Positions 1-64,000 of a stretch of DNA of 64,000 nt are shown one piece after another. Source of the DNA: a virus. A program made the position numbers and the translations under genes. The notes beneath the pieces are model-generated. The model was not told where the DNA came from, made no database searches, and worked only from the letters and a program-made list of their open reading frames with translations. The stretch spans positions 33,154-97,153 of IMG/VR virus record IMGVR_UViG_3300026557_000002. One strand, given 5' to 3'. Every line of letters begins with the position of its first letter. Position 1 is the first letter of the stretch.

Positions 1-83
1 TGGAGCAGTACTGGATGCGAGATCGCCAGATGTTGGCGGGTACACTTCGTACGCAACAGGCGGCCCAGAGTCGCGGAGTTTAA
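1..83 (+). CDS. 3' end of a truncated upstream gene, probably a virion protein
   Basis: The third forward frame is open from the window edge to a TAA and encodes 26 residues rich in Gln and Arg (it ends QQAAQSRGV). Nothing is recognisable in so short a tail. Its position just before the tail gene and its composition suggest another head-tail protein. The 48 bases between it and the next start contain only that gene's ribosome binding site. The other two forward frames are also open for some distance, so the frame choice is tentative. Confidence 0.45.
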   Translation, partial: EQYWMRDRQMLAGTLRTQQAAQSRGV

Positions 84-131
84 GTTTCGCTATTTGTAAC
101 CTGAAGTAAATCATAAAAATTTCGGAGCATC

Positions 132-3100
132 ATGCCAGGTTTGTTGCAACAAGCTGGAGCTCAACCCCAGAAACAACCCAAGTGGATTCCATTATTCATC
201 GACAGATCGATGACTGGGATTTACACGCAACGCAACCCGCTGCATGACCCTTCCGATACCGTTACTGCTAAGTACTACGGAGGCAGACCAGACGCGCTTT
301 GGATGGGTTCGAATATTGAACTCACGAATCGCTTGACCCTTCAGCGCCGCCCAGGATTGATTCCATTCTCCACCGATTTGTATCCGACTGCACCGAACAG
401 AACTTTCGCTTTTGAATTGACGGATGGAACGATTCGCGTAGTCGTGGATTCGGGTTCAACTGGCGTGCTGGCAATTACATCCGTGGGAACCGCTAGCGGA
501 ACCACAACGTACACTGGCGTGTTTCCTGCGGCCGCTCTCAACGCGTATGCAAACCTGATTGTTCAGATCACTGGGTTCGTTACTAATCCGTCTAACAACG
601 GGACCTATACAGTTGTCTCGTCTACCGCGACAACTCTGACCGTAAACAACCCGAACGGTATTGCCGAGACCCATGCTGCGACCGCGATATCTGCGGGTGC
701 TGTCTATTGGGATATACAAAATGGTCAGACGACTTTACTTTTTGCAAAGTCCCCAGGTGCGGGCCAAACTTATTTTGTCGCAGTCAATGGCATCCTGTAT
801 ATGGGCGACGGCGTTGATACTAAAGTTTGGGTACCGTTGAATACTGGTCCGAACGGGACCATTTTCGGATTCGGTCTACCTACGCCTACGGTAGCTCCGA
901 CTGTTGTGATTACAGAAAGCGGATCCGCCTCGGTTGCATGGATCGCATCTACTGTATTCTCAACGATGGGTTTGGTATTTGATTCCGGAACCGGAGATAT
1001 GTTCCAGCTTCAATCTGTCAACGCGTCCACAACGAACACTACGCAAGTCGGCACTAGCGGCTCGGGACAACCACCGTGGAATCAGGTCCCGGGTGGAACG
1101 ACCGCAGACACAACTGGCGGCGGAAACATCACTTGGACAAACAAAGGCCCTATCGTCGCGTGGACCGCGAACACCGTTTACAACAACGGCACCGTGGGCG
1201 GAACGCTTGTAAATCCCTGCGTCATATTTGATCCGGTCACGAAGGCCGTCTATATTCAATCTTCCGCCGCAGCCAACGGCACCAGCGGACACACAGTTCC
1301 GACATTCAAGAAGGCTCTAGGCCAGCACACGAACGACGGAAGCTGTGTATGGATTTGGATCGGGCCCGGAATCGCAAACGCTGGTTTGGCTCCGTGGCTT
1401 CCTAGCACGGCATATCCTAAGGTCGGAACAGTTTCAAACAACGACGCCGCTACAGGCATCGTAGAACCTAGCGGCTTGACTGCGGGCCTTCCAGCCGCAC
1501 CAACGATTTTATACTTTCAAGCCTCCGGCGGAGGCACTTCCGGTTCAGGTTATACGCCATTTGGAACATCGGCATTGGCTGCGGGTACGTTGGTTACGGA
1601 TAACGATTTAGTCTGGATGAGTCTGGGATCATTTACTTGGACGGGTACGACGGCATTTAGTGCTTGGTCAGCCAATGGTACGCCGTTCTCCGCTATCGTG
1701 GATTCAAATAACAATTATCAGATCTGCATTCAGACTGGCGTTTCAGCCGGAAGTCAACCAACCTGGGGGATAGGTTACGGTGTTACTACAAATGACGGAA
1801 CCGTAGTCTGGGTCAACGCCGGGGACGCGATGACTTGGGCCACGAATACGAAGTGGTTTCTGCCTACGCAAGGATTTTTTCCTCCGACTGGAGCAACACC
1901 ATTTGGTGGCGCGAGCATTATTGATACCAATGTTCCCCCAGACGTGGAATTCGTTGTCAACAGCGGTAAAAGCGGTGCCGTTCAGCCGACGTGGGGCGCG
2001 ATAGGAACCTATCTGGATGATAACGGTACTAGCTTCACGCTAAGTCAGGTAACTGTTAGCGGGACTACTACAACTTACACAGGAGTAGGTTTAGCTGGCC
2101 TCAGTGGTCAACAGTTGATTATTTCTGGATTCACAAACGCTGGAAATAATGGCTACGTGGTCGCACAAGCGGGCGCTACATCGACAACATTTACTGTTAC
2201 GACCACGAGCCAAGTTAACGAAACGCATGCAGGCGTCGCGAAGAATGGATTGATTTGGTTTAACGAAGAAGCGTTTAGCGCGCAGTCTTTGGCTTTTACG
2301 AAAGGTTACTCGTACGCGTATTCGTATAAGTCCAGATCACTGACAGACTTTTATTCGGTTAATGTCCCGGGAACATCTCAGCCGCCGATTCCTCCTGGGT
2401 TATCTGCACCGCTTCCGGCTCCGACTGGCAGTTTGACGGGCGATGTCTCAAGTGCGTCCCCGGCTACCGTGACTCCGGCAGGGCCAAATCCTGGTGCAGT
2501 CCTGACAATCTCCGGACCTGTTTCAAGTAATCCTGCGGTCGATACGATTGTTATCTGGCGCTCAGCCGATGGCGGCGGTACTCCTAATATGTTTGAGTTG
2601 ACTGAGATTCCTAACAGCCCAAATGCTGGAAACGGCCAATGGTCGTTTAGAGACTTTCTTCCGGATACTCCAACCACAATAGGCGGAGTTAGCTATCCTG
2701 GTTTGAATGAGTTGATAGATGCACCGATTAACGGTGTCAATAACCCGCCACTATCGGGTTTTTTGCCGATGGCTTACAACTTTACCCGAATTTGGGGATC
2801 GGTTGGCAGCACCGTTTATTTTAGTGGCGGCCCAGACACGATAGCTCTAGGAGCAGGTAATCCTAACTCGTCATTTAATATTGCAGACAATCTGCCGTTT
2901 TTGGCAACCGTAGTTCGGTTAGTCAAGACCCCGCAAGGTCTTGTGACCTTTTTGACAGACAGCATTGAAATTATCGCCGGTGGACCTGCTACGGGATCGT
3001 TTTATTCTGTCACCTTGGCACCCGGAATCGGTCTTGGAAATTACAACGGTCTGGATGTCTACATGGGAGAGATGTTCTTCTTTTCCGCAGACAACCAATT

Positions 3101-3848
3101 GATGCTCTTGAGCCCGAGTTTGAACGCGTCTACATTCGGATTCGCTTTAGGAGATCAGTTCGCAAATCAGCCCTCCTCAGGTGTATCAGACACGACTTGG
3201 AATCCAGCAACCGCATATGTCGCTGTTCTGCAATCCGGCGTTGATAATGCGTTATTCGTTGGAGATGGTGCGACAGGATGGTATCGTTGCAATCCTCACC
3301 AAGTTCCGGGAGCAGGACAAGGCCCGCAACCGGTTTGGAGCCCGTTCGCCAATATCACGGGCGGCGCGAAGATGCTGTACACGACCGAGGTTCTGCCGGG
3401 CATTAAGAAATTGCTCGTAGGATCTCCGAGTCCGAACAAACAGATTCTTGAGCGCAGCTTGACCACGTTTACGGATAACGGTACGCCGTACGGCGCGTTC
3501 TTCATTATGGGTAGCATTATGTTGTGCCATCCAGGCGAGCTCGCTTTGCTTAAGTTTATAGAATTGGATATGAGCGGAGTCAATTATCAGCCGACGGTTT
3601 CTTATTTACTGAACGAGATCAGTGGAGTTTTTACGCCATTTACACGCGCGCCACAAATGGATCCTCCCTCCATCTATGGGACAACGACAGTGGCAGCATC
3701 GTATTCTCCGAGCCGATACTATTTTCTAGGAAATGCTAGTCTGGCGAGAGCCCGCCATATGCAGATACGCGTAGATTTAGGAACCACAACGACTGGAAAC
3801 GAGGTTTTTAACCTTACTTTGTGCGGTAGAATTATGGTGGAGACGTAA
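132..3848 (+). CDS. Large tail protein (tail-nozzle / tubular-B-like) with inserted repeat modules
   Basis: This 1238-residue structural protein starts at an ATG preceded by GGAGCATC. The C-terminal third, from about residue 770, has the alternating Gly/Pro beta-rich pattern of podovirus tail-hub and nozzle proteins such as P22 gp10 or T7 gp12; that assignment rests on general character and position. Residues 266-640 carry about five copies of a 65-80 residue module. Each starts W-x-x-(S/T)-x-x-(F/Y), has a central SG..P.W and ends with a D-G/N..W...G pattern. A second domain of about 70 residues (TSVGTASGTTTYTG type, ending AETHA or NETHA) occurs twice, near 113-188 and 637-704; the second copy interrupts the fifth W module. 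No transmembrane segment is seen. It is probably host-facing and modular. Confidence 0.7.
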   Translation: MPGLLQQAGAQPQKQPKWIPLFIDRSMTGIYTQRNPLHDPSDTVTAKYYGGRPDALWMGSNIELTNRLTLQRRPGLIPFSTDLYPTAPNRTFAFELTDGTIRVVVDSGSTGVLAITSVGTASGTTTYTGVFPAAALNAYANLIVQITGFVTNPSNNGTYTVVSSTATTLTVNNPNGIAETHAATAISAGAVYWDIQNGQTTLLFAKSPGAGQTYFVAVNGILYMGDGVDTKVWVPLNTGPNGTIFGFGLPTPTVAPTVVITESGSASVAWIASTVFSTMGLVFDSGTGDMFQLQSVNASTTNTTQVGTSGSGQPPWNQVPGGTTADTTGGGNITWTNKGPIVAWTANTVYNNGTVGGTLVNPCVIFDPVTKAVYIQSSAAANGTSGHTVPTFKKALGQHTNDGSCVWIWIGPGIANAGLAPWLPSTAYPKVGTVSNNDAATGIVEPSGLTAGLPAAPTILYFQASGGGTSGSGYTPFGTSALAAGTLVTDNDLVWMSLGSFTWTGTTAFSAWSANGTPFSAIVDSNNNYQICIQTGVSAGSQPTWGIGYGVTTNDGTVVWVNAGDAMTWATNTKWFLPTQGFFPPTGATPFGGASIIDTNVPPDVEFVVNSGKSGAVQPTWGAIGTYLDDNGTSFTLSQVTVSGTTTTYTGVGLAGLSGQQLIISGFTNAGNNGYVVAQAGATSTTFTVTTTSQVNETHAGVAKNGLIWFNEEAFSAQSLAFTKGYSYAYSYKSRSLTDFYSVNVPGTSQPPIPPGLSAPLPAPTGSLTGDVSSASPATVTPAGPNPGAVLTISGPVSSNPAVDTIVIWRSADGGGTPNMFELTEIPNSPNAGNGQWSFRDFLPDTPTTIGGVSYPGLNELIDAPINGVNNPPLSGFLPMAYNFTRIWGSVGSTVYFSGGPDTIALGAGNPNSSFNIADNLPFLATVVRLVKTPQGLVTFLTDSIEIIAGGPATGSFYSVTLAPGIGLGNYNGLDVYMGEMFFFSADNQLMLLSPSLNASTFGFALGDQFANQPSSGVSDTTWNPATAYVAVLQSGVDNALFVGDGATGWYRCNPHQVPGAGQGPQPVWSPFANITGGAKMLYTTEVLPGIKKLLVGSPSPNKQILERSLTTFTDNGTPYGAFFIMGSIMLCHPGELALLKFIELDMSGVNYQPTVSYLLNEISGVFTPFTRAPQMDPPSIYGTTTVAASYSPSRYYFLGNASLARARHMQIRVDLGTTTTGNEVFNLTLCGRIMVET

Positions 3849-3856
3849 AAATCGTC

Positions 3857-4243
3857 TTGACAAAGCGATTAGTTTTGGGATACAATATTACTAAGGGCGG
3901 AGACGGCGGTCCCGGCTGGCAAAAAGGTAGAAAACTGTCTGTTGAGACTAAAAAAAAGTTAAGTGACATAAATCTCGGAGAAAATCATCCGAAATGGGGC
4001 ACGAAAGACTCTTTAGAAACAAGAAAGAAAAAGAGATTCGCTTCTTTAGGTAATAAATCAAATACGGGTAAGAAATTTTCAACTAGCCACAAAAGTAAAA
4101 TAGGCTCGGCACAACAAGCCGCTTGGGATGGTTATAGCGCCAAACAAAAACTAGAAAGAGGAAAAGCCATGTCTCTCGGTTGGGCGCGCCGTCGCGAGAG
4201 ATTAAAGAAAGGAAAATGCAAGAAGATAAGCCAAAGACAATAG
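3857..4243 (+). pseudogene. Remnant of a GIY-YIG homing endonuclease (NUMOD3 repeats only)
   Basis: The 128-residue frame opens with a TTG eight bases after the tail gene stop. It begins LGYNITKGGDGG, which matches the end of a GIY-YIG nuclease domain. It continues with Lys/Ser-rich NUMOD3-type DNA-binding repeats (GRKLSVETKKKLSD, GKKFSTSHKSKIG). The catalytic GIY...YIG portion that should precede it is absent. The base composition is more A-rich than the flanking virion genes. The 3' end overlaps the next gene's start. It is best read as a decayed mobile endonuclease; expression as a DNA-binding protein cannot be excluded. Confidence 0.65.
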
Positions 4244-5328
4244 CAGAGGAAGCCGGCCTACCCGAAAACTGGGTTCCCAAGGACTCTGCACCTATCATCC
4301 CCGGCGCGCCCTCATCGGATCAGCAACAAGGCCCGGGTTCGTATTTTGCCGGTCCCTTATCTTCTAACTTGCAACACGATGCTGCTTTTTATAAAACAAG
4401 ATACGGCGGCTCAGGTGCTCCAGAATTTCCTTTGATGCCTTTGGCGCCATCCGGAAATCCGTCAGTCAATGCCGGTACGACTAGCATCATTAAGAATACA
4501 CAAGTCGTTGAAGGTCCAGGCGTCCTTTTTGAGACAAACGGGATCAAGGATCCGACTCAAAATCTTAAGAACTTTATTGCTGGTACAGGCATAACTATTA
4601 ACGAAGATAACGTCGGGAATAAAACGTTCGCGGCTACCGCTCAAGTGTCTACTCCGTCTATTCCTCTTCCGAATAGTGGCCTTTATTTCGAAGCTAGAGC
4701 GATTGTCGGTCAGACTGGGCTTCAAACTATTGGAGACGCTTCTACTGCTGTTACCAGCGGAGGAACGGTTGCTATAAGTAACGGAGCTTTTCCTGTTTCT
4801 AACTTGGGCGTGGCTATTCCTGTAGCCGTAGCCAGTGGAGCAGGTTCGGCTTATGCCGGTTGGACACCTATAAATATTGCCAACAACGCCAACGGCATAT
4901 TTAGAGCCGGGCGTAATTGCCGGTACCAAGCACGTATTGCGACTCAATCTCTGGCATCCGTCATAACTTTTTTGGGATTCTCAACAGGCGACCCGTCAAC
5001 TCTCCGGACTTTCCCTTTTGTTGGCTCGAATCATTATTTAGGGCTGTATACTCCCGGATTAGGTATCACGGACAATTGGCATGCCACCATCAATGGGTCA
5101 TCCGTTGATACCGGGGTACCGATTACGACCGGAAGTACGTTCGTGGAAATCGTGATGAATGACATCGCCAACACTACATCATTTTCTGTGAATGGCGGCG
5201 CTCCCACAGTCATATCCGGGTCAAATCCAAGCGGGTTTAATTGGTCTCCAACGATAACCTTTGCGGTGAATGGCAGCTGCACAATAAATTTTGATATACA
5301 GTATTTCTATGCCCAGCAGGATTTTTAA
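4216..5328 (+). CDS. Tail-fibre/appendage-like structural protein
   Basis: It encodes 370 residues. I chose the ATG preceded by AAAGAAAGGAAA over an upstream in-frame TTG that would overlap the endonuclease remnant further. Residues 1-110 are Pro/Gly/Ser-rich and linker-like. The segment NFIAGTGITI followed by small-residue beta repeats is typical of phage fibre shafts. The C-terminal 200 residues alternate hydrophobic and polar residues, as in a concanavalin-like or jelly-roll binding domain (ends NFDIQYFYAQQDF). It is probably a receptor-binding or decoration protein. The stop overlaps the next start (TAATG). Confidence 0.55.
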   Translation: MQEDKPKTIAEEAGLPENWVPKDSAPIIPGAPSSDQQQGPGSYFAGPLSSNLQHDAAFYKTRYGGSGAPEFPLMPLAPSGNPSVNAGTTSIIKNTQVVEGPGVLFETNGIKDPTQNLKNFIAGTGITINEDNVGNKTFAATAQVSTPSIPLPNSGLYFEARAIVGQTGLQTIGDASTAVTSGGTVAISNGAFPVSNLGVAIPVAVASGAGSAYAGWTPINIANNANGIFRAGRNCRYQARIATQSLASVITFLGFSTGDPSTLRTFPFVGSNHYLGLYTPGLGITDNWHATINGSSVDTGVPITTGSTFVEIVMNDIANTTSFSVNGGAPTVISGSNPSGFNWSPTITFAVNGSCTINFDIQYFYAQQDF

Positions 5329-5759
5329 TGACTAGACTCGAAGCGATAACAGTAAACTATCTGGATAAAATTCAAACATGGATTCAGGCGGACCCGTTTC
5401 ATCGAGACAGTCCCAAGAATCAAGCCGAGGCACTTCTGACCGGTAAAGGGTTGTTGACGTTCCGCATCGTCGATGAAATTGGGGATGTGATGTTCGTTCG
5501 TCTGGATGCCGAACAAAATATGGTTCGGTGGTCGGCGCAATTCGGACCGCAAGAAGAAGTCAGTAAGCGGCGAGTCATAGGCGCGCTTCTGAAGGCGGCT
5601 ATTCCAGCGGTCTTGAAATTTAGTCAAGATAAGGGATATAAAGGCGTTGTGTACGAGTCCGTGAATCCTCCTCTGATACAGTTCATGAATAAGCAAGGAT
5701 TTAAATCGGTAGGCGGCGATGATTACGCGCTTATCTTCGAGGGCACATGTGCAGCATAA
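5328..5759 (+). CDS. GNAT-like protein in the virion gene cluster
   Basis: The product has 143 residues. The C-terminal half shows a GNAT-like layout: a strand FRIVDEIGDVMFVRL, a helix, then YKGVVYESVNPPLIQFMNKQ followed by a Gly-Phe turn and a final strand. That matches the second half of acetyltransferase folds, where a side chain positions the acyl donor. Similar GNAT-fold proteins sit next to tail genes in other podoviruses with unclear roles. A canonical acetyl-CoA pyrophosphate loop (Q/RxxGxG/A) is not evident, so enzymatic activity is uncertain. It is translationally coupled to both neighbours. Confidence 0.5.
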   Translation: MTRLEAITVNYLDKIQTWIQADPFHRDSPKNQAEALLTGKGLLTFRIVDEIGDVMFVRLDAEQNMVRWSAQFGPQEEVSKRRVIGALLKAAIPAVLKFSQDKGYKGVVYESVNPPLIQFMNKQGFKSVGGDDYALIFEGTCAA

Positions 5760-6439
5760 CTGATCTGTTCGGCGGACCGAGCAAACAAGAAGAAGGTTTG
5801 GCTAATCAGGCAGACTCGTTTTCCAATGTCCTGCGCGCGAACTACGGAACTGCCTTCGGCGAACAGCAAGATACGCTTAAAAATTTGAATAGCGAAATCA
5901 TGAAGATCGAGACCGGTCAAACAGGTACTGGATTTTCAGCTCAAGAATTAGCCGCCAAGAATACCGCTGCGATTAACTCTGCTGGAGCGGCATCCAGAAA
6001 TGCTCAACAAGCGATTGGAAACTTCACTGCCGGTGAAGGTGGCGGCGGGAGTTCTGGCATTGTATCTGGTGTTCAAGAGCAGTTAAGAGCTGGGGCAGCA
6101 TCATCCGCAGCCAATGAGTTAGCTTCCGCACAGAACAGCATAACCCAACAAAATTACCAGCAAGGTCGAGTTAATGCCGCACAAACAGTAGGTGGCCTCG
6201 AGAATCTAGCTCAGGAATACGGCGGAACAGCCGCTAGTGCTCAAGGCGGAGCCATTCAAGAGAATCAAGCGGCATTCGGTGACGCCGCAAAGATCCAAGA
6301 ACAGAAGAGTCAAATGCTGTCTCAAATTGGCGGTCTAGTGAAGAGCGGAGTCGGAATAGCATCTGGCGGTCTGTCGTCTTTGATTTCGCAGGTCAGTCCA
6401 AACGCGGATACAAGTTTTCTTGACGCGTTTTCGGGATAA
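5747..6439 (+). CDS. Internal virion / ejection protein candidate (small)
   Basis: It has 230 residues rich in Ala, Gln, Asn and Gly, with long amphipathic helices (KEEGLANQADSF type at the N terminus, QEQLRAGAASSAANELASAQ in the middle). The C terminus (residues 190-220) is short and hydrophobic, GGLVKSGVGIASGGLSSLIS, and could insert into a membrane. The composition, and position ahead of two much larger Ala/Gln-rich genes, resemble the small ejection protein of T7 (gp14) or P22-type phages. The start overlaps the previous gene by 13 bases. Function is inferred from context. Confidence 0.5.
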   Translation: MCSITDLFGGPSKQEEGLANQADSFSNVLRANYGTAFGEQQDTLKNLNSEIMKIETGQTGTGFSAQELAAKNTAAINSAGAASRNAQQAIGNFTAGEGGGGSSGIVSGVQEQLRAGAASSAANELASAQNSITQQNYQQGRVNAAQTVGGLENLAQEYGGTAASAQGGAIQENQAAFGDAAKIQEQKSQMLSQIGGLVKSGVGIASGGLSSLISQVSPNADTSFLDAFSG

Positions 6440-6447
6440 GAGGGGAT

Positions 6448-8889
6448 ATGGATTTTGATCAAAATAGTTTAGCGCAATTAGCGGAAGCGCCGCCTAATCT
6501 ACCGACGGCTGATGACATAGATTCGACGAAGTCTGCGACCGCAGCAAATATTGCACACGCTCTATCTCAATCAAGTCAAGCGCCTCCTCCGACCCCAAAC
6601 AACGTCGCACTGCCGACAGACGGCTCCGGTAGTTTTCAAGACAAGCTGGCTGCGTCTTTGAATAAAGCCAAGCAAGCTGCCGCGCAATCCGGACGAACGC
6701 CTAGTTGGGCTCAACTCTGGATGGGCGCCACGACAGACGCCCTTGCTACACCGCCGGCTGGTACAGCGCCCGCTTCCGGTGAGTGGGAAAGTGCTTTGGC
6801 AAATAGAGATGCAAGTCAGCCTACTCGCGGCTTGCCGCAACCTAAACCACGAGGACTCGGAGGTTTGGTTACGGACCAACTCGCTGATGCGGGTGCCGCA
6901 GAAGGCGGACACGGTCTTGTGGGCGGCTTTTTGAAAGCTGCAGCAGCAGGAAAGAAGAGAACGCAGGAAGAACAACAGAACGCTGTTGCTATGGCCTCCG
7001 CGAATGCCCAGTTGATTCACCAACAAGCCTTGGTTCATAAGATGGGCGAGGACGCGGTAGCCGAGCACGTCAAGGACGGGCAGGCGGGAGTAGACGCAAT
7101 CACAACGCCTCCTCCCGGCGGAGCTTCTGGAACCGTAGACTACAAAGACAAGACGTCTGACGAATTGAAGAAAATGATTACGCCGGATCCGACAACCGGT
7201 AAATCCGAAGTAGATATGTCCAAGCAGACCGTTTTTGCCACGGGCCGCAGACTAGTTGGCAAGGACGCGAACGGACTACCCCTGTATCAGACTACCTATA
7301 CCGTGGTGACTCCTGCGCACGAGGCGGTCGTACAGCCAGATACCGCGAAACTTCTTAACAAGTATGCGGGTACGAATTATCCTACCGAAGAGAAAGAGGG
7401 CGCCGCGAATAAAGGCCTCCAGGTTCTCCCAGGCGCGCAACTAAACCTCCAACTGCAGCAAGCCTATAACTCCCAAGCTAATGAGCAAAAGCGCGATACG
7501 GACTTGAAGAAGCACCAACTCGAGGTCGCAGACGTTAACTCGAATATCGCGGCCAAGACGATCGGGCAGAGTAAATTGGTGACGAACGCCCTTCAAGCAG
7601 CAACAGCTAGCCCGACTGACCCGTACGCTGTAGTCAAGGCGTACAACGCACTCAAGCTGAGCGGAAAATTTGACGACCCGTCCAGTGGTCTAGACGAAGA
7701 TGCGTACAAGATTTGGGCTGGTGGTGGCGGTAAGGACTCTGAGAAGAACTTTGAGAAGATGCAAGACAGCTTCGCCTCCCAGCAACAAAAGAACGCAGAT
7801 AGTATTCACAGCATCATCGACGAGGTTCGCAAGGACCCGACAAAGATCGAGGGACACGTCCCATCAGTCAAGGCTGCGGCTCAAAGCATTATGAGCGACC
7901 CGACTAAGTCGGCGCAAGATAAAGCGGCTGCGGCGCAGGTATTCGCGCAAGCGAAGTCTGTTGAATCTTTTGAACTCGAAATGGATGGAGCTAAGGAAAT
8001 TGCTAAAGACGAAGCTAAGCAGAAGGCCGCTCAGAGACAAGCGGCTTCCTCGAACCCGCAAGGACTGACCGGCGAGGCGTTCATCAAGACCTTACCTCCG
8101 GCCCGAGCTAATACGTTGCGCGCATTCGCGAACGGCTTGATGGTCTTGAACCCATCAGCTCTTGAGCGTACAGATAAAGGCCAAGCGTATTTGGATGACG
8201 TCTACGCAGCCTATCCTGACCTTGATTCGTCCAAGGCTCCGGCGTATGCTAAACTGCGCTCTAACTTCACATCCGGTAAAGAAGCCCAAGGTATTAATGC
8301 GGCTAACACATCGATTCACCACTTGAATCTAATGAGTCAGAATCTAGATACCGCCACTGCGGGTTGGACAGGTTCCGTTGAGCAATTCTTTGGAGGTAAT
8401 GCCGCAGGCCGAAAGGTTGCGGATGATGCAGCCGCAGTAGCTGGTGAATTAGGTAAATTGTATCAAGGCGGCGTTGTCGGAGAAGCTGAGGCAAAGAAGT
8501 GGCAAGAGAAGCTTAACCCGAACGCAGCGGGCATGACCATTAACAAGTTGAGAACTAACGTCCAGGAATTTACAGAACTTTTGGGCGGAAAACTTGAAGC
8601 CTTCCAAGAGCAGTGGGATGACGGCGTCCCGTCTAGATTCATCTCGGCTCCCAAGGCTATCGCGAGCCCAGAAAGCATCTCAGCTTATAAGCGCATGACG
8701 GGTAAAGATCTGAATGTCCATCCGACACAGACTCCCGCAGGCGGAAAGCCGGGCGATCTCCAAGTCCCCGCCGACCTCGCGGGCAAAGCTTCCGGATTGG
8801 CTCCGGGAAGCGACGGCAAGATGTATTTCCACGACGCTTCCGGAAAAATCTTGAGAGCGGCAAAGCCAGAGGAACTTCCTAAGGAATAA
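6448..8889 (+). CDS. Internal virion protein candidate (813 aa)
   Basis: This long, mostly helical Ala/Lys/Gln/Asp-rich protein has a Pro-rich N-terminal 150 residues and coiled-coil-like stretches around residues 290-370 and 440-550. No signal peptide, transmembrane segment or enzymatic motif is visible. It lies between the small and giant ejection-type proteins, one base before the next gene, as in T7-like gp14-gp15-gp16 blocks. The start is an ATG preceded by AGAGGGGAT. It probably sits inside the capsid and is ejected with the DNA; this is inferred from position and composition. Confidence 0.5.
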   Translation: MDFDQNSLAQLAEAPPNLPTADDIDSTKSATAANIAHALSQSSQAPPPTPNNVALPTDGSGSFQDKLAASLNKAKQAAAQSGRTPSWAQLWMGATTDALATPPAGTAPASGEWESALANRDASQPTRGLPQPKPRGLGGLVTDQLADAGAAEGGHGLVGGFLKAAAAGKKRTQEEQQNAVAMASANAQLIHQQALVHKMGEDAVAEHVKDGQAGVDAITTPPPGGASGTVDYKDKTSDELKKMITPDPTTGKSEVDMSKQTVFATGRRLVGKDANGLPLYQTTYTVVTPAHEAVVQPDTAKLLNKYAGTNYPTEEKEGAANKGLQVLPGAQLNLQLQQAYNSQANEQKRDTDLKKHQLEVADVNSNIAAKTIGQSKLVTNALQAATASPTDPYAVVKAYNALKLSGKFDDPSSGLDEDAYKIWAGGGGKDSEKNFEKMQDSFASQQQKNADSIHSIIDEVRKDPTKIEGHVPSVKAAAQSIMSDPTKSAQDKAAAAQVFAQAKSVESFELEMDGAKEIAKDEAKQKAAQRQAASSNPQGLTGEAFIKTLPPARANTLRAFANGLMVLNPSALERTDKGQAYLDDVYAAYPDLDSSKAPAYAKLRSNFTSGKEAQGINAANTSIHHLNLMSQNLDTATAGWTGSVEQFFGGNAAGRKVADDAAAVAGELGKLYQGGVVGEAEAKKWQEKLNPNAAGMTINKLRTNVQEFTELLGGKLEAFQEQWDDGVPSRFISAPKAIASPESISAYKRMTGKDLNVHPTQTPAGGKPGDLQVPADLAGKASGLAPGSDGKMYFHDASGKILRAAKPEELPKE

Positions 8890-8890
8890 G

Positions 8891-11800
8891 ATGGCTGACC
8901 CTCAGACACCTACGCAACAAGAGTACGACCAAGACCAAGGGACGCAGGGCGTCACCCTTGATATGAGTAAGTCGACTCCGCTTGCCCCTTCCCAGACTGC
9001 GCCTCCTGATTCGACAACTGGTGTGACTCTTGATATGAGTAAGTCAAAGCCTCTAGTCGCGGCATCAGCGGCACCTCCCCAAACTGCACCGGCGCCCTCC
9101 AGTCAAGGAGATGCTCACGGCGGAGCAGGTTACGCTGCTATTTACAAGTCATTGACAGATTTTGCCAAAGCCCGCAACGTTACGATGACGGGTTCCGAAA
9201 ATCTTCAAGAATTGTATGACAAGGTTAAAAATTTCTCCGGAGCCCCTGTTCCTCCTGGTTTAGGTCCTTACGAAGGCGAGTATAGAATTGGGCGCGAAGC
9301 AATAGATTTCGGAAAAGGCGCGTTAGCTGCTCAACAGCACGAAGTTGACACCGGCGTCGCTCAGTACGCTCAGCCGGGATTCATGAACAAGGCTGGCGGA
9401 ATTATTCGATACGTTCAAGGCGGGATTCCACTTTTAGGACCTCTACTAGGCGCTATTGAGGACCACCTTTCAAATCGAGAGTATGCGCAAGCGGCTGGCG
9501 TCGCATCATCGCTGGCTACGCCCGAGGTAGTTGACAAAGTCGGAACAAAGATTGTCAACACCTTTAAGACCGCTGTAGACGATACTGCGGCTTTGACTAG
9601 AACGCACGACGCCAGGCTGAAAGAACTGGACGTAGCTAGGCAGCAAGCAGCAGACGCACAGTTAGCTGCGGACAAAGCTAAATTGGCGGAAGGCTCAGCT
9701 AGAACACCGCAAGAGATTGAAACAGCCGCTCAGAATACTTCCCAAGCCCAAACAGTAGCCAGCCAGCAACAAGCTAACTTGTCTAGAGCTGAAGCCGCGG
9801 TCAAGGCAGCAGCAGAAGCCAAGGCACAAGCTGCACTCAAGGTGGCACAATCCGGAAGACAGATCGCCAATCAAGCGGCTAAGAAAGCCAAAGCAGGGCC
9901 AAGTCCCGAAGAAATCGCCAAGTCCAACGCGGACTTCCAGAAGGCTATTCCTGCAGGTCCTGGTAAATCCGCTTATACACCAGAAGATTTGAAAGCTGTT
10001 AACCCTATTCTTGAACGCCATCACGCGAACACGGCACCCGTTGATAGCCCTCAGGCCGTCGTAGATGCTCTGGAATCAGATCGCGTTTCCAGAGACAACA
10101 AGGTCAAGGCTGCGGTTCAGAAATATTCAGACGAGCCTTTGAAATTAGCCGATGCGGACGAAAACGCGGTTAGCGTCAAGCAGAAATTGGTCGAAGCGTT
10201 AGCGGACGACGAAAAGGTTCGCCCGGGCTTCACCGAAGCCGCTCTGAAGGAACTCGACAAGTTCAATACCACGGATCCATCGGTTGGCGAGGCAGACGAG
10301 CTGCGCAAGACCTTGAACACCGAAAACCGAGACAAGTTAAATGCTTCGGGGGGTGCTCGAAGTATCGCAGATGCACGCGAGACCGATCCAGAGTTCGCTG
10401 CCAGATATGAGTTAGCGGATATCCTGCGCGACGGTGTCTATGGCAAATTAGAAGAGAAAGGCGTCAAGGGCGCCCGCGAGAGCCGCCAGCTAGATGCCAG
10501 TGCTATCCGAGTACGTAATGCCGCGGAACGCCAAGTCAAGAGAGCGGACGTCCAGGCCCGCGGAACCGGTGAGGCTGGCCCAGTGGCCAAGATCGCGTCT
10601 AAGGTCGCCAAGACGGTAGGAATCGGTGGTGGCGCCGCTTTGGGCGCCGCTACAGGAATCCCTTTCGCCACCGAAGCTGGCGCCATCATAGGCGGTTCTG
10701 CCGGACAAGCTGCCGCCGATTTCTTGGCTCCGGGCGACTTGACACGTTCTGAACTGATTCAACGTAGGATGAAGACCATGCACGGCGGGGACGTTCCTAC
10801 GCTAGATACGAGTGGTGCTCAGCCGAGCGTTTTGCCCGCAGAACCTTTACCTCCCACAGTTGAGGCTCCTATCAACCCGCGAGAGAATACTGGCCTGCAC
10901 GCCGCCTTGGCTACACATTTTGATGAGCCTATCGGCGAGACCCCGTACAACGAGTTAGAGCAAAGACTGCTTCAGGACATCGCAGACAAGAAGAAATACA
11001 ATGTTCCTGTCGATCCCGCAGAGCGAAAGCTGAATCTAGAGATTAACAAAGCCAAGGTTCAAGAACTCCAAAGAGCCCGCGGACTAGCCGAAGAGCAGGT
11101 CAAGGCTCGCGAGAAAGCCAAGGCAGACGTCGAGGCTGAACGAGCCGAGAAAGAGAAGCTAGGTCTGAAGACTAATCTGGCTACGCCGTTTGAGTCCGAA
11201 TCGCACATTTCACCAGAAGACGAATTCACCCTACACCATGAATTAGGCCATCATTTCCAGATCGCTAAAGCAGGATACCCGACGCAGGACATAATCGGTC
11301 GCTTGCACGCAGACATCGACAGCGGCGCCCAAGCCCAGGCTCGTTGGGATGTCAGCGACTTCTTGGACGATAAAGGCAAGATTGACCTCGGCAAGGTAAA
11401 AGACAACATTGAAGCCTTGTTGGACATCTTCCATGGCGGTGCCGTAGCAGACGAGGTTATGCGCGATGTCCCCGTGCATAGAAACAGTGGGGCCAGAACC
11501 GATCTGCGCAGAATGAGAACCTTGTTGATCGACGCTGGTTTTGCTCCAACAGAGGCCGGTCAGCTAATGGGCGCATCCGAAGGCCGCGTCAGACAAGACT
11601 TTACAAAGTCCGGAATTCGTGATATATTCCAGAGATATTCGCAGGCCCGAGAGGCCGGATTGAATCTAGGCCTTTTGATGAGCGAAGAAACATCTGGGCG
11701 CGCGATACAGGACTTTAAAAACGCTTTAGAAGCTAAGGAGAACACAGGTGAGGGCGAAAACAAATCGGCAACTCCTGGAAAAAATCAGCGAGGGGATCGA

Positions 11801-12259
11801 GAAAGCAACCCCGGAAGAACTGGCGGAGTTCAGGCAAGAGGTAAGGAAGCAAACAAATCTGCCCGCTCGACGGGAGAGAGTTCTGGAAGCGGAGCCGGAC
11901 GAGAAGAACCAAGACTAAAGGCCGCCAAAGCAGAACCGGAAGAGCGTTTACCCAAGGTCGAGAACCTTAGAGTACCCCAGGAGCGAACAACGGGCGAACA
12001 TGACGCCGCTATCAAGGAAGGCGGCGGGATTCCCGGCGGGGTTCAAGAAGGCGACGAAGAGATAGGGTTGAAGGATTTGGTTCTTTTCCACGATCCCACG
12101 ACGGGCAGCACACTAGCCTTGCCTGTGGACAAGGTCTCGGCGGAGAATGTCAAGGCTCAATTGCGCAAGTCTAGAGACATGTATATCGCTGCCGAGGATA
12201 AGAAGGCCAAGGTAGCACATCCAGACGACCACGCCAAGAATCATGAAGGTGAACAATGA
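8891..12259 (+). CDS. Giant internal virion protein with HEXXH metalloprotease motif
   Basis: The protein has 1122 residues. The N terminus repeats GVTLDMSKS twice (around residues 19 and 45). The middle is a very long Ala/Gln/Lys-rich helical region (230-560). Near 580-620 a Gly/Ala-rich stretch (IGGGAALGAATGIPFATEAG) looks membrane-active. HHELGHHF at about 782-789 gives a HExxH zinc site (783-787). A plausible third ligand is the acidic residue in AVADEVMRD about 70 residues later. This combination resembles phage polyvalent or ejected proteins that carry zincin domains. The C-terminal 80 residues form a separate small domain (LFHDPTTGSTLALPVDKV). A low-complexity linker between them is overprinted by another gene. 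Confidence 0.6.
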   Translation: MADPQTPTQQEYDQDQGTQGVTLDMSKSTPLAPSQTAPPDSTTGVTLDMSKSKPLVAASAAPPQTAPAPSSQGDAHGGAGYAAIYKSLTDFAKARNVTMTGSENLQELYDKVKNFSGAPVPPGLGPYEGEYRIGREAIDFGKGALAAQQHEVDTGVAQYAQPGFMNKAGGIIRYVQGGIPLLGPLLGAIEDHLSNREYAQAAGVASSLATPEVVDKVGTKIVNTFKTAVDDTAALTRTHDARLKELDVARQQAADAQLAADKAKLAEGSARTPQEIETAAQNTSQAQTVASQQQANLSRAEAAVKAAAEAKAQAALKVAQSGRQIANQAAKKAKAGPSPEEIAKSNADFQKAIPAGPGKSAYTPEDLKAVNPILERHHANTAPVDSPQAVVDALESDRVSRDNKVKAAVQKYSDEPLKLADADENAVSVKQKLVEALADDEKVRPGFTEAALKELDKFNTTDPSVGEADELRKTLNTENRDKLNASGGARSIADARETDPEFAARYELADILRDGVYGKLEEKGVKGARESRQLDASAIRVRNAAERQVKRADVQARGTGEAGPVAKIASKVAKTVGIGGGAALGAATGIPFATEAGAIIGGSAGQAAADFLAPGDLTRSELIQRRMKTMHGGDVPTLDTSGAQPSVLPAEPLPPTVEAPINPRENTGLHAALATHFDEPIGETPYNELEQRLLQDIADKKKYNVPVDPAERKLNLEINKAKVQELQRARGLAEEQVKAREKAKADVEAERAEKEKLGLKTNLATPFESESHISPEDEFTLHHELGHHFQIAKAGYPTQDIIGRLHADIDSGAQAQARWDVSDFLDDKGKIDLGKVKDNIEALLDIFHGGAVADEVMRDVPVHRNSGARTDLRRMRTLLIDAGFAPTEAGQLMGASEGRVRQDFTKSGIRDIFQRYSQAREAGLNLGLLMSEETSGRAIQDFKNALEAKENTGEGENKSATPGKNQRGDRESNPGRTGGVQARGKEANKSARSTGESSGSGAGREEPRLKAAKAEPEERLPKVENLRVPQERTTGEHDAAIKEGGGIPGGVQEGDEEIGLKDLVLFHDPTTGSTLALPVDKVSAENVKAQLRKSRDMYIAAEDKKAKVAHPDDHAKNHEGEQ
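11748..11918 (+). CDS. Out-of-frame nested gene (56 aa, GTG start)
   Basis: Inside the 3' part of the giant virion gene, an alternative frame has AAGGAG seven bases before a GTG. It encodes a charged helical protein (MRAKTNRQLLEKISEG..., then ATPEELAEFRQEVRKQ). It has the look of a normal small protein, while the host frame over the same bases is a low-complexity Gly/Ser/Lys/Arg linker. Function is unknown. It could be an independent small virion or assembly factor. The alternative is coincidence, but the ribosome binding site and amino-acid pattern argue for a real overprinted gene. Confidence 0.5.
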   Translation: MRAKTNRQLLEKISEGIEKATPEELAEFRQEVRKQTNLPARRERVLEAEPDEKNQD

Positions 12260-12291
12260 TTTGGACACAAGAAACATCGTATATTTATTGG

Positions 12292-12320
12292 TTGACAAAG
12301 CAAGAAATACGTGCTATCTT
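12292..12320 (+). promoter_or_regulatory. Sigma70-like promoter, rightward
   Basis: A perfect -35 TTGACA is followed after exactly 17 bases by TATCTT. It lies in the 108-base gap after the giant virion gene and 48 bases before the next ATG. It should provide separate transcription of the small gene and glycosyltransferase at the end of the rightward arm. Confidence 0.65.
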
Positions 12321-12367
12321 GATTGAAGCCCTAGAACGTTGGCTAATTAGCAATTAAAGGAGACACA

Positions 12368-12559
12368 ATGGCAAAGGGAGCAGGAAGCGGTGATAAGCTG
12401 GCTCGAGGTGCGATTCGTGCAACATATACAACCACCGAAGGCGGCGTTTCGAACAAGAAGTGGGATGATATGTTCGCCGATTATGATCCGGAAAGATTCA
12501 AGAAAAACGGGCTGCCCAAAGTCGAGGGCGGCGAGAAAGAGTTGATGAAGAGCCGGTAA
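12368..12559 (+). CDS. Small basic protein of unknown function
   Basis: The 63-residue hydrophilic protein (MAKGAGSGDKLARGAIRATY...) has a strong site, AAAGGAGACACA, just before the ATG. It is rich in Lys and Gly, with no cysteine pairs or membrane segment. Its stop codon shares a base with the next start (TAATG), so it is coupled to the glycosyltransferase. I do not recognise the family. Confidence 0.6.
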   Translation: MAKGAGSGDKLARGAIRATYTTTEGGVSNKKWDDMFADYDPERFKKNGLPKVEGGEKELMKSR

Positions 12560-13329
12560 TGAAATCTGTAGTCGTAATGCCGGTTTGCCGGAGACCGGAG
12601 TTCTTGGCTCTCAGCTTAGAGAAATTAGAACTCGCTGGCGGCCTTGATCTAGATGTAAGAATTTATGCGGACACGGGGACAGACCTCGAATCTGTCTCCT
12701 TTGTTCGTGACCAGTATTTCCCTTCAGCAATGATCTTCCAAGCTAAACCCCATCCTAAAGCACCCTCCGGAACATTTAACATACTCAATTCCATAGCTGC
12801 GGGGTATCATGCTGGCGGTGATTTGATTTACCACGTCGAAGAAGATGTAATGGTACGCTCTGGGTTTTTTGCTTTCCACGAGGCCCAGCATTCGCTATTC
12901 GCGAATCGCGAATCCAGAATACTGGCGACTTGCGGCCGTCAGGTTAAATATTTCATGGACAACTTCGGGGACTTGTACAGTAACCCGGGATCCTGTTTAT
13001 CTCGCCGGCTAGTCGAAGCCTTGATCCCGCATCTCTGCTCAGCGTATTACGCCGACCAAGAAGGCTACCTGAACGCAAACTTCGAGCCCTGGCCAGAAAT
13101 GAGTAAGCTCGATGACGGCCTGATTCGGAGAGTGATCCGCCAGCTAGACGGCCGAGTCGTGTCGGCTAACCCGGGAGTTTGCGCGCACCAAGGGTTCAGG
13201 TACTACGATAAGTTGTCGATATACAGGAATGAAGAGACCGTGATCGAGGCCAGGATTTCTCGTTTAAGGCGGATCTTAGCCGATGTCAGGCCGGGAGATC
13301 GGTACGCGAGGGATTTTGAACCGTTTTGA
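12559..13329 (+). CDS. GT-A-fold glycosyltransferase
   Basis: The 256-residue protein starts with a nucleotide-sugar-binding strand (KSVVVMPVCRRPEFLALSLE), as in GT2-like enzymes. An acidic VEEDVMV near residue 96 sits where the metal-binding DxD motif is expected. NFEPWPEMSKLDDGLIRRV later fits an acceptor/catalytic region. There is no signal or transmembrane segment, so it acts in the cytosol. It follows the virion genes under their last promoter, separate from the sugar island on the other strand, and could transfer sugar to a structural protein. Donor and acceptor are unknown. Confidence 0.6.
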   Translation: MKSVVVMPVCRRPEFLALSLEKLELAGGLDLDVRIYADTGTDLESVSFVRDQYFPSAMIFQAKPHPKAPSGTFNILNSIAAGYHAGGDLIYHVEEDVMVRSGFFAFHEAQHSLFANRESRILATCGRQVKYFMDNFGDLYSNPGSCLSRRLVEALIPHLCSAYYADQEGYLNANFEPWPEMSKLDDGLIRRVIRQLDGRVVSANPGVCAHQGFRYYDKLSIYRNEETVIEARISRLRRILADVRPGDRYARDFEPF

Positions 13330-13352
13330 TAATCACCTCTTCGGTGATTATC
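13328..13352. terminator. Hairpin between convergent arms (possible bidirectional terminator)
   Basis: GATAATCACC and GGTGATTATC form a perfect 10-bp stem around a 5-base loop. The stem overlaps the stop codons of both converging genes. Neither side has a clear U-run, so termination may be inefficient or Rho-assisted. This is the only point where the rightward and leftward arms meet. Confidence 0.55.
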
Positions 13353-13539
13353 GCTTTGGCTCAACGAATCCATTCACTTCCATGAAGTTCCGTCCCGCTT
13401 GCTCAAACGCTAATGCTACACATTGTTCAGCAAACTGTGGATCGAGGCCGATGGCTATAGCTTTATCCATCAGTTCTTTCCTGATCTTCATCAATTCCGC
13501 CTCGATAGATTCCATCGAGAATGCACTGTAGTCTTCCAT
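13348..13539 (-). CDS. Small helical protein, unknown
   Basis: This is the last gene of the leftward arm: 63 residues with a long charged helix (MESIEAELMKIRKELMDKAI) followed by AEQCVALAFEQAGRNFMEV. There are no metal-binding or membrane motifs. A site TCAGGAGGCAGGATG lies at its start. Not recognised. Confidence 0.55.
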   Translation of the reverse strand: MEDYSAFSMESIEAELMKIRKELMDKAIAIGLDPQFAEQCVALAFEQAGRNFMEVNGFVEPKR

Positions 13540-13571
13540 CCTGCCTCCTGATAATCAATCGCCCTTGTTTT

Positions 13572-13916
13572 TCATTCTTGCTTCGTCATTAATCTAGGCC
13601 ACCAAGCGTTGGGGTTTACCATCGTGACTGTCTGCCACTCGGCTCCCGTAGCCTTAGCCCTGGCACCACCGCCGCCACCGCTTAGTGGTTTGTTCCCTGG
13701 GACGTGTGTCGGATCATAATCCTTCTTCGGCTGTGGTTTGTCGTCGGCATCAGCCGGAACCAACCTGCTTAAGAATTCGTCCCCGACTTCAATCTTCTTT
13801 CCGTTCTCTAGCTCTAACCGGTGTACGATCCCGGAAGAAGAAAGAATTCGTCCCAAGTACAAAAAATACATCGGCTTTGTCCCGATTACATGTTTGAGCC
13901 AATCTCCTGGTTTCAT
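13572..13916 (-). CDS. Unknown protein with beta-rich N terminus
   Basis: The 114-residue protein has an N-terminal half of short strands (GDWLKHVIG..., FLYLGRILSSSG, HRLELENGKKIEVG) like a small SH3 or Tudor barrel. A flexible Pro/Gly linker (PLSGGGGGARAK) and a short Trp-containing tail follow. It lies two bases from the preceding gene. No function is assigned. Confidence 0.5.
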   Translation of the reverse strand: MKPGDWLKHVIGTKPMYFLYLGRILSSSGIVHRLELENGKKIEVGDEFLSRLVPADADDKPQPKKDYDPTHVPGNKPLSGGGGGARAKATGAEWQTVTMVNPNAWWPRLMTKQE

Positions 13917-13918
13917 GG

Positions 13919-14110
13919 CTAGGGCTGCTCCGTCTCCTGCTGTGCCCGCTCTGGCAACTCTTCACTCCAAGCAATTGGGTCGATTGCGTTGTGCGTCCGT
14001 GCAAATAATTCTTTGCCAACCGTTTCGCGCACTTGTTCTAAAGTCTCGCCAGACACATCGAAATGGTCTTCTGTGCCGTCATTGTGTTCAAAGTGGATTC
14101 GGAATCTCAT
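13919..14110 (-). CDS. Small acidic protein, unknown
   Basis: It has 63 residues with an N-terminal beta pattern (MRFRIHFEHNDGTEDHFDVS), then a helix (ETLEQVRETVGKELFA) and a charged tail. The layout resembles small phage proteins of one hairpin plus one helix. It overlaps the upstream gene through ATGA. Not recognised. Confidence 0.55.
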   Translation of the reverse strand: MRFRIHFEHNDGTEDHFDVSGETLEQVRETVGKELFARTHNAIDPIAWSEELPERAQQETEQP

Positions 14111-15009
14111 GCGCCCGGCCCCTTACGCGCCAGTTCCGCTCGCAGGGCGACAGCGAATTCATTCAGTGCCAATCGGCGATTGGCAAAGTTCAACGCATCG
14201 GCGATCAAAGCTAAGCTTTGTGGATGTGCTGCGTGGTCTCGAATCAGAGGCGCTTTACCTGAAACATGGACAACGGCCTTACCGTCCACAAACCAGTTGT
14301 TCACAGGCGAAGTAAGTATACCGTGCAGCTTCTCGCTAAGCTCCCGCAACCCTTCGAACGCGGGGGCAGCTGGCTGGCGTGTCGCTAGGGCGGACTCCAG
14401 CCCACGAATATCTCTTTTCTGCTGGCGGCAAGAAGGGCAGTCGGTATCAAGCATTTCTTTGCCGCCGCAACATTCATCAACTTCTGCTTGCCACATTCCC
14501 ACTAGCCCCACCACGCTGTCCGGCTGGGCACTCGCTGGCGCTTTTACGCACGTCCCTAGCAAGTGTCTGATTCCGTCTTGCACTTCAGCCATTGGCACTC
14601 GGCAGTACGGGCAGTGCGTGCTCTCCCAAGTGTTACGCCAGCCAATCGGTGGCGTCGGGGTGGCGGTTGCGGGGGCGGAAGTGTTGGTTAGGGTCTCGAC
14701 GGCGAAGCGAAATATCCACTGCATTCCACCAGTATCGCCTTCCAAAAGATACTGCCCGTGCCAACTATCGACTTGCTCCTCACCACACGCTACTGCACGG
14801 ATTCTCACCAGTGCCGCTCGCAGCGTCTCTTCCCTCGGCGGCTGCCCCAGCGCATCCTGTGGTTCGCGGAGGTCAGCAACGAATCGTTCAGCCAATTCAA
14901 TCATGTCCTGCACAGCAGCCTTCGTCTCTGGATAGACAAATTTCACACTACCCGTTCGCATCTTCTCGATGTAGGATTCCCACTTGTTAATCAGCTTCGT
15001 CGTGTCCAT
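14107..15009 (-). CDS. Cysteine-containing protein of unknown function
   Basis: It encodes 300 residues from the ATG preceded by GGAGGAGCGA. An upstream in-frame start would overlap the neighbour and lacks a site. The N-terminal helix (TKLINKWESYIEKM) is followed by a helical acidic region. A probable zinc knuckle, HCPYCRVPMAEV...HLLGTC, is followed by a second Cys cluster (DECCGGKEMLDTDCPSC). The C-terminal 70 residues are helical. Phage-typical domains of unknown function are likely; no enzyme motif is seen. The stop overlaps the next start (ATGA). Confidence 0.5.
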   Translation of the reverse strand: MDTTKLINKWESYIEKMRTGSVKFVYPETKAAVQDMIELAERFVADLREPQDALGQPPREETLRAALVRIRAVACGEEQVDSWHGQYLLEGDTGGMQWIFRFAVETLTNTSAPATATPTPPIGWRNTWESTHCPYCRVPMAEVQDGIRHLLGTCVKAPASAQPDSVVGLVGMWQAEVDECCGGKEMLDTDCPSCRQQKRDIRGLESALATRQPAAPAFEGLRELSEKLHGILTSPVNNWFVDGKAVVHVSGKAPLIRDHAAHPQSLALIADALNFANRRLALNEFAVALRAELARKGPGA

Positions 15010-15098
15010 TCGCTCCTCCGCCTTCACTTGGCCCGCCATCCCTGGCTTCTCTTTCACATAAGTATGAACCGCTGGATTATCGAACTCGTTTCGCTCAC

Positions 15099-15320
15099 TC
15101 ACTTTGCGGACCTCTTGCGCTTGCGGGGCACTGAGCGTCCAGCTACCGCTTCGCATCCGGCCATGAACGCTCGCCACAAGCGATTCTCTAGAAATTGCCC
15201 CGATGCGTTTGCCCAAGTACAGCGTCTGCCTTCATCCGATTCAAGCCAGCGAGTCCACGCGATTGCATCCTCGTGACGCGAAACTTCCCGCACCGCCCCT
15301 GCTCTCTTCTGTTTGCTCAT
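15099..15320 (-). CDS. Small basic protein, unknown
   Basis: The 73-residue protein starts at the ATG that overlaps the upstream stop (ATGA) and has GGAGAAGCC in front. The sequence has Trp and Arg clusters (AWTRWLESDEGRRCTWANAS) and ends in PRKRKRSAK, which suggests nucleic-acid binding. A longer start is possible but would run into the neighbour. Not recognised. Confidence 0.5.
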   Translation of the reverse strand: MSKQKRAGAVREVSRHEDAIAWTRWLESDEGRRCTWANASGQFLENRLWRAFMAGCEAVAGRSVPRKRKRSAK

Positions 15321-15580
15321 GGCTTCTCCAGCTTCTCTAGGGCGGCGTTCCACTTCGCTTTTAGCGCGTCCCAATCCTCGGCGTATCCGCTCGCATCGCT
15401 CCAGTCATGCATCGCCTGCCCAGAGTTCAACAATGCCGATATCCCTGATTTTTTCTCGCTCAACCCACAATCGCAATTCCGCCTAACCTGCTCTTCCGAA
15501 GTCGCTGGGAACGCGTGACATCTACCACGGTGTTGCATGTAAGGAGCCAGCTTGCGCACCACCGCCTCCATGCGCTTCAT
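15317..15580 (-). CDS. Unknown 87-residue protein
   Basis: I place the start at the ATG overlapping the stop of the small membrane peptide upstream, matching the ATGA pattern of the block. The sequence begins MKRMEAVVRKLAPYM. It has a Cys-containing middle (RRNCDCGLSEKK) and a C-terminal amphipathic helix (DWDALKAKWNAALEKLE). No function can be assigned. Confidence 0.5.
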   Translation of the reverse strand: MKRMEAVVRKLAPYMQHRGRCHAFPATSEEQVRRNCDCGLSEKKSGISALLNSGQAMHDWSDASGYAEDWDALKAKWNAALEKLEKP

Positions 15581-15657
15581 GGCAGCCACCACGATGCAAT
15601 AGCCGCTATCGTTAGAACTACAAGTAGCGTCCAAATTTTCCATCCCGGCTTGCTCAT
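15577..15657 (-). CDS. 26-residue single-span membrane peptide
   Basis: Between two ATGA overlaps lies a tiny frame, MSKPGWKIWTLLVVLTIAAI followed by ASWWLP. It is a short cationic tail and one hydrophobic span. The precise coupling on both sides is the evidence that it is translated. It may be a membrane micropeptide acting in lysis or superinfection control; this is conjecture. Confidence 0.45.
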   Translation of the reverse strand: MSKPGWKIWTLLVVLTIAAIASWWLP

Positions 15658-15827
15658 TTCTTGCGCTCCTCAATGGCCTGGTCCAGCGCGGCGAACCGCT
15701 CATTTTCCATTCTTCTGATCGCCTCGAATGCGGTATCACACGCGTTCTTGAAAGCTCCAGGAGTGCGTACCCGAGACCTGCGGTCCGGCGTCGGTCGAGT
15801 CATTTGCCTTCGGTCTCCGCGGATCAT
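15654..15827 (-). CDS. Small basic helical protein (57 aa)
   Basis: The frame has an Arg-rich N terminus (MIRGDRRQMTRPTPDRRSR) and a helix (FKNACDTAFEAIRRMENERF). Start and stop both form ATGA overlaps with neighbours, supporting expression. It may be nucleic-acid binding; not recognised. Confidence 0.5.
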   Translation of the reverse strand: MIRGDRRQMTRPTPDRRSRVRTPGAFKNACDTAFEAIRRMENERFAALDQAIEERKK

Positions 15828-16036
15828 GCTGCCCCCAATCTGAAACCTAAATTTCTTTTAATCTGTTCTTCCAAAGAGATTGATAGAAATTTTCCCGCAG
15901 CTTCTTCTGGTGTCAATGCTCTAACTTCAAAATCCGTACCTGCCAGAAACCAAATGACGGGATAAGGATAAAGACCTGTTAGCCCTAACCTTTTTCTCGC
16001 TTCCCCGTTCTGTTGTTGAAATTCCTTATACGTCAC
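15824..16036 (-). CDS. Protein coupled to integrase, unknown
   Basis: I place the start at the GTG that overlaps the integrase stop (GTGA), giving 70 residues. An upstream ATG would overlap the integrase by about 45 bases. The sequence has an aromatic central strand (YPYPVIWFLAGTDFEV) and ends LGFRLGAA, nearly identical to the integrase C terminus. Position suggests co-expression with the integrase. There is no helix-turn-helix, so it is not an obvious excisionase. Confidence 0.5.
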   Translation of the reverse strand: MTYKEFQQQNGEARKRLGLTGLYPYPVIWFLAGTDFEVRALTPEEAAGKFLSISLEEQIKRNLGFRLGAA

Positions 16037-16914
16037 GTTGCACCCAGCCTGAACCCGAGTCCTGCCCGCTGTGCCCATTCGCGGCGTGTAACCAAATCGC
16101 TGGAGGTTTTGTCATAGCGATCCGTTATATCCCCGTTTTTAGAGTGTCCGGCCCAAAACTTAACCAGACCTTCTGGGGCGCCAGCCTTCCTGAGCTGGGT
16201 AATTCGGAACCGGCGGAAAGCGTGGAACCCGACGCCGACGCCGTCAGAAGCCATCTGTCTCCGGTTCTTTTGGTAATCCCCTCGAAACATCCGGCCAGTC
16301 TTGTCTCCAAGAAGATCGATCAAGAGGCCATTCAGGTCCGCAGAAATGTCCACTTCGCGGGTACCCGCATCTGTCTTAGTCTCCCGGATGACTACCGTAG
16401 AGGTCTCAGGGTTCCAGAAGTTGCCGTTCCCGGCGTCCTGGACGGTCAGGGAGAGGGCTTCGGCTATCCTTAGCCCTGAGCCAGCCAGAAGAGCGTAAAG
16501 TGCCTTATTCTCGCCCTGCGAGGCTTTCAGGACATTCTCTACGTCCTCTGAAGTAACCACTGGCGCCGCCTGCTCTTTAGGATTGATGATCGGAAGGTCC
16601 ACGAAGTCGTTATTCCAGGTACGTGGGAAGATCTGGTTACCGGTATTCGGATCTACTGCGGAAGCCACGACCGCTTTGATGACCGATGCGATCCCGGTAA
16701 TACTCGAGGCGGACAAGCCGTCTTCGGTCAGGCCGGCGACCAGAGTCTTTAGAACCCCGTTGTCGATCTCCCCAAGGTCCTTTTCACCGATCTTTGGCAG
16801 GATATGGTTCACCAGATAAGACTGGTAGATGACCGCGGTCCTAGGCTTGATAGGCTCCCGACGACGGTTCTGGCTCTCGGTCATGAACATCTCGGCTCTG
16901 GTTTTAAAGTTCAT
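16033..16914 (-). CDS. Tyrosine recombinase (phage integrase)
   Basis: The 293-residue product has an N-terminal SAM-like core-binding domain (about 1-110). The C-terminal catalytic domain has every active-site residue: R149 (GLRIAEAL), K180 (ETKTDAG), H231 and R234 (HAFRRFRITQL), H257 (WAGHSKNG) and nucleophile Y267 (DRYDKT). It should catalyse site-specific integration and excision, implying a temperate phage. No Shine-Dalgarno precedes the ATG, and a promoter sits so close that the mRNA may be almost leaderless. No attP core could be identified by eye. Confidence 0.92.
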   Translation of the reverse strand: MNFKTRAEMFMTESQNRRREPIKPRTAVIYQSYLVNHILPKIGEKDLGEIDNGVLKTLVAGLTEDGLSASSITGIASVIKAVVASAVDPNTGNQIFPRTWNNDFVDLPIINPKEQAAPVVTSEDVENVLKASQGENKALYALLAGSGLRIAEALSLTVQDAGNGNFWNPETSTVVIRETKTDAGTREVDISADLNGLLIDLLGDKTGRMFRGDYQKNRRQMASDGVGVGFHAFRRFRITQLRKAGAPEGLVKFWAGHSKNGDITDRYDKTSSDLVTRREWAQRAGLGFRLGAT

Positions 16915-16923
16915 AATGAAATC

Positions 16924-16951
16924 AGTCTACCACAAGCTCTTTGATTGTCAA
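16924..16951 (-). promoter_or_regulatory. Sigma70-like promoter of the integrase
   Basis: Read leftward, TTGACA is followed after 16 bases by TAGACT. The predicted start site falls about 3 bases before the integrase ATG. The adjacent gap also holds two AGTACT half-sites (around 16970 and 16985), possible regulator contacts. Confidence 0.55.
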
Positions 16952-16973
16952 GAAGTATTTTCAAAAAAAAGTA

Positions 16974-17945
16974 CTAGTCATTTTTAGTACTCTCATTCAG
17001 TGTAAAGCCGAGCGTGTATCCTACAGTTGATTTCTGTCCCATTTTAGGCATCTTAATAACGTCTTTAATGTTGCCTCGGAGTCGCTTCAGGGTCAAATCG
17101 TAATCAATTTTTAAACATAGAGTTGCGACTACGAGTTCTCGAAGATGAGCCAACCCCATGCCGTCTGTATCATCAACCATACGTTGGACCTGCGACGCCG
17201 GGATCGCGCCTTTGATTAAATACTCTAAGTACGTCTTGCGGGCGTCGGCTATCGGCGGATTCAAGCCAACAATAAGATCGAATCGCCCGGGCCGTTTAAT
17301 CAGACGATCTTCCAAAACGTCAGGCTTGTTAGTCGTAGCCAAATGGATGATGTTATCGACTTGTTTTTCCCCATCGAGAAAACTCAAAACATCGGATTCT
17401 TGTTCTTTATCATCCATCATTTTCTCGATATCTTCAAAAATAGTCATGACGGGGCGTCTGGGTTCGATTTCGCGTAAGTGCTGGATGATTTGTGATGTCG
17501 TTTCTATCTTCGTGACCGATATCACGACGCCGTCGCGTCTAATGACTTCATCGCATAACAGGCGAATAATGCTAGTTTTGCCGCAGCCTGCCGGACCATA
17601 AAACATAATACCGCGCTTGAATAACAGACCCGTTTGTTTAAACACGTCTTCTTGGCCCCAGAAATTTTTGATTTGGCCAAGAATGAAATCCGTAGGCATC
17701 CCAGGCAAAATAAATAGACTATCAGCAGGAAATTTAATTTCGCGAGCGTAGATGTTATCGTCATTATCCATCCGAGCCTCATAAACCCCGTTCGGCAATC
17801 TCGTATGAGTAGCATTCGTGGGATAGAAGCGGCTTTTCCGCTTAGACCAATGCGTATGATCTTTTGGCTTATTTACATATTCCCAGTCTAGATCTATGTC
17901 TTCAGGCATGAGTTTTTTATCTCCACTGTAATATTGCTCGGACAT
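16974..17945 (-). CDS. AAA+ ATPase (Bcs1/FtsH-like)
   Basis: It has 323 residues from the ATG directly after the upstream stop. The ATPase core carries Walker A GPAGCGKTS (117-125), Walker B TIFEDIEK (168-175), sensor 1 ATTNKPD (203-209) and the paired-arginine motif RPGRFD (218-223). These place it with classical AAA proteins such as FtsH/Bcs1, which remodel or unfold proteins. The N-terminal 110 residues are a private substrate-recognition region. No protease domain or membrane segment is fused. It lies next to an exported SprT-like protein and the integrase. The phage role is unknown. Confidence 0.85.
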   Translation of the reverse strand: MSEQYYSGDKKLMPEDIDLDWEYVNKPKDHTHWSKRKSRFYPTNATHTRLPNGVYEARMDNDDNIYAREIKFPADSLFILPGMPTDFILGQIKNFWGQEDVFKQTGLLFKRGIMFYGPAGCGKTSIIRLLCDEVIRRDGVVISVTKIETTSQIIQHLREIEPRRPVMTIFEDIEKMMDDKEQESDVLSFLDGEKQVDNIIHLATTNKPDVLEDRLIKRPGRFDLIVGLNPPIADARKTYLEYLIKGAIPASQVQRMVDDTDGMGLAHLRELVVATLCLKIDYDLTLKRLRGNIKDVIKMPKMGQKSTVGYTLGFTLNESTKND

Positions 17946-17947
17946 AT

Positions 17948-18358
17948 TTACCACAAATCGTGAAATGCGCCGTGCTCCGACAAATCCACCATACAAGCCT
18001 GCCATCGGATCCCGTGAGAGTCAAGTTCTTTCCCGTCCGTCTTGATATGGCATTGTTCATGAAGCAAGGTCAATCGTGCCTGGCGAGGAACCGGATTCGT
18101 CTTCCGGTCGATTCTGATCTGGCGAACACCGTTTGTGTCTACCCAAGTGGCGCCCATGTCGCCTTTGCTCTCCCCATCCGTCATGTCTGACCAGAGAACA
18201 TTAACTTTCTTTGGCAACTGGCCCAGGAAGTAATCCCGGTTGAAGTCTGCGTAGTCCTGCTCTAGGGCGCAAATCTCTCCGGCCTTGGCCGCTTGGGTGA
18301 TCAGAAACCAGATTACGGCTAAGAGGATGGTTATGATGACCTTGGTTCTAATTTTCAT
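17948..18358 (-). CDS. Exported SprT-like zinc metalloprotease
   Basis: The 136-residue product has an N-terminal signal or anchor (KVIITILLAVIWFLITQAAKAG; AKA before Gly fits a signal-peptidase site). A SprT-like domain follows: DYADFNRDYFLGQLP near 34-49, zinc motif HEQCH at 100-104, and a third ligand His at about 115 in DSHGIRWQ. SprT relatives are normally cytosolic DNA-protein-crosslink proteases, so an exported form is unusual. It could act in the periplasm or envelope. Both neighbours overlap or abut it. Confidence 0.75.
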   Translation of the reverse strand: MKIRTKVIITILLAVIWFLITQAAKAGEICALEQDYADFNRDYFLGQLPKKVNVLWSDMTDGESKGDMGATWVDTNGVRQIRIDRKTNPVPRQARLTLLHEQCHIKTDGKELDSHGIRWQACMVDLSEHGAFHDLW

Positions 18359-18845
18359 TCTCGATCCTCTTTAATTCTTGTTCTGAAATCATTGCGCCGC
18401 CATAAGGGTCGTCTACCAAATGCCCATCTATGACCGAAACGAACTCGAAAACTCCGTGCGGGTCATGATCGCCTTTAAAGATGATTTCTACGATATCCCG
18501 AGTCCAGTTGGTCGGGCAAGTGTGCTCATCATAGAAATATCGCTGATGGCTTTCGTAGTCTTCAGATGTCATGCCTTGGCTATGCGCGTATTTCCAAGCA
18601 TTTAATTTCAAGATAATCTTAGGTTCTGTTACGGATTGTAAAGTTACGGTTACAGGAGTATTCTTTTTCCCTGTAGAAATTGTCCTGAAGTCAGTCTCGG
18701 ATACCCTTTCAATATCGACGTTCTCTTGGCACTCATTGCATGACCAATTCGTCTTAAATCCTACGCTGATTTGATCAGCACGCCAACTACCTTTGGAGCA
18801 ACTAGGACATGGGATGTACAGTCGAATCTTCGCTTGAACTATCAT
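18348..18845 (-). CDS. Zinc-ribbon protein, unknown
   Basis: The 165-residue protein has an N-terminal CPSC...CNEC four-cysteine zinc ribbon within a short beta domain. A second domain with Trp/Tyr/His-rich segments (HQRYFYDEHTCPTNWT) and an acidic strand (VFEFVSVIDGHLVDD) follows. It overlaps the upstream gene by 44 bases, so the exact start could lie slightly inside. No enzyme motif is seen. Confidence 0.55.
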   Translation of the reverse strand: MIVQAKIRLYIPCPSCSKGSWRADQISVGFKTNWSCNECQENVDIERVSETDFRTISTGKKNTPVTVTLQSVTEPKIILKLNAWKYAHSQGMTSEDYESHQRYFYDEHTCPTNWTRDIVEIIFKGDHDPHGVFEFVSVIDGHLVDDPYGGAMISEQELKRIENEN

Positions 18846-19281
18846 TAACCACCTCCAGATTCAAATCCGTTGCCAACTTTTCTAACATGACCAGAGTATT
18901 CTCTTCCTCTGATTTGGCTTCCTGAAAATTGACGCAGTACGCGGATAAGGCGTCGAAAGCAGTCTCGTAGGTCGCGTAAGGCCCATTCTCCAGATTCCAG
19001 CTTTGCTCGTAAAACCAGAAAGTTCCGTCTGTGTGCTCATGAAGCGGATCGCCGTCCGCCTTATCGTAGTTGCAGACAGGTTCAGTCGGCGGCCGAAGGA
19101 TCGCGAGGTCTGCGGCCTTGCCGAGTTCTTTGACCAGTTTAAGCTGCCGGCCAGTGGACTCGCCCTGTCGGAAGGCTACGACCTTGGCGTAATTCAGGTT
19201 GTCTGGCAAAAACTCTCCGTCCGCCAGGATCACGACGATGACCTGGATTCCATTCTCGACTTTTTTGCCTATGACCATCAA
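18802..19281 (-). CDS. Unknown 159-residue protein
   Basis: It begins immediately after the DNA methyltransferase stop codon. The N-terminal 70 residues are a mixed beta/alpha region (IQVIVVILADGEFL...). Trp/Tyr-rich segments (DGTFWFYEQSWNL) and an acidic C-terminal tail (SEEENTLVMLEKLATDL) follow. The pattern suggests a small phage accessory protein. Not recognised. Confidence 0.5.
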   Translation of the reverse strand: MMVIGKKVENGIQVIVVILADGEFLPDNLNYAKVVAFRQGESTGRQLKLVKELGKAADLAILRPPTEPVCNYDKADGDPLHEHTDGTFWFYEQSWNLENGPYATYETAFDALSAYCVNFQEAKSEEENTLVMLEKLATDLNLEVVNDSSSEDSTVHPMS

Positions 19282-20517
19282 TCATCCCTTGATTATCATT
19301 TCTACTTCCTGAATCCTTCTGCCTATCCAAGCCATTACAGGGACGGCCATACTGTTCCCGAGGGCTTTGTACCGAGGGCCGTCCGCCGCTTTCTTGCCTA
19401 TCGGGATCAGCGTATAATCGTCTGGAAATCCCTGAAGCCGCTCGCACTCCTTTGGGGTCAAGCGACGAACCAAGGACTTGGTGCAGTCTGCACCAAGTCG
19501 GCCGCTTCTATGGCAAGAGCCTGAGGCTCTATCCGCATTTGAACCGATTGTACCCGAAATCTCCCCGATATCAATATTTGATCCTTTGGTCTGAAAAGCT
19601 ATAATCGGCTGTCCTCGTCCTGTACCATCTTCGCTACCGTCAAAGCCATCGGCTTTCAAGGCGTGGGTTTTTGTTCCTGTAACGCAAACTAGATCTGATG
19701 CACTCTTATAGTCTCTCGCGGACACCGTGGATGCCACCGTGTCGGTTCCGTATTTTCCGGTAGATTGACGATCAAATGTTTGAATCACCCCCGTCGTGTA
19801 ATTAAGACTATACCCGCCTGTTTTCTTAGCTTGAATAGTTCCTGACAATTCTTCATCACCTAACTGTAGATTTCGGAAATCTACAGTTTTGATTCCACCC
19901 CTTCTCTCAGTGCTTTGTCTAATTGGGGGGGAAGAGATTCGCCTCTTTTTTCTGCCCTTCTCAGGATTCCCTGACAGGCTTTCGCGCTCAAAAAGTACCG
20001 CTGCAGCAGGACGCCAGTCTCCAAGATATCCGACAACAAAGACTCGGCGACGTCTTTGGGGAACTCCGAAGTACCGAGCGTCCAGGATTCGGTAAGCGAA
20101 CCCATACCCGAGTTCTTGAATCGCCCCGAGGAAGGAGCCAAAATCCCGTCCTTTTGAACTGCTAAGAACTCCGGGGACGTTTTCCCAAACGAACCACCTA
20201 GGCCGTTTAATGTCAACAAGTCTGAGAAATTCAAGGCATAAGTTGCCACGAGGATCAGCCAGTCCTTTTCGGAGACCGGCGACGGAGAAAGACTGGCAGG
20301 GGGTGCCTCCAACAAGAAGGTTGATTTCGCTTTCTTGGAAGATTTTGTTCTCATATAGCTTCGTCATATCTCCTAAATCGGGAATCTGAGGATAGTGGTG
20401 TGCCAAGACGGCTTTAGGAAACTTCTCTATCTCAGATAACCACTGTGGCTGCCAGCCTAGAGGGTGCCAGGCTACCGAAGCCGCCTCGATTCCTGAACAA
20501 ACCGATCCGTATTTCAT
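19282..20517 (-). CDS. C5-cytosine DNA methyltransferase
   Basis: The 411-residue enzyme has all key C5 motifs in order: SAM-binding SVCSGIEAAS (motif I, residues 5-14), catalytic GTPCQSFSVAG with Cys74 (motif IV), WENVPG (motif VI), PQRRRRVF (motif VIII), RRLTPKECERLQGFP (motif IX) and KALGNSMAVP (motif X). The variable target-recognition region lies between VIII and IX. It transfers a methyl group from SAM to C5 of cytosine in phage or host DNA, protecting against restriction. No cognate endonuclease is adjacent, so it is an orphan enzyme. Confidence 0.95.
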   Translation of the reverse strand: MKYGSVCSGIEAASVAWHPLGWQPQWLSEIEKFPKAVLAHHYPQIPDLGDMTKLYENKIFQESEINLLVGGTPCQSFSVAGLRKGLADPRGNLCLEFLRLVDIKRPRWFVWENVPGVLSSSKGRDFGSFLGAIQELGYGFAYRILDARYFGVPQRRRRVFVVGYLGDWRPAAAVLFERESLSGNPEKGRKKRRISSPPIRQSTERRGGIKTVDFRNLQLGDEELSGTIQAKKTGGYSLNYTTGVIQTFDRQSTGKYGTDTVASTVSARDYKSASDLVCVTGTKTHALKADGFDGSEDGTGRGQPIIAFQTKGSNIDIGEISGTIGSNADRASGSCHRSGRLGADCTKSLVRRLTPKECERLQGFPDDYTLIPIGKKAADGPRYKALGNSMAVPVMAWIGRRIQEVEMIIKG

Positions 20518-20565
20518 TCCCTTGATTTCCTTTTAAAACAGGTACGATTCAATGACAACTATTGC

Positions 20566-20871
20566 TTACTGATTTGGCCTTCTCTGCGTCAATGCTTCCC
20601 GCTTTTCAACATGAAGCATCTGCATGCGCTCAATCGTCCTTTTCATCCTGATCTCTTCGTCATTCAACTCGTCTAGTAAAACACGGAATTCTTCGTATGT
20701 CAAGACCTTTTTATCTTTTTCTTCTACGGCGACCTTATCGAAGGATCTCTTCAAAACGGTGAACTCTTCGCCGCTGGGCCCGATTACCTGATAGAAGCCT
20801 CCGCCCGCCGTCAGCTTGGCCTTGACTTGGGTCCCTTGTACCAAATACGTCTTGTACCCGTCGATCTCCAT
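20566..20871 (-). CDS. Unknown protein with C-terminal coiled coil
   Basis: It has 101 residues. I chose the ATG preceded by GGGAGGGTTTG, which shares a base with the upstream stop (TGATG). The N-terminal half looks like a small beta barrel (YKTYLVQGTQVKAKLTAGGG). The C-terminal half is a charged coiled coil (EEIRMKRTIERMQMLHVEKR). No enzymatic motif. It could be a regulatory or DNA-associated protein. Confidence 0.5.
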   Translation of the reverse strand: MEIDGYKTYLVQGTQVKAKLTAGGGFYQVIGPSGEEFTVLKRSFDKVAVEEKDKKVLTYEEFRVLLDELNDEEIRMKRTIERMQMLHVEKREALTQRRPNQ

Positions 20872-21044
20872 CAAACCCTCCCTAGGTGGCATTTGCAATC
20901 ACACGGCTCGCCGGCCCCGCCGATCTTGCCGTCAAACTTATGCCCGCACTTTGGGCAAACCGTCGCCATACAGACGTTCGTGCTAGACTTTGCCGCTGGC
21001 TTAATGGCGAACGGAAAGGGCTCCAGATCTTTGTATTCGGTCAT
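20871..21044 (-). CDS. Zinc-knuckle small protein (57 aa)
   Basis: The frame fits exactly between an ATGA overlap upstream and a TGATG overlap downstream. It contains CPKCGHKFDG...CDCKCH, a plausible Cys4 zinc ribbon. Probably a small DNA- or RNA-binding accessory protein. Confidence 0.5.
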   Translation of the reverse strand: MTEYKDLEPFPFAIKPAAKSSTNVCMATVCPKCGHKFDGKIGGAGEPCDCKCHLGRV

Positions 21045-21226
21045 TCTGTCTCCAAGTAACCGATGAACTCTTTCCAGGCTTTAGACTTCGTATCAATCAG
21101 ACTCGTCACGCCCGACTCTGGCCAGATGATGTGAACTGTCGATCCGGACTGTATCACTTCTCCTAGCTCGTTGTCAAGCAGGACTATCGTGCCGACAGGA
21201 AGCGCTTGGAGTAATTCCGGAGCCAT
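21041..21226 (-). CDS. Small beta-barrel-like protein (61 aa)
   Basis: The pattern VGTIVLLDNELGEVIQSGS then HIIWPESG fits a small SH3-like barrel. AAGGA lies ten bases before the ATG. The stop overlaps the next start (ATGA). Unknown role. Confidence 0.55.
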   Translation of the reverse strand: MAPELLQALPVGTIVLLDNELGEVIQSGSTVHIIWPESGVTSLIDTKSKAWKEFIGYLETE

Positions 21227-21348
21227 CTAAATCCGTCCTTTATCTGCAGCCAACCGTGCGAGTCGATAAACGTCATCCAAATCTGGAGATTCTGTGCCCC
21301 AAACACCCCATGCTGAGGGCACAGAAAAAACTCAAAAACTTCTCTCAC
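21184..21348 (-). CDS. Small aromatic protein (54 aa, GTG start)
   Basis: The GTG overlaps the upstream stop (GTGA). The product includes EFFLCPQHGVFGAQNLQIW, resembling a short CPxHG.F motif found in small phage proteins. It overlaps the downstream gene by 43 bases, more than its neighbours do, so its end or reality is less certain. Confidence 0.4.
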   Translation of the reverse strand: MREVFEFFLCPQHGVFGAQNLQIWMTFIDSHGWLQIKDGFRWLRNYSKRFLSAR

Positions 21349-21497
21349 TTCGGTCTCGATTCAATTAATTTTTCGACGTACGCGTTTACAATCAAAATCT
21401 CCTCACGAGTCAATTTTTGACGGATATCGTCAAACCTGTTTCTAGCTTCTTGATCCTCGGTAATCATAACCCATCGACGATAGCCTTCGGGGAACAT
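21345..21497 (-). CDS. Small charged helical protein (50 aa)
   Basis: The start shares a base with the MazG-like gene stop (TAATG). The product (EDQEARNRFDDIRQKLTREE) is a charged helical peptide. Coupling on both sides supports translation. Function unknown. Confidence 0.5.
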   Translation of the reverse strand: MFPEGYRRWVMITEDQEARNRFDDIRQKLTREEILIVNAYVEKLIESRPK

Positions 21498-21841
21498 TAA
21501 AATTTCTTTCCTCCGTGTTTATACGGCCTGGATTCATTGAACGCCATTTTAGCAATAACGGCCTCGGCGACCCTAAGATTGAAATGGTAGGCGCTATCCA
21601 TTATTCGGATGATCACGTCGGCGAACTCTTCTTCGGCTCCCGTAAATTCTGGAATGTGATCGCTAGGAGGGTCTCCGTGCCGATAGGACTCCAAGGCTTC
21701 GGACAATTCTGAGTGCATCAAGGCTATCACTTCGCCAAAATTCTTCGGCTCTTCATGAAATCCATGATCTTTGCTGATGTTATAGGCGGTGTACTGTTTG
21801 CTTGTGAATGCCTGAACGAAAGCGTTGTCTTGTAATCCCAT
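21497..21841 (-). CDS. MazG-like nucleotide pyrophosphohydrolase
   Basis: It has 114 residues from the ATG behind GTGAGGATAATGTA. An upstream start would overprint the membrane gene before it. The all-alpha NTP-pyrophosphatase signature is present: HSELSEALE gives ExxE (45, 48) and EEFADVIIR gives ExxD (72, 75), which bind Mg and the nucleotide. Relatives hydrolyse NTPs or dNTPs to monophosphates; phage versions alter the nucleotide or (p)ppGpp pool. It works in the cytosol. The start shares a base with the upstream stop. Confidence 0.8.
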   Translation of the reverse strand: MGLQDNAFVQAFTSKQYTAYNISKDHGFHEEPKNFGEVIALMHSELSEALESYRHGDPPSDHIPEFTGAEEEFADVIIRIMDSAYHFNLRVAEAVIAKMAFNESRPYKHGGKKF

Positions 21842-21999
21842 TACATTATCCTCACTGCGACCATAATACCGGTGGCCGAGACCCAATAAAGAACTCGCTT
21901 CCAATCGCCTTGGAGAGCGTAACCGATAGCTGCACAAACGTCAAGAACTATGCCGACGGAGACGAAGAAATTGCCCCAGTTGATATTATGTAAAATCAT
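21841..21999 (-). CDS. 52-residue membrane protein
   Basis: Two hydrophobic stretches (NFFVSVGIVLDVCAAIGYAL and VLYWVSATGIMVAVRIM) are separated by QGDWKR. That fits a hairpin of two membrane spans. Start and stop overlap neighbours (ATGA, TAATG). It may be a holin-like or envelope-modifying small protein. Confidence 0.55.
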   Translation of the reverse strand: MILHNINWGNFFVSVGIVLDVCAAIGYALQGDWKRVLYWVSATGIMVAVRIM

Positions 22000-22250
22000 G
22001 ATTTCGGATACGCCACCGAGAACGTACTCCTGAATTCCGGTCGGAACTGGTTAACGCCATGATTCACGATGCCACCTTTGCCGAGCGCGGTGTATTGGAT
22101 AAAATGGCTCTTTCCGGTAACTTCATTCGAGCTAAACCTGATGACCTTGCGCTCGTTCTCGTCTCCGTCTCGGAGTTCTTGAAACAAACGGTCGCGCTGG
22201 TCTTTGTCCGCCATCGTCAGGACTTCAAATTCTGTGAATGGTTTTTTCAT
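21996..22250 (-). CDS. Unknown 84-residue protein
   Basis: The hydrophilic N-terminal helix (ADKDQRDRLFQELRDGDENE) is followed by a beta region (HFIQYTALGKGGIVNHG) and a Phe/Arg segment. No metal or membrane motif. An internal Met13 start is also possible. Not recognised. Confidence 0.5.
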   Translation of the reverse strand: MKKPFTEFEVLTMADKDQRDRLFQELRDGDENERKVIRFSSNEVTGKSHFIQYTALGKGGIVNHGVNQFRPEFRSTFSVAYPKS

Positions 22251-22269
22251 GGAATTACGTTTAGTCCCC

Positions 22270-22587
22270 TTATCCGTTGCTGATTTCCGCCGCTATGCCA
22301 ATTGAGATTTTCTCAAAATCTTGCCAAGAACCGTCACTAACAAACATAAGAATAGGCTGTAGTGGTTCGCCAAACGTTAGTAGTTGGAGATAAATATCCG
22401 CCCCCTTCGCTATCGCTTCCCGCTGTTCCGGGGTAGGCTCCCAATGGCTTAATACACGGCGATCTTTGTCGTTTCCTACCAGCGTTCGCAAGGCGATGTA
22501 CTGCGGTTGATCTTTTGCGTAGACAATCTCTTTATGCTCAAGCCCGTCAATTACTGGGCCGTCTTTAGGTTTTAGATATGAAATCAT
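22270..22587 (-). CDS. Conserved-looking unknown protein (105 aa)
   Basis: It starts after AGGAGATACAAAC. The C-terminal half (ADIYLQLLTFGEPLQPILMF) resembles a small protein often seen in tailed-phage accessory regions, but I cannot name the family with certainty. It has an amphipathic N-terminal half and no catalytic signature. Confidence 0.55.
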   Translation of the reverse strand: MISYLKPKDGPVIDGLEHKEIVYAKDQPQYIALRTLVGNDKDRRVLSHWEPTPEQREAIAKGADIYLQLLTFGEPLQPILMFVSDGSWQDFEKISIGIAAEISNG

Positions 22588-22598
22588 GTTTGTATCTC

Positions 22599-22667
22599 CT
22601 AAAAGAACAAAAGTCCCGCCAGAACCAGAATCCCGATCTCCAAAACAACTCTTAAAACTATCCTCAT
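22599..22667 (-). CDS. 22-residue hydrophobic peptide
   Basis: The frame MRIVLRVVLEIGILVLAGLL plus FF is one cationic-ended membrane span preceded by GAGGACAC. It is the first frame downstream of the promoter near 22780 and could be a leader or membrane micropeptide. Too small for certainty. Confidence 0.35.
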   Translation of the reverse strand: MRIVLRVVLEIGILVLAGLLFF

Positions 22668-22680
22668 GTGTCCTCAGGAC

Positions 22681-22714
22681 GAGGTCGGCCTCTTGCTACC
22701 TTGAAGCCGACCTC
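22681..22714 (-). promoter_or_regulatory. Structured leader element
   Basis: GAGGTCGGC and GCCGACCTC form a perfect 9-bp stem around a 16-base loop in the untranslated leader between promoter and first frame. It could be an attenuator, RNA-stability stem or protein-binding element. No U-tract follows. Confidence 0.4.
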
Positions 22715-22778
22715 CGCGGTTGTGGTCGCTATCCTTCGGGGCACTTTCGGTTTCCCTATCCTCCCCGATCGAGCCTTG

Positions 22779-22807
22779 ACTGTATCAGTTATTCGGCGGG
22801 TTGTCAA
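22779..22807 (-). promoter_or_regulatory. Sigma70-like promoter, leftward
   Basis: TTGACA, 17 bases, TACAGT on the minus strand; the -35 box lies inside the end of the upstream zinc protein gene. It should transcribe the 22.6-13.3 kb block with a leader of about 100 bases that holds the hairpin described separately. Confidence 0.6.
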
Positions 22808-22985
22808 GATAATTCTTCATGGCCTGTACAGATGGTTCTGGTAACGGGATATACGGACGGTTATACTCGTTGATCCAACTAACGATGTGCGCGGAGTGCT
22901 CCAACGCCTCGATATAATGCTCCGTGCATTTCCGTACCCCGCGGATTTCATAGCGGGCTGTTTGGGCACAATCTGCGCAGATCAT
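22785..22985 (-). CDS. Small zinc-binding protein
   Basis: The 66-residue product begins with CADC, with CTEH about 15 residues later, a likely CxxC-CxxH zinc site. A helical, Tyr/Pro-rich tail (NRPYIPLPEPSVQAMKNYL) follows. It overlaps the upstream secreted-protein gene by ATGA. Unknown function. Confidence 0.55.
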   Translation of the reverse strand: MICADCAQTARYEIRGVRKCTEHYIEALEHSAHIVSWINEYNRPYIPLPEPSVQAMKNYLDNPPNN

Positions 22986-23857
22986 TGTGCGCCCGACGTG
23001 AAGGACTTGACCGCTCCAGTTGCTTTGAACAAGACAATCGAGAAATTGGCTTGACTAACCTTTGGCATCAAGGTCAGAACTAATCCGCCATCGTAGAAGG
23101 TTTGCCCGACTTGACTCCCCATCGCAACCAACGTGACTTGGTACGTCTCCGTACTAGCCAGGGTAAAAACTCCTATCGCGGCACCAGTCACAGAATCGGG
23201 AGTCAGATTTAGTTGACCGATTGTATTTTTAGGATCGGTAATATCGTTGACATTCACAGTCAAAATCGTAGGAATTGAGCCATCGTCGTATGTTGCTGAA
23301 ATCGAGACGGTCACGATGTTCTGAAGCGGTGGTGGAGGAGGAACATTAGGAGTAGCGGTCAAGGTTACGTTGTCGAAAATTGCCTGGCCGTTAGTGGATG
23401 CTAAGGAGATGATAAGTTCACCTGTTGGCGTAGGGCACGGCAAAGTAATGGGTACAAGCGATCCTGACTGGGCATAACTTGCAGTTCCACTAACAGAGCA
23501 TCCCGCATACGACACAGTATACGCGCCGCCATAACCAGATTGGCTGCCTACCGATACTGTGAGAGAATAATTTTTAGTGGGATCTGCTGGCCCAGAATCT
23601 TGCGTACAAAATGCCCCGCCGTTAATCCAGACCACGGTATTGCCCTTGATCCCGCTGCTGAGTTGCGCAGGCGTCGGATTTTGCATCCCATGACCGCCGC
23701 CGACGTTAGGACAAGTCCATCCTGTGGGTGTTCCGTAATTGTAGTTTCCGGTTGGTGGATTTGCTTCGAACGACGGATTGATAATCGGAACCTGTTGTCC
23801 ATATCCAAGTGGAACCAATATTGATAACGCGAGTAGAAGAAACAGAGCCTTTTTCAT
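22982..23857 (-). CDS. Secreted beta-sandwich protein (carbohydrate-binding-like)
   Basis: The 291-residue product has a clear signal peptide (MKKALFLLLALSILVPLGYG). It is followed by INPSFEANPPTGNYNYGTP, GWTCP and conserved aromatic and cysteine residues, a pattern resembling galactose-binding beta-sandwich domains of secreted proteins. A proline hinge (NVPPPPPLQN) leads to a second Ig-like sandwich (VTVSISATYDDGSIPTILTV). No catalytic motif is seen. It has its own promoter and leader, unlike most genes here. A secreted sugar-binding product of a prophage could modify host behaviour; this is inference. Confidence 0.6.
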   Translation of the reverse strand: MKKALFLLLALSILVPLGYGQQVPIINPSFEANPPTGNYNYGTPTGWTCPNVGGGHGMQNPTPAQLSSGIKGNTVVWINGGAFCTQDSGPADPTKNYSLTVSVGSQSGYGGAYTVSYAGCSVSGTASYAQSGSLVPITLPCPTPTGELIISLASTNGQAIFDNVTLTATPNVPPPPPLQNIVTVSISATYDDGSIPTILTVNVNDITDPKNTIGQLNLTPDSVTGAAIGVFTLASTETYQVTLVAMGSQVGQTFYDGGLVLTLMPKVSQANFSIVLFKATGAVKSFTSGAQ

Positions 23858-23943
23858 ATATCCCCCGATATATTGTACCCCGGGACTTGGTCTTCTTGCA
23901 TGGGGTGCAGCCGCCGCCCGAGGCTAGATTTAACTCCGAGACC

Positions 23944-23972
23944 AATATGCTCTCGGGAAGAAACCTTGTCAA
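23944..23972 (-). promoter_or_regulatory. Sigma70-like promoter of the secreted-protein gene
   Basis: TTGACA, 17 bases, CATATT on the minus strand. It precedes a leader of about 80 bases, with GGGGGATAT just ahead of the secreted protein's ATG. This gives the gene transcription independent of the upstream operon. Confidence 0.6.
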
Positions 23973-23981
23973 GCCTTATTT

Positions 23982-24506
23982 TCACTTTTTATCTAGTACT
24001 TTTTCGCACCAAAGGCATACGGGGAAGGGCTCGGTCAGCATGTACTCTTCATAAACAAAAGTCTGGCAGACATAGCATTTGAGGTCAGGCGGGATTGATT
24101 TTGGATACGGAGAAACATACGGGGGTTCTGGCGGCAAATCTTTCGGCCCAATCCAGCAATGCTCTCCGCAATCATGATCTGGAGCATCCGGAGTTTTATC
24201 TGGAGTCTTCTTCGCCTCCGCCTGAGCCTTCTTCATCAACTTCTTGACTTCGTCGTTCTTGGCCTTAATATCGGCTAGCCGCTGGTAGACTAGATAAGCT
24301 GCGTCCGTTATAGTCAGGCCCGATGCGGGTTTGTTTTTGCGGATTCGTTCGAGTGCCGGGAGTCCGGGAGGAGGCGCGTACCAGGTCCAGTCAGGCGGGC
24401 CGGATGTCATGAACTTGGCGGCTTTACAGGCGTCGAGATCGCCCTGGAAGTCCTGGCTAAACTGAGCCACGAAGAGATGACTGACGGGATTGTAGTCAAT
24501 CAACAT
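23982..24506 (-). CDS. Unknown protein with C-terminal zinc site
   Basis: It has 174 residues. I use the ATG sharing a base with the upstream stop (TGATG). The N-terminal 60 residues contain a Trp-rich segment (SGPPDWTWYAPPPG). A coiled coil (KNDEVKKLMKKAQAEAKK) and a Cys-rich tail (KCYVCQTF...VCLWCEK) follow. No confident family; it could be a nucleic-acid-binding protein. Confidence 0.5.
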   Translation of the reverse strand: MLIDYNPVSHLFVAQFSQDFQGDLDACKAAKFMTSGPPDWTWYAPPPGLPALERIRKNKPASGLTITDAAYLVYQRLADIKAKNDEVKKLMKKAQAEAKKTPDKTPDAPDHDCGEHCWIGPKDLPPEPPYVSPYPKSIPPDLKCYVCQTFVYEEYMLTEPFPVCLWCEKVLDKK

Positions 24507-25093
24507 CAGATCGGAGGTTCTCCGCCGTTGCTTTCGCCGGCGGCCGCGACCATCCACTTAATGTTGTGCTGCTTGATCCTGCCCGCTATGATATGCGGCC
24601 TCAAGGCGTCTCCGACCATCCGGTCCTCGAACTGATATCCCGAAACGTCAAAGTCCGCGACTATCTGCATCGCTTTCCTGGATAAAAAATATCCGAAGCC
24701 TGAACAGTGAACTGGCGGATAGTGGTCGCGAGGAAAACAAGAGCCTGCGTAATCGTACTTCGTGTAATCAAATGCTCGGAAGCGTTTCTCATCGGGGACG
24801 GTGTCGCAATCTATTTTAAACAGATATGAGTAATTATGTTCTAATGCCCAAAAGCAAATTGCTTGAACTTTTAAAGGTAGATCAAAATATTCGTCTGGCG
24901 TATCAAGACAAATCCTATCATTAAATGTGTGAACAACTTTGTGTGAGTAAGCCGCTTTCGTGCGGCTATGCGTGTAGCCTGTAAAAAATCGCGTATCCGC
25001 GACATCCGAAAAAGGCACCCACTTAATTCGGATACTATCGTGAAGACCTTGATCCCTGCGACAACTGGCGACGGCGATGAGGAGTTTTGTCAT
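24506..25093 (-). CDS. GT31-like glycosyltransferase (1)
   Basis: The 195-residue protein has an N-terminal strand with SCRRDQGLHDSIRIKW, like the beta-1,3-galactosyltransferase signature where a basic R-x-x-W motif follows. It has the metal-binding FKIDCDTVPD (DxD at 95-97), YDYAGSCF, HCSGFGYFLSRKA and EDRMVG. The same motifs in the same order occur in the island gene near 36.5-37.2 kb, marking the two as paralogues. No membrane anchor, so it is cytosolic. It lies between the lysis cassette and a zinc protein, outside the main island. Specificity unknown. Confidence 0.7.
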   Translation of the reverse strand: MTKLLIAVASCRRDQGLHDSIRIKWVPFSDVADTRFFTGYTHSRTKAAYSHKVVHTFNDRICLDTPDEYFDLPLKVQAICFWALEHNYSYLFKIDCDTVPDEKRFRAFDYTKYDYAGSCFPRDHYPPVHCSGFGYFLSRKAMQIVADFDVSGYQFEDRMVGDALRPHIIAGRIKQHNIKWMVAAAGESNGGEPPI

Positions 25094-25159
25094 GCTTTTC
25101 GGTCAGGGAACTCGAAACCGCTATCATATCGAAAATTAGAAAATGTTGTTCCGAGAAAT

Positions 25160-25183
25160 ATGATGCCGCAACGCGAACATCAT
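25160..25183 (-). repeat. Short imperfect hairpin in an intergenic gap
   Basis: ATGATG and CATCAT pair around CGC/GCG with one or two mismatches, between a decayed frame and the GT31-like gene. No U-run follows, so its role as a terminator is uncertain. Confidence 0.35.
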
Positions 25184-25187
25184 AAGT

Positions 25188-25361
25188 TTACCAGCATTTT
25201 CGGGAAGCCCTAGTTAATTTATTTCTCTCTTTTTCGTATAATTTTTGGCGCAGTCTATGAGCTACCGATCCAATTTGACAATTGTTTTCTCGGACTGCCA
25301 AAAGAAATTCTTTAGCCTCTTTTGCGTACCCGTTTATAGCTGCTATAAAATAAGCCCCAAG
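25188..25361 (-). other. Open frame without start codon, continuous with upstream gene through TGA
   Basis: Directly after the stop of the 62-residue membrane protein, in the same frame, 57 more codons are open (LGAYFIAAINGYAKEAKEFL..., then charged helices). No ATG or GTG occurs in this frame, and the stop context is TGA followed by C, a leaky context. It could be a readthrough extension, a broken gene, or use TTG internally for a shorter product. Confidence 0.35.
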
Positions 25362-25550
25362 TCATCGGTGCACCATCTCTAAAATCTTGTAAAGCACAAT
25401 CGCGGACGCCAATCCGCTCAGGAGTGCGCAAGCCGTCCGGACTAGAGACATCGCGAACAAAATCTTTTCTCGCCGAGTCACGATTTCGGCTCTAAGGATA
25501 TCGTTTGAACCGCTTTTTTCTCGGCTTGTTTTCTCTTCGCTTGCCGCCAT
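25362..25550 (-). CDS. Small membrane protein of the lysis cassette
   Basis: The 62-residue protein has a charged N terminus (EEKTSREKSGSN) and one hydrophobic span (FAMSLVRTACALLSGLASAI). GAGGGCCGA precedes the ATG, inside the upstream gene. Size, topology and location two genes after the endolysin fit a holin or antiholin. There is no lipobox, so it is not a typical outer spanin. Confidence 0.5.
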   Translation of the reverse strand: MAASEEKTSREKSGSNDILRAEIVTRREKILFAMSLVRTACALLSGLASAIVLYKILEMVHR

Positions 25551-25660
25551 TCGGCCCTCTCTTCAAAACGATGCTTGTTCATTGCCCATACAGACCACTC
25601 AAAGTACATGACGAAGAAACCCTGTATCGTAATCAAAACTAGCAGGATGGTATCTACCAT
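25478..25660 (-). CDS. Holin- or inner-spanin-like membrane protein
   Basis: The 60-residue protein has an N-terminal membrane span (TILLVLITIQGFFVMYFEWS) followed by a charged helical tail (KHRFEERAEWRQAKRKQAEK). It sits next to the endolysin and overlaps the following membrane gene by 73 bases out of frame, a compact arrangement seen in lysis cassettes. TTAGGACCT precedes the ATG. Whether it forms holes or spans the periplasm cannot be decided from sequence. Confidence 0.5.
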   Translation of the reverse strand: MVDTILLVLITIQGFFVMYFEWSVWAMNKHRFEERAEWRQAKRKQAEKKAVQTISLEPKS

Positions 25661-25665
25661 AGGTC

Positions 25666-26133
25666 CTAAGAGTTGATGCGGTTAAGCCAGCCTTGAATAA
25701 AAATTCTCTCTTGTGGCTTAGCGGTTACTACATTGAAAGCATGGGTTGCCAAGTTGCCTTTGAAACTCTTGAGCAAAGTCATTTCCTCAGCCTGGTTGAC
25801 GGCCGTCAGCGTCCCAGATCCGAACATTCCGTCTTGCACAACACCCAAAGTAAGTTGGAGGATTGTGATTGCGGTTCCGACTCCAAAAAGCACCCCAAGA
25901 TCGAAAAGTTTTTCAGCTACTGCTTGGCTCTCGATTTGGGAATAGAGATTTTTCCAATATCCCTCTTTATAAATTTCGATGGCTTGGGCCTGAGTCAAGT
26001 TCTTAATATCTAGGTTCGGGTATTCTCTTTTGGAGATTCCGAAATTCGTTTCTCCTCCGGGGTCCGAAGACGAGTTTGTATATCCGCCTTCATGAACTAG
26101 AGTTTTGGATATCGCTATCGTGCTATCAGACAT
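25666..26133 (-). CDS. Endolysin, glycoside hydrolase family 108
   Basis: The 155-residue protein starts at an ATG with GAGGAGATTTCTA in front; longer in-frame starts would overprint the zinc protein before it. HEGGYTNSSSDPGGETNFGI at 14-33 is the GH108 lysozyme signature, with catalytic Glu15. The C-terminal half, with VLFGVGTAITILQLTLG, fits the peptidoglycan-binding domain usually fused to GH108. It cleaves peptidoglycan glycan strands at the end of infection. No signal peptide, so it depends on a holin, and two candidate membrane proteins follow. Confidence 0.85.
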   Translation of the reverse strand: MSDSTIAISKTLVHEGGYTNSSSDPGGETNFGISKREYPNLDIKNLTQAQAIEIYKEGYWKNLYSQIESQAVAEKLFDLGVLFGVGTAITILQLTLGVVQDGMFGSGTLTAVNQAEEMTLLKSFKGNLATHAFNVVTAKPQERIFIQGWLNRINS

Positions 26134-26344
26134 TAGAAATCTCCTCACTAGTCCACCGACGCCATCTTTGTTTGCAAAACGGGCACATCCACTCGCTCGT
26201 GCCATCGTATTCGGCGGTCTCGATGCCAATCAAATGGCTGAAAAACTCGCCTGCGAACAAATGCTTGTCTTTTTCAGGGATCTCGCCAGCGACCCAACTC
26301 TTATGACACTTAGGGCACTCTCGAGCCTGACTTGAAAATTTCAT
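26126..26344 (-). CDS. Zinc-ribbon protein
   Basis: The 72-residue product has CPKCHKSW near residue 10 and [11 protein letters not shown] near residue 54, a four-cysteine zinc ribbon flanked by Trp and Arg. It overlaps gmd upstream (ATGA) and the endolysin start by 8 bases. Likely nucleic-acid binding; precise role unknown. Confidence 0.6.
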
Positions 26345-27297
26345 CTCTTCTCTCCGTAAAATTCGGCGTTTACCATCAGATTCACTAGACCTCTAAATTT
26401 AGTCTTGGCTTCCCAGCCAAGATTTTTCTTGGCTTTCGATGGATCCCCTAAAAGAAGATCTACCTCGGCGGGTCGAAAGTTCCCTGAATCTATCACGACG
26501 TATTTAGTCCAGTCAAGTCCCAAATAATTGAACGCCTCGCACAAAAACTCTCGTACCGAATGCGTCTCTCCTGTCGCCAATACGTAGTCATCCGGTTTGG
26601 ACTGTTGTAGCATTCTCCACATTCCTTCCACGTACTCGGGAGCATAACCCCAGTCCCGTTGGGCATCAAGATTTCCTAAAGAGAGAGTTTTTTGTTCGCC
26701 TTTAAGAATCTGAACTGCGGCCTTAACGATTTTCTTAGTTACGAAATTCTCTCCTCGACGAAAACTTTCGTGATTCATCAAAATTCCATTACAGGCGAAT
26801 ATCCCGTATGTCTCTCGATAGTTCAAGACCGTTTGATGTCCGAAATGTTTTGCTATAGCGTAAGGGCTTTGTGGATTAAACGGGGTGTTCTCGTTTTGTG
26901 GCGTTTCTTTAACCTTGCCGAACAACTCGCTTGTTCCGGCTTGATAAAATTTGCATTCTGGGACAACTTTACGGACTATTTCCAACAGGCGAAGAACTCC
27001 TAATCCGTCAATGTTGGCCGCATACTCAGGAGTATGAAAGCTGACTCCGACGTGCGACATAGCCGCAAGGTTGTAGATTTCGTCGGGTTCAACTTCTTTT
27101 ATAACGTTGTGTAGGCTGCTTGTATCCGCTAGGTCCCCGTCATAAATCTTGATTCGGTCTAAGATATGACTAATTCGTCCGAGGTTGGCACTGCTTGAAC
27201 GACGAACCATGCCGTGAACCTCGTATCCTTTTTCTAGAAGAAGCTCAGATAAATACGATCCATCTTGGCCGCCGCAACCAGTCACGAGTGCTTTCAT
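26341..27297 (-). CDS. gmd: GDP-mannose 4,6-dehydratase
   Basis: This 318-residue NAD(P)-dependent extended SDR begins with the Rossmann motif [13 protein letters not shown] (6-18). Catalytic elements are GTSELFG (121-127) and YAIAK (Tyr146, Lys150). The [12 protein letters not shown] and [18 protein letters not shown] segments are characteristic of Gmd. It converts GDP-mannose to GDP-4-keto-6-deoxymannose, precursor of fucose, rhamnose, perosamine and branched sugars. It is slightly shorter than typical bacterial Gmd but complete. It is the last gene of the sugar island and couples to the C-methyltransferase upstream by ATGA. Confidence 0.93.
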
Positions 27298-28538
27298 ACT
27301 ACCTCCAATTTAGGCAAAGGAAAAACCAATCTTTGGCCCGCGTACTTCGGATTCTCTACAAAGAACTTCCTGAAGTGCCAAGGCAATACGATCAAGTAAT
27401 CTGGCTTCATAGCAAGTGCCCTACTTTCAGGGATGATTGGTATCCCGCTTCCCGGCGTGTAAGATCCGAACTTATCTGGGTTCACCTCGCCTATATACGA
27501 GATATTCTTTTCTGTCAGGCCGCAGTACTGCAACAAAACGTTTCCTTTGGTGGAGGCACCGAGCGCAGCCACGCTACATCCTTGAGATCGAACTAATTTG
27601 ATAAACTCAAGCAAGTCCTGCTTTGACTGAGCCGCCTGCAACCCGAAGTCGAAATAAGGCCGGATTGTATCTAAGCCTAGTTCTCGCTCTTTGTCAAGGA
27701 CTTTCTGGACATCAGGTGACTCGGGTCCGGTCTTGGACATCGTGACCGAGATACTACCCCCGTTGACGTCGTTGAACTCGATGCATCGAATAATGAAGCC
27801 GACGCGGTCAGCCATGAACTTGATCTGTTTCAGGGCATAAAATTCTAGGTGTTCGTGACAGACTGTGTCGTAAGAATTTGTCTCTAACATGCTAGGCATG
27901 TAACTTTGCTCAAAGACCCAGATACCATCTTCGTGAAGGACTTCGTGTATTTCGGCCATGAAGCCTGTCGGATCTTCGAGATCATAAAACATAGAAAATG
28001 ATGTGACGACTTTTGCCTTTTTTGAAAAGCATCTTCGAAGCAACGAGGCAGAAAAGAACTCGCAAATTAGCATGGTGTACTTAGAATAACAATCTTCAAA
28101 CTTGACTCCAGCCGGATCAAATCCTATTAAAGTTAAATCTGAAGGATAAGCACGTAGAGTAGTGCCGTCATTGCTGCCGATATCCACGACAAGGTCGCCC
28201 GCGTCTAGTTTGATCTGGGACAAGATTCTTCTAACCTTGTCTTGAAGGTGCCGAACCATACTAGGATTCAAACCGGAACGGTATCCGTAATTCTCGCCGT
28301 ACATCTCACCTGAGTTGTAAGAGTGTGCTAGCTGGAGCAATCCGCACACATCCTGACCTTGGCATTTGACTAGACGCAGCGGACCTCGGGTTATCTTCCC
28401 ATCCTTGATCTTGGGGAAGACGCCTGTCAGCATTTGCTCGCCCAAATCCAAGACTTGGACAAGGTTAGCATTTCCGCATATCCGGCATCTGTCGATCTTC
28501 TTAAACTTTCCCATAAAGTTTGGAACTTCCTTGTCCAT
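27294..28538 (-). CDS. NDP-sugar C-methyltransferase (zinc-binding, TylC3-like)
   Basis: The 414-residue product begins with a zinc-binding [18 protein letters not shown] segment. A SAM-binding Rossmann domain ([16 protein letters not shown]) follows. The C-terminal domain has [16 protein letters not shown] and [18 protein letters not shown], as in C-methyltransferases that act on keto intermediates of deoxysugars. The gene directly precedes gmd, so a GDP-4-keto-6-deoxyhexose is a likely substrate. It starts at Met1 or at Met9. It would make a branched-chain sugar nucleotide. Confidence 0.85.
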
Positions 28539-28734
28539 AAGACTTCTGACCTAGCTCTTCGTCGACGGCTTGGATCAAATCGTTTCTGTGCTGGTTCGCG
28601 GTATTCGTGACGCGAGTCGCGTCCGCTATCTGCTTGTCTGTAGCCTTCGGGTCTCGCTTCCTGTCTTCGGCCATCCAGATACGGATATTCGCAATCGTTA
28701 GGGCGTCTATTAAATTTCCGATACTGACTTTCAT
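28501..28734 (-). CDS. DUF4254-like protein
   Basis: The 77-residue product has IDALTIANIRIWMAEDRKRD and the conserved TNTANQHRNDLIQAVDEEL, a pattern found in DUF4254-type proteins that occur with glycosyltransferases. Its role is unknown. Overlap with both neighbours is consistent with membership in the sugar operon. Confidence 0.6.
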   Translation of the reverse strand: MKVSIGNLIDALTIANIRIWMAEDRKRDPKATDKQIADATRVTNTANQHRNDLIQAVDEELGQKSYGQGSSKLYGKV

Positions 28735-29717
28735 AGTTTGTCCAACATGTTGACTAACCGATTCTTGTATTCTTGCCTGTGATTTAGGCTCGGCGGGAAG
28801 CGCTTTTCGTGTTCTGGTGGGTTACTTCTGGGCGGATCGGCAACAACGAGATCCATCGGGCCATTAGCGAGGCTATACGTACTCATGATAAAAGAACCAC
28901 AGTACTGCAATTTAGGCGTCGGCTTGTTACCCCAACAACTCGTCACGACCGAGATACCCGAAGAGATACCAATAAACAAATCGGAATAATTGTTCACGAG
29001 CGCAGTCTGCCGGACTGTAAATTGCGAGCAAGATACGACGCCTAGGTCATCATAAAACCTGGAATTATCACCGGCGCAACAAAAAATAAAATTAGTCGGG
29101 CCAAAGCGATTCCGGCAGATTGTCATGGTCTCGCGAGTCAACTCGTCGTCCCATTGAGACTTGCCAGAGGTGAAATCTGTCTCTAGCATGACGGTTTTGG
29201 GATGAGGTAGAGTAGAACAGAAATCCCTGACAGCCTCGCGTTCAGAGTCCAAAAAGCCTAGATACGGATGCCACTCCCAACTAGGATCGGCGCCGAATAC
29301 CTTTCGAGAGATATTAGGATAATCGATACCGTGCCTCTGAGCCAAGGACATCATCCACGGCGTCGGGAAATAACCTAATTCAAGGTCTTTCGTCATCTCA
29401 AATTGGTGCTTGAAATCCTGTCTGAGATGGTTGTTAGCGTCCATTAAAACGCTAAGATCCGCCCAAGGAAGGTCTCTGGATTCTCCTCGGGCTATCCTGG
29501 CGTTCTCCAAAACACAACGCTCCGGTAGTTTCCAACCCTCTGGCCAAGGCCTGATTTCAGCGATGGCATCGTTGTGCTTCAAGACTTCGGTATACCTTGA
29601 GCAAAACCAGATGACGTCCTTGTTGGGCCAAAGCCGGTCTTTGTACTTCAGGACGCTCATCGCGCTAGCGATGTCGCCATTCAATCCAGGAAGAAAAATC
29701 CCTACTTTGCCTCTCAT
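28731..29717 (-). CDS. GT-B-type glycosyltransferase (GT9-like)
   Basis: The 328-residue product starts at the ATG that forms an ATGA with the upstream stop. GKVGIFLPGLNGDIASAMS resembles the N-terminal Gly-rich loop of heptosyltransferase-like GT9 enzymes. LFIGISSGISVVTSCWGNKP matches their nucleotide-sugar-binding region. No transmembrane segment. It would add one residue to the phage glycan. Donor and acceptor are unknown. Confidence 0.65.
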   Translation of the reverse strand: MRGKVGIFLPGLNGDIASAMSVLKYKDRLWPNKDVIWFCSRYTEVLKHNDAIAEIRPWPEGWKLPERCVLENARIARGESRDLPWADLSVLMDANNHLRQDFKHQFEMTKDLELGYFPTPWMMSLAQRHGIDYPNISRKVFGADPSWEWHPYLGFLDSEREAVRDFCSTLPHPKTVMLETDFTSGKSQWDDELTRETMTICRNRFGPTNFIFCCAGDNSRFYDDLGVVSCSQFTVRQTALVNNYSDLFIGISSGISVVTSCWGNKPTPKLQYCGSFIMSTYSLANGPMDLVVADPPRSNPPEHEKRFPPSLNHRQEYKNRLVNMLDKL

Positions 29718-30250
29718 CGTATCCACCAATCCTCGAATGGCTTACTGCCGACTTCTACATCATTTATTACACAAGACGGAGAAGGCACGTCAGAAACCGC
29801 AAGTTTGTAGCCTTGTGAAAGCATGAACTCCCGGATGGCATTCCGATGCTCTAGCTTGATGCCCATGCTGTCGTGTTCGATCGTGGCACAACGAAATGAA
29901 ACGCCAGCCGCGACCAAATTACGGAGCACATCTAGCTCTTCGCCGTACAAATCCAAGGACAGGTAACCGATTTCAAGTGACAAACCACGCGATGTTAGCG
30001 CTTGGCGCCAATCGATGTTTAAAGCATTTGCACATATAGCCGGACATTTTCGGTACTGATTCCAAGAAGATATAAACAAGTCTTCAAAATCAACCGCTAG
30101 GCCTTCCCAGCCGGCGAGTTCCAAGATAAAGGTGTTATTGTCGCTGAAGGGTTCCATGCACCCGATATCCAAGAATGTCTGGTTTCCGCCTGAGTTCTCG
30201 AGCGCGAACAAATCTTGACCAACTTGACTCCACGACTTTTTAGCGGCCAT
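29714..30250 (-). CDS. FkbM-family SAM methyltransferase (1)
   Basis: The 178-residue product begins SWSQVGQDLFAL, followed by the SAM-binding TFLDIGCMEPFSDNNT and IGYLSLDLYGEELDVL, all typical of FkbM methyltransferases, which methylate sugar hydroxyls. SQGYKLAVSDVPSPSC and the C-terminal FEDWWI complete the fold. It is short but has the core. It overlaps its homologue upstream by 11 bases. It could O-methylate one of the transferred sugars. Confidence 0.8.
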   Translation of the reverse strand: MAAKKSWSQVGQDLFALENSGGNQTFLDIGCMEPFSDNNTFILELAGWEGLAVDFEDLFISSWNQYRKCPAICANALNIDWRQALTSRGLSLEIGYLSLDLYGEELDVLRNLVAAGVSFRCATIEHDSMGIKLEHRNAIREFMLSQGYKLAVSDVPSPSCVINDVEVGSKPFEDWWIR

Positions 30251-30878
30251 ACTGCTCCAGCTTTGCTATCACATCTTCCGGATAGCACGATTGACTTTTA
30301 ACTTTTTCAATAGTCGCAGGATTGAAATATCCTAGGTCGAGATACCAATCCTCGAATGGAGAATCCACAATATCAGGATGGCGAACAAAGATGTCCGCAC
30401 ACGCCAGAACGTATCCTTGGCTTAAAAAGAGTTCTCTTTGAGGCGCTCTGTACGTATCGCCATATTGATAGGCGTCATGCTCGATACCAATGACCCTAAA
30501 CCGATAGTTGGCGTTAAGCACGAGCTTGGCAACATCCAAGTCCAGAACATCCACGTCGAGAGATAGGAAGTCTATAGAATAAGGCATATGCGCTTTCGCG
30601 AACTCTTTGTTGTAATCGATTTTTGTCGCATCTTGGTTGAGATAAGTACAATGCTTCCTATCCGCATAGCTGTCGTTATATCGGCTTTCTAATTCGACAC
30701 AGATGCCTCTCCAGTCCAATTTCGAATCTAAGTAATGCGAGTTATTATGAAACTTAGAATCCGCCGATCCGATGTCAACGTACGTGCCGACTACTTTAAA
30801 ATGAAACAAACGGGCACAGAACTCGTCGAGCCTAGAGCCGCTATGGCAGTTGGGATAATTCGTGAAAGATCGCTTCAT
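30240..30878 (-). CDS. FkbM-family SAM methyltransferase (2)
   Basis: The 212-residue product has TYVDIGSADSKFHNNSHYL (SAM loop), SIDFLSLDVDVLDLDV and FRVIGIEHDAYQYG. It shares the LFLSQGYVLACADI and SPFEDWYLDLGY ends with the adjacent gene, so the pair looks like a tandem duplication that diverged. Substrates should be sugars of the phage glycan. Coupled to the upstream glycosyltransferase by ATGA. Confidence 0.8.
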   Translation of the reverse strand: MKRSFTNYPNCHSGSRLDEFCARLFHFKVVGTYVDIGSADSKFHNNSHYLDSKLDWRGICVELESRYNDSYADRKHCTYLNQDATKIDYNKEFAKAHMPYSIDFLSLDVDVLDLDVAKLVLNANYRFRVIGIEHDAYQYGDTYRAPQRELFLSQGYVLACADIFVRHPDIVDSPFEDWYLDLGYFNPATIEKVKSQSCYPEDVIAKLEQYGR

Positions 30879-31654
30879 CCAATCCTACCTTTCAGCCACT
30901 CGGTCTTTCTTTGATGAAAGTCCGCGGAGCGATGATCCCAGTTGCTACCGGACCTGTAGTGCAGAATTACTTTTTCGCCCAAGCGGAACTCGTCATAACT
31001 GAATTCCGTGAAATGGTTCTTGCGGCAAGCCAAAATATCAAGGTCTAGATGCGCCTGAAAGTAATGGTGCGTCTGACCACCTACGTCTACAGGCGTATCT
31101 TGAATTCTCCCACACCACCAATTCAAAGTCTCTGGACTAGGTAATCTAGCCATGTCGGCCAACATGAAGGTAGGCCACATGTAATGAAAGACTCTTCCGT
31201 CTTCATGCTTTTTGCCATCCGAGATGTTAACCATTACGTGCGGGTTCAAGTAGTCTGTCAGCTTGATGCCCTCGACCAAGAATACGTCTGAGTCCAAGAT
31301 ACCGATGGGGCCTTTTTCTTTCGAAATATGATTCTCCCAAGCCCAGCACAAAGCGTAAGCATGAGCGACATTAGCATTCATGTACTTCCCTTCATGATTA
31401 AGAATAGAGCAGCTCAGCTCAATTTTCTGGCAACGAGCAAGTAAATCTTCGTTCTTTTCGACATCAATCATCTGGACGCCGAGTGCTTTGGCTTGTTCGT
31501 GAAGCCCGGTATAATTTCCCCCGAAGCCGTTGTCATACCTAGCGTTGTTAAAAACAACGAATTCAAAGTCTTCCTGAAGGTGTCTCCGGAACGAGCGCAG
31601 TTGGAGGCCGATGAAATCTGGTCGGTTAGAGCCAAAAGTGAAAATCATAATCAT
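30875..31654 (-). CDS. GT-A-fold glycosyltransferase
   Basis: The 259-residue product starts with IMIFTFGSNRPDFIGLQLRS. It has a central ILDSDVFLVEG (DxD metal motif near 119-121) and ends with YRSGSNWDHRSADF, which may bind the acceptor. No membrane anchor. Family assignment beyond the GT-A fold is uncertain. It lies between the FkbM pair and the dehydratase, and acts in the cytosol. Confidence 0.65.
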   Translation of the reverse strand: MIMIFTFGSNRPDFIGLQLRSFRRHLQEDFEFVVFNNARYDNGFGGNYTGLHEQAKALGVQMIDVEKNEDLLARCQKIELSCSILNHEGKYMNANVAHAYALCWAWENHISKEKGPIGILDSDVFLVEGIKLTDYLNPHVMVNISDGKKHEDGRVFHYMWPTFMLADMARLPSPETLNWWCGRIQDTPVDVGGQTHHYFQAHLDLDILACRKNHFTEFSYDEFRLGEKVILHYRSGSNWDHRSADFHQRKTEWLKGRIG

Positions 31655-32649
31655 GAAAGAAATCCGTTGTCATATAATAGACAAGTTAAAGCATCTTTAT
31701 CCATTATTACGTCATTTGAACTAAATTCTTTTTGCAGATCTGTTCTGGTTTCAAATTGTCCTAATACGGACGAGATCACGTAATACCTGCCTCCGTCGAC
31801 TGTTCGAGAAATTTCTTCTTCACTAACGAGGATCTCGTGAATTTTCTCGCCTGGACGAACGCCGTCTATCCTGATTTCTATATCTCGTTCTCCGATCAAA
31901 CAATGCACCACATCCATCACTCGTGCTGACGGTATCTTGGGAACCCAGGTCTCGCCAGAATTCCCGAACTGGACGGTTGCAAATACGGTATCAACCGCAT
32001 GATCTAATGAAAGAAGAAAACGAGTCATATCTCTGGTTGTTACCGTGACGGGGCCCCCTCTCTTAATTTGTTCTTTAAAAAGCGGGATTACAGAACCGCG
32101 GGAAGCTAAAACGTTGCCATATCTGACACAGACAAACTTTGTCTGGGGGCAGCGCTCACCAGCGCTCAGAAAAATACGCTCTTGAATAGCTTTCGTCATG
32201 CCCATCACGTTCACGGGCGCACAAGCTTTGTCAGTGGATATCCCAACGACCGTCTCGACAACAAGGGCTTGTTCACTGATAGCGCGTACGATATTCTCGG
32301 CGCCGTTTATATTAGTCTTGACGGCCTCGTAAGGAAAATATTCGCAGGACGGGACCTGCTTCGAAGCTGCGGCATTAAATACGATATCCGCTTCTTGTAA
32401 AACACTAGCCACTGACGCATAATCCCGAATGTCCCCAATACGAAAACGAACCCGTCGCCTGAATTCCTCTCTTAGCTCGGGATCCATAGAATACTTAGCC
32501 ATCATGGCTGACTGCTTGGCCTCGTCGCGAGAAAAGACCGTAATCTTGTCTACGGTGCCGCCTTCTCCTGATAACAGCCGGCGAAGCAGCACGCTTCCCA
32601 AAGAGCCGGTTCCACCTGTTATCAAGATGCGCTTATTTTGAAAAAACAT
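31651..32649 (-). CDS. NDP-hexosamine 4,6-dehydratase (WbpM/FlaA1 type)
   Basis: The 332-residue SDR has TGGTGSLGSVLLRRLL (11-26). The region STDKA followed by NVMGMTKAIQE has the Met-for-Tyr (SMK) catalytic arrangement described for WbpM/FlaA1 enzymes rather than the usual SYK. HAVDTVFATVQFGNSGETWV and RPGEKIHEILVS are hallmark segments. It should act on UDP-GlcNAc or a similar sugar to give a 4-keto-6-deoxy-hexosamine. It lacks the membrane domains of WbpM and so is a soluble enzyme. The reductase gene precedes it. Confidence 0.85.
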   Translation of the reverse strand: MFFQNKRILITGGTGSLGSVLLRRLLSGEGGTVDKITVFSRDEAKQSAMMAKYSMDPELREEFRRRVRFRIGDIRDYASVASVLQEADIVFNAAASKQVPSCEYFPYEAVKTNINGAENIVRAISEQALVVETVVGISTDKACAPVNVMGMTKAIQERIFLSAGERCPQTKFVCVRYGNVLASRGSVIPLFKEQIKRGGPVTVTTRDMTRFLLSLDHAVDTVFATVQFGNSGETWVPKIPSARVMDVVHCLIGERDIEIRIDGVRPGEKIHEILVSEEEISRTVDGGRYYVISSVLGQFETRTDLQKEFSSNDVIMDKDALTCLLYDNGFLS

Positions 32650-33451
32650 AGCCGTCTCCCTCGTCGTCTGTCTTCTTTTGCCAGTACAATAGCTCTTCCA
32701 AACCTAGCGGAGCCAATGTCGTAGCCGCCCTGAACTTAACCGCCAACAAGCTTCGGTCGCATTTCTCAGCCTCTACAGGCAAGATATTTACATCACTTTT
32801 TCCGTATGTCTTCTGGAACAATTTTAAAAGATCAAACTTTGAGATACGTTGAGAAGCCACATGGTAAAGGCCCGAGAGCCTGCTCTCTCGCTTCAAAAGG
32901 TCCCCAACAACGTCCGCAAGCCAGTTCGTGGTGACACCCGTAAAGAACGCGTTCTTGTATCCCTGAACATCTCCCGTTTGGCGCAAGAACCATTCCAGGA
33001 GTCCTTTGTAGTTATTTCGCTCTCGACCGACGATAGATGTCCTAATCGTCAACGTGTTTGGCACCTGCGTAACTTCGCCAGCCAGCTTTGTCTTGCCGTA
33101 AAGGTCTACTGGATCCGGAGTATGAGTTTCCATATAGCGCCCGAGATTGCCGGAGAATACACAGTCTGAACTGAAGTGAACTAAGTATGGGCACATGGCC
33201 TGAAGGTCATGTGGCAACTTAGCGTTGACGGCCTCAAGCAGCCTGGGGTCTTGCTCGCGTTGTTTGATGACGCCGACGCAATTCAAGACCGCATCCGGCT
33301 TAAAAAACTTGATGACCTTTTCCACGCTTGAGGAGTCCGTAGCGTCGAACGACGGCCTGGAGACGCCGATAACGGTCTCGAACTTCGGGCGCAGTCTCTC
33401 GACCATCTTGTGCCCGAGCATGCCGGTTGAGCCTAGGACGAGGACTCTCAT
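32633..33451 (-). CDS. RmlD-like NDP-sugar reductase
   Basis: The 272-residue SDR has LVLGSTGMLGHKMVERL (nucleotide loop), the strand HFSSDCVFSGNLGRYME and YGKTKLAGEV (Tyr/Lys pair), as in RmlD/WbjC-type 4-reductases. It lacks a cupin tail. Its gene overlaps that of the dehydratase, so the two likely form a two-step keto-reduction pathway (for example a fucosamine- or quinovosamine-type sugar). It could instead reduce the Gmd product. Cytosolic NADPH enzyme. Confidence 0.8.
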   Translation of the reverse strand: MRVLVLGSTGMLGHKMVERLRPKFETVIGVSRPSFDATDSSSVEKVIKFFKPDAVLNCVGVIKQREQDPRLLEAVNAKLPHDLQAMCPYLVHFSSDCVFSGNLGRYMETHTPDPVDLYGKTKLAGEVTQVPNTLTIRTSIVGRERNNYKGLLEWFLRQTGDVQGYKNAFFTGVTTNWLADVVGDLLKRESRLSGLYHVASQRISKFDLLKLFQKTYGKSDVNILPVEAEKCDRSLLAVKFRAATTLAPLGLEELLYWQKKTDDEGDGYVFSK

Positions 33452-34401
33452 CTAGACTCCTGGGTGATTCGGACGGCTTCCAAAAGACCGTTCAATTTTG
33501 TAACATACGTGTGATTTTGGGCAACTTCGTCCATCAACTTATGCAGGGTATCAATCTTGATTTTAGGGAGGGCTTCCTTGGCGTCGTAGAAAAGCTGACG
33601 TGTTTCCTCGTTGAAAATCAAATCAGGGAAAATCTTCTTGGACGCTATGTTGTTCGTAATTGGGAAGCAACCGTAACTAATATTTTTTGCAGTCCTGCAC
33701 GGAAAATAATGGACGTTATCTCGGTTGTGGTAGGTGTCCCCAATCGCGGGTGCCATATAGGACGCCTTGACGAGCCATTGATTCTCCTCAACAGAGACTG
33801 CGGTTCCGCCGCTGTACCCGCCGTAAGCGTTGAAGTTAATCCCGTTCTCAAGACAGGCTTTCTTGAAAGGGTTGTGAACATTGCCGTAGATGGTGCCGAC
33901 GAAATTGACATCCCGGCTCTCTTGGTTGAATACCTGGGCGGTCGGCTTGTTGGCCTCAATCTCGTGCGGCAGAAGATCCGTGCCCCAATACAGCACGGTA
34001 GACGAATACTTTTCGTGTCTCTGCAGAGATAGATATATATCGTGCCCGACCTTGATATCGTTGTCTACGTTAGTCGTCAGAGTATAGACGCCGTAATTCA
34101 TGAAATCGTAAGAACCGATATCACCGAAGAGCTCCTTGACTTTTTCGTCAGTATTATGGCAGACATAGAACGTGTCCTTGCGCTTCGGCATCAGTCTCAA
34201 GTCGGCCACGTTGACGGTCAAGAACAGCGAATTACTAAAATCGATATTGTCTAAGTTATCTTGGCCGTCAAGCCACAGGACCTCGCGGTCAGGGAACTTG
34301 AACTTGAGCGCGCGGTACCAGGCTTCCTGAATATGTTTGAACGTGTTGTAGCTCGATTTGAAGCCCCAGATAACGAACTTGTTTGTCTTTAAATCTATCA
34401 T
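33448..34401 (-). CDS. Probable GT-B glycosyltransferase
   Basis: The 317-residue product starts at the ATG overlapping the GT11 stop. The C-terminal half includes PCRTAKNISYGCFPITNNIA and LIFNEETRQLFYDAKEALPK, which look like the donor-binding half of a GT-B enzyme. FVGTIYGNVHNPFKKACLEN in the centre may be the domain junction. The first 150 residues are not familiar. I infer a glycosyltransferase from these segments and from its position inside the island. Confidence 0.55.
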   Translation of the reverse strand: MIDLKTNKFVIWGFKSSYNTFKHIQEAWYRALKFKFPDREVLWLDGQDNLDNIDFSNSLFLTVNVADLRLMPKRKDTFYVCHNTDEKVKELFGDIGSYDFMNYGVYTLTTNVDNDIKVGHDIYLSLQRHEKYSSTVLYWGTDLLPHEIEANKPTAQVFNQESRDVNFVGTIYGNVHNPFKKACLENGINFNAYGGYSGGTAVSVEENQWLVKASYMAPAIGDTYHNRDNVHYFPCRTAKNISYGCFPITNNIASKKIFPDLIFNEETRQLFYDAKEALPKIKIDTLHKLMDEVAQNHTYVTKLNGLLEAVRITQESR

Positions 34402-35174
34402 AGTCGTACCCACCTCTCAGGGCAAATGTCCCGAGCGTCTTCCGTACATGTCGGGCCGAACCAATTCTTCGGTGCGATCACAGTTCCGTAAGGATGTTTA
34501 AAATAGGCTGCCCACCAGCTGAACGAAGAATTTGCCGTAATTACATGATCGCAGAGGGACATCGCGTAAATATCCGTCGCTTCGGTACCGGGTTCTACAA
34601 CGACATCCCGACCCAAAGAAAAATCCGTGTAAAAAGTCTCGGAGACCCACTTAGGATTATCAGTGAAAAAGAAGAACTTTGGATGACTGATGCAGTCACG
34701 GATATATTGTCTGGCGGGACCATAATATCCGTAATCAAGATTCCCGTGAAAACTCTTATGCGGCTCTTGAATATAGTCCCCACGTCGAACATGAATCGCG
34801 ACCGCGTTCTCTTCGGCCAAAATCTGGCTCTCTAAATCTTTGCGGCGATTAAGAGGATTCAAATTTCTTAGTTCTTCTCGGACGTTTTCAAAATATTTCT
34901 CAGATTGCCAGTAGCCTTGTAAGACGTCTCCATCTCGAATGTTATCCACTAGCTTCTGGTTGTACGGCAAGCCGACTTCGCGAACGGTAGGCACCATTCT
35001 AGGCGACAATCTAAAGGCGTCTATATCCCACTGGCCTAGGGAGAACGGACGATTAACCGCCAACCGAGTGGCGTCGAATTGTACCTCGACACCGAGCCGC
35101 TTCGCCTGTGCCCGCCCAAAGGCGTACTGAAACATTTGATTGCCTATGCCGCCTTGCAAAATCACAGTGATCAT
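34398..35174 (-). CDS. Alpha-1,2-fucosyltransferase-like enzyme (GT11)
   Basis: The 258-residue product begins ITVILQGGIGNQMFQYAFGR (2-21), the GT11 N-terminal signature. It contains HVRRGDY (128-134), the conserved GDP-binding motif, and the C-terminal ITANSSFSWWAAYF. It transfers a deoxyhexose, typically fucose from GDP-fucose, to the 2-hydroxyl of an acceptor. The start overlaps the GT2 stop (ATGA). Donor synthesis fits with gmd in the same island. Family identification is secure; the exact sugar is inferred. Confidence 0.92.
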   Translation of the reverse strand: MITVILQGGIGNQMFQYAFGRAQAKRLGVEVQFDATRLAVNRPFSLGQWDIDAFRLSPRMVPTVREVGLPYNQKLVDNIRDGDVLQGYWQSEKYFENVREELRNLNPLNRRKDLESQILAEENAVAIHVRRGDYIQEPHKSFHGNLDYGYYGPARQYIRDCISHPKFFFFTDNPKWVSETFYTDFSLGRDVVVEPGTEATDIYAMSLCDHVITANSSFSWWAAYFKHPYGTVIAPKNWFGPTCTEDARDICPERWVRL

Positions 35175-35833
35175 CGCGCCGTCCATGTAAGTTCAGGATG
35201 TAAAGACTTCATGACTTCAATCATCTTGCCTCGGTTCATAGTCGAGACCATGGATGTCTGCTTCCTGCGGTAAAAGAACAAAGCGTCGTTCAGGACCTGG
35301 ACTCGCCAGCCGCGTTTCAAGATTGAGACCCAGAGCTCCCAATCTTCGCAGCCTTCCGCCATCACGGATTTGTATCCGCCAGCCTCCAAGATCGCTTGCT
35401 TCCGAATCAGAGAGCACACCGGCATTCCGTTATATGCTGTAATCTGATGAAGCCCTGTATGCGTCGGGCGAAGGCGATTTGTATGCGTACCGAAGTATGT
35501 CATATCGGTCGAGACCACGCCGATCCCAGGACCCATTAGTGGCACAGTCTTCTCAAGGTAATGCGGATCGATTTTGTCATCTGCGTCTAAAGGCAGGATT
35601 AATTCGCCCGTCGAGAACTCTATTCCAGAGTTGCGCGCTGCCGCCAACCCGCCATTCACCTTATTGACGATCTTGACAGAAAATTTCTCAATCTCGCCCA
35701 GAGATCCGTCCGTTGAGCCGTCATTGACAACGATAACCTCAAGGTCTTTATACGTTTGCGCTAAAGCAGAACTGATCGCTTCCGCGACGTATTCGCGCAT
35801 ATTAAAGCACGGAATCACGATGCTGACTCTCAC
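35171..35833 (-). CDS. GT2-family glycosyltransferase
   Basis: The 220-residue product has the classic SIVIPCFNMREYVAEAI, VVNDGSTDGSL and LPLDADDKIDPHYLE (DxD) of GT2. EDWELWVSILKRGWRVQVL is the catalytic-base region. No membrane span. Shorter than many GT2 proteins but complete. It is in the centre of the island and should add a common sugar such as glucose, galactose or GlcNAc. Confidence 0.88.
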   Translation of the reverse strand: MRVSIVIPCFNMREYVAEAISSALAQTYKDLEVIVVNDGSTDGSLGEIEKFSVKIVNKVNGGLAAARNSGIEFSTGELILPLDADDKIDPHYLEKTVPLMGPGIGVVSTDMTYFGTHTNRLRPTHTGLHQITAYNGMPVCSLIRKQAILEAGGYKSVMAEGCEDWELWVSILKRGWRVQVLNDALFFYRRKQTSMVSTMNRGKMIEVMKSLHPELTWTAR

Positions 35834-36528
35834 CTTCCGTCCTTTTTAGTCAAGGCCAGAATCTTTGGAGTCGGATTGATGCCTGCGGCCTTCCACTTAT
35901 CTAGGTAGTGCAAGTTGGCCCCTTCTGGGTAACAATAGGATGGGTCCAAGATTTTGGCTGGCGGATGATCCAATAAATAGCGATTCAGATGAGACTCGTC
36001 ATGCCATACGGCTACGATGTAACGGTTGAGATCAAAACTAATATTTGACGCAAGTTCTTCTGACATCTTTAAAAAGGCTTTCGCGTTCCCGCCATTAAAG
36101 CCGCCGCAGAAATACTTATTATTTTTCGCCGGATTAATATAGGCACAAGATTCCACTCGCCTCTCTGGTGTGCCACTTTCGTTGATGTAACCAGGATGGA
36201 GTGTCCCGACCACACCGTCGGCAAAAACTTCCTCCCCTACTGGGGCCACGAATCTCATATCTACATCTGCATAAAAGACTTGATCATATTTCTCCAATAA
36301 TATCTTTTGTCCGAGGAAAGTATGATAGCGATAAAGCGTTTCGTTCGGATAGCCCAAGGCCCCTTTGGTTATGACGAATTTCGCGTCAAATTGACTGGCG
36401 GCTCGTAAGGTATCCGTCCAAACGACAGCGTCGTGCTCAACAAAAAATTCCTTAGCGGATTCCAGTAGCGGATTCACGTATTTGTGATATTTCTCACCCG
36501 TCGCTATCACTAAAAGAGCGGTTTTCAT
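35830..36528 (-). CDS. GT6-family (ABO-type) glycosyltransferase
   Basis: The 232-residue product has the GT6 set: GYPNETLYRYHTFL (59-72), metal-binding YADVDMRF with DVD at 88-90, CGGFNGGNA (141-149) and WHDESHLNRY (175-184). The last includes the Glu used by human A/B transferases; ABO has WHDESHLNKY in the equivalent place. GT6 enzymes add alpha-1,3-linked Gal or GalNAc with retention of configuration. The start is the ATG forming ATGA with the upstream gene. GT6 is rare outside vertebrates, though bacterial and cyanophage members are known. It is cytosolic, lacking the Golgi anchor. Confidence 0.92.
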   Translation of the reverse strand: MKTALLVIATGEKYHKYVNPLLESAKEFFVEHDAVVWTDTLRAASQFDAKFVITKGALGYPNETLYRYHTFLGQKILLEKYDQVFYADVDMRFVAPVGEEVFADGVVGTLHPGYINESGTPERRVESCAYINPAKNNKYFCGGFNGGNAKAFLKMSEELASNISFDLNRYIVAVWHDESHLNRYLLDHPPAKILDPSYCYPEGANLHYLDKWKAAGINPTPKILALTKKDGR

Positions 36529-37220
36529 CGGCTCTCCGCATACTTTCTTTTCATCCAATCATAACCGACCTTCTCGTCGTACCCTTGGCCATACCTACTT
36601 GAAGGGAAGTGGTCGGTAAATGGCTCAGGTGTCGAGTCCCCAATCATAATCTTGCCTTCGGCCGCAAGCGAGCCCATAACTTGGCCGACCCAAAGATCCT
36701 CTGCCCAGCTAGACGGATACGAAAATACGACTTCGTTCAGGGCTGCTCGGCTCAGGAAGTACCCGAAGCCTCCGCTGGCCCAGGGGTACGCACGCTGATG
36801 CATCTCCTTCTCGCCCTCGCGGTTGACGGCTTCGTACCTAAAGGTGCCTGAGGTCTTGCCGTTAAAGTGTCCGAAGTAATCGTAAGAGGTGAACGGCGAG
36901 GCAAGAAGCTTCTTGACGTTGACGAAGGTATCTGTATCACAAAGAAAAATGAAATTTACCATCTTGCCTTGGAACCACTTGCATATCTCGCGGGTCTTCT
37001 TCGGCAAGCTATTGTAATCATCGTCGCAGGCAACCCGAATCTCGTCTGACTCGAAATTGACGACTCGGGCCGAGTTTTGCTCTTGCTGGCCGACGAAGAA
37101 CTTCACCGGGATGCCGGCAGCCCTGGCGTCTTGGCCCCAGGTTGAGCGGATCAAGTTATGGTCGCCGCGGTCTTTGTGCTGGAGACAGGACTTGACAGCG
37201 ATAATCAGCCTGAGGTTCAC
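36525..37220 (-). CDS. GT31-like glycosyltransferase (2)
   Basis: The 231-residue product is taken from the GTG that overlaps the DHH-gene stop, with GGAGG nine bases upstream. The ATG nine bases earlier would sit directly on the GGAGG. It has NLIRSTWGQ (the R-x-x-W segment of beta-1,3-galactosyltransferases), IFLCDTDTFVN (DxD near 95-97), YDYFGHFNG, ASGGFGYFLSRAA and EDLWVGQVM. This is the GT31/fringe-like pattern without a Golgi anchor. A paralogue lies beside the lysis cassette. It could form a beta-1,3-linked Gal or similar residue in the same glycan. Confidence 0.78.
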   Translation of the reverse strand: MNLRLIIAVKSCLQHKDRGDHNLIRSTWGQDARAAGIPVKFFVGQQEQNSARVVNFESDEIRVACDDDYNSLPKKTREICKWFQGKMVNFIFLCDTDTFVNVKKLLASPFTSYDYFGHFNGKTSGTFRYEAVNREGEKEMHQRAYPWASGGFGYFLSRAALNEVVFSYPSSWAEDLWVGQVMGSLAAEGKIMIGDSTPEPFTDHFPSSRYGQGYDEKVGYDWMKRKYAESR

Positions 37221-38101
37221 TTGACACATCCTCCGGACAACCGCTCTTCTTCGGTCAAGATATTCCTGCCAAGGATGCGATCAAGAACTTGCCGGCCGTA
37301 CTCAAGACTTAGCTGGAAGCCGGAAGCATGAAGATGCCCGCCGCCGTTAAACACTTTCGCAATCGCCGAGACATCTACGTCGCCTTCGGAACGTAGGCTG
37401 AACTGGATCATGCCATCCGCTCTCTCAAACCAGGTCAGGCTGACATCATGCGTCTTCGCTAACTCGTTCCCGATCTCCGAACAATTCAGATACAGAGCGT
37501 TCACGACCGCCGTCTTGTATCCTTGGAAGAAGCCGACTTGGGCTTGCTTAACGGCTTCGCGGACGTAATGGTTAATATGGGCTAAGGCTCCTTCGCCTTT
37601 GTAAGCTGCGTCCTTGGCTTCCATATCATAAAGACCGTCCCATGCTTCGGCAGTTAATTCCTCCTTAGACCAACGCAGCTTCCAATTCCACAGATCCCGA
37701 TCTTCCACATATTCGACCATCCATGGCCTAGCGGGAGGGTAATGAGTATCATTAAGCCTTGGGGCATTTGTGTCACTCCCGAATAGGTGGTCCCACGTTA
37801 ATCCGGCACCAGAACGTTTCATATCAAAGATAGCGTATGATGCGCCTTCAAGGACAGCTTGTGCTGTTTTGTGGTGATCAAGTATCTTGAAAGATTTCGC
37901 CAGCGAATTCAATTTGTCATTTAGTTCGCGGGTCCTGAGACTGAAATCCAACATCAGGACATCTTTGCCTTTGACTTGGGAGAAATCAAATTCTGCCCCG
38001 TGATTGAGCGGGACTAGTTTGGCCTCGGGGTATCTCTTGCTTGCGATAAAGGCGGCACACCAGCCGTCTGGGCATGCGCCGTGGTAGTAAACGATATCCA
38101 T
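37217..38101 (-). CDS. DHH-family phosphoesterase
   Basis: The 294-residue product starts at the ATG sharing a base with the upstream stop, with GGAGAAGAAATA before it. DHH motifs: YYHGACPDGWCAAF (5-18), LDFSLR (51-56), ILDHHKTA (73-80), and the C-terminal DHHA1 signature GGGHLHASGF. Relatives such as NrnA degrade nanoRNAs or cyclic dinucleotides. An enzyme of that type within a sugar island is unexpected; it may clear pAp or nucleotides or counter cyclic-nucleotide defence signalling. The substrate cannot be told from sequence. Confidence 0.85.
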   Translation of the reverse strand: MDIVYYHGACPDGWCAAFIASKRYPEAKLVPLNHGAEFDFSQVKGKDVLMLDFSLRTRELNDKLNSLAKSFKILDHHKTAQAVLEGASYAIFDMKRSGAGLTWDHLFGSDTNAPRLNDTHYPPARPWMVEYVEDRDLWNWKLRWSKEELTAEAWDGLYDMEAKDAAYKGEGALAHINHYVREAVKQAQVGFFQGYKTAVVNALYLNCSEIGNELAKTHDVSLTWFERADGMIQFSLRSEGDVDVSAIAKVFNGGGHLHASGFQLSLEYGRQVLDRILGRNILTEEERLSGGCVK

Positions 38102-38892
38102 TATTTCTTCTCCTGATAATCTACGATCCCATTCGCCATGATGTACGTCTTGATCCCGCGCTTGACAAAACATGGGCGCTCTGGGAAGAGCGCGCGGTTA
38201 CGGAACTTTTTATACTCCGCGCTATCCGTTCCTTGCTGCTGATTTATGTTTGCTCCCGGGACGAAGCCGACTTTGAAGCCAGCACGGCGCATATCAACAA
38301 ACCAAGCACCATGTTCTCCCCCACCGATTTTTACATCGTCGTCCCAACGAAGTTCTTTAAAAGTCTCGCGACGGAACAGCGTATAGTTCACTGTCAGGTC
38401 TACATCGAAGACCTCAAGGAATGAACTCTCTTTGACACGTTCGTCAATCTTGGCATCATGTTCTGCTATGATGCCTTTATTCTCTGACAAGAACGTCTCG
38501 TAAGGTCGATTGTCTACTCGCCCCGAGACAGCATAATACCTAGGGTGCTTTTCAAGAATTGCCAGCATCTTCTCGATTCCCACGCGAACGCTCGGATCAG
38601 CGAAATCGAAATCATCACTAGCCACAAGAAGGTACGGCGTATCCAAGGCGTCGATGATCGCATTACTCATGGCTCCAAATCCGGCGTCGAAATTTAATTT
38701 CAAAAATTTCCAATCATTGTAGGCTACATAACCTGCGAAATTGATATTTTTTGTAAAAGTTTCATGACCGCAATCGGCTACAATAACCTTAACATCCGAT
38801 CCCCAACTCACTATGTCGCCGAGAGTCTTCAGTAACTTTTCGTCGCGGAGAAACGTCTTGATTCCGATGCTGATTTTAGATAGATCTAACAT
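38101..38892 (-). CDS. GT-A glycosyltransferase (GT12/GT2-like)
   Basis: The 263-residue product starts ISIGIKTFLRDEKLLKTL. It contains LVASDDFDFAD (acidic metal motif around 91-97) and IGGGEHGAWFVDMRRAGFKV, resembling GalNAc-transferase (GT12-like) active-site regions with a GEH motif. It is the first gene of the island by direction of transcription. No anchor. The sugar is unknown, possibly a GalNAc-type transfer. Confidence 0.7.
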   Translation of the reverse strand: MLDLSKISIGIKTFLRDEKLLKTLGDIVSWGSDVKVIVADCGHETFTKNINFAGYVAYNDWKFLKLNFDAGFGAMSNAIIDALDTPYLLVASDDFDFADPSVRVGIEKMLAILEKHPRYYAVSGRVDNRPYETFLSENKGIIAEHDAKIDERVKESSFLEVFDVDLTVNYTLFRRETFKELRWDDDVKIGGGEHGAWFVDMRRAGFKVGFVPGANINQQQGTDSAEYKKFRNRALFPERPCFVKRGIKTYIMANGIVDYQEKK

Positions 38893-39170
38893 ATCGGTTC
38901 GACACTCTCTATACGTCGGATTCTAATTTTAGAATCGGGCGGTAATACGACTCGGAACTTAATATAGCTAGGATCATCGCAATCACAAAGACCCTCTACC
39001 AATATCTGCGCGCCGTCGCAACACGGACAATTGGCTATCAGGGCTCGACTTTTTCCACCGCTTTTGAATCCACCGCAGATGCAATCCTCTTCTTTGTTAG
39101 TCGGAGGCGTAAAGTTCTCCGGTCTGGCGAAAAGGTGTACGTGCTTGCCGATAATCTCTTCGTGGCTCAT
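38886..39170 (-). CDS. Cysteine-rich zinc-binding protein
   Basis: The 94-residue product has several Cys pairs (EDCICGGFKS, NCPCCDGA, LCDCDDP) that could bind two zinc ions. A basic beta tail (SKIRIRRIES) follows. It overlaps the following glycosyltransferase by 7 bases. Function unknown. Confidence 0.55.
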   Translation of the reverse strand: MSHEEIIGKHVHLFARPENFTPPTNKEEDCICGGFKSGGKSRALIANCPCCDGAQILVEGLCDCDDPSYIKFRVVLPPDSKIRIRRIESVEPIC

Positions 39171-39796
39171 AAACCCCGATTGATCCTTCGGCTAGTGTCC
39201 TGAGTTCGACGATACTTCTTGGCCTTCCGGTGCGCCTCTTTCCTCAACTGGCACTCAGCGGTCGTCCTCATCAATCGAATTCTGTGTTGGAACTCCTCAG
39301 GAGAAACGTAACCCTCGTTCCCTGTTTCGCCAAAGTTCTTTTTGGACCTCTCGATTAACTGGAGGTCGCCTTGATTCGGGTGCGGATTCTTACGCTTGGA
39401 TTTGAAACCTGCTGCGCCGACTTTCTGCCTCACAGTCGGCTTTTTGTCATGCGGGATACAGGTCGCGAATACCGTGACTTTCTCGCCGGTCTCGAGGTCC
39501 TCTTCTACGTGCAATTCCTTGAATCGCTGCTCGCACTTAAGGACTGAACGGTGCCTTGTTCCGCATACGGAGCAACTGATCATTTTTCCCAACTCCGGAT
39601 GCCTCCCGCTGAACGAGCGATCTTTAATGGCCTGGAGCGCCTTATTGGCTGCGGCTTGTGCCTCTGCGGAGGCGGGAATCGTTTCGGTCTCGACACTGTC
39701 GGCGGAATCTACTGAGACGCGGTTTACGACGTCCGAAGAAACTTCTATATAATGATCTTCACAGGTTCCGTCTTGGCAATCATGCTCATGCGTCAT
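39167..39796 (-). CDS. Zinc-containing basic protein, unknown
   Basis: The 209-residue product has an acidic N terminus (HEHDCQDGTCEDH), a probable zinc site (CSVCGTRHRSVLKC) and a strongly basic C terminus (KEAHRKAKKYRRTQDTSRR). That suggests DNA or RNA binding. No match to a family I know. ATGA overlap upstream and downstream. Confidence 0.5.
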   Translation of the reverse strand: MTHEHDCQDGTCEDHYIEVSSDVVNRVSVDSADSVETETIPASAEAQAAANKALQAIKDRSFSGRHPELGKMISCSVCGTRHRSVLKCEQRFKELHVEEDLETGEKVTVFATCIPHDKKPTVRQKVGAAGFKSKRKNPHPNQGDLQLIERSKKNFGETGNEGYVSPEEFQHRIRLMRTTAECQLRKEAHRKAKKYRRTQDTSRRINRGL

Positions 39797-40419
39797 ATTG
39801 ACCTCCCGTAATCGAATCCTCGGCCAACGCCTTTCTCTGGATCATCTTCTGGCTCGAAGCCGACAATCAAGCTGGCTAGCATTTCTCGATATAATCGCCC
39901 GTACTCCTCGATCCTATCGCGCGCTTCGTTCTTTTTATCCCACTGCCTAGGAAAGGCTTTTGTCAACCCGTCAGAATATGCGTTCTGAATGTGACCCATC
40001 TCAACAGTTGCCGTCCGAGGCGTCTTCTTCGCCAAAGCCGAGCTCCGCTTTTTCTCTTTCTTATCCGCTGGCGGGCGACTAACCAAGACCAAATCGTTAC
40101 CGAACTCCTCGACAGTCTCGTTCGCTATCTCTTTACCTGTTCCGCGGCAAGACGCACATTTCTTAAACTCTGGGTCACCTTTGCACAGTCGGCAAAGGAC
40201 CTCTTGGCCCTCCTCGATCCGGGAAGTAACGACCCAGCTAGCCTCGCCTTCCTTGACCATCTTGGTCGCCCGCCGAAGGCTGATATACTTGCGGCATCTA
40301 CACTTAGGCGCAGGTGGCCAGGCGCTTCCCTCCGCTATCTTTACCTGCTCCTTGCATGTGTGAACCCGAGAGACCGACATAGAACTCCTGTACTTCAGAG
40401 GCTCGCGGGATGGTATCAC
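39793..40419 (-). CDS. Protein with zinc-finger (DnaJ-like Cys repeats)
   Basis: The 208-residue product has the repeat CRLCKGDP...CASCRGTGKE, the CxxCxG-type pattern of DnaJ-like zinc fingers, and another pair at CRCRKYIS. A basic region (PADKKEKKRSSALAKKTPR) follows. The C terminus is helical. Probably interacts with protein or nucleic acid. Adjacent to an HTH protein gene. Confidence 0.55.
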   Translation of the reverse strand: MIPSREPLKYRSSMSVSRVHTCKEQVKIAEGSAWPPAPKCRCRKYISLRRATKMVKEGEASWVVTSRIEEGQEVLCRLCKGDPEFKKCASCRGTGKEIANETVEEFGNDLVLVSRPPADKKEKKRSSALAKKTPRTATVEMGHIQNAYSDGLTKAFPRQWDKKNEARDRIEEYGRLYREMLASLIVGFEPEDDPEKGVGRGFDYGRSI

Positions 40420-40955
40420 GATTTCTTCGGGCGGCCCATCCTGCGCCCATGGATACCGGTATTATTGGCACTTATGCCTTTCGCTACCCTGCGGGCCCGC
40501 TGCAGAATTGAGTTCACAACGGTTGAGCCAATTCTGAGTTCAGCCCCTATCTGGGACTTCGTCATATTCATGCGGTAGAACAAGACCAGGACTGCGGCCC
40601 ACCGAGCCGCGCGCTTTCTCTGCTTACTATCCGTTTGCAGCTTAGGAAAGGCCCTCAGAAGAACCTTTTGTTGAGTCTCTTTGTCGTTTGTAGCCCACAA
40701 AGGAATCTCTTTCTCTCTCGTCCTGATCTTCTTGATCTGGTGGCCTCCAGAAACGAAGCCGTCTCGAGAGTCGAATTTAGTTCTGAGTTGCTCGAAGTCC
40801 CGGTTAAGGCCTGAGACGCGCCGGCCTCGAGTCGGCTCGATCTCGGGAGTAGGATTGCCTTCTCCGTTATCTTGTAATCCGAGTTGATGCATCCCCAGAC
40901 CGTGCTTCCTGAGTTGCTCCTCCCAATACTCTTCTGTCACTATGTCTCGCTTCAT
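40416..40955 (-). CDS. Helix-turn-helix protein (sigma region-4-like)
   Basis: The 179-residue product has, at the C terminus, MTKSQIGAELRIGSTVVNSI followed by a basic helix, which resembles an HTH of the sigma region-4/LuxR type. It ends with a basic tail GRRMGRPKKS. The first 110 residues are disordered and charged. It is a candidate for the late-gene activator or a small regulator in the recombination operon. The DNA target is unknown. Confidence 0.6.
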   Translation of the reverse strand: MKRDIVTEEYWEEQLRKHGLGMHQLGLQDNGEGNPTPEIEPTRGRRVSGLNRDFEQLRTKFDSRDGFVSGGHQIKKIRTREKEIPLWATNDKETQQKVLLRAFPKLQTDSKQRKRAARWAAVLVLFYRMNMTKSQIGAELRIGSTVVNSILQRARRVAKGISANNTGIHGRRMGRPKKS

Positions 40956-42151
40956 TCTGCCTCCGGGTCGCGGTCGGCAAAAAGGTCTTCGGCCGAATCC
41001 TCGTTACTTATGGTGAAATTCAACTTCTTAAACTCTTCGTCGCCTAAAATAAAGGCCCTGAAGTAAGGATCTGATCTATCGTCTCTTGGAAATTTGACCC
41101 CGAATCCATTAGGCCACTCTTTACGATTCCAAGCATTCACGATATCAACAATCTGCCGACCGGCTATCATGCCCGCTTCTTCGGCAGACTCGATACTGAC
41201 ATAACCGGCATTGAACTGTAGGCGCTGTTTAGTAATGATTTCTGCGGGAACTCTGGCTCCGTATTGGGCTAACCACTGATCCCTACGTTCCTTAGCTACC
41301 TTAGTTTGCTCGGTTCTGCCATCTGCTTTCTTACCTTGTGCGCGCTCCATCTCTTCAATCAAGAAGTCGTTGGCGACCAAGATTATTTCGTCCCCGTCGA
41401 TTTGAGCAATAACGGCTTCTTGACCGGCTTTAAATAATCCGCCATCTTCAAGCAAAGTAATGGAAGAGCCTTTTTGAAGCGATCTGGATTTCTTAATAAA
41501 ACCGAGCAGGGCCACGTCGCGAATCCCTGATTGATAGCTATATCGTCTTAGCTGAGAATCGAACGCAGCTATCCCGTACTGTTCTGGCAAATCGGCGGTC
41601 ATAGCCTTCATGTCGATAATCAGGGGGCGCCAAGCACCGTATTCGGGTTTCCAGTTTAACTTGGGCAGCAAAGGATGGTCAGGCTCAACGTAAGATATGA
41701 TATCCAGCTTACCGCAGTCCAAAATATCGCCGTACGTGGGGTCTCCGACAAAAACCTCGCGTTCGCGTTCTTGTTGGAATAGCGATCTTCCGCCCATCGG
41801 GATAGGAAGGCCAGGCTGACGGATTATGTAAAGGCGAATATGGTCTAGACCGTCTAGCAGAAGGTTTTGCCAATCTTTTTCTACCTTGGTGTACTTCAGG
41901 TCTTTATCGGCTTCTTGCAACCAGCGATTCCGGAAGAAATCCAAAGCGCCCTCGCCATTATTCTCGTGGTAAAACTGCACGGTTTCTTCAATGGCTTTGC
42001 CGTATTGGAATCTTGCCAGTGAGTCCTTTTCACGCCAGCCCTGCACCTTTTGCAAAAAGTACTTTTTCGGACTTTGGTCAAATGTATTCCCCGCCGAGAA
42101 AGAATGACGACGATGTTGCTGGCCCTTCGGATTAATATAAAGGAAGCCCAT
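40952..42151 (-). CDS. PD-(D/E)XK nuclease (RecB/Cas4-like)
   Basis: The 399-residue product has the RecB-type core: SAGNTFDQSPKKYFLQKV with an early helix, DCGKLDIISY (motif with Asp), then PLIIDMKAMTADLPEQYGIA (D-x-K) and QLRRYSYQSG, the Q-x-x-x-Y that follows in RecB/Cas4 nucleases. No cysteine cluster, so it is not a full Cas4. It probably serves as the phage exonuclease that resects DNA for the annealing protein a few genes away. The C-terminal 200 residues are of unknown structure. Confidence 0.82.
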   Translation of the reverse strand: MGFLYINPKGQQHRRHSFSAGNTFDQSPKKYFLQKVQGWREKDSLARFQYGKAIEETVQFYHENNGEGALDFFRNRWLQEADKDLKYTKVEKDWQNLLLDGLDHIRLYIIRQPGLPIPMGGRSLFQQEREREVFVGDPTYGDILDCGKLDIISYVEPDHPLLPKLNWKPEYGAWRPLIIDMKAMTADLPEQYGIAAFDSQLRRYSYQSGIRDVALLGFIKKSRSLQKGSSITLLEDGGLFKAGQEAVIAQIDGDEIILVANDFLIEEMERAQGKKADGRTEQTKVAKERRDQWLAQYGARVPAEIITKQRLQFNAGYVSIESAEEAGMIAGRQIVDIVNAWNRKEWPNGFGVKFPRDDRSDPYFRAFILGDEEFKKLNFTISNEDSAEDLFADRDPEAE

Positions 42152-42561
42152 CAGTTCACCTTTGGGTCCGTGAAGGTCAATAGACCACCGTCAATGCGAT
42201 ACTCATCGAATAGTTCGCAATCGAATTCTTCTGACTCTGTGTCCATCTCATTCCATTTATTAAACTCCGCTTTCTTGGCGACAGGGATAACGTACTCGTG
42301 GCCGCTTTCGTCGCTGGCGAGAGTAAACCTTTCGGTCACGCGAAGATTCTTTTCGTGCTGCTCGCTAGTCTCACCCTTGATTGATTTAACTTTGCTGGGC
42401 TTTCGTTCTTCCATAGGTAGACTAGACGTGGCCGCGACGAACGGCTCGCAATCACAAGTATCTCCTGCGGCGTCTAATCCCCCGCACCGCATTCTAGGAC
42501 CGCTATGCATCGCACCGCTATGAGGGCAGTGTAAACAATAATAATTAGGTTGTTTGGACAT
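42151..42561 (-). CDS. Zinc-finger protein, unknown
   Basis: The 136-residue product is taken from the ATG with GGGGAGATTAAGATGT upstream. The N terminus has CLHCPHSGAMH...MRCGG...CDCEP, a Cys/His zinc-binding region. The remaining part is acidic. It overlaps the helicase by 17 bases and lies next to the nuclease. Possibly a cofactor in recombination. Confidence 0.5.
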   Translation of the reverse strand: MSKQPNYYCLHCPHSGAMHSGPRMRCGGLDAAGDTCDCEPFVAATSSLPMEERKPSKVKSIKGETSEQHEKNLRVTERFTLASDESGHEYVIPVAKKAEFNKWNEMDTESEEFDCELFDEYRIDGGLLTFTDPKVN

Positions 42562-44137
42562 ACATCTTAATCTCCCCTTCGAAATTATTAAGGAATTCGC
42601 TTCTGGGACCGGAGTAGCTAATGTGCAAAAAATCAGCGGCGCGGCTGCAAGCCACAAAGAATATTCGCTTCTCTTCTAAAATCTCCCCGTCTTGGTGCGG
42701 CATTTTCCCCTGGGTACATCCTATCACGAAAACGTTCTTCCATTCTCTTCCTTTGGCCTGATGCACCGTCGTCAAGGAAAGGATCGGCTCTTTGTGCTTC
42801 AAGGACTTCGAGCCAAACGTAAGCTTCCTCATCCAGGTAAGAAACTCAGCTAGTGTTCCGCGCTTGGCCGAAAGCTTGACAAGATCGTTGAGATTCTCAG
42901 TCGGGTCCTTCTCATTTGGACTGCCGGAGTTGCGATATAGCCAAGTCAAGTTGTGGTCCGAGATTAGCTTGGTCAAGACCTCATGTGCCGGATGGTAGTC
43001 GTGTGCGTACACCTTGGCTAACTTGAGGAGATGAGCCACCTCAGTCTGTTCCCAGAGGTTTTTTCTACCGAGCATGACCGATTTGATCTGACGGCCTAGG
43101 CATCGCTTCTGGAAGTCTAGCAGCTGGCGATTAGTTCTAGCTATAACGGCGGTGTTCTCGGGATCGGTAATCTTTTTCAGGACTTCGTTGGCTTCTTGAA
43201 GCGAATCGCCGTATTGAACGAAAACCGGCTTGACTCCTTCCTCGCGCTCGGAAATCATATGCGAAGCCAAACCATTATCTACGGGTGTGATCTGTTTAAT
43301 AAAGGAAACGAGGGCGCGGGTGGATCTGAAATTTTGTCCGAGAAATAGTGTTTTCGCTCCTGGAAAAGACTTGGCGAAATTCTCTAGATTTCCTGGCTGC
43401 GCTGATCTCCACTCATAAATCAACTGATTGGAATCACCGACACAAAATATGTTACCACCATAGATAAGTTGTAACAGGCAAAATTGTACGACATCAGTAT
43501 CTTGGGCCTCGTCAACGCACGTGTATTTAATCTTGTTTCTGTCCCGAACTTCAACATTTTCTTCTAACAGCTGAACCGTAACTTTCATTAATGAATCAAA
43601 ATCTAACCAGCCGTCTTCTCGGCATTTCTTCTCGTAGTCTCGATAAGCTGCCGCGAAAAAAAACTCGGCACCATTGTTGTAGGTGTGCTCCATAGCCTCT
43701 TGGGGACTAACGTTCGACCGCTTCCACTCGGATATCCGTTCTTTCAATGCCCGAAAGCTTGTGATTGCCGGGTACTGCTTTAATAAATCTTTCAGCAACT
43801 GAAAGTCCTGCCCGTATACCGGGATGACGGTTTCGCAAAGCGGAAATGGTAGATGCTTAGCCTCCCGCTTGAGAAGATCCATTGCGAAGCTGTGGAAAGT
43901 CCTGAACACCTTCTTGGCATCCATCAGACCGGCTCTGGCTACCATCTCCTCGGCTGCTGAACTCGTAAAAGTCAGGTTCAAAATGTCTGTCTGAGGAATC
44001 CCGCGACGGCCAATCATTTCAAAATACCGTTCGATTAAAACGGACGTCTTGCCCGATCCGGGACCTGCGATCACACAAAAATTTCCGTCAATCGCGTCTC
44101 GGGCGGCTAGCTGTTCTGGATTAAGGGGCAGATTCAT
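42545..44137 (-). CDS. UvrD/Rep-like SF1 DNA helicase
   Basis: The 530-residue product has motif I GPGSGKTSVL (25-34), motif Ia LNLTFTSSAAEEM, motif II DEAQD (209-213), motif III VGDSNQLIYEWR, motif IV NFRST, motif V TTVHQAKGREWKNV and motif VI ACSRA. That is a complete SF1A set; it lacks the long 2B insert of UvrD, so it is compact. It translocates 3' to 5' and unwinds DNA for replication or recombination. It sits between an exonuclease and the annealing protein. Confidence 0.93.
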   Translation of the reverse strand: MNLPLNPEQLAARDAIDGNFCVIAGPGSGKTSVLIERYFEMIGRRGIPQTDILNLTFTSSAAEEMVARAGLMDAKKVFRTFHSFAMDLLKREAKHLPFPLCETVIPVYGQDFQLLKDLLKQYPAITSFRALKERISEWKRSNVSPQEAMEHTYNNGAEFFFAAAYRDYEKKCREDGWLDFDSLMKVTVQLLEENVEVRDRNKIKYTCVDEAQDTDVVQFCLLQLIYGGNIFCVGDSNQLIYEWRSAQPGNLENFAKSFPGAKTLFLGQNFRSTRALVSFIKQITPVDNGLASHMISEREEGVKPVFVQYGDSLQEANEVLKKITDPENTAVIARTNRQLLDFQKRCLGRQIKSVMLGRKNLWEQTEVAHLLKLAKVYAHDYHPAHEVLTKLISDHNLTWLYRNSGSPNEKDPTENLNDLVKLSAKRGTLAEFLTWMRKLTFGSKSLKHKEPILSLTTVHQAKGREWKNVFVIGCTQGKMPHQDGEILEEKRIFFVACSRAADFLHISYSGPRSEFLNNFEGEIKMYVQTT

Positions 44138-44370
44138 TTTCTACGTTTCGCTTTCAAGACTAGATTCATCATGTGAGAGGCCGCATCAATAGATTTGTCC
44201 TCGTGCATTTGGTGATCTTTGGATAGATGCGCCATCAGGCCTAGGATCATGTGACTGCGCAAGAAATCATGACACTTTACGCACTCTGGGATTCCGTAAG
44301 AACTCAAATCAACCACCTTCGACGTCTGGACTTGTGGGCCGAAAATCCATCGGTTGATTAGGCTGATCAC
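44134..44370 (-). CDS. Small protein with C2H2-like zinc finger
   Basis: The 78-residue product contains CVKCHDFLRSHMILGLMAHL followed by SKDHQMHED. The two Cys and two His spacing fits a classical zinc finger. It ends in a Lys/Arg tail. Coupled to the annealing-protein gene by ATGA. DNA-binding likely. Confidence 0.6.
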   Translation of the reverse strand: MISLINRWIFGPQVQTSKVVDLSSYGIPECVKCHDFLRSHMILGLMAHLSKDHQMHEDKSIDAASHMMNLVLKAKRRK

Positions 44371-45764
44371 TTCCCCTGAATCGCTTTCTGGATGTACTCA
44401 ACCAAAGCCGGCGCGCCATTCTTGGCTAGATAGTTATCCATGAATCCAAACAGGTCTTCCCATTGTTCTCGACTCAACTCCGCGACTGGGACGCCTTGCG
44501 TAGCTTGCACGAAGCGGCGCATCTGCATCGTTGGCCCCCCGATAGAATCGATCGGCATCATGCGCCCTTGGGCTGGCAGAATGTTCTGTGCGTAATCCTT
44601 CCACTTCAGAAGGTATGCGGTCTTTTCGGCCTCGGAAAGATTGTCAACCTTGACCGGTTGCGGAGCAGGAGCAACTGGAATAGGTTGCGGGATAGTTACG
44701 ACGCCGGTCAAGACTTCTGCGGCTTTGACCATATCATTGACTATCTGGATGGCTGCGATGGGAAGAGGGGGAAACGGCGTAGTTTCAATTCGCGGCGTTG
44801 TCGCCGAACACTGACTTTCTGGAATGACGGCATTTGGCGACATCTGCAAGATTTCAGTCTTTGGAGCGGTTTCAACGGTTGTTGAAACAGGCTCAATTGG
44901 TGAAATAACGCCTTGGGCGTCAATATGCCCTGCGGGAATCTCGGCTTGAACCGGTTCCTGGCCGGGCGAACTGATATCCTTGGTGTTCTTGCGAGCCGGC
45001 CCTCGACCGCGGCGTTTGCGAGGCTCTTCTGTTATATTCGGGGGACCGCCAGCATCAAAGGCTTGTATTGGCACAGCAGAATTCGCTTGTTCTGGTGCAA
45101 CCAAGGCGGCCTGCGCGGTCGCTCGAAGTTCGGCCTGACGAGCCTCAAATTGCTCCTGAGTCTCAAATTTGACGGTTTCTCCGACATGTGGGGTAAAAGG
45201 AACCCTGTATTCCGTCTTTGTTTCAGGCAAAGGCGTGATGTCTTTGCCTGCTTCTGGACTGAGAACGACCTGCGGGGGTGGCATAACGACGCCAGAACCA
45301 GCTAGCTGTGCATTGGAGGCGGCTGGCGAAGCGTTAGTAGCCGGTATGCCATAAACCTCGCTCTCGTCCAAAACGCCGCACCCAGCGAACTGCATGGTCA
45401 AACGCCGGAGGGCGCGCGTACTCGCGGTCATAACAGCTGAGGCGAGCTTCTCACCCTTTAGGCCCTCGATTGATGCGGAGCCGATAGCGATCTCTGGCCG
45501 TCCCGACCTGTTGACGCCCTCGGCGGTAAAGCAAACGTACCCGGGACCATCTTGGCGCGTCAGGACAGTAACATGAACATCGTGCTTATCGCGGAGAATC
45601 TCTGCAGCGCCACGCTTCGCGTACAGGACTAGACTACTAAACCCATTCTCCTGAGGAATCCAGAAGTAGTCTAGAAGCCCGAGGGCGGGGTCAAGCCCGA
45701 TCTGCTTACTGACCCTAATCTTGTGTTCTTCTCGTTGTTCATTGCTCATATCTGCTAAGTTCAT
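44367..45764 (-). CDS. Probable ssDNA-annealing recombinase (RecT/ERF-like)
   Basis: The 465-residue product has a conserved-looking first 135 residues (IGLDPALGLLDYFWIPQENG and STRALRRLTMQFAGCGVLDE), in the style of phage single-strand-annealing proteins. It is followed by a long Pro/Glu/Thr-rich linker (about 150-360) and a final helical domain (QWEDLFGFMDNYLAKNG). It starts the recombination operon that contains helicase and exonuclease, the usual partners. AAAGGATGAGACA precedes the ATG. Family assignment is tentative; no structure confirms it. Confidence 0.55.
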   Translation of the reverse strand: MNLADMSNEQREEHKIRVSKQIGLDPALGLLDYFWIPQENGFSSLVLYAKRGAAEILRDKHDVHVTVLTRQDGPGYVCFTAEGVNRSGRPEIAIGSASIEGLKGEKLASAVMTASTRALRRLTMQFAGCGVLDESEVYGIPATNASPAASNAQLAGSGVVMPPPQVVLSPEAGKDITPLPETKTEYRVPFTPHVGETVKFETQEQFEARQAELRATAQAALVAPEQANSAVPIQAFDAGGPPNITEEPRKRRGRGPARKNTKDISSPGQEPVQAEIPAGHIDAQGVISPIEPVSTTVETAPKTEILQMSPNAVIPESQCSATTPRIETTPFPPLPIAAIQIVNDMVKAAEVLTGVVTIPQPIPVAPAPQPVKVDNLSEAEKTAYLLKWKDYAQNILPAQGRMMPIDSIGGPTMQMRRFVQATQGVPVAELSREQWEDLFGFMDNYLAKNGAPALVEYIQKAIQGK

Positions 45765-45791
45765 TGTCTCATCCTTTTCTAAACTTGCGAC

Positions 45792-45820
45792 ACTTTATCT
45801 TATTTTACGACGTTTGTCAA
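45792..45820 (-). promoter_or_regulatory. Sigma70-like promoter of the recombination operon
   Basis: TTGACA, 17 bases, TAAAGT on the minus strand, followed after about 28 bases by the start codon of the annealing-protein gene. The -35 overlaps the end of the previous gene. It drives the genes from the annealing protein leftward, possibly into the sugar island. Confidence 0.65.
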
Positions 45821-46095
45821 GCTTTATTTTCGTTCTTGTACTTCAGCAGTCGGCGGGCGATATCCCACGCACAATCTAGGCTTGCCTTAGTTGGGAGGAT
45901 TCGCTCGTCAAACAGCTTGAACTTCTCCGCTACCTCTAACAAGCGGGAGAGATTAAAGTCATCAAATTTAAAGTCTTTCCGGCCTTCGCGCCACTCAATA
46001 AATAGTGGAAGCTGATCGGCAGCGCGCATCTTTCGGCTGACCGCATCAGCCTTTGGCTCCGGCTGTCTTGTTTCTTTTAAAAAGTAGATGCTCAT
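45817..46095 (-). CDS. Unknown 92-residue protein
   Basis: The product is helical and charged (LLEVAEKFKLFDERILPTKA, DIARRLLKYKNENKA). It shares a base with the polymerase stop (TAATG-type junction). No motif. It could be a polymerase-associated factor. Confidence 0.5.
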   Translation of the reverse strand: MSIYFLKETRQPEPKADAVSRKMRAADQLPLFIEWREGRKDFKFDDFNLSRLLEVAEKFKLFDERILPTKASLDCAWDIARRLLKYKNENKA

Positions 46096-47120
46096 TATCC
46101 CTTCCTATAAAACGTGTCTTGAAATCCATCTGCACCTAAAAGTAAGCCGGGGGCCCAAGAAACGGGTCGGCTCATAATGTCGATCATGTCATCAACTCGA
46201 GGAGAAAAAGGATCATCCAAAACTAAAGCCACGCCCTCGTCATGTACATGACCTATAATTGGCAAATCCGCTTCTTCCAGCGCCAACAGCTTTTCGGCCA
46301 AAACATCCCGGGCAATTCCCTGAACCCCGTTTTGATACATCTTCGCGCCGTGCGATTTAGCGGTTGCCCACTTTCCAGTAACTTGATCAGCGTTAGCGTA
46401 AACAAGTCCTGGACGCCAAACTTCATGGCCTTCAGAATCCTCCCAAGGCATCTTGGACATCTCCATCCGAGCGTCCATGTAGTGCAAACGACGACCGCTG
46501 GGAAGCTGCATTCTTAATAATGGATGACGGCCCTGAATATTCAAGCGATCAAACAATATGCATCCATTTATACCAACGCGACGCTGGGTATTCGGGTGGT
46601 CAACGTGCAGAACTTCTTTGAAGGCGTCCTCAAACGCATACCAGCATGTCGGAATTTCTGGATAGGAGTCACGGAACATCCGCGCCACCATATGCGCGGT
46701 CTCCTGCGACATCTCAACGCCAGCCTTCCAAGCGTATCCCCACAGACCTCCGCGAACACGATCCCAGACCCACTCGCCTGTGATAGGATCTTTGTACTTG
46801 CTCTTACCACGCTGCCAATCGCCGCCACTTTGACCATAGATAGCCGCCAAGACACCTGGTTTTGCCATCTGGCGCATCAACTTTGCTGCTGCGGCTACCG
46901 CTTCGTCTGCAGACTTTGAATCAATATAAATCCGATCATACGACAAGCAGTACATCTTGGCCGCGAACGCAATGTACGGATCTTTCCCGTTTCTATGCCA
47001 CTTCCCGTCCGGTCCGACGCAGGGTGTAAACACATCCATCAGCGAAGGGCAGTTTGCCAACCAAGCTCCGACTCGAGTCTCGATCGCATTCTCATCACAA
47101 ATTTGCAATCGGGTCTTCAT
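46095..47120 (-). CDS. DNA polymerase family A, C-terminal part (catalytic palm/fingers)
   Basis: The 341-residue product begins directly at motif A (CDENAIETRV, with catalytic Asp9). It continues with motif B (RQMAKPGVLAAIYG, with Arg83, Lys87 and Tyr95) and motif C (HVHDEG, with His293 and the catalytic Asp294 and Glu295). All three catalytic motifs are therefore intact. The exonuclease, thumb and first palm strand are encoded by the preceding gene, which ends within 4 bases of this ATG (ATGA). The frame is closed upstream by a TGA nine bases earlier, so this is not one long frame. It should form an active enzyme only with the N-terminal subunit. Confidence 0.9.
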   Translation of the reverse strand: MKTRLQICDENAIETRVGAWLANCPSLMDVFTPCVGPDGKWHRNGKDPYIAFAAKMYCLSYDRIYIDSKSADEAVAAAAKLMRQMAKPGVLAAIYGQSGGDWQRGKSKYKDPITGEWVWDRVRGGLWGYAWKAGVEMSQETAHMVARMFRDSYPEIPTCWYAFEDAFKEVLHVDHPNTQRRVGINGCILFDRLNIQGRHPLLRMQLPSGRRLHYMDARMEMSKMPWEDSEGHEVWRPGLVYANADQVTGKWATAKSHGAKMYQNGVQGIARDVLAEKLLALEEADLPIIGHVHDEGVALVLDDPFSPRVDDMIDIMSRPVSWAPGLLLGADGFQDTFYRKG

Positions 47121-48334
47121 TCAAGAACCTCAAACACTGTGCGAATTGTGTTCTTGATAACGAGCAAAACACTTCCGGGCTTCCCAGTCTTTGGATCCTT
47201 GAAGCGCTCTTTGATGCCTTCGTAGTCTTCAGCGAGAATCAGGGTGCGTGCATCAGCAAGGTTTTTACGGCTCTCAAACATTTTATCCGGCCGGGCCATG
47301 TTGTGGAGCTGCACGGCCCCTGAACTCCATCTTCCGCAACGACTTGACCCCATAAAGATAAACATATTGCGGAGACGACCATCAGGGGATACCTGTCTCA
47401 AAATCTTTGCTAGTTTGGTGTACGTGGTTGATGCGGCTTCTCGACGTTTAGTCAGAACGAGTCTACATTCTTCGGACAATACAATAGCGGGATCCTTCAA
47501 AACGGCGTCGACAAAATCTTTGCCTAAGGTATTATAAGGATATCCTCGTTCTTTCGCCCACGGCAAAAGCTGTTGTACGCTGTTTGAGTTCTCTAAACCT
47601 GTAATCTTGTCTTGGGCTGCGATAGCCTCTTCTTTGGCACGTACACCTAGCTTATGTGCCTTCTGGACAAATTCGACGTTCACAGGCATGCCGCGATCAT
47701 TCACGATCTGATCGAATATCCAAAGACGCTGTTCAAACGGAGGAAGTGGAAGAGCCTCGAGGATGATTTCTCTTCGTTCAACCTCCTCCTCAGCGATTAT
47801 GTCCTGCTTACAATAATCCGCAAATTCTGCGAACTCAACGGGATGGCTATTCCAGTCATTGAAGTACATCGTGGATTCGATGCCTTTTTTCTTCCTCGTC
47901 CACTTCGGTTCACAGAAAATCTTGATAAGCGCAGAGCCGCGCTTGTCTTTCATCAAGTTTTCAGGAAGGGTTAGAATTTCGCCTACCTCTTCGAGACTGG
48001 CTGGAAGGCTTAAATAACGGGCGCCTACTTGGGGGTCGCTAAATCGAGAGGGATGAACTAGTAGATCGCATTTGTATCTCAGAATATATCGTTCAAAGGC
48101 ACAATTAAAAGCAGATATGGTTACGCTCGGATCTAAAATCGCGGCTCTGAGTTCTGCTGACATCGGACCTAGGTGAGGAAACCAGATATCCACAACTTTG
48201 GATCCCGGCATCTTGTAGGCAAGCATTAATACCAGCGTAGACTTGTGTGTGGCGTAATTGTATAAGCCCACAGACTCCTGTCCACCGAGGATCAACTCAC
48301 TACGCGTCTCGAAATCGAGTCGCAAAGTCTTCAC
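47117..48334 (-). CDS. DNA polymerase family A, N-terminal part (3'-5' exonuclease and thumb)
   Basis: The 405-residue product has exonuclease motif I LDFETRS (Asp7, Glu9), motif II FNCAFERYIL and motif III YCKQDIIAEEE, all intact. Thumb and first palm segment follow. GRWSSGAVQLHNMARP is the region that normally precedes motif A, and the protein ends IRTVFEVLE. In unsplit relatives the chain would run straight into motif A, which here begins the next gene. With the C-terminal gene it makes a complete 746-residue polymerase. A natural split, an ATGA-coupled translation product, or a frame-disrupting change are the options. Confidence 0.9.
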   Translation of the reverse strand: MKTLRLDFETRSELILGGQESVGLYNYATHKSTLVLMLAYKMPGSKVVDIWFPHLGPMSAELRAAILDPSVTISAFNCAFERYILRYKCDLLVHPSRFSDPQVGARYLSLPASLEEVGEILTLPENLMKDKRGSALIKIFCEPKWTRKKKGIESTMYFNDWNSHPVEFAEFADYCKQDIIAEEEVERREIILEALPLPPFEQRLWIFDQIVNDRGMPVNVEFVQKAHKLGVRAKEEAIAAQDKITGLENSNSVQQLLPWAKERGYPYNTLGKDFVDAVLKDPAIVLSEECRLVLTKRREAASTTYTKLAKILRQVSPDGRLRNMFIFMGSSRCGRWSSGAVQLHNMARPDKMFESRKNLADARTLILAEDYEGIKERFKDPKTGKPGSVLLVIKNTIRTVFEVLE

Positions 48335-49131
48335 TTCTTGACTCCGACGCTAGCGATTCGCTTATCCTGCAATTCCTTATAGGCTGGGTTCAATTCACAG
48401 CCGAGATACTGACGACCGTGTTGAAGCGCGACTTGGGCGGTGGTTCCGGAACCCATGAATGGATCGAAGACGATGTCGCCTGGGCGGCTACCCGCCAAGA
48501 TGCAGGGCTCAATCAAATCGGGCGGAAAGGTGGCAAAATGAGCGCCTTTAAACGGCTTGGTAGTTACATCCCAAACACTCCGCTTATTGGCTCCGCGCTC
48601 TAAATAATTTCCTTCGTCTTCGTTACCGGAGTGAATTCGTGTATTGTATCCTGCCTGTTTATTCCGGCCTCCGAAGCACGCCTTCATAGGTCCATTAGTC
48701 TTTCCTGGGACTCTCTCGCTACCCGCTTGCTGCTCTAGCGTCGGCTGCTCTAGACGTGCCTTGGTTGACGGCTTACATTCCGTTGCTATAGCGTCTCCAT
48801 CAAAGTAATACTTAGGTTGCTTAGTTAAAAGAAAAATATATTCGTGAGCCTTAGTGCAGCGATCTCGAACACTTTCTGGCATCGGGTTTCGTTTATACCA
48901 AATGATATCTTGTCTGAGATACCAACCGTCAGCCTGCAAAGCGAAAGCGACTCGCCACGGAATTCCAATCAACTCCTTAGGCTTTAAAAACGGATGCTTG
49001 TAGCTAGACGGCGGACGATCCCTGTTCTCATCCCACCCTCGACGCGGAAGATAGTCGCAATCTTTGGGACGCTGATTTGAAGATTTTTTATCTAACTCTG
49101 GACGATTACCTGCGTTACCCACGACCCCCAA
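48331..49131 (-). CDS. DNA methyltransferase (N4/N6), C-terminal part
   Basis: The 266-residue frame carries VFDPFMGSGTTAQVAL (SAM motif I) near the C terminus, WRVAFALQADGWYLRQDIIW and HEYIFLLTKQPKYYFDGDAI, which belong to the beta-class amino-methyltransferase fold. It lacks motif IV, which is in the overlapping frame to the right. It opens with TTG and seems not to be an independent enzyme; it is the rest of a frameshifted gene. The junction is a run of five G. The product methylates adenine N6 or cytosine N4 if joined. Confidence 0.8.
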   Translation of the reverse strand: MGVVGNAGNRPELDKKSSNQRPKDCDYLPRRGWDENRDRPPSSYKHPFLKPKELIGIPWRVAFALQADGWYLRQDIIWYKRNPMPESVRDRCTKAHEYIFLLTKQPKYYFDGDAIATECKPSTKARLEQPTLEQQAGSERVPGKTNGPMKACFGGRNKQAGYNTRIHSGNEDEGNYLERGANKRSVWDVTTKPFKGAHFATFPPDLIEPCILAGSRPGDIVFDPFMGSGTTAQVALQHGRQYLGCELNPAYKELQDKRIASVGVKK

Positions 49132-49385
49132 TAGCTGTCCCCTAAATTAAGCCAAAGCGTGCCGTCATCCGTGAGCAAGTCTCTAACTAGCCGAAGTGTG
49201 GAAACTAATTCGGAGACAAATAGCTCAGGAGTCTTCTCTTGACCCATCTGGCCATCTACACCATAATCTCTCAAGCCAAAATACGGCGGACTTGTAACAC
49301 AAGTCTGGACCTTGACGCCTTCCCAAATCCAGTGTTTCATCAATTCGCGGCAATCTCCGAATTCAATCAAGTTACTCATCATCAA
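49092..49385 (-). CDS. DNA methyltransferase (N4/N6), N-terminal part with motif IV
   Basis: The 97-residue frame has TSPPYFGLRDYG (motif IV, SPPY at 32-35) and LWLNLGDSYWG. After this it turns into WVTQVIVQS and stops. In the -1 frame the sequence continues GVVGNAGNRPEL. The break lies in GGGGG (positions 49125-49129); one extra G or a -1 slip would fuse the two. It could be a real frameshift, a sequencing error in the homopolymer or programmed. The start overlaps the primase stop. Confidence 0.8.
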   Translation of the reverse strand: MMMSNLIEFGDCRELMKHWIWEGVKVQTCVTSPPYFGLRDYGVDGQMGQEKTPELFVSELVSTLRLVRDLLTDDGTLWLNLGDSYWGSWVTQVIVQS

Positions 49386-51384
49386 CGTCTCGCTTTCTCA
49401 GTAACTGAACATAGCACGGCTGTGACCTAGTACCAGGCCCGTCTTCGCGGATGATTCCGGCACCTGTCATGGCGTTGTAAGACTGCTTCCAGATGGTGAG
49501 CCCGTACTTACGGTAATCTACTGCAGCCTCAAGTTTACGCTTCTCCATCCGACCTTTGTTCATTTCCAGAATGCGGCTAACCTTGAGTTGGATCTCGCCT
49601 TCGCGGGTGACGGCTTCATAAGACTTCAGGTACTTCTTGACGGCGATTTCGTAATTAACGATAGCGCAAGCGCGCTCTACACACTCGCTATCTACCTGAT
49701 CTAGACCGAGATCGATAGCCAGACCCACCGCCCAACGCTCGGCTCGAGCAGCATACCTGGGTTCCTTTTTATTCAGTTCAACCAGCATAGGATGGTTGCG
49801 ATCCTCGAACTCGTAAACCTTTCTTTGGTCTACCGCGCGATCAATCAGTCTACGGGTCACCTGAGAATTCATAACGGTATTGACTTGCTGCTGCAGTCTA
49901 GGCTCTGGCAAAAATTCTGGCTGATAGACGAACATAAATCGATCATCCAAGCCAGTATCCGCTCCAGCGAGTTTTGACCACAATTCTGGAAACTTCTTAT
50001 CAGTTGTACACGCGATCAGACTGGCACAATACGTATCCGGATCAATCGAGTACGTTTCTTTCGCGGCCTTGACGGAGTTAGAGAATTTTCCGCTCTCGTA
50101 CATCGTAAGCAGGGCGGAGGAGAGTGCGCTTGAATCAATATTTGTTTTGGATACCAGCGTCGAGAGCTCATCGTAAAAAAGTACAGAATTTTTGCAATTT
50201 GTCCGAGCCATATCGAGACCGAGACCTTCCGGAGATCCGGCGGTCCACACCAACATTCGGCCTTCCGCAGCCTTGGTGTCTTTTCCGGCTTGCTGCAAAA
50301 GGCCGCAATAATTGAAATAGTTCTGCGCATCCTTGACGGAATCCGACTTATGTGCCTTGCCTTTCTGGCCGATCAAGACTAAATAAAGCGCACCCCTGAA
50401 CGGAAACTCTCCTCCGAAACCTTTGATCTTAATCTTCGGGCCAACGTAATTAAGAAGAAGTTGCATCGCGGGTAGCCACATGAAATATGGTATTCGTTCA
50501 TTCAAATCGCAAACAGGCTTGACGAGTTGTTCATAAATACTGGTTCCGGCCATCACCCATGCAGGCCAACGAGGATAGGGCTCATCTTCGAAGTCAGGAA
50601 GTTCTTCCGGATCGCATTGTTGAGCAGGCTGTGGAGTCTGGTTAAGTGTCAACTCGACTTGAGGCTGACCTGGGGGCCAATTGATGGATTGTGCCATCTG
50701 CCGAACCTTAGACTCGTCGAGCGGCGGCGCACAATTCGCGTGGGCGATCTCAAGTAAGGCAGCCTCAATCAATTCGATGCTTAAGCCTTGGCCTCGAAGA
50801 CGACCCGCTTGCTGTAAAAGATAATTATGAATCTGGCCGTGCATCACCAGATTGTGTTCGTCGCGCTCAAATGTTTGCTGCTGCTTTTTGCTCGGACGCA
50901 GGCGATCAAGAAGATCCAAAGGAAGCGGCGCGATTGGCGCTTTGACACGAACTAGATATTCCGGCCCATCTGGGTGAAGCGAAAAAGGACCAAGGACGTA
51001 CCCTCCCGCAGTCTTGATTTCACCAATATGGATATGATTGAAAAACATATTGGTTTGCTGACTCGCACCGGAGAAGTACACATGCGTCCCGCGGCTAGTT
51101 GAGACTTGAAGGGTTTCAGGCAGGTTTAATTCGGGCGGAGGAAGGCCTTTATCGAAGTCCAGAACCGTGAGATTGGAGCGGCCCAAATCTATTCCAACAT
51201 TATTTTTTGGTTTTTTGGACCACCACTCGCGAACTATATCGGGGTCATTTGTAGCGCTCTTGAACCCGTTTGGGGCAAACTCATTATCAGGCTGTTTTGA
51301 TTTTTCTCCTAAGGGGAATACGTACCAGCCTTTCTCAACGCAGGTAAGGGCAGATACCAATTGATTAGACTGAGCGTTTTCCAT
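49372..51384 (-). CDS. Primase-polymerase with DUF3987-like helicase/ATPase domain
   Basis: The 670-residue product begins with a Prim-Pol domain: WYVFPLGEKSKQP, VGIDLGRSNLTVLDFDKG (Asp76, Asp78) and STSRGTHVYFSG (His101), the archaeo-eukaryotic primase active site. A primase C-terminal helical region around 180-230 follows (RLRGQGLSIELIEAALLEIA). From about 300 a P-loop-like domain has IGQKGKAHKSDS and VLFYDELSTLV, matching DUF3987-type ATPases. It should make primers, and possibly also act as replicative helicase loader or helicase. A central gene of the replication module, upstream of the methyltransferase. Confidence 0.85.
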   Translation of the reverse strand: MENAQSNQLVSALTCVEKGWYVFPLGEKSKQPDNEFAPNGFKSATNDPDIVREWWSKKPKNNVGIDLGRSNLTVLDFDKGLPPPELNLPETLQVSTSRGTHVYFSGASQQTNMFFNHIHIGEIKTAGGYVLGPFSLHPDGPEYLVRVKAPIAPLPLDLLDRLRPSKKQQQTFERDEHNLVMHGQIHNYLLQQAGRLRGQGLSIELIEAALLEIAHANCAPPLDESKVRQMAQSINWPPGQPQVELTLNQTPQPAQQCDPEELPDFEDEPYPRWPAWVMAGTSIYEQLVKPVCDLNERIPYFMWLPAMQLLLNYVGPKIKIKGFGGEFPFRGALYLVLIGQKGKAHKSDSVKDAQNYFNYCGLLQQAGKDTKAAEGRMLVWTAGSPEGLGLDMARTNCKNSVLFYDELSTLVSKTNIDSSALSSALLTMYESGKFSNSVKAAKETYSIDPDTYCASLIACTTDKKFPELWSKLAGADTGLDDRFMFVYQPEFLPEPRLQQQVNTVMNSQVTRRLIDRAVDQRKVYEFEDRNHPMLVELNKKEPRYAARAERWAVGLAIDLGLDQVDSECVERACAIVNYEIAVKKYLKSYEAVTREGEIQLKVSRILEMNKGRMEKRKLEAAVDYRKYGLTIWKQSYNAMTGAGIIREDGPGTRSQPCYVQLLRKRDVDDE

Positions 51385-51452
51385 CTGTCCTCTGAAGTTT
51401 ATCCGATCTCTGACCGGAAGTCAAGCCTAGTGCGTCGGCTTTCACGTTGAGG

Positions 51453-52142
51453 TTAGAATGCGCGGGTATTAGGAGGAGCTCCGGGAGGTACATTAGACGG
51501 CACCGGAAATCCAGGTTGTGCGGGCGGTTGGAAGGTCGGCTGAGCCGGCGGTTGATATTGCGGTGCCGGAGGCTGTTGTGCGGGTTGCTGCGGTGGCGCC
51601 GCATATGTTAGTTGCTGAGACTGCTGCGATTGTGCGGCCGCTTGCGGAGTCGCGTACGTCTGTTGGCCATTGATGGTCTTGGGGCGGTTGATTTCGCGAA
51701 CGTAGTTTGACGGAACTACCGGCGGACGCTGGCCAGGCATAATCGGAGAGTGACCCGCAATATTGGTGTAAGGATCCGCAGGATTCTTTTCGTTTGCGGC
51801 CTTTACCAAGAACAGGTTTGCGCTGCGGCCGATTAAAAGCTGAGCCATCTGCTCTGTTGAGTTCATGACCGGGGGCATTGAATTCAGGATCTGAACCAAA
51901 GCCTTGGTCAACTTTGAGCTGTCCGTCAAGATGGCATTATAGAACTCCGCCACTGTCAACGGCCCGCCCTTAGAATCAAGAACGGCGTTACCGTTAAGAT
52001 CGGCTAAAATCCAGTCAATCCTGACTTTGTTCTGGGGACCATAAGCGGATGGGCGATTAGGCATGTCAACAACGTCTACGATGGTGCCGAGAAATGGACC
52101 GCCCGGGGCTCGTTCTCGTGGTGCTGGTTTTGTAAACTCCAT
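51453..52142 (-). CDS. Possible OB-fold ssDNA-binding-like protein
   Basis: The 229-residue product has a beta-rich first 60 residues (GPFLGTIVDVVDMPN, NKVRIDWILADLNG) and a helical middle (LTKALVQILNSMPPVMNS). The C terminus is Gln/Pro-rich and low in complexity (about 160-229), ending PPNTRAF. The layout of an OB-like domain plus a flexible tail suggests an SSB, but the acidic tip typical of bacterial SSB is missing. Position before the prim-pol gene fits. AAGGAGATAT precedes the ATG. Confidence 0.4.
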   Translation of the reverse strand: MEFTKPAPRERAPGGPFLGTIVDVVDMPNRPSAYGPQNKVRIDWILADLNGNAVLDSKGGPLTVAEFYNAILTDSSKLTKALVQILNSMPPVMNSTEQMAQLLIGRSANLFLVKAANEKNPADPYTNIAGHSPIMPGQRPPVVPSNYVREINRPKTINGQQTYATPQAAAQSQQSQQLTYAAPPQQPAQQPPAPQYQPPAQPTFQPPAQPGFPVPSNVPPGAPPNTRAF

Positions 52143-52215
52143 ATATCTCCTTAGTTTTTTCCTTTTCGTTAGTTTTGGATTTTACTACTTTATTGCATTC
52201 GCTTTCGCGAAACTC

Positions 52216-52407
52216 TTAGTCGTTCTTCAATACGCCTTGGATTTCTGTTGAGCCGTCAGCGTATTCGCCGTTCACGGTGACAAAATCGTCGTTCTTGAGT
52301 TCTTTGGCTTTCTCCAAAGCCTCTTCTAGGCTGGCCGCTCGGATATTGAGGATTACTTGCCGATAGCATTTTGCCCAAACCCCGTACTCTGTTTGTTTCT
52401 TTACCAT
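52216..52407 (-). CDS. Small protein, unknown (63 aa)
   Basis: The product has a beta pattern (YGVWAKCYRQVILNIRA) and a helix (SLEEALEKAKELK). It is like many phage accessory peptides. AAGGAGACAAA lies before its ATG. A 73-base gap follows, containing the palindrome TTTCGCGAAA near 52203 and nothing else recognised. Confidence 0.5.
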   Translation of the reverse strand: MVKKQTEYGVWAKCYRQVILNIRAASLEEALEKAKELKNDDFVTVNGEYADGSTEIQGVLKND

Positions 52408-52416
52408 TTTGTCTCC

Positions 52417-53139
52417 TTATAGTGCTAAAAGTTCTTCGGCGACTTGCTTATCTATAATAGATAGGGCGAAGGTCGCGTTCTTTTTGAGTTGCTCCAAATC
52501 CATTTCCTTTACGGCTTTGAACCAGAGTTTTCTCTCAGGATTCCACCTAAATTGGAGTTTCTTGACTAAATCGTTCTCATGTCGGCTCTGATGGCTTTGA
52601 ACCACGACGGTTGGGGACTTGGCTCTCTCAACGATTTGATCGAAGTCGTAATATGTAGCCAACTTGAGCGTAGCCTTTGCGTCGTCTTCGGCTGAGTGTT
52701 GATGCGGGTTCACGAATCCCTTTTTCGCGCACATGGTAATCAATTGCTCGCCTTTGGTCTGAGGCAGATCGGTCATGGTGTCGATCCACAGTTTGGAGGG
52801 CAACTCGCACAAAAACCTGTGCGCGGTATTATCGGTGATCGGTTTATCGAAGCGGATCACGTTATGGCCCATGATGGCATCTGCTTGACTCATCCAGTCC
52901 ATGATGTCATTTAGGGCTGCGGATGGTTCGTATCCAAATCTGTCCAGAGCTTCTTGAGTGATGTGCGTCAGATCTGTAATCTCAGGTGTGACGGGGACTC
53001 CGTCTGACTGAACCAAGAATCCTGTACTCTCTAAGATCTTGTTCTGGCCAGTGGAGTAAAGAACTAGGCCGACTTCGATCATGCGATCCTTTTGTTTATC
53101 AAGGCCAGTCGTCTCGATGTCATATCCGAGTATAATCAA
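52417..53139 (-). CDS. DnaQ-like DEDDh 3'-5' exonuclease
   Basis: The 240-residue product has ExoI YDIETTGLD (Asp7, Glu9), ExoII MGHNVIRFDKP and ExoIII HSAEDDAKAT, a complete DEDDh exonuclease. The C-terminal 60 residues (LQFRWNPERKLWFKAVKEMD) form an additional small domain. It may proofread for the split polymerase or process recombination ends. Start overlaps the upstream gene by ATGA. Confidence 0.9.
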   Translation of the reverse strand: MIILGYDIETTGLDKQKDRMIEVGLVLYSTGQNKILESTGFLVQSDGVPVTPEITDLTHITQEALDRFGYEPSAALNDIMDWMSQADAIMGHNVIRFDKPITDNTAHRFLCELPSKLWIDTMTDLPQTKGEQLITMCAKKGFVNPHQHSAEDDAKATLKLATYYDFDQIVERAKSPTVVVQSHQSRHENDLVKKLQFRWNPERKLWFKAVKEMDLEQLKKNATFALSIIDKQVAEELLAL

Positions 53140-53516
53140 TGTCTCACCAATTCTTTCCCGCTCGTCAAAAATACTTTGCCCTCTTGGTCAACCATCGGAA
53201 TCTCCGCAGATAACATCTGGAAGTCTGCAGTGATGTGCGTAATCATGTGCAGCGGGACGAACATCCGGTCAAAGATCTCAAGTTTCTTGGCGTCTAGCAA
53301 CTCATCAGGATTCTTGCGAATCCACATACCTGTGAGCCGCAGATACTTCGTTATCTCGTCGTTGATGCTCTTGAAGACACCTTGAGAGTTCTCGGCTTGG
53401 ATATAGGTGTCCTCGCGCACCTGCTGAGGGAAACCTTTGGGAAAGTCCTTAGAAACCTCCCTCGGACGCTTGTTCTCGTCGATGTGGCCTGTAATGCGGA
53501 TCATGTAATCAGGCAC
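53136..53516 (-). CDS. Unknown 126-residue protein
   Basis: The product has a beta-rich N terminus (YMIRITGHIDENKRPREVS) and a mixed C terminus (MITHITADFQMLSAEIPMV). No catalytic or metal-binding motif. It overlaps both neighbours and belongs to the replication operon. Confidence 0.5.
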   Translation of the reverse strand: MPDYMIRITGHIDENKRPREVSKDFPKGFPQQVREDTYIQAENSQGVFKSINDEITKYLRLTGMWIRKNPDELLDAKKLEIFDRMFVPLHMITHITADFQMLSAEIPMVDQEGKVFLTSGKELVRH

Positions 53517-53718
53517 GGGCTTTTACCTTTTGAATCGGAGACGGACCTTTCCAACCTGTGGCCGTATTAACGGCTTGAAGGATTGCTTCGACATCAAATC
53601 GGTACCCTAATTTATCAAGTTTTTTAACAAATTTTTGATTACTCATCATTGATATGACAAAAGGTATAGTTCTGAGAAATTCTTGTCTGGCAACTTTTTC
53701 GACTTTTGTTTTAGACAT
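53509..53718 (-). CDS. Small basic helical protein
   Basis: The 69-residue product consists of basic helices (KVEKVARQEFLRTIPFVISM, KKLDKLGYRFDVEAILQAV). No cysteine or membrane part. Overlaps the next gene by 8 bases. Not recognised. Confidence 0.5.
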   Translation of the reverse strand: MSKTKVEKVARQEFLRTIPFVISMMSNQKFVKKLDKLGYRFDVEAILQAVNTATGWKGPSPIQKVKARA

Positions 53719-53720
53719 AA

Positions 53721-54089
53721 TTATCCAATGATACCAGGCTGGCCGGACTTGAGTGCGGCTGTAGCCTTCTCGGCTGCTGCTGCGACGGCGGCGGCTTGGG
53801 CTACGGACGCAGATGATGCGACGCCGGAGATGATCTTCTTGGGTTCGGGTACGTTATGTACGCCGGTTCCGGCCGCTGTTATCTCGCATTCGTCTCCGCA
53901 ATACAAGAATGCTTGCGGGCGTTGCTGACCAGGCGCGGGGACTAGGTTTTGGACAATGCGCGCCGTCTTGATGACCCAAGAGTTTTCAGGCTTGCTGAGT
54001 TCTTCTTGCTCGTTGACGCCGGCGTAAGTGATGGTTTTCTTGCAAGAATCACATGTCACGGTACTGAATTGCGTATTAGTAACTGGCAT
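53721..54089 (-). CDS. Small zinc protein with Ala-rich tail
   Basis: The 122-residue product has CDSCKKTITYAG near 14 and LYCGDECEITAA about 50 residues on, a plausible treble-clef zinc site. An Ala-rich helix (VAQAAAVAAAAEKATAALK) follows. Possibly a DNA-binding or structural accessory protein. Confidence 0.5.
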   Translation of the reverse strand: MPVTNTQFSTVTCDSCKKTITYAGVNEQEELSKPENSWVIKTARIVQNLVPAPGQQRPQAFLYCGDECEITAAGTGVHNVPEPKKIISGVASSASVAQAAAVAAAAEKATAALKSGQPGIIG

Positions 54090-54603
54090 TGCTATTCTCC
54101 TTTAAGTACTCAAAAAATTCACTTCTGCTAAGAAAAATCTCTGTCGAAAAATTATGCATTACATCAATTCGAGTAGGTTCATCTTCAAAAACAATGAATC
54201 CCGGTTTGCCTTTGCCGATTGTATATCCTAATTCGAGATGCGCGCTCTTACCTGCGGGCATGAGCATTACTGCGGCGTCACAACGGTCCAGATGCTTAAC
54301 ATCAAAAGCATAAACGTGCTGAGCTGCATAACTATTGAGAATCTGTTTATAATTGCGACCGCGAGCCTTAGAGTACTCAAGAAGAAAGGAATCTGCGGGC
54401 GGGCCTGGCGCTTTCCAATCTGAAAAAGCCTCGTAGCCTAGTGCTTCCAGTTCATTCGAGAATGACGCAATTTGTTCATTAGCGAGTGCGCCGATTACGT
54501 AAAAAGATTTAATCGGCTTTTTGTAATATTTAGAAGCGGGGATTATTTCCATCTCAAAATGCCCGCCCGGAATCCAAGTAAATTTAGTACCGCCTGAACT
54601 CAT
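54076..54603 (-). CDS. Nucleoside deoxyribosyltransferase-like protein
   Basis: The 175-residue product is taken from the ATG overlapping the upstream stop. Residues 30-110 show IKSFYVIGALANEQIASFSN, a helix, then CDAAVMLMPAGKSAHLELGY and KPGFIVFEDEPTRID. The ordering and the E-L-G-Y segment match the nucleoside 2-deoxyribosyltransferase/DUF4406 fold, which binds nucleosides. It could act in base exchange, or hydrolyse a nucleotide signal such as NAD. Substrate unknown; the Glu in AHLELGY fits the nucleophile position. Confidence 0.6.
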   Translation of the reverse strand: MSSGGTKFTWIPGGHFEMEIIPASKYYKKPIKSFYVIGALANEQIASFSNELEALGYEAFSDWKAPGPPADSFLLEYSKARGRNYKQILNSYAAQHVYAFDVKHLDRCDAAVMLMPAGKSAHLELGYTIGKGKPGFIVFEDEPTRIDVMHNFSTEIFLSRSEFFEYLKENSNASY

Positions 54604-54791
54604 GGCAACACGACCAATCCCTGAACCTTGTGAGACCACTTTAGGATCACGTAGGTATCCCCATTCCACTCGTTAGCTTTATAGTACTCAACAATCTCTT
54701 TGTTCGCTTGCAAGAAATACCATATACTCGTAACCTCTTGCTGAGTCAGTGATGACTTCGGAACATTTTTCAGCAGTTCAGGAAGATTCAT
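54600..54791 (-). CDS. Small protein, unknown (63 aa)
   Basis: The product is a helical, aromatic protein (TSIWYFLQANKEIVEYYKAN). It is coupled by ATGA on both sides. No assignment. Confidence 0.5.
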   Translation of the reverse strand: MNLPELLKNVPKSSLTQQEVTSIWYFLQANKEIVEYYKANEWNGDTYVILKWSHKVQGLVVLP

Positions 54792-55318
54792 TTCAGTTGA
54801 TAGAATCTTTCCAAAAATAGCCGCTTGTTATCCGCGAATGAGGTCTCAACGATCTTTACATCCGCAGGCTTATCCAAGTCCGACCATTTGTAATCCCATT
54901 CGACGCCGAACATCAACTGTTCTTTTTCTGCATACAGCATGGCGTTATCGATCACCTTGACTTGCGGCGGATCGACGCGACTGATCCCGAACACATCGCA
55001 AATAACACCTTGGAGCCTTGATTCAACCTTTCTGTACTCGTCTCCGACTACCGAAAAATGTTTCAGCGGTCGCGTAACGTCGCCGATAAAGCTTTCGCTA
55101 GCGTCGTGGAGCAAAAAATCTAGTGCGAACTCGTCTTCTATGATGTAGCTGCCAAGTCTGCAATGCTGACTGACAGGATATGGAAATCTACAATGGCCGG
55201 CAAATCTGTTGACTTGAGAACCTGCGTGAGCGATGTCCTCGATCCGAATCATATCTGGCTGCGGATCAAGAACGTCAAACTTGACGCCGGTTGCCGTTTC
55301 TATCCAAGCTTGACTCAT
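54788..55318 (-). CDS. HD-domain phosphohydrolase (YfbR-like)
   Basis: The 176-residue product has the HD set: NRFAGHC (His42), PVSQHC (His52), LLHDASESFIGD (His71, Asp72, Asp80) and a later acidic segment. This resembles YfbR 5'-deoxynucleotidases and similar small HD enzymes that hydrolyse dNMPs. It is next to a dNMP kinase and may tune the pool. Metal-binding residues are intact. Confidence 0.82.
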   Translation of the reverse strand: MSQAWIETATGVKFDVLDPQPDMIRIEDIAHAGSQVNRFAGHCRFPYPVSQHCRLGSYIIEDEFALDFLLHDASESFIGDVTRPLKHFSVVGDEYRKVESRLQGVICDVFGISRVDPPQVKVIDNAMLYAEKEQLMFGVEWDYKWSDLDKPADVKIVETSFADNKRLFLERFYQLK

Positions 55319-55872
55319 TAAGCCTTCAATCCTCGGTAATACTCCGTTAATGTAATCGCGTATTCGGCGGTCAATGCTGCGTCTTTGCTTTTTATATAGG
55401 CATCAAAATTATAGCTGTCTAGCTGAACCTCGCTGATAAAATTCGGATCCCGATCCCCCGAGATGAATTGCGATCCATCTAGATTTAACCTGGTAACTTG
55501 TACAGTCCGACCGCCCTTGCTCTTGACCCAATCAGCCTCGTTCGTGTACCGCATATCAGTCAGAACCGCGACGCCTTTAAAGCCGGCCATTGATTGTTCT
55601 AGCTTATTGATCCAATAATTAAGGCCGTATTCGTTTCTGCGACCTTCTCCGACTTGTTGTAACAAGCGAGCATCCTTGCCCACCATGCCGTATTCTTCAC
55701 GGCATACCTTGTACAAGGCGTCTGCAAACTTGAAGATCCGGGCTTCAGGAACCGTGAACGGGAGATCATGTTCTGCTTGGATGTCGCGTTTGCGGTTATA
55801 ATAATCACAAATCGCGAGGCCCGCAGTATCTTTTCCTTGACGCGCTTTATTTCCTAGCCCAAATAATATCAC
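55318..55872 (-). CDS. Deoxynucleoside monophosphate kinase
   Basis: The 184-residue product has a P-loop GNKARQGKDTAG (7-18), FKFADALYKVCREEYG and LLQQVGEGRRNEYGLNYWIN as in phage dNMP kinases, and VLTDMRYTNEADWVKSKGG at the acidic base-binding region. It converts dNMP to dNDP, supplying the phage polymerase. Length fits the family. It shares a base with the HD gene. Confidence 0.85.
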   Translation of the reverse strand: MILFGLGNKARQGKDTAGLAICDYYNRKRDIQAEHDLPFTVPEARIFKFADALYKVCREEYGMVGKDARLLQQVGEGRRNEYGLNYWINKLEQSMAGFKGVAVLTDMRYTNEADWVKSKGGRTVQVTRLNLDGSQFISGDRDPNFISEVQLDSYNFDAYIKSKDAALTAEYAITLTEYYRGLKA

Positions 55873-56042
55873 TTGACCACCGCCAATTGCTTGACATCGT
55901 TTGATGCGTGCTCTGCGAATCCCATCGGGCCGCCTTTATCAAACTTGACGGCTACATTCAGTGATCCGCTTTTGCCTTCGAGGACGTTTACGACGACGCC
56001 AGAACCGTAGATTTTATGTTCGACGCGATTTCCTATTTTCAT
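55869..56042 (-). CDS. Small Tudor/KOW-like protein (57 aa)
   Basis: The product begins MKIGNRVEHKIYGSGVVVNV, like the C-terminal Tudor-like domain of PcrA/UvrD helicases. AVKFDKGGPMGFAEHASNDV follows. The start overlaps the metallophosphoesterase stop (ATGA); a longer upstream frame is out-of-frame overprint. A helicase-recruiting partner is possible. Confidence 0.6.
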   Translation of the reverse strand: MKIGNRVEHKIYGSGVVVNVLEGKSGSLNVAVKFDKGGPMGFAEHASNDVKQLAVVK

Positions 56043-57286
56043 CCGTTCACCGCTGTCGGGATACTGGACGCCTTCTCGATAAAGTCGTCGCTGTCCGTAT
56101 AGATTACGATGCCGATCAGGCCTTGGATGGCGTCCCAAACAAATGCTTCGGAACTCCGCAGGTTTCCCACGAACCCCATCTCTGCGTGCCATGCATCTGA
56201 GGGACAGAGCGCGGGCAGGATTCGGACACGGACGCCGTTGAATTCCTCGGTCCTCGTTTGATGCTTGTGCCCTGTATGCCACTCGTGAAACAATGTCCTG
56301 CCGAAATCCTGCCTAGCCTCTGTCGCCATCAACAAAGGCAAATTCTTACCCTTGGCTTTGTCTCCGTGCGTGTATCCGATCAGCGTATTACCATATACGT
56401 GGTACTTGCGCGCCGAGGGCTGATTGTCAACAACCACGTCTGTATACTTTGAAAAATAGAGTTCAAGAGAATCGCCTAGATGCCACATTGAGTTATGATC
56501 GTGATTGCCTGGAACTACGATAACTCTAACCTTCTTTGCGATATACCTCAACTTGTTCTCGACCGCTTGTACCAACAGGGTTCGTGCAACCACGTATGTT
56601 TTTTCGTGCCTGAAATCTGATTCAACTTGCGTTCCGGCCGTTGTCTTGCCCGTCGTGTCATCCGAGTTAAGCAGGTCATTGCCTACTACGAACCAGACCT
56701 CCTCATAAGTCGCAAACGGCGAGCGATTAATCAGCGTATCCAAGGCGCGATTGAACAGCTTGGCTGCAATCTTGACATCATAATTCGGGCCTAGCGTTTC
56801 AAGTCCCCAAGCCATCTTACCGAAGTGATGATCGATCAAGTTGATCTCGAGCATTCCGCCTTGAGGGTTCTCGGGTTTCTTGATCGCTTTAGGCTGAGGC
56901 GCGGTCTGCTTAGCCAACTTCATCAGATCTTCTATTTCTTTCTTGACGTTTACGATGTCAACTTTACGTTTCAGAAACGCTTTGACTTGATACAACTCGT
57001 GGTGGGATGCCTTTCCATCAACCACATATCCCATATCCCATTTATTGGCTACGAAACGAGAGACTTCCCAAATTTCTGTATCGATCTCAAACGCTTTAAT
57101 CAATCCCTCAAGCGTATGAATGCGCGTTTTGGGAATACTTATTTCCCAATTATTACCCGAGACTTGGCTGGACTCTTTCAAGTCCTTGATGACCTTTTGC
57201 TGGCAGCCGCAAGTCTTGACATCTGACCGCATCATCTTCTCTTCTTTGCATGCGGGGCAGATTCGTTTTGTGATTTTACGAGGCAT
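56039..57286 (-). CDS. Calcineurin-like metallophosphoesterase with N-terminal zinc ribbon
   Basis: The 415-residue product starts at the ATG preceded by AGAGGACTT. CPACKEEKMMRSDVKTCGC is a zinc ribbon (10-28). The metallophosphoesterase motifs are NLIDHHFGK (D-x-H), VWFVVGNDLL, VVPGNHDHNS (GNHD), IGYTHGDKAKGK and HTGHKHQ. It could be a DNA-processing nuclease or phosphatase (Mre11/SbcD-like or cyclic nucleotide-cleaving). The zinc ribbon suggests nucleic-acid binding. Confidence 0.82.
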   Translation of the reverse strand: MPRKITKRICPACKEEKMMRSDVKTCGCQQKVIKDLKESSQVSGNNWEISIPKTRIHTLEGLIKAFEIDTEIWEVSRFVANKWDMGYVVDGKASHHELYQVKAFLKRKVDIVNVKKEIEDLMKLAKQTAPQPKAIKKPENPQGGMLEINLIDHHFGKMAWGLETLGPNYDVKIAAKLFNRALDTLINRSPFATYEEVWFVVGNDLLNSDDTTGKTTAGTQVESDFRHEKTYVVARTLLVQAVENKLRYIAKKVRVIVVPGNHDHNSMWHLGDSLELYFSKYTDVVVDNQPSARKYHVYGNTLIGYTHGDKAKGKNLPLLMATEARQDFGRTLFHEWHTGHKHQTRTEEFNGVRVRILPALCPSDAWHAEMGFVGNLRSSEAFVWDAIQGLIGIVIYTDSDDFIEKASSIPTAVNG

Positions 57287-57902
57287 AAGTCCTCTGTTCT
57301 TCAAAATCAAACAATATTCCATTCTCTCGGAGTTCCCAATTGAACGTTTTATTAGTTATCTCTCCGTTTCCATTCCCAAGATTAATCCAAGACTCTTTTC
57401 CTGATGAGAATGACCCGCCCTCTCCTGAAATAGCTTCTTGGAACGGTATCAAAGATGTATCTGGGGGAATTAAAAAGTGAACCCTGATTTGAGTACCCCA
57501 CTTATTTCTCTGAATAGAAGCTTCAGGCAAAGTTGTATCCTTATTTAATCGTTGGTGATATTCGTCCTCAAAAATTTCCGGTTCCGAGGTTTCTACAGTT
57601 AGCCGATACCAAGTAGACTGTAAGTATTCGACAAAATCTACGAATTCTTGTTTTCCTACATACTGGCGAATAATCTCTCGTGCGCGTTGCTTTTTATTTT
57701 TATACTTGGCTGAGAAAACTTTCTTGGGCGACGGTGTTTCCAGTATTGTTAAAACTGATAGATCATCAATTATCCACTCTCCATCTAATCCTTTAGCGAG
57801 CCAAGAACCGCTAGATAGCTCTTTGATGAGTTCCATCTTTCCGTTTTGAGGATGAGAAACAATCTGGCCTATTGAATACACTGCTTGCTCTCCTTTCCCC
57901 AC
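57276..57902 (-). CDS. Unknown 208-residue protein
   Basis: The product has a beta-type N terminus (SIGQIVSHPQNGKMELIKEL), an Arg/Lys helical middle (KQRAREIIRQYVGKQEFVDF) and a beta C terminus. No motif seen. Its overlap with the ParB-MT-A70 gene suggests coordinated expression. Confidence 0.5.
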   Translation of the reverse strand: MGKGEQAVYSIGQIVSHPQNGKMELIKELSSGSWLAKGLDGEWIIDDLSVLTILETPSPKKVFSAKYKNKKQRAREIIRQYVGKQEFVDFVEYLQSTWYRLTVETSEPEIFEDEYHQRLNKDTTLPEASIQRNKWGTQIRVHFLIPPDTSLIPFQEAISGEGGSFSSGKESWINLGNGNGEITNKTFNWELRENGILFDFEEQRTYAS

Positions 57903-59062
57903 CCATCGAAACCTTGGATTTCCCTTCGATTAAACATGTCCAATCGCCGACCACCGGTAATGCGGCGCAATAGGTCATAGAATTCTTCCGGTTTTTCGCT
58001 GTGTTTGCCGCGAGGTGCCTCGAATACAGTAAAAAATTTCTTAGTATCTATAAATTTTGGTGACCCTTTTCGAGCATAAACAGCAAATTCACCATTATAT
58101 TGAGGAAGCCCTATAGGCTGAAATCCACCCGGTTTATGCCAGACAAAAACACAAACATACTTCATCTTCCATGATTCGAGGAGATCGAAGGCATTTGGAA
58201 GGAACTTCTGCGTAGTCCACAAGAACACATGAGCGTCTGCGTCTGTGTGTTTTTTTAGGGCGGCTCCGACCTCCTCATCAATCTTCTCTAAACTCATTGT
58301 CGGGTAATCGAACTTAACTTGATTGGGGCGCTCGTCTCGCTCGATTTTTTCCATAGGCCATGGAGGATCGATTACGAACACATCGTATTTGCCAGAAATT
58401 TCTTTGGCTTTAATGGCTTCAACCGAAGATAACTTTTCAATCAAATCTTCTCGACGAACAGTACGCTTAGCTTCTGCTAGAGATATCTCTCCTGAGCGTA
58501 CTTTCTCCAATAGCGCGGGCGAGCTCTTTTTAATTTCTTGAACTGTTCTAAGCTTTCTCTCTGGCACATTTGCTTCTTTAGCGATTTCTTTTCTTGTATC
58601 TCTATAAGTTGTTTTGTTTCTATCATTTAACGTCTCGGACGCATTGTCCGAATCGTTAAGCCGTTGATTAGATAAGGGTTTAACCGATCCTGCGATTTTA
58701 GCTGCTTCTGACTTAGCAATACTTGATCGCCATTCTCTGATCTCATTAGCGATAACAGATCTCTGGTCATCTGTAAGATTTCTGCGGCCTAATTGGCGCT
58801 CCCCTATCCAAAGTTTTGTGTGTTCTCGATCTTCTAAATCAAGAAACACGACCTCAAATTTTTTGTTGTGCTTCTCACAAATTTTATATCTATTATGTCC
58901 GTCAATAAGAATGATTTTACCATCATATTTCCAAATTGATAATGGCTCTTGACAACCATCTCGAAGAATATTCGCTTCAAGTTGCTTAAACTCTTCTGGC
59001 TGAAGAGAGGGAATCAATTTCTGAAATTCTCGATCAATTATTAGTTGGAGTTTATTCATCAT
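57869..59062 (-). CDS. ParB-like domain fused to MT-A70 DNA methyltransferase
   Basis: The 397-residue product has an N-terminal ParB-type nuclease/NTP-binding fold (IILIDGHNRYKICEK) with a helical middle. The C-terminal part has VFVIDPPWPMEK (DPPW catalytic motif), HVFLWTTQKFLP and RGKHSEKPEEFYDLL, followed by RRLDMFNRREIQGFDGWG. This is the MT-A70/N6-adenine methyltransferase set, so it likely methylates adenine in DNA. The ParB domain may position it on specific sites. It is a common phage fusion. Start overlaps the spanin-like gene (ATGA). Confidence 0.88.
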   Translation of the reverse strand: MMNKLQLIIDREFQKLIPSLQPEEFKQLEANILRDGCQEPLSIWKYDGKIILIDGHNRYKICEKHNKKFEVVFLDLEDREHTKLWIGERQLGRRNLTDDQRSVIANEIREWRSSIAKSEAAKIAGSVKPLSNQRLNDSDNASETLNDRNKTTYRDTRKEIAKEANVPERKLRTVQEIKKSSPALLEKVRSGEISLAEAKRTVRREDLIEKLSSVEAIKAKEISGKYDVFVIDPPWPMEKIERDERPNQVKFDYPTMSLEKIDEEVGAALKKHTDADAHVFLWTTQKFLPNAFDLLESWKMKYVCVFVWHKPGGFQPIGLPQYNGEFAVYARKGSPKFIDTKKFFTVFEAPRGKHSEKPEEFYDLLRRITGGRRLDMFNRREIQGFDGWGKESKQCIQ

Positions 59063-59751
59063 GGTTTGATAATCTCCCGCCCAATAAATCCTGTAACAAA
59101 TCCAATTCCAAACCAGCGAAATTTAGACTTTCGGCACTTCGCCTTCTCTGCGTTCAGAACTTTCGTATCACTGTCGATCTGCACGGCAAGGACCTTCTTA
59201 TCCTCGGCAATTATGGATATCTGCCCAGAGATTGTGTCGCCTTGATTCTTGATGATGCCTGCTTGCTGGACAACTGTCTGGGCGTCTGCCAAGCCTTGGT
59301 CTAGCTTCGCGACGATTTCTTGGCCTAGGGGGAGCGGGACGATTAAATCTTGACTTACATCAAGCGTGATGGCGCCTTGTTTAAATCCCGTCAGAGTCTC
59401 AATCCTGTGTCCGAGCTCCGGCGCAGGCAGTGCTTTGTCGTGTATGATCTGGACTTGGGCCTGTTTCTGGAGCGCTAGGATCGTTTGCTGGAACTGCGCA
59501 TTCTGGAGATCGCGCTGGGCTTGGGCTTGGGCGAAAGCCGCTGTCAGTTGTGCCGAGTGGTCTTTCTCGACGGCTAGCGCCTGCTCTGCAGCGGTAGCTC
59601 GGGCCTCTTGGAGGGCTGCGTACTTCGACTCTACGGTGTAGATGCCTAAACCTAGAGCGGCGGCCAGCAAGAGATAGAGTACGATGTGATGCGTACTGAG
59701 GAATACTCCGGCCTGTTTTTCAATCCCTTGGATGTCGGTACTAATGCTCAT
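59059..59751 (-). CDS. Membrane-anchored coiled-coil protein
   Basis: The 230-residue product starts at the ATG with AGAGGTAAA in front. A membrane span (HHIVLYLLLAAALGLGIYTV) near 20-41 is followed by a long Ala/Gln coiled coil (YAALQEARATAAEQALAVEK) and a beta/helical region. A second short hydrophobic C-terminal segment (FGIGFVTGFIG) ends it. It may be an inner-membrane anchor for phage replication, or a spanin-like factor; its position in the early module favours the former. Confidence 0.5.
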   Translation of the reverse strand: MSISTDIQGIEKQAGVFLSTHHIVLYLLLAAALGLGIYTVESKYAALQEARATAAEQALAVEKDHSAQLTAAFAQAQAQRDLQNAQFQQTILALQKQAQVQIIHDKALPAPELGHRIETLTGFKQGAITLDVSQDLIVPLPLGQEIVAKLDQGLADAQTVVQQAGIIKNQGDTISGQISIIAEDKKVLAVQIDSDTKVLNAEKAKCRKSKFRWFGIGFVTGFIGREIIKP

Positions 59752-59789
59752 TTTACCTCTGTCGGGGTACAACTGTTGTAGAGAGGGTA

Positions 59790-60218
59790 TTACGACTTAT
59801 TCGCCTTCGCTTTTTCTTTATCCCGTCTCTTGATGAACGCCTTGTGCTCTTTAGTTCCGATCCGGCCAGGCCAACCGTATACCTCGCGGCCCAAGGCTTG
59901 GACGGCCGGCGGGCTTCGGAGGTATTCGGCTGTCTTGAGGACGATGCCAATTAAGGTTACGCCCTCGATTTTATGCAGGCCGTACCGCTTGAAAGCGTTC
60001 TCGATTTTACCCAAAAGGATGTTGCAGCGCAGGCACAGCAGGCCGCGGAACAAGCCCGAATCATGTACGTGATCGGTAGATAGTCTCTGATCGCGTTTGT
60101 TAGCGTGTCCGCATATAAAGCATTTGTGACCCTGGAATGAATTGACCGTCTCCCACTCCTGGATTGTGAGGTTGTAATTGTTGAACAGCCTCTTGGCTCT
60201 GGTTTTTTCGGATTCCAT
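59790..60218 (-). CDS. Endonuclease VII (Holliday-junction resolvase)
   Basis: The 142-residue product has CFICGHANKRDQRLSTDHVH (Cys33, Cys36, Asp49, His50, His52) and GLFRGLLCLRCNILLGKIEN (Cys62, Cys65, Asn66), the T4 endonuclease VII zinc/His-Me nuclease core. It cleaves branched DNA before packaging. Its N-terminal 40 codons overlap the previous gene out of frame by 119 bases. The remaining C-terminal part is helical. Function is clear at family level. Confidence 0.9.
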   Translation of the reverse strand: MESEKTRAKRLFNNYNLTIQEWETVNSFQGHKCFICGHANKRDQRLSTDHVHDSGLFRGLLCLRCNILLGKIENAFKRYGLHKIEGVTLIGIVLKTAEYLRSPPAVQALGREVYGWPGRIGTKEHKAFIKRRDKEKAKANKS

Positions 60219-60417
60219 CACAGGAGCCGCTGTAGGGTATTACGAGATTCCATCTCCCGTTTCGCCACTCGCGTAGATTGCCTGCCCAAGTATCATCGTA
60301 CTCAATCACCTTAATATCGCCTGAGCGGATAGCCGCTAGCGTCAGGGACTCAAGCGGGACCTTGCCTAGGCTGACGGGCTTGGGCGGAAAGACCGCAGAT
60401 AGAATCAGAGCTATCAT
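60100..60417 (-). CDS. Small protein overlapping endonuclease VII
   Basis: The 105-residue product has a hydrophobic N terminus (MIALILSAVFPPKPVSLGKV) and a short beta region (IKVIEYDDTWAGNLREWRNG). The last 40 residues are out of frame with the endonuclease VII start and probably arise by overprinting after loss of an earlier stop. It is coupled to the upstream gene by ATGA. Confidence 0.45.
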   Translation of the reverse strand: MIALILSAVFPPKPVSLGKVPLESLTLAAIRSGDIKVIEYDDTWAGNLREWRNGRWNLVIPYSGSCDGIRKNQSQEAVQQLQPHNPGVGDGQFIPGSQMLYMRTR

Positions 60418-60668
60418 GTCCTGTACAGACCTGTATGGAAACCGTGAATGGTAAAATATCGACCGCCTTCGGGGTGCCTAGAAAAGAATCGAATCGTTGA
60501 GACTTCGGGACCATCTGAGGTAGGATCATATCTGAGAACATTACCGATGTTACATTTCTGAAAGTGTCTCTCGTGAGCAGAGATCGGCTCTGAATCATAA
60601 TAAAAACTTCCGTTTATATCGGTACCGATCACTTTGCCTCCTGTGTTTGAATCAAACAACCTTGGCAT
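60414..60668 (-). CDS. Unknown 84-residue protein
   Basis: The product is a beta-rich protein (VIGTDINGSFYYDSEPIS, GGRYFTIHGFHTGLYR) with no motif. Its 3' end couples to the gene overlapping endonuclease VII. The start overlaps the neighbour by 40 bases. Confidence 0.5.
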   Translation of the reverse strand: MPRLFDSNTGGKVIGTDINGSFYYDSEPISAHERHFQKCNIGNVLRYDPTSDGPEVSTIRFFSRHPEGGRYFTIHGFHTGLYRT

Positions 60669-60814
60669 GAGTCAACCATCTTGCCAGTAAAGTCTTGGTT
60701 CTCGGGACGCTGATATCCGACTACATTCTTGGATCTTTCGGTCGGGTGCGTCTTGTCGCTTTTGTTACAGAAATGACAACGGTCTTTGTCATACGGTCCG
60801 TTTTGCTCACTCAT
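60629..60814 (-). CDS. Zinc-ribbon protein (61 aa)
   Basis: The product has CHFCNKSDKTHPTERSKNVV and CQGCLIQTQE, a four-cysteine zinc ribbon resembling the ClpX-type N-terminal zinc-binding domain. GGAGGAATA precedes the ATG. Possibly recruits a host protease or another protein. Confidence 0.55.
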   Translation of the reverse strand: MSEQNGPYDKDRCHFCNKSDKTHPTERSKNVVGYQRPENQDFTGKMVDSCQGCLIQTQEAK

Positions 60815-60899
60815 TATTCCTCCAAGTCTCCAAGACAGAGTCCGTAATGCAGATAGCAATCAAGAGAAGGATTAATCCTGTGACTACGCCGACGATCAT
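60807..60899 (-). CDS. 30-residue single-span membrane peptide
   Basis: The product, MIVGVVTGLILLLIAICITD plus SVLETWRNNE, is one membrane span with a charged tail. It overlaps both neighbours (ATGA upstream). Role unknown. Confidence 0.4.
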   Translation of the reverse strand: MIVGVVTGLILLLIAICITDSVLETWRNNE

Positions 60900-61090
60900 C
60901 GCTTTCTCCCTTTATTGCCTACTTCTCGTTTTTCCCGACAGAGATCGCAACGAGAGCCTTGTTGAGCGTCTCGGAAACATCTGAGACAGGTCAGGATTAC
61001 CTCTTGGCCATCTCCGGCTTGGTCAGAGCGTTTCTGATTCCTCTCGCGAAAGAACGAACGACGGTAGTTCGTTGGTACAATCAGCGTCAT
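60896..61090 (-). CDS. Zinc-finger protein (64 aa)
   Basis: The product has CLRCFRDAQQGSRCDLCREK, a Cys4 site, and basic ends (NYRRSFFRERNQKRSD). It begins directly after the previous stop. Likely DNA- or RNA-binding. Confidence 0.5.
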   Translation of the reverse strand: MTLIVPTNYRRSFFRERNQKRSDQAGDGQEVILTCLRCFRDAQQGSRCDLCREKREVGNKGRKR

Positions 61091-61594
61091 TTAAGACTTC
61101 GGCATCCAGTCTTTATACAACTTGCCAACGATGGCAGGTTTATCCGCGGCGTCATAACCGAGGCGCCAAAGTGAACTCGATGCTCGGACTTTGGATAAAG
61201 ATTCGGCCCTCCACCCGTTTTTCTTTTTTCTTCCTTCCTCAAATGCTCGGTACCCGGCCTGAAACCATTCCTTCTCGAGAGCCAGTATTTCGGCTTGCGT
61301 ATTCTCCGCCTTTCTGGACTTATTCGCCATCTCAAAGATGTCAACAACCTCGCGGACGCTTAGCTCAAACCATCCCGGTCGTGCTTGTTTGGGTGCCAGA
61401 TGTGCGACCAAGCTATTCTCTGAGGCTGTCGCCTGATCCCAATTAGTCATTCTCAGGTCCCCGTCTGACCTTAACTCAACCGGGGAATGCAACTGGAACA
61501 TCTTGAGGCGCGTCTCGGGATCATGTGTCCTGCCGATATTGACTAATCCGAGTTCTGGTGCGCGGATGAAAGACAAGTAGCTTCTGGATTTCAT
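61091..61594 (-). CDS. GIY-YIG-like (MUG113/T5orf172) protein
   Basis: The 167-residue product has SYLSFIRAPELGLVNIGRTH near its start, then DPETRLKMFQLHSPVELR and a GWFEL segment. These match the MUG113/T5orf172 subfamily of GIY-YIG proteins (a YLS..., IGRT..., R....). It may cut or bind DNA. I choose Met13 because it begins directly after the upstream stop. The C-terminal 80 residues are helical and unknown. Confidence 0.7.
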   Translation of the reverse strand: MKSRSYLSFIRAPELGLVNIGRTHDPETRLKMFQLHSPVELRSDGDLRMTNWDQATASENSLVAHLAPKQARPGWFELSVREVVDIFEMANKSRKAENTQAEILALEKEWFQAGYRAFEEGRKKKNGWRAESLSKVRASSSLWRLGYDAADKPAIVGKLYKDWMPKS

Positions 61595-61596
61595 AT

Positions 61597-61845
61597 TTAA
61601 AGCCCACACGAACGGCGGTAATGCGGACACAACTCGTACTTAGATTTTGCGGGACTCAGGCAGCCGCACGGGAGTTCAATAAGTTTGGGTGCTTTCAAAC
61701 TCAACCCCGGATGTTCGCTCAATAAACCTCTGCCTTCTTCAATGGCTCTTTTGAGCCTTTGGTCTGCTTCTCGAATCTCATCTTGTACTCGATCTCTCAT
61801 CCAATTAAGTTCGTTCATTCGTTTTTGTGCTTCGGCTTTCGTCAT
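61597..61845 (-). CDS. Small coiled-coil protein with C-terminal Cys/His cluster
   Basis: The 82-residue product starts with AAGGGGGGTTT before the ATG and forms an ATGA overlap with the small gene before it. A coiled coil (ELNWMRDRVQDEIREADQRL) and LPCGCLSPAKS...CPHYRRSC complete it. A longer upstream start was rejected. Function unknown. Confidence 0.5.
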   Translation of the reverse strand: MTKAEAQKRMNELNWMRDRVQDEIREADQRLKRAIEEGRGLLSEHPGLSLKAPKLIELPCGCLSPAKSKYELCPHYRRSCGL

Positions 61846-61973
61846 AAACCCCCCTTGAATTTTATTCTTAGACCAAAACAAGGTATCGGGCAAATGTATA
61901 AAACTTGGTTTTTTGTATCCCAATATGCACCGATCCACAAATCATACCACCGAAAAAATAGTTCAAAGCCCAT
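61842..61973 (-). CDS. Aromatic membrane-like small protein (43 aa)
   Basis: The product, MGFELFFRWYDLWIGAYWD and then QVLYICPIPCFGLRIK, is rich in Trp, Tyr and Phe. It fits precisely between TAATG and ATGA overlaps, supporting translation. It may sit at a membrane surface. Unknown. Confidence 0.45.
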   Translation of the reverse strand: MGFELFFRWYDLWIGAYWDTKNQVLYICPIPCFGLRIKFKGGL

Positions 61974-62143
61974 TAGTCTTTGTAGGGCTTTCGTTTTATA
62001 AAACAGAAAAACTTTTCCTTGCAAGTCTCACATAAAAGTTTTGAGTAATCCCCAAACCATTCATGGATATTAAACCATCCCGATTTTCTCCCCTCGCTTT
62101 TTGCTCCACATCGATCACAAGTGTAAATGGTTATTTCTGCCAT
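61973..62143 (-). CDS. Zinc-ribbon protein (56 aa)
   Basis: The product (MAEITIYTCDRCGAKSEGRK... with CETCKEKF) has a Cys4 zinc ribbon. GGAGGACCA precedes the ATG. It is the first gene after the early promoter near 62.16 kb and heads the leftward early operon. Confidence 0.6.
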   Translation of the reverse strand: MAEITIYTCDRCGAKSEGRKSGWFNIHEWFGDYSKLLCETCKEKFFCFIKRKPYKD

Positions 62144-62161
62144 TGGTCCTCCATGCATTGC

Positions 62162-62190
62162 ATTAAATTACTTTTGCATCTTGGCGTCAA
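62162..62190 (-). promoter_or_regulatory. Strong leftward early promoter
   Basis: TTGACG, 17 bases, TTTAAT on the minus strand, five of six matches in each box. Predicted start about 12 bases before the zinc-ribbon ATG, so the leader is short. It is the best promoter match in the window and should drive the early genes to the left. Confidence 0.7.
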
Positions 62191-62191
62191 T

Positions 62192-62455
62192 AGTACTTCT
62201 GTACTGGTACCACCCCATTTCTAATCTCGTTTTACTCCCTAGTGCGAGAGAAAAATCTATATAGAGGGGTCAAGACACGAACTCTCGGTACCCCGTGAAG
62301 TACTCCCCCGTTCAGGATCCTGATCTGGAAAAACTCGTTAGCTAAAAACATAGCGGTTTTCAAAATCTGAGTGTTTTTCACAGCAAATGTCAAAATATTT
62401 TAGTCCTATCGGTACTAGTACGTAAAAATTTCGTAGGTCTAGCGTACTGGTACGC
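62192..62455. promoter_or_regulatory. Cluster of GTAC dyads (possible operators)
   Basis: GTACTGGTAC occurs at 62201-62210 and again inside GCGTACTGGTACGC at 62442-62455. GTACTAGTAC, a perfect palindrome, lies at 62412-62421. AGTAC-TTCT-GTACT (62192-62205) and TCAGGATCCTGA (62312-62323) are further dyads. The first copy lies about 11 bases upstream of the early promoter -35. Repeated related dyads around a promoter resemble phage repressor/activator sites. No repressor gene is identified in the window. Confidence 0.5.
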
Positions 62456-62515
62456 AATAGCAATCTAATGGCCGAATTGTCTAGGCACACTTCACCTATC
62501 TGCCGGCCGATTAGC

Positions 62516-62611
62516 CTACTTGTGAGGCATGCGGAATACCGCGTCTGGTAGGCAGAATGTCAGAATGCCGGCCAGAGCGAACAGGTAGACAAATAGCATT
62601 AGGGTTTCCAC
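62516..62611 (-). CDS. 31-residue single-span membrane peptide (GTG start)
   Basis: AGGAGGATC precedes a GTG; the frame METLMLFVYLFALAGILTFC then LPDAVFRMPHK is one membrane span. The short spacing of the site leaves the exact start uncertain. Isolated between the regulatory region and the iterons. Role unknown. Confidence 0.4.
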   Translation of the reverse strand: METLMLFVYLFALAGILTFCLPDAVFRMPHK

Positions 62612-62622
62612 GATCCTCCTAT

Positions 62623-62694
62623 CATGGCCAAGATAACTAACATGGCCAAGATAACTAACATGGCCAAGATAACTAACATGGCCAAGATAACTAA
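62623..62694. repeat. Four tandem 18-bp iterons
   Basis: CATGGCCAAGATAACTAA is repeated four times without interruption or mismatch. A fifth, partial copy begins the following palindrome. Exact short tandem repeats next to a palindrome and hairpins are typical of replication-initiator or partition sites. No gene crosses them. Confidence 0.85.
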
Positions 62695-62748
62695 CATGGC
62701 CATGTTAGCGCGAACGCGCGCTATAATGAACGCTACGCCGTCTAGCGT
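62691..62748. repeat. 18-bp palindrome plus two hairpins beside the iterons
   Basis: CTAACATGGCCATGTTAG (62691-62708) is perfectly self-complementary. AGCGCG-AACG-CGCGCT (62707-62722) and ACGCTA-7-TAGCGT (62730-62748) form stems. A TATAAT lies between them at 62722-62727 but with no good -35. Together with the iterons this is an origin- or operator-like cassette. Confidence 0.7.
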
Positions 62749-62784
62749 CCATTCTGGCGAACGTTAACAGGGTTTAGGTGTGAC

Positions 62785-63021
62785 TTACTCGCCTGCAGGG
62801 ATAAGCTGGTTAACAAGCTTGGAATGATAGGGTACGATTCCACACATACCCCATATTTTGGTATACTCGCCGTCCCGCGCGTCAACAAAGAATGCGTCAT
62901 AATCGCCCGCGGCCGTGCCTAGATGCTCCCTGATCGCTTGCACGTCTTGAGAGTCTGAAACGAATTGTAGATGCTGGCCTAGATTCGCTACTGTTCGCAT
63001 TTTGTTCTGACTCAATACCAT
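62785..63021 (-). CDS. Unknown 78-residue protein
   Basis: The product has an N-terminal helix and a beta C-terminal part (GDYDAFFVDARDGEYTKIWG). GAGGGTGT precedes the ATG. No motif. It might be a DNA-binding early protein near the origin. Confidence 0.5.
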   Translation of the reverse strand: MVLSQNKMRTVANLGQHLQFVSDSQDVQAIREHLGTAAGDYDAFFVDARDGEYTKIWGMCGIVPYHSKLVNQLIPAGE

Positions 63022-63079
63022 ACACCCTCTTTTCTTAGATTAGATTCTTGGAACGTAACAGGCAGAGCAAGGCGAGTAC

Positions 63080-63463
63080 CTACAGACAGGGACTTGTAAA
63101 GACTTGCCCGTTATCCCCTACGTAGAGGTCACACTCGCCGAAACTGTGCGCGATCTCTGTCAAGGCGTCGCCGATTGCCTTTGGATAATCTCCGTCCCAA
63201 AAGCCAGCGCCGTGATGATTGCGGGTGAGCCAAAAGTCGTGTGCTATCGGGCAGTGTTCAAAGTCTCCCGATACGTAATCTAACGCATTGACGGCCTTAA
63301 CATACTCTGCTTGGAAACGTTCGCAGTCTGCCTCAAATTGTGCAAGAGTTTCTGGCGATATCTCTGCATTTGAATATTTCGAATCATCCAGCGGGATCCC
63401 GAATTCGTCCGTGCTAGACCATAGAGCAGTTTCAATATAAGACTGGACAAACTTGCTAGGTAT
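63080..63463 (-). CDS. Conserved-looking protein starting at ATA
   Basis: The frame encodes 127 residues. The only plausible start is ATA (63463), with AAGGAGG four bases upstream and an in-frame TAA just before; no ATG, GTG or TTG is near the start. The sequence FVQSYIETALWSSTDEFGIP and HDFWLTRNHHGAGFWDGDYP looks like a common small phage protein family of unknown role. It could use a genuine ATA start, or a change from ATG in the source. Confidence 0.65.
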   Translation of the reverse strand: MPSKFVQSYIETALWSSTDEFGIPLDDSKYSNAEISPETLAQFEADCERFQAEYVKAVNALDYVSGDFEHCPIAHDFWLTRNHHGAGFWDGDYPKAIGDALTEIAHSFGECDLYVGDNGQVFTSPCL

Positions 63464-63522
63464 ACATCCTCCTTAGGCGAATCGTGCAAGGCGCCGCAAA
63501 CGATGCGCCTTGACCGTCTAGC

Positions 63523-64000
63523 CTAATCGTAATTCTCTGCCTCAATCCGGGTAAGGAAAAAATGGATTCCTCCTCCGCATTCTGTGAACCTGTCCGTATT
63601 CCAGTTATCGCACCGAACTACTTCGCCTTTGACGTAGGTTGTTTTTGAGTCGTGTTTAGAGACTCCCTTAGTCGCGCCGATAACGTCTAGGACGGTCACA
63701 TACTCTGCACGGCATTTCCGGCCCGTAGCATTAGACCGTTTAGCGTCCACAGGTATTTGAACCTGAACCAAAACACTATCTTGGCATAGTTTCCAGCCGA
63801 TGAATGATCCGTGTTCAGGAACGATAGAAGTTTGCGCTAAAGCTAATTCCGCATTCTCCGCACTGCACAGGTCCGCACCGCGCAGGTCCGCACCGTGCAG
63901 GTTCGCACTGGACAGGTTCGCACTGGACAGGTCCGCACCGCGCAGGTTCGCACTGGACAGGTTCGCACTGCACAGGTCCGCACCGCGCAGGTCCGCACCG
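63523..64000 (-). CDS. Pentapeptide-repeat protein, truncated at window end
   Basis: The frame runs from the window edge to a stop at 63523 with 158 residues visible; the start lies outside. The first part shows nine tandem pentads of the A(D/N)LxG/S type (ADLRG, ANLSS). A C-terminal domain follows (FIGWKLCQDSVLV, DAKRSNATGRKCRAEYVTVL, GGGIHFFLTRIEAENYD), a combination also seen in phage/bacterial pentapeptide proteins. Pentapeptide proteins can mimic DNA and protect gyrase or bind nucleic-acid-interacting proteins. The 15-base DNA periodicity is coding, not an array. Confidence 0.8.
   Translation of the reverse strand, partial: GADLRGADLCSANLSSANLRGADLSSANLSSANLHGADLRGADLCSAENAELALAQTSIVPEHGSFIGWKLCQDSVLVQVQIPVDAKRSNATGRKCRAEYVTVLDVIGATKGVSKHDSKTTYVKGEVVRCDNWNTDRFTECGGGIHFFLTRIEAENYD

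What the first reader, a model, noticed from the sequence alone, without database searches (positions are those of the whole stretch)
62623..62748. Iterons, palindrome and hairpins: candidate origin
Seen: four exact 18-bp repeats, an 18-bp perfect palindrome that extends the last copy, and two stems. Inference: initiator-binding origin or centromere-like site located beside early genes. No initiator of the RepA/O type is recognised; the prim-pol or one of the small proteins may bind.
Basis: partly seen in the sequence, partly recalled or inferred. Interest (0 to 1): 0.66.

Follow-up and report, generated by a model that had tools for sequence, protein, structure and literature searches.

The report
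Phage tandem dyad-site array, probable operator
A 97-kb soil-type phage carries five back-to-back 18-base protein-binding-like sites, the last a perfect palindrome, just upstream of a tiny gene; it is a real and locally unique control element, more likely an operator than the proposed replication origin, though neither role is shown.

Summary
Window 62619-62708 is five contiguous 18-bp sites in register: one variant, three identical and a terminal perfect palindrome. Two stems follow. The motif occurs nowhere else in the 97,153-base record, and this is the record's only perfect palindrome of 16 bp or more. The array lies in a mostly non-coding stretch that also holds three GTACTRGTAC boxes (the only three in the record), an AT-rich tract and a DnaA-box-like site. 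The flanking genes run on the minus strand, and the array ends a few bases before an AGGAGG ribosome site.

An origin is not excluded: the circular GC-skew minimum is 2.2 kb away, but it coincides with divergent transcription. The array is absent from every relative found, including one sharing the replication module. A 43/54-match three-site array, also contiguous at 18 bp, lies directly upstream of a winged-helix/nucleotidyltransferase operon on a Paraburkholderia megaplasmid, and scrambled-unit control arrays match nothing. I therefore favour a cooperative operator array (about 0.42) over an origin (about 0.25), with RNA-leader, coding, partition and neutral-repeat readings behind. Binding protein unknown. 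New member of a known kind; moderate interest.

The parts
62619..62636 (.). 18-bp site 1 (CTATCATGGCCAAGATAA, one base off the consensus); its first bases overlap the CCTCCT at 62615-62620 (minus-strand AGGAGG)
62637..62690 (.). 18-bp sites 2-4, three identical contiguous copies CTAACATGGCCAAGATAA
62691..62708 (.). 18-bp site 5, perfect palindrome CTAACATGGCCATGTTAG; only perfect palindrome of 16 bp or more in the 97-kb record
62706..62723 (-). stem-loop TAGCGCG-loop-CGCGCTA, no T-run after it so not terminator-like
   Evidence: sequence; folds; terminator scan
62726..62752 (-). second stem-loop (10-bp arms, one G-U on the minus strand)
62516..62611 (-). tiny ORF, GTG start, one predicted membrane helix (METLMLFVYLFALAGILTFCLPDAVFRMPHK); ribosome site AGGAGG at 62620-62615 lies in the loop of a 7-bp hairpin CCAUGAU-AGGAGG-AUCGUGG
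62599..62703 (-). open frame through the array, MAMLVILA(MLVILA)x3 MIGGSWKP, no ribosome site; stop overlaps an in-frame ATG of the next ORF (TAATG). Probably not a gene
62785..63021 (-). upstream gene, DUF6839 (PF20767), 79% identical to its relative in L008
62412..62421 (.). GTACTAGTAC box, overlapping the spacer of a minus-strand promoter-like site (62426 to 62397)
62444..62453 (.). GTACTGGTAC box
62201..62210 (.). GTACTGGTAC box
62372..62431 (.). AT-rich tract, within the least stable 0.6% of 60-mers of the window; contains a DnaA-box-like TTTTTCACA at 62374-62382 (three such sites in the record)

Best explanation
The array is an operator-type element: five abutting 18-bp dyad sites bound cooperatively by a dimeric DNA-binding protein (phage or host, unidentified) that covers the leader or promoter of the leftward (minus-strand) early genes and controls the tiny membrane-protein gene that begins a few bases beyond it, and possibly the genes after it. 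Shown: the sites, their uniqueness to this locus, their place between two co-directional genes immediately 5' of a ribosome site, and a related array in the same kind of place on a megaplasmid. Inferred: protein binding, cooperativity, repression, and the identity of the target promoter.
For: Sites are contiguous, single-locus and far above chance. Flanking genes are on the minus strand and the array abuts AGGAGG. A three-site array at the same 18-bp register, matching the palindrome at 13, 15 and 15 of 18 positions (43/54; other phage genomes peak at 28-31), lies directly upstream of the start of an operon encoding a protein with a winged-helix domain (weak PF13545 match, below cut-off) plus a nucleotidyltransferase (PF12281) on Paraburkholderia pSYMBR3459. 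V. vulnificus plasmids carry an 81%/70-nt match at an unannotated place. Two scrambled-unit control arrays found nothing in the same plasmid collection. In both arrays the site nearest the start codon is the more degenerate. A second set of boxes (GTACTRGTAC, 3 in 97 kb, all within 253 bp), one overlapping a promoter-like spacer, marks the adjacent stretch as regulatory. Absence from a relative with the same replication module (G003) fits a rapidly changing operator better than an origin.
Against: No sigma70-like promoter was found on the minus strand beside the array, although the host's promoters may differ. No repressor gene was recognised nearby, and no homologue of the megaplasmid winged-helix protein or nucleotidyltransferase was found in the record. 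In relative G001 the same gene pair has no array. Similarity between short periodic arrays inflates BLAST E-values.
Confidence: 0.42

Rival explanations
1. Replication origin: the five sites are iterons for an initiator, and the AT-rich tract 62372-62431 is the unwinding element, an arrangement like the lambda origin (four O-binding iterons beside an AT-rich tract).
For: Detrended circular GC skew has its minimum at record position 864, 2.2 kb from the array, and its maximum at 46.5 kb. AT-rich tract, DnaA-box-like site and extra boxes lie within about 500 bp. The distant cultured relative Tunturi_3 has its largest non-coding stretch (78677-80336), with a 13-bp x5 tandem repeat, inside its leftward unit about 18 kb upstream of the terminase gene; the window's array is about 17 kb upstream. 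Lambda-type iterons: PMC7466680.
Against: The skew minimum coincides with divergent transcription, so it need not mark replication; in Tunturi_3 the skew minimum (63.0 kb) is not at its repeats. The array is absent from G003, which shares polymerase, helicase and prim-pol in order, and from all other relatives. No initiator recognised. The divergent region L006:1458-2807, whose counterpart in G003 is also repeat-rich, is an equally good origin candidate.
Confidence: 0.25
2. RNA element: the minus-strand transcript folds the array into a long hairpin, and a 7-bp hairpin presents AGGAGG in its loop with the GTG start in the stem, controlling translation or mRNA stability.
For: RNA z = -4.5; SD hairpin -8.1 kcal/mol, weakened to -4.6 if the variant base of site 1 is set to the repeat consensus.
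Against: Tandem dyads fold by construction. No Rfam family above its gathering score. No homologues, so no covariation test possible. In a longer stretch the minimum-energy fold does not keep the small SD hairpin.
Confidence: 0.1
3. Coding repeat: the 18-bp unit encodes MLVILA repeats of a 34-residue membrane peptide on the minus strand.
For: Unit length is a multiple of three, the frame is open, very hydrophobic (19-residue mean 3.4), and its stop overlaps an in-frame ATG. Relatives do carry 18-bp arrays that are coding hexapeptide repeats.
Against: No ribosome site before its ATG, coding score near zero, a stable stem directly upstream. The related plasmid array lies at an unannotated, apparently non-coding place.
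Confidence: 0.08
4. Neutral recent tandem duplication of an 18-bp stretch.
For: Copies are nearly exact, not conserved in relatives, and a short-unit array can arise by slippage.
Against: The last copy is completed to a perfect palindrome, a second motif set is clustered beside it, and a related array exists elsewhere.
Confidence: 0.1
5. Partition (centromere-like) site for an extrachromosomal prophage.
For: Tandem dyads resemble centromere arrays in form; an integrase is encoded at 16033-16914 so the phage may be temperate.
Against: No ParA or centromere-binding protein found; the only ParB-like match is the N-terminus of a MT-A70 methyltransferase.
Confidence: 0.05

Closest known systems
Lambdoid phage origin (O-protein iterons), PMC7466680
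   Same: Four or more short imperfect-dyad repeats (about 19 bp there, 18 bp here) with an AT-rich tract nearby.
   Different: Here the repeats abut, the AT-rich tract is about 190 bp away, they do not lie inside an initiator gene, no O-like protein is known, and relatives lack them.
Autoregulatory inverted-repeat operators of winged-helix/nucleotidyltransferase operons (AbiEi type, PMC7319586)
   Same: Dyad sites in the promoter/leader; the most similar array found elsewhere lies in front of such an operon on Paraburkholderia pSYMBR3459.
   Different: No such operon in this phage record; the Paraburkholderia proteins do not match PADLOC or NCBIfam models, so AbiE membership is not established there either.
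Tunturiibacter phage Tunturi_3 (PP885686), PMC11924767
   Same: Distant relative with the same genome plan (97.6 kb, circular record, structural genes one way, replication genes the other) and a repeat-bearing non-coding stretch at a similar distance from terminase.
   Different: Repeat unit and sequence are unrelated (13-bp ATAAACGTACTCA); no homology found between the flanking genes.

Membership tests
Lambda-type iteron origin | Several initiator-binding repeats, each an imperfect dyad | tested here: inconclusive
   Repeats present; unit dyad 12/18 not significant; binding not testable
Lambda-type iteron origin | Adjacent AT-rich unwinding tract | tested here: inconclusive
   62372-62431 among least stable 0.6%, but about 190 bp away
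Lambda-type iteron origin | Initiator of the O type encoded at the locus | tested here: not met
   No O/RepA-like protein among the proteins scanned
Lambda-type iteron origin | Replication starts here | not testable with these tools
   Skew minimum 2.2 kb away but confounded
Operator array of an autoregulated operon | Dyad sites in promoter/leader just 5' of a gene | tested here: met
   Array abuts the AGGAGG of the 62516-62611 ORF
Operator array of an autoregulated operon | Downstream operon encodes the DNA-binding protein | tested here: not met
   Downstream products are a tiny membrane peptide and small proteins without recognised DNA-binding domains
Operator array of an autoregulated operon | Expression changes on binding | not testable with these tools
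   needs reporter assay
Partition site (parS/parC type) | Cognate partition ATPase and centromere-binding protein | tested here: not met
   none found

The most novel reading that the evidence does not exclude
The phage array is a decoy operator: it copies the operator of a host winged-helix/nucleotidyltransferase (toxin-antitoxin-like) operon, as seen on Paraburkholderia pSYMBR3459, and titrates that regulator during infection.
Probability: 0.05. Interest if true: 0.65.

Novelty: new member of a known kind. Interest (0 to 1): 0.36.

Why it matters
If an operator, it would be a first recognised control site in this little-studied lineage of ~100-kb phages (a distant relative infects Acidobacteriota), and the matching plasmid arrays suggest a shared, undescribed DNA-binding protein. 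If an origin, it would show that phages sharing one replication module use unrelated origin sequences.

Tried and rejected
Exact and degenerate scans of IMG/VR and GTDB genomes: no further copies (the own record is left out). G003 repeat peak at 24.9 kb: a coding 72-bp duplication in a 117-residue protein. 18-bp arrays in G012 and G013: coding GNAxV(Y/S) hexapeptide repeats, not iterons. Rfam microRNA matches: below gathering score and driven by the repeats. Plus-strand ORF of MAKITN repeats: no ribosome site. Transposon-end idea (tandem transposase sites): no supporting annotation or literature hit. Shared CGTACT half-site across relatives: not enriched. Portal search of GTDB genomes for a host or prophage: nothing. 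A unique 18-bp palindrome near DUF6839 in G001 (15554-15571) is suggestive, but about 1.5 palindromes of 16 bp or more are expected by chance per genome of this size.

Full report
WHAT IS THERE. The window is bases 33154-97153 of a 97,153-base virus record. At 62619-62708 lie five abutting 18-bp sites; sites 2-4 are identical, site 1 differs by one base, and site 5 is a perfect palindrome, CTAACATGGCCATGTTAG. The motif is confined to this locus. Two stems follow at 62706-62723 and 62726-62752, with no T-run.

SURROUNDINGS. The flanking genes are on the minus strand. Upstream is a DUF6839 gene (62785-63021). On the downstream side the array abuts AGGAGG (62620-62615), followed by a GTG-started 31-residue ORF with one predicted membrane helix. 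That ribosome site can sit in the loop of a 7-bp hairpin. Beyond the ORF, 62144-62515 is non-coding and holds three GTACTRGTAC boxes, the only three in the record, one of them overlapping the spacer of a minus-strand promoter-like site. It also holds an AT-rich tract and one of the record's three DnaA-box-like sites. This looks like a regulatory stretch, whatever its exact role.

THE GENOME. Structural genes and terminase read rightward, replication genes leftward. The record begins and ends inside pentapeptide-repeat DNA, as does relative G001; a same-species contig (99.8-99.96%, G014) also stops there, which suggests a circular map cut at a repeat. Terminase places it nearest, among phage records, to Tunturiibacter phage Tunturi_3, an Acidobacteriota podovirus of 97.6 kb, though only at 24% identity (PMC11924767). 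The host of the window's phage is unknown.

ORIGIN TEST. Detrended skew has its minimum at 864 and maximum at 46.5 kb, the array lying 2.2 kb from the minimum. Both extremes coincide with switches of gene direction, so this cannot separate replication from transcription. G003 shares the replication module in order but has no such array; its repeat-rich non-coding region is the divergent-gene region with TCTCANNNTGAGA dyads, which appears to correspond by its flanking genes to L006:1458-2807 of this record. None of nine relatives tested with the palindrome or twelve tested with the unit carries the array; one has a single three-mismatch site. Among the relatives examined, Tunturi_3 is the only other one with a non-coding tandem array of three or more copies, unrelated in sequence. 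An origin therefore remains possible but is not favoured.

OPERATOR TEST. A blastn search of plasmids found an 81%/70-nt match on three V. vulnificus plasmids and an 82%/50-nt match on Paraburkholderia pSYMBR3459. On the latter, three contiguous 18-bp sites match the window's palindrome at 13, 15 and 15 of 18 positions and begin directly upstream of the annotated start of a two-gene operon: a 381-residue protein with a weak winged-helix match and a nucleotidyltransferase-fold protein. Two scrambled-unit arrays used as controls found nothing in the same collection. Autoregulation through inverted repeats is known for the AbiEi type of such operons (PMC7319586); membership of the Paraburkholderia pair in that family is not shown. 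No homologue of either protein is in the searched parts of this phage record. This comparison is the main reason for preferring an operator reading; it rests on short periodic matches and only two controls.

CONCLUSION. A real, single-locus, multi-site DNA element; most likely a cooperative operator in the leader of a leftward early gene (0.42), next an origin (0.25). Binding and regulation are inferred, not shown.

Noticed in passing
record ends; window 63857-63998 and L006:12-223: Both ends of this record and of relative G001 lie in pentapeptide-repeat DNA; same-species contig G014 stops there too. Suggests circular genomes broken at the repeat.
   Followed up: partly
L135:15116-15739 and L140:4078-4533: Relatives carry long 18-bp coding arrays (GNAxVY hexapeptides) with a shared C-terminal stretch, perhaps counterparts of this phage's pentapeptide-repeat gene next to DUF5758.
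   Followed up: partly
L086:28677-30336 (Tunturi_3 78677-80336): 1.66-kb unannotated non-coding stretch with a 13-bp x5 nearly exact tandem repeat and other repeats; origin candidate in a cultured phage.
   Followed up: partly
L006:1458-2807: Divergent non-coding region with GAGTATTTA repeats; counterpart in G003 (L078:10756-12060) has TCTCANNNTGAGA dyads. Candidate early promoter or origin region.
   Followed up: partly
window 46095-47120 and 47117-48334: Two adjacent overlapping ORFs match successive parts of one DNA polymerase family (phrog_17): a split polymerase.
   Followed up: no
window 48331-49131 and 49092-49385: DNA methylase (N6_N4_Mtase) in two overlapping ORFs matching successive parts of the domain.
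   Followed up: no
window 63079-63463: 127-residue conserved gene behind AGGAGG without ATG/GTG/TTG at its start (ATA likely); in L008 a tiny membrane ORF appears to start at ACG.
   Followed up: no
window 24506-38892: Cluster of sugar-nucleotide and glycosyltransferase genes, including a family-6 glycosyltransferase (35830-36558).
   Followed up: no
NZ_CP014638.1:23621-23690; NC_009703.1:33837-33906: Unannotated 70-nt stretches 81% identical to the array on V. vulnificus plasmids; context not fetched.
   Followed up: no
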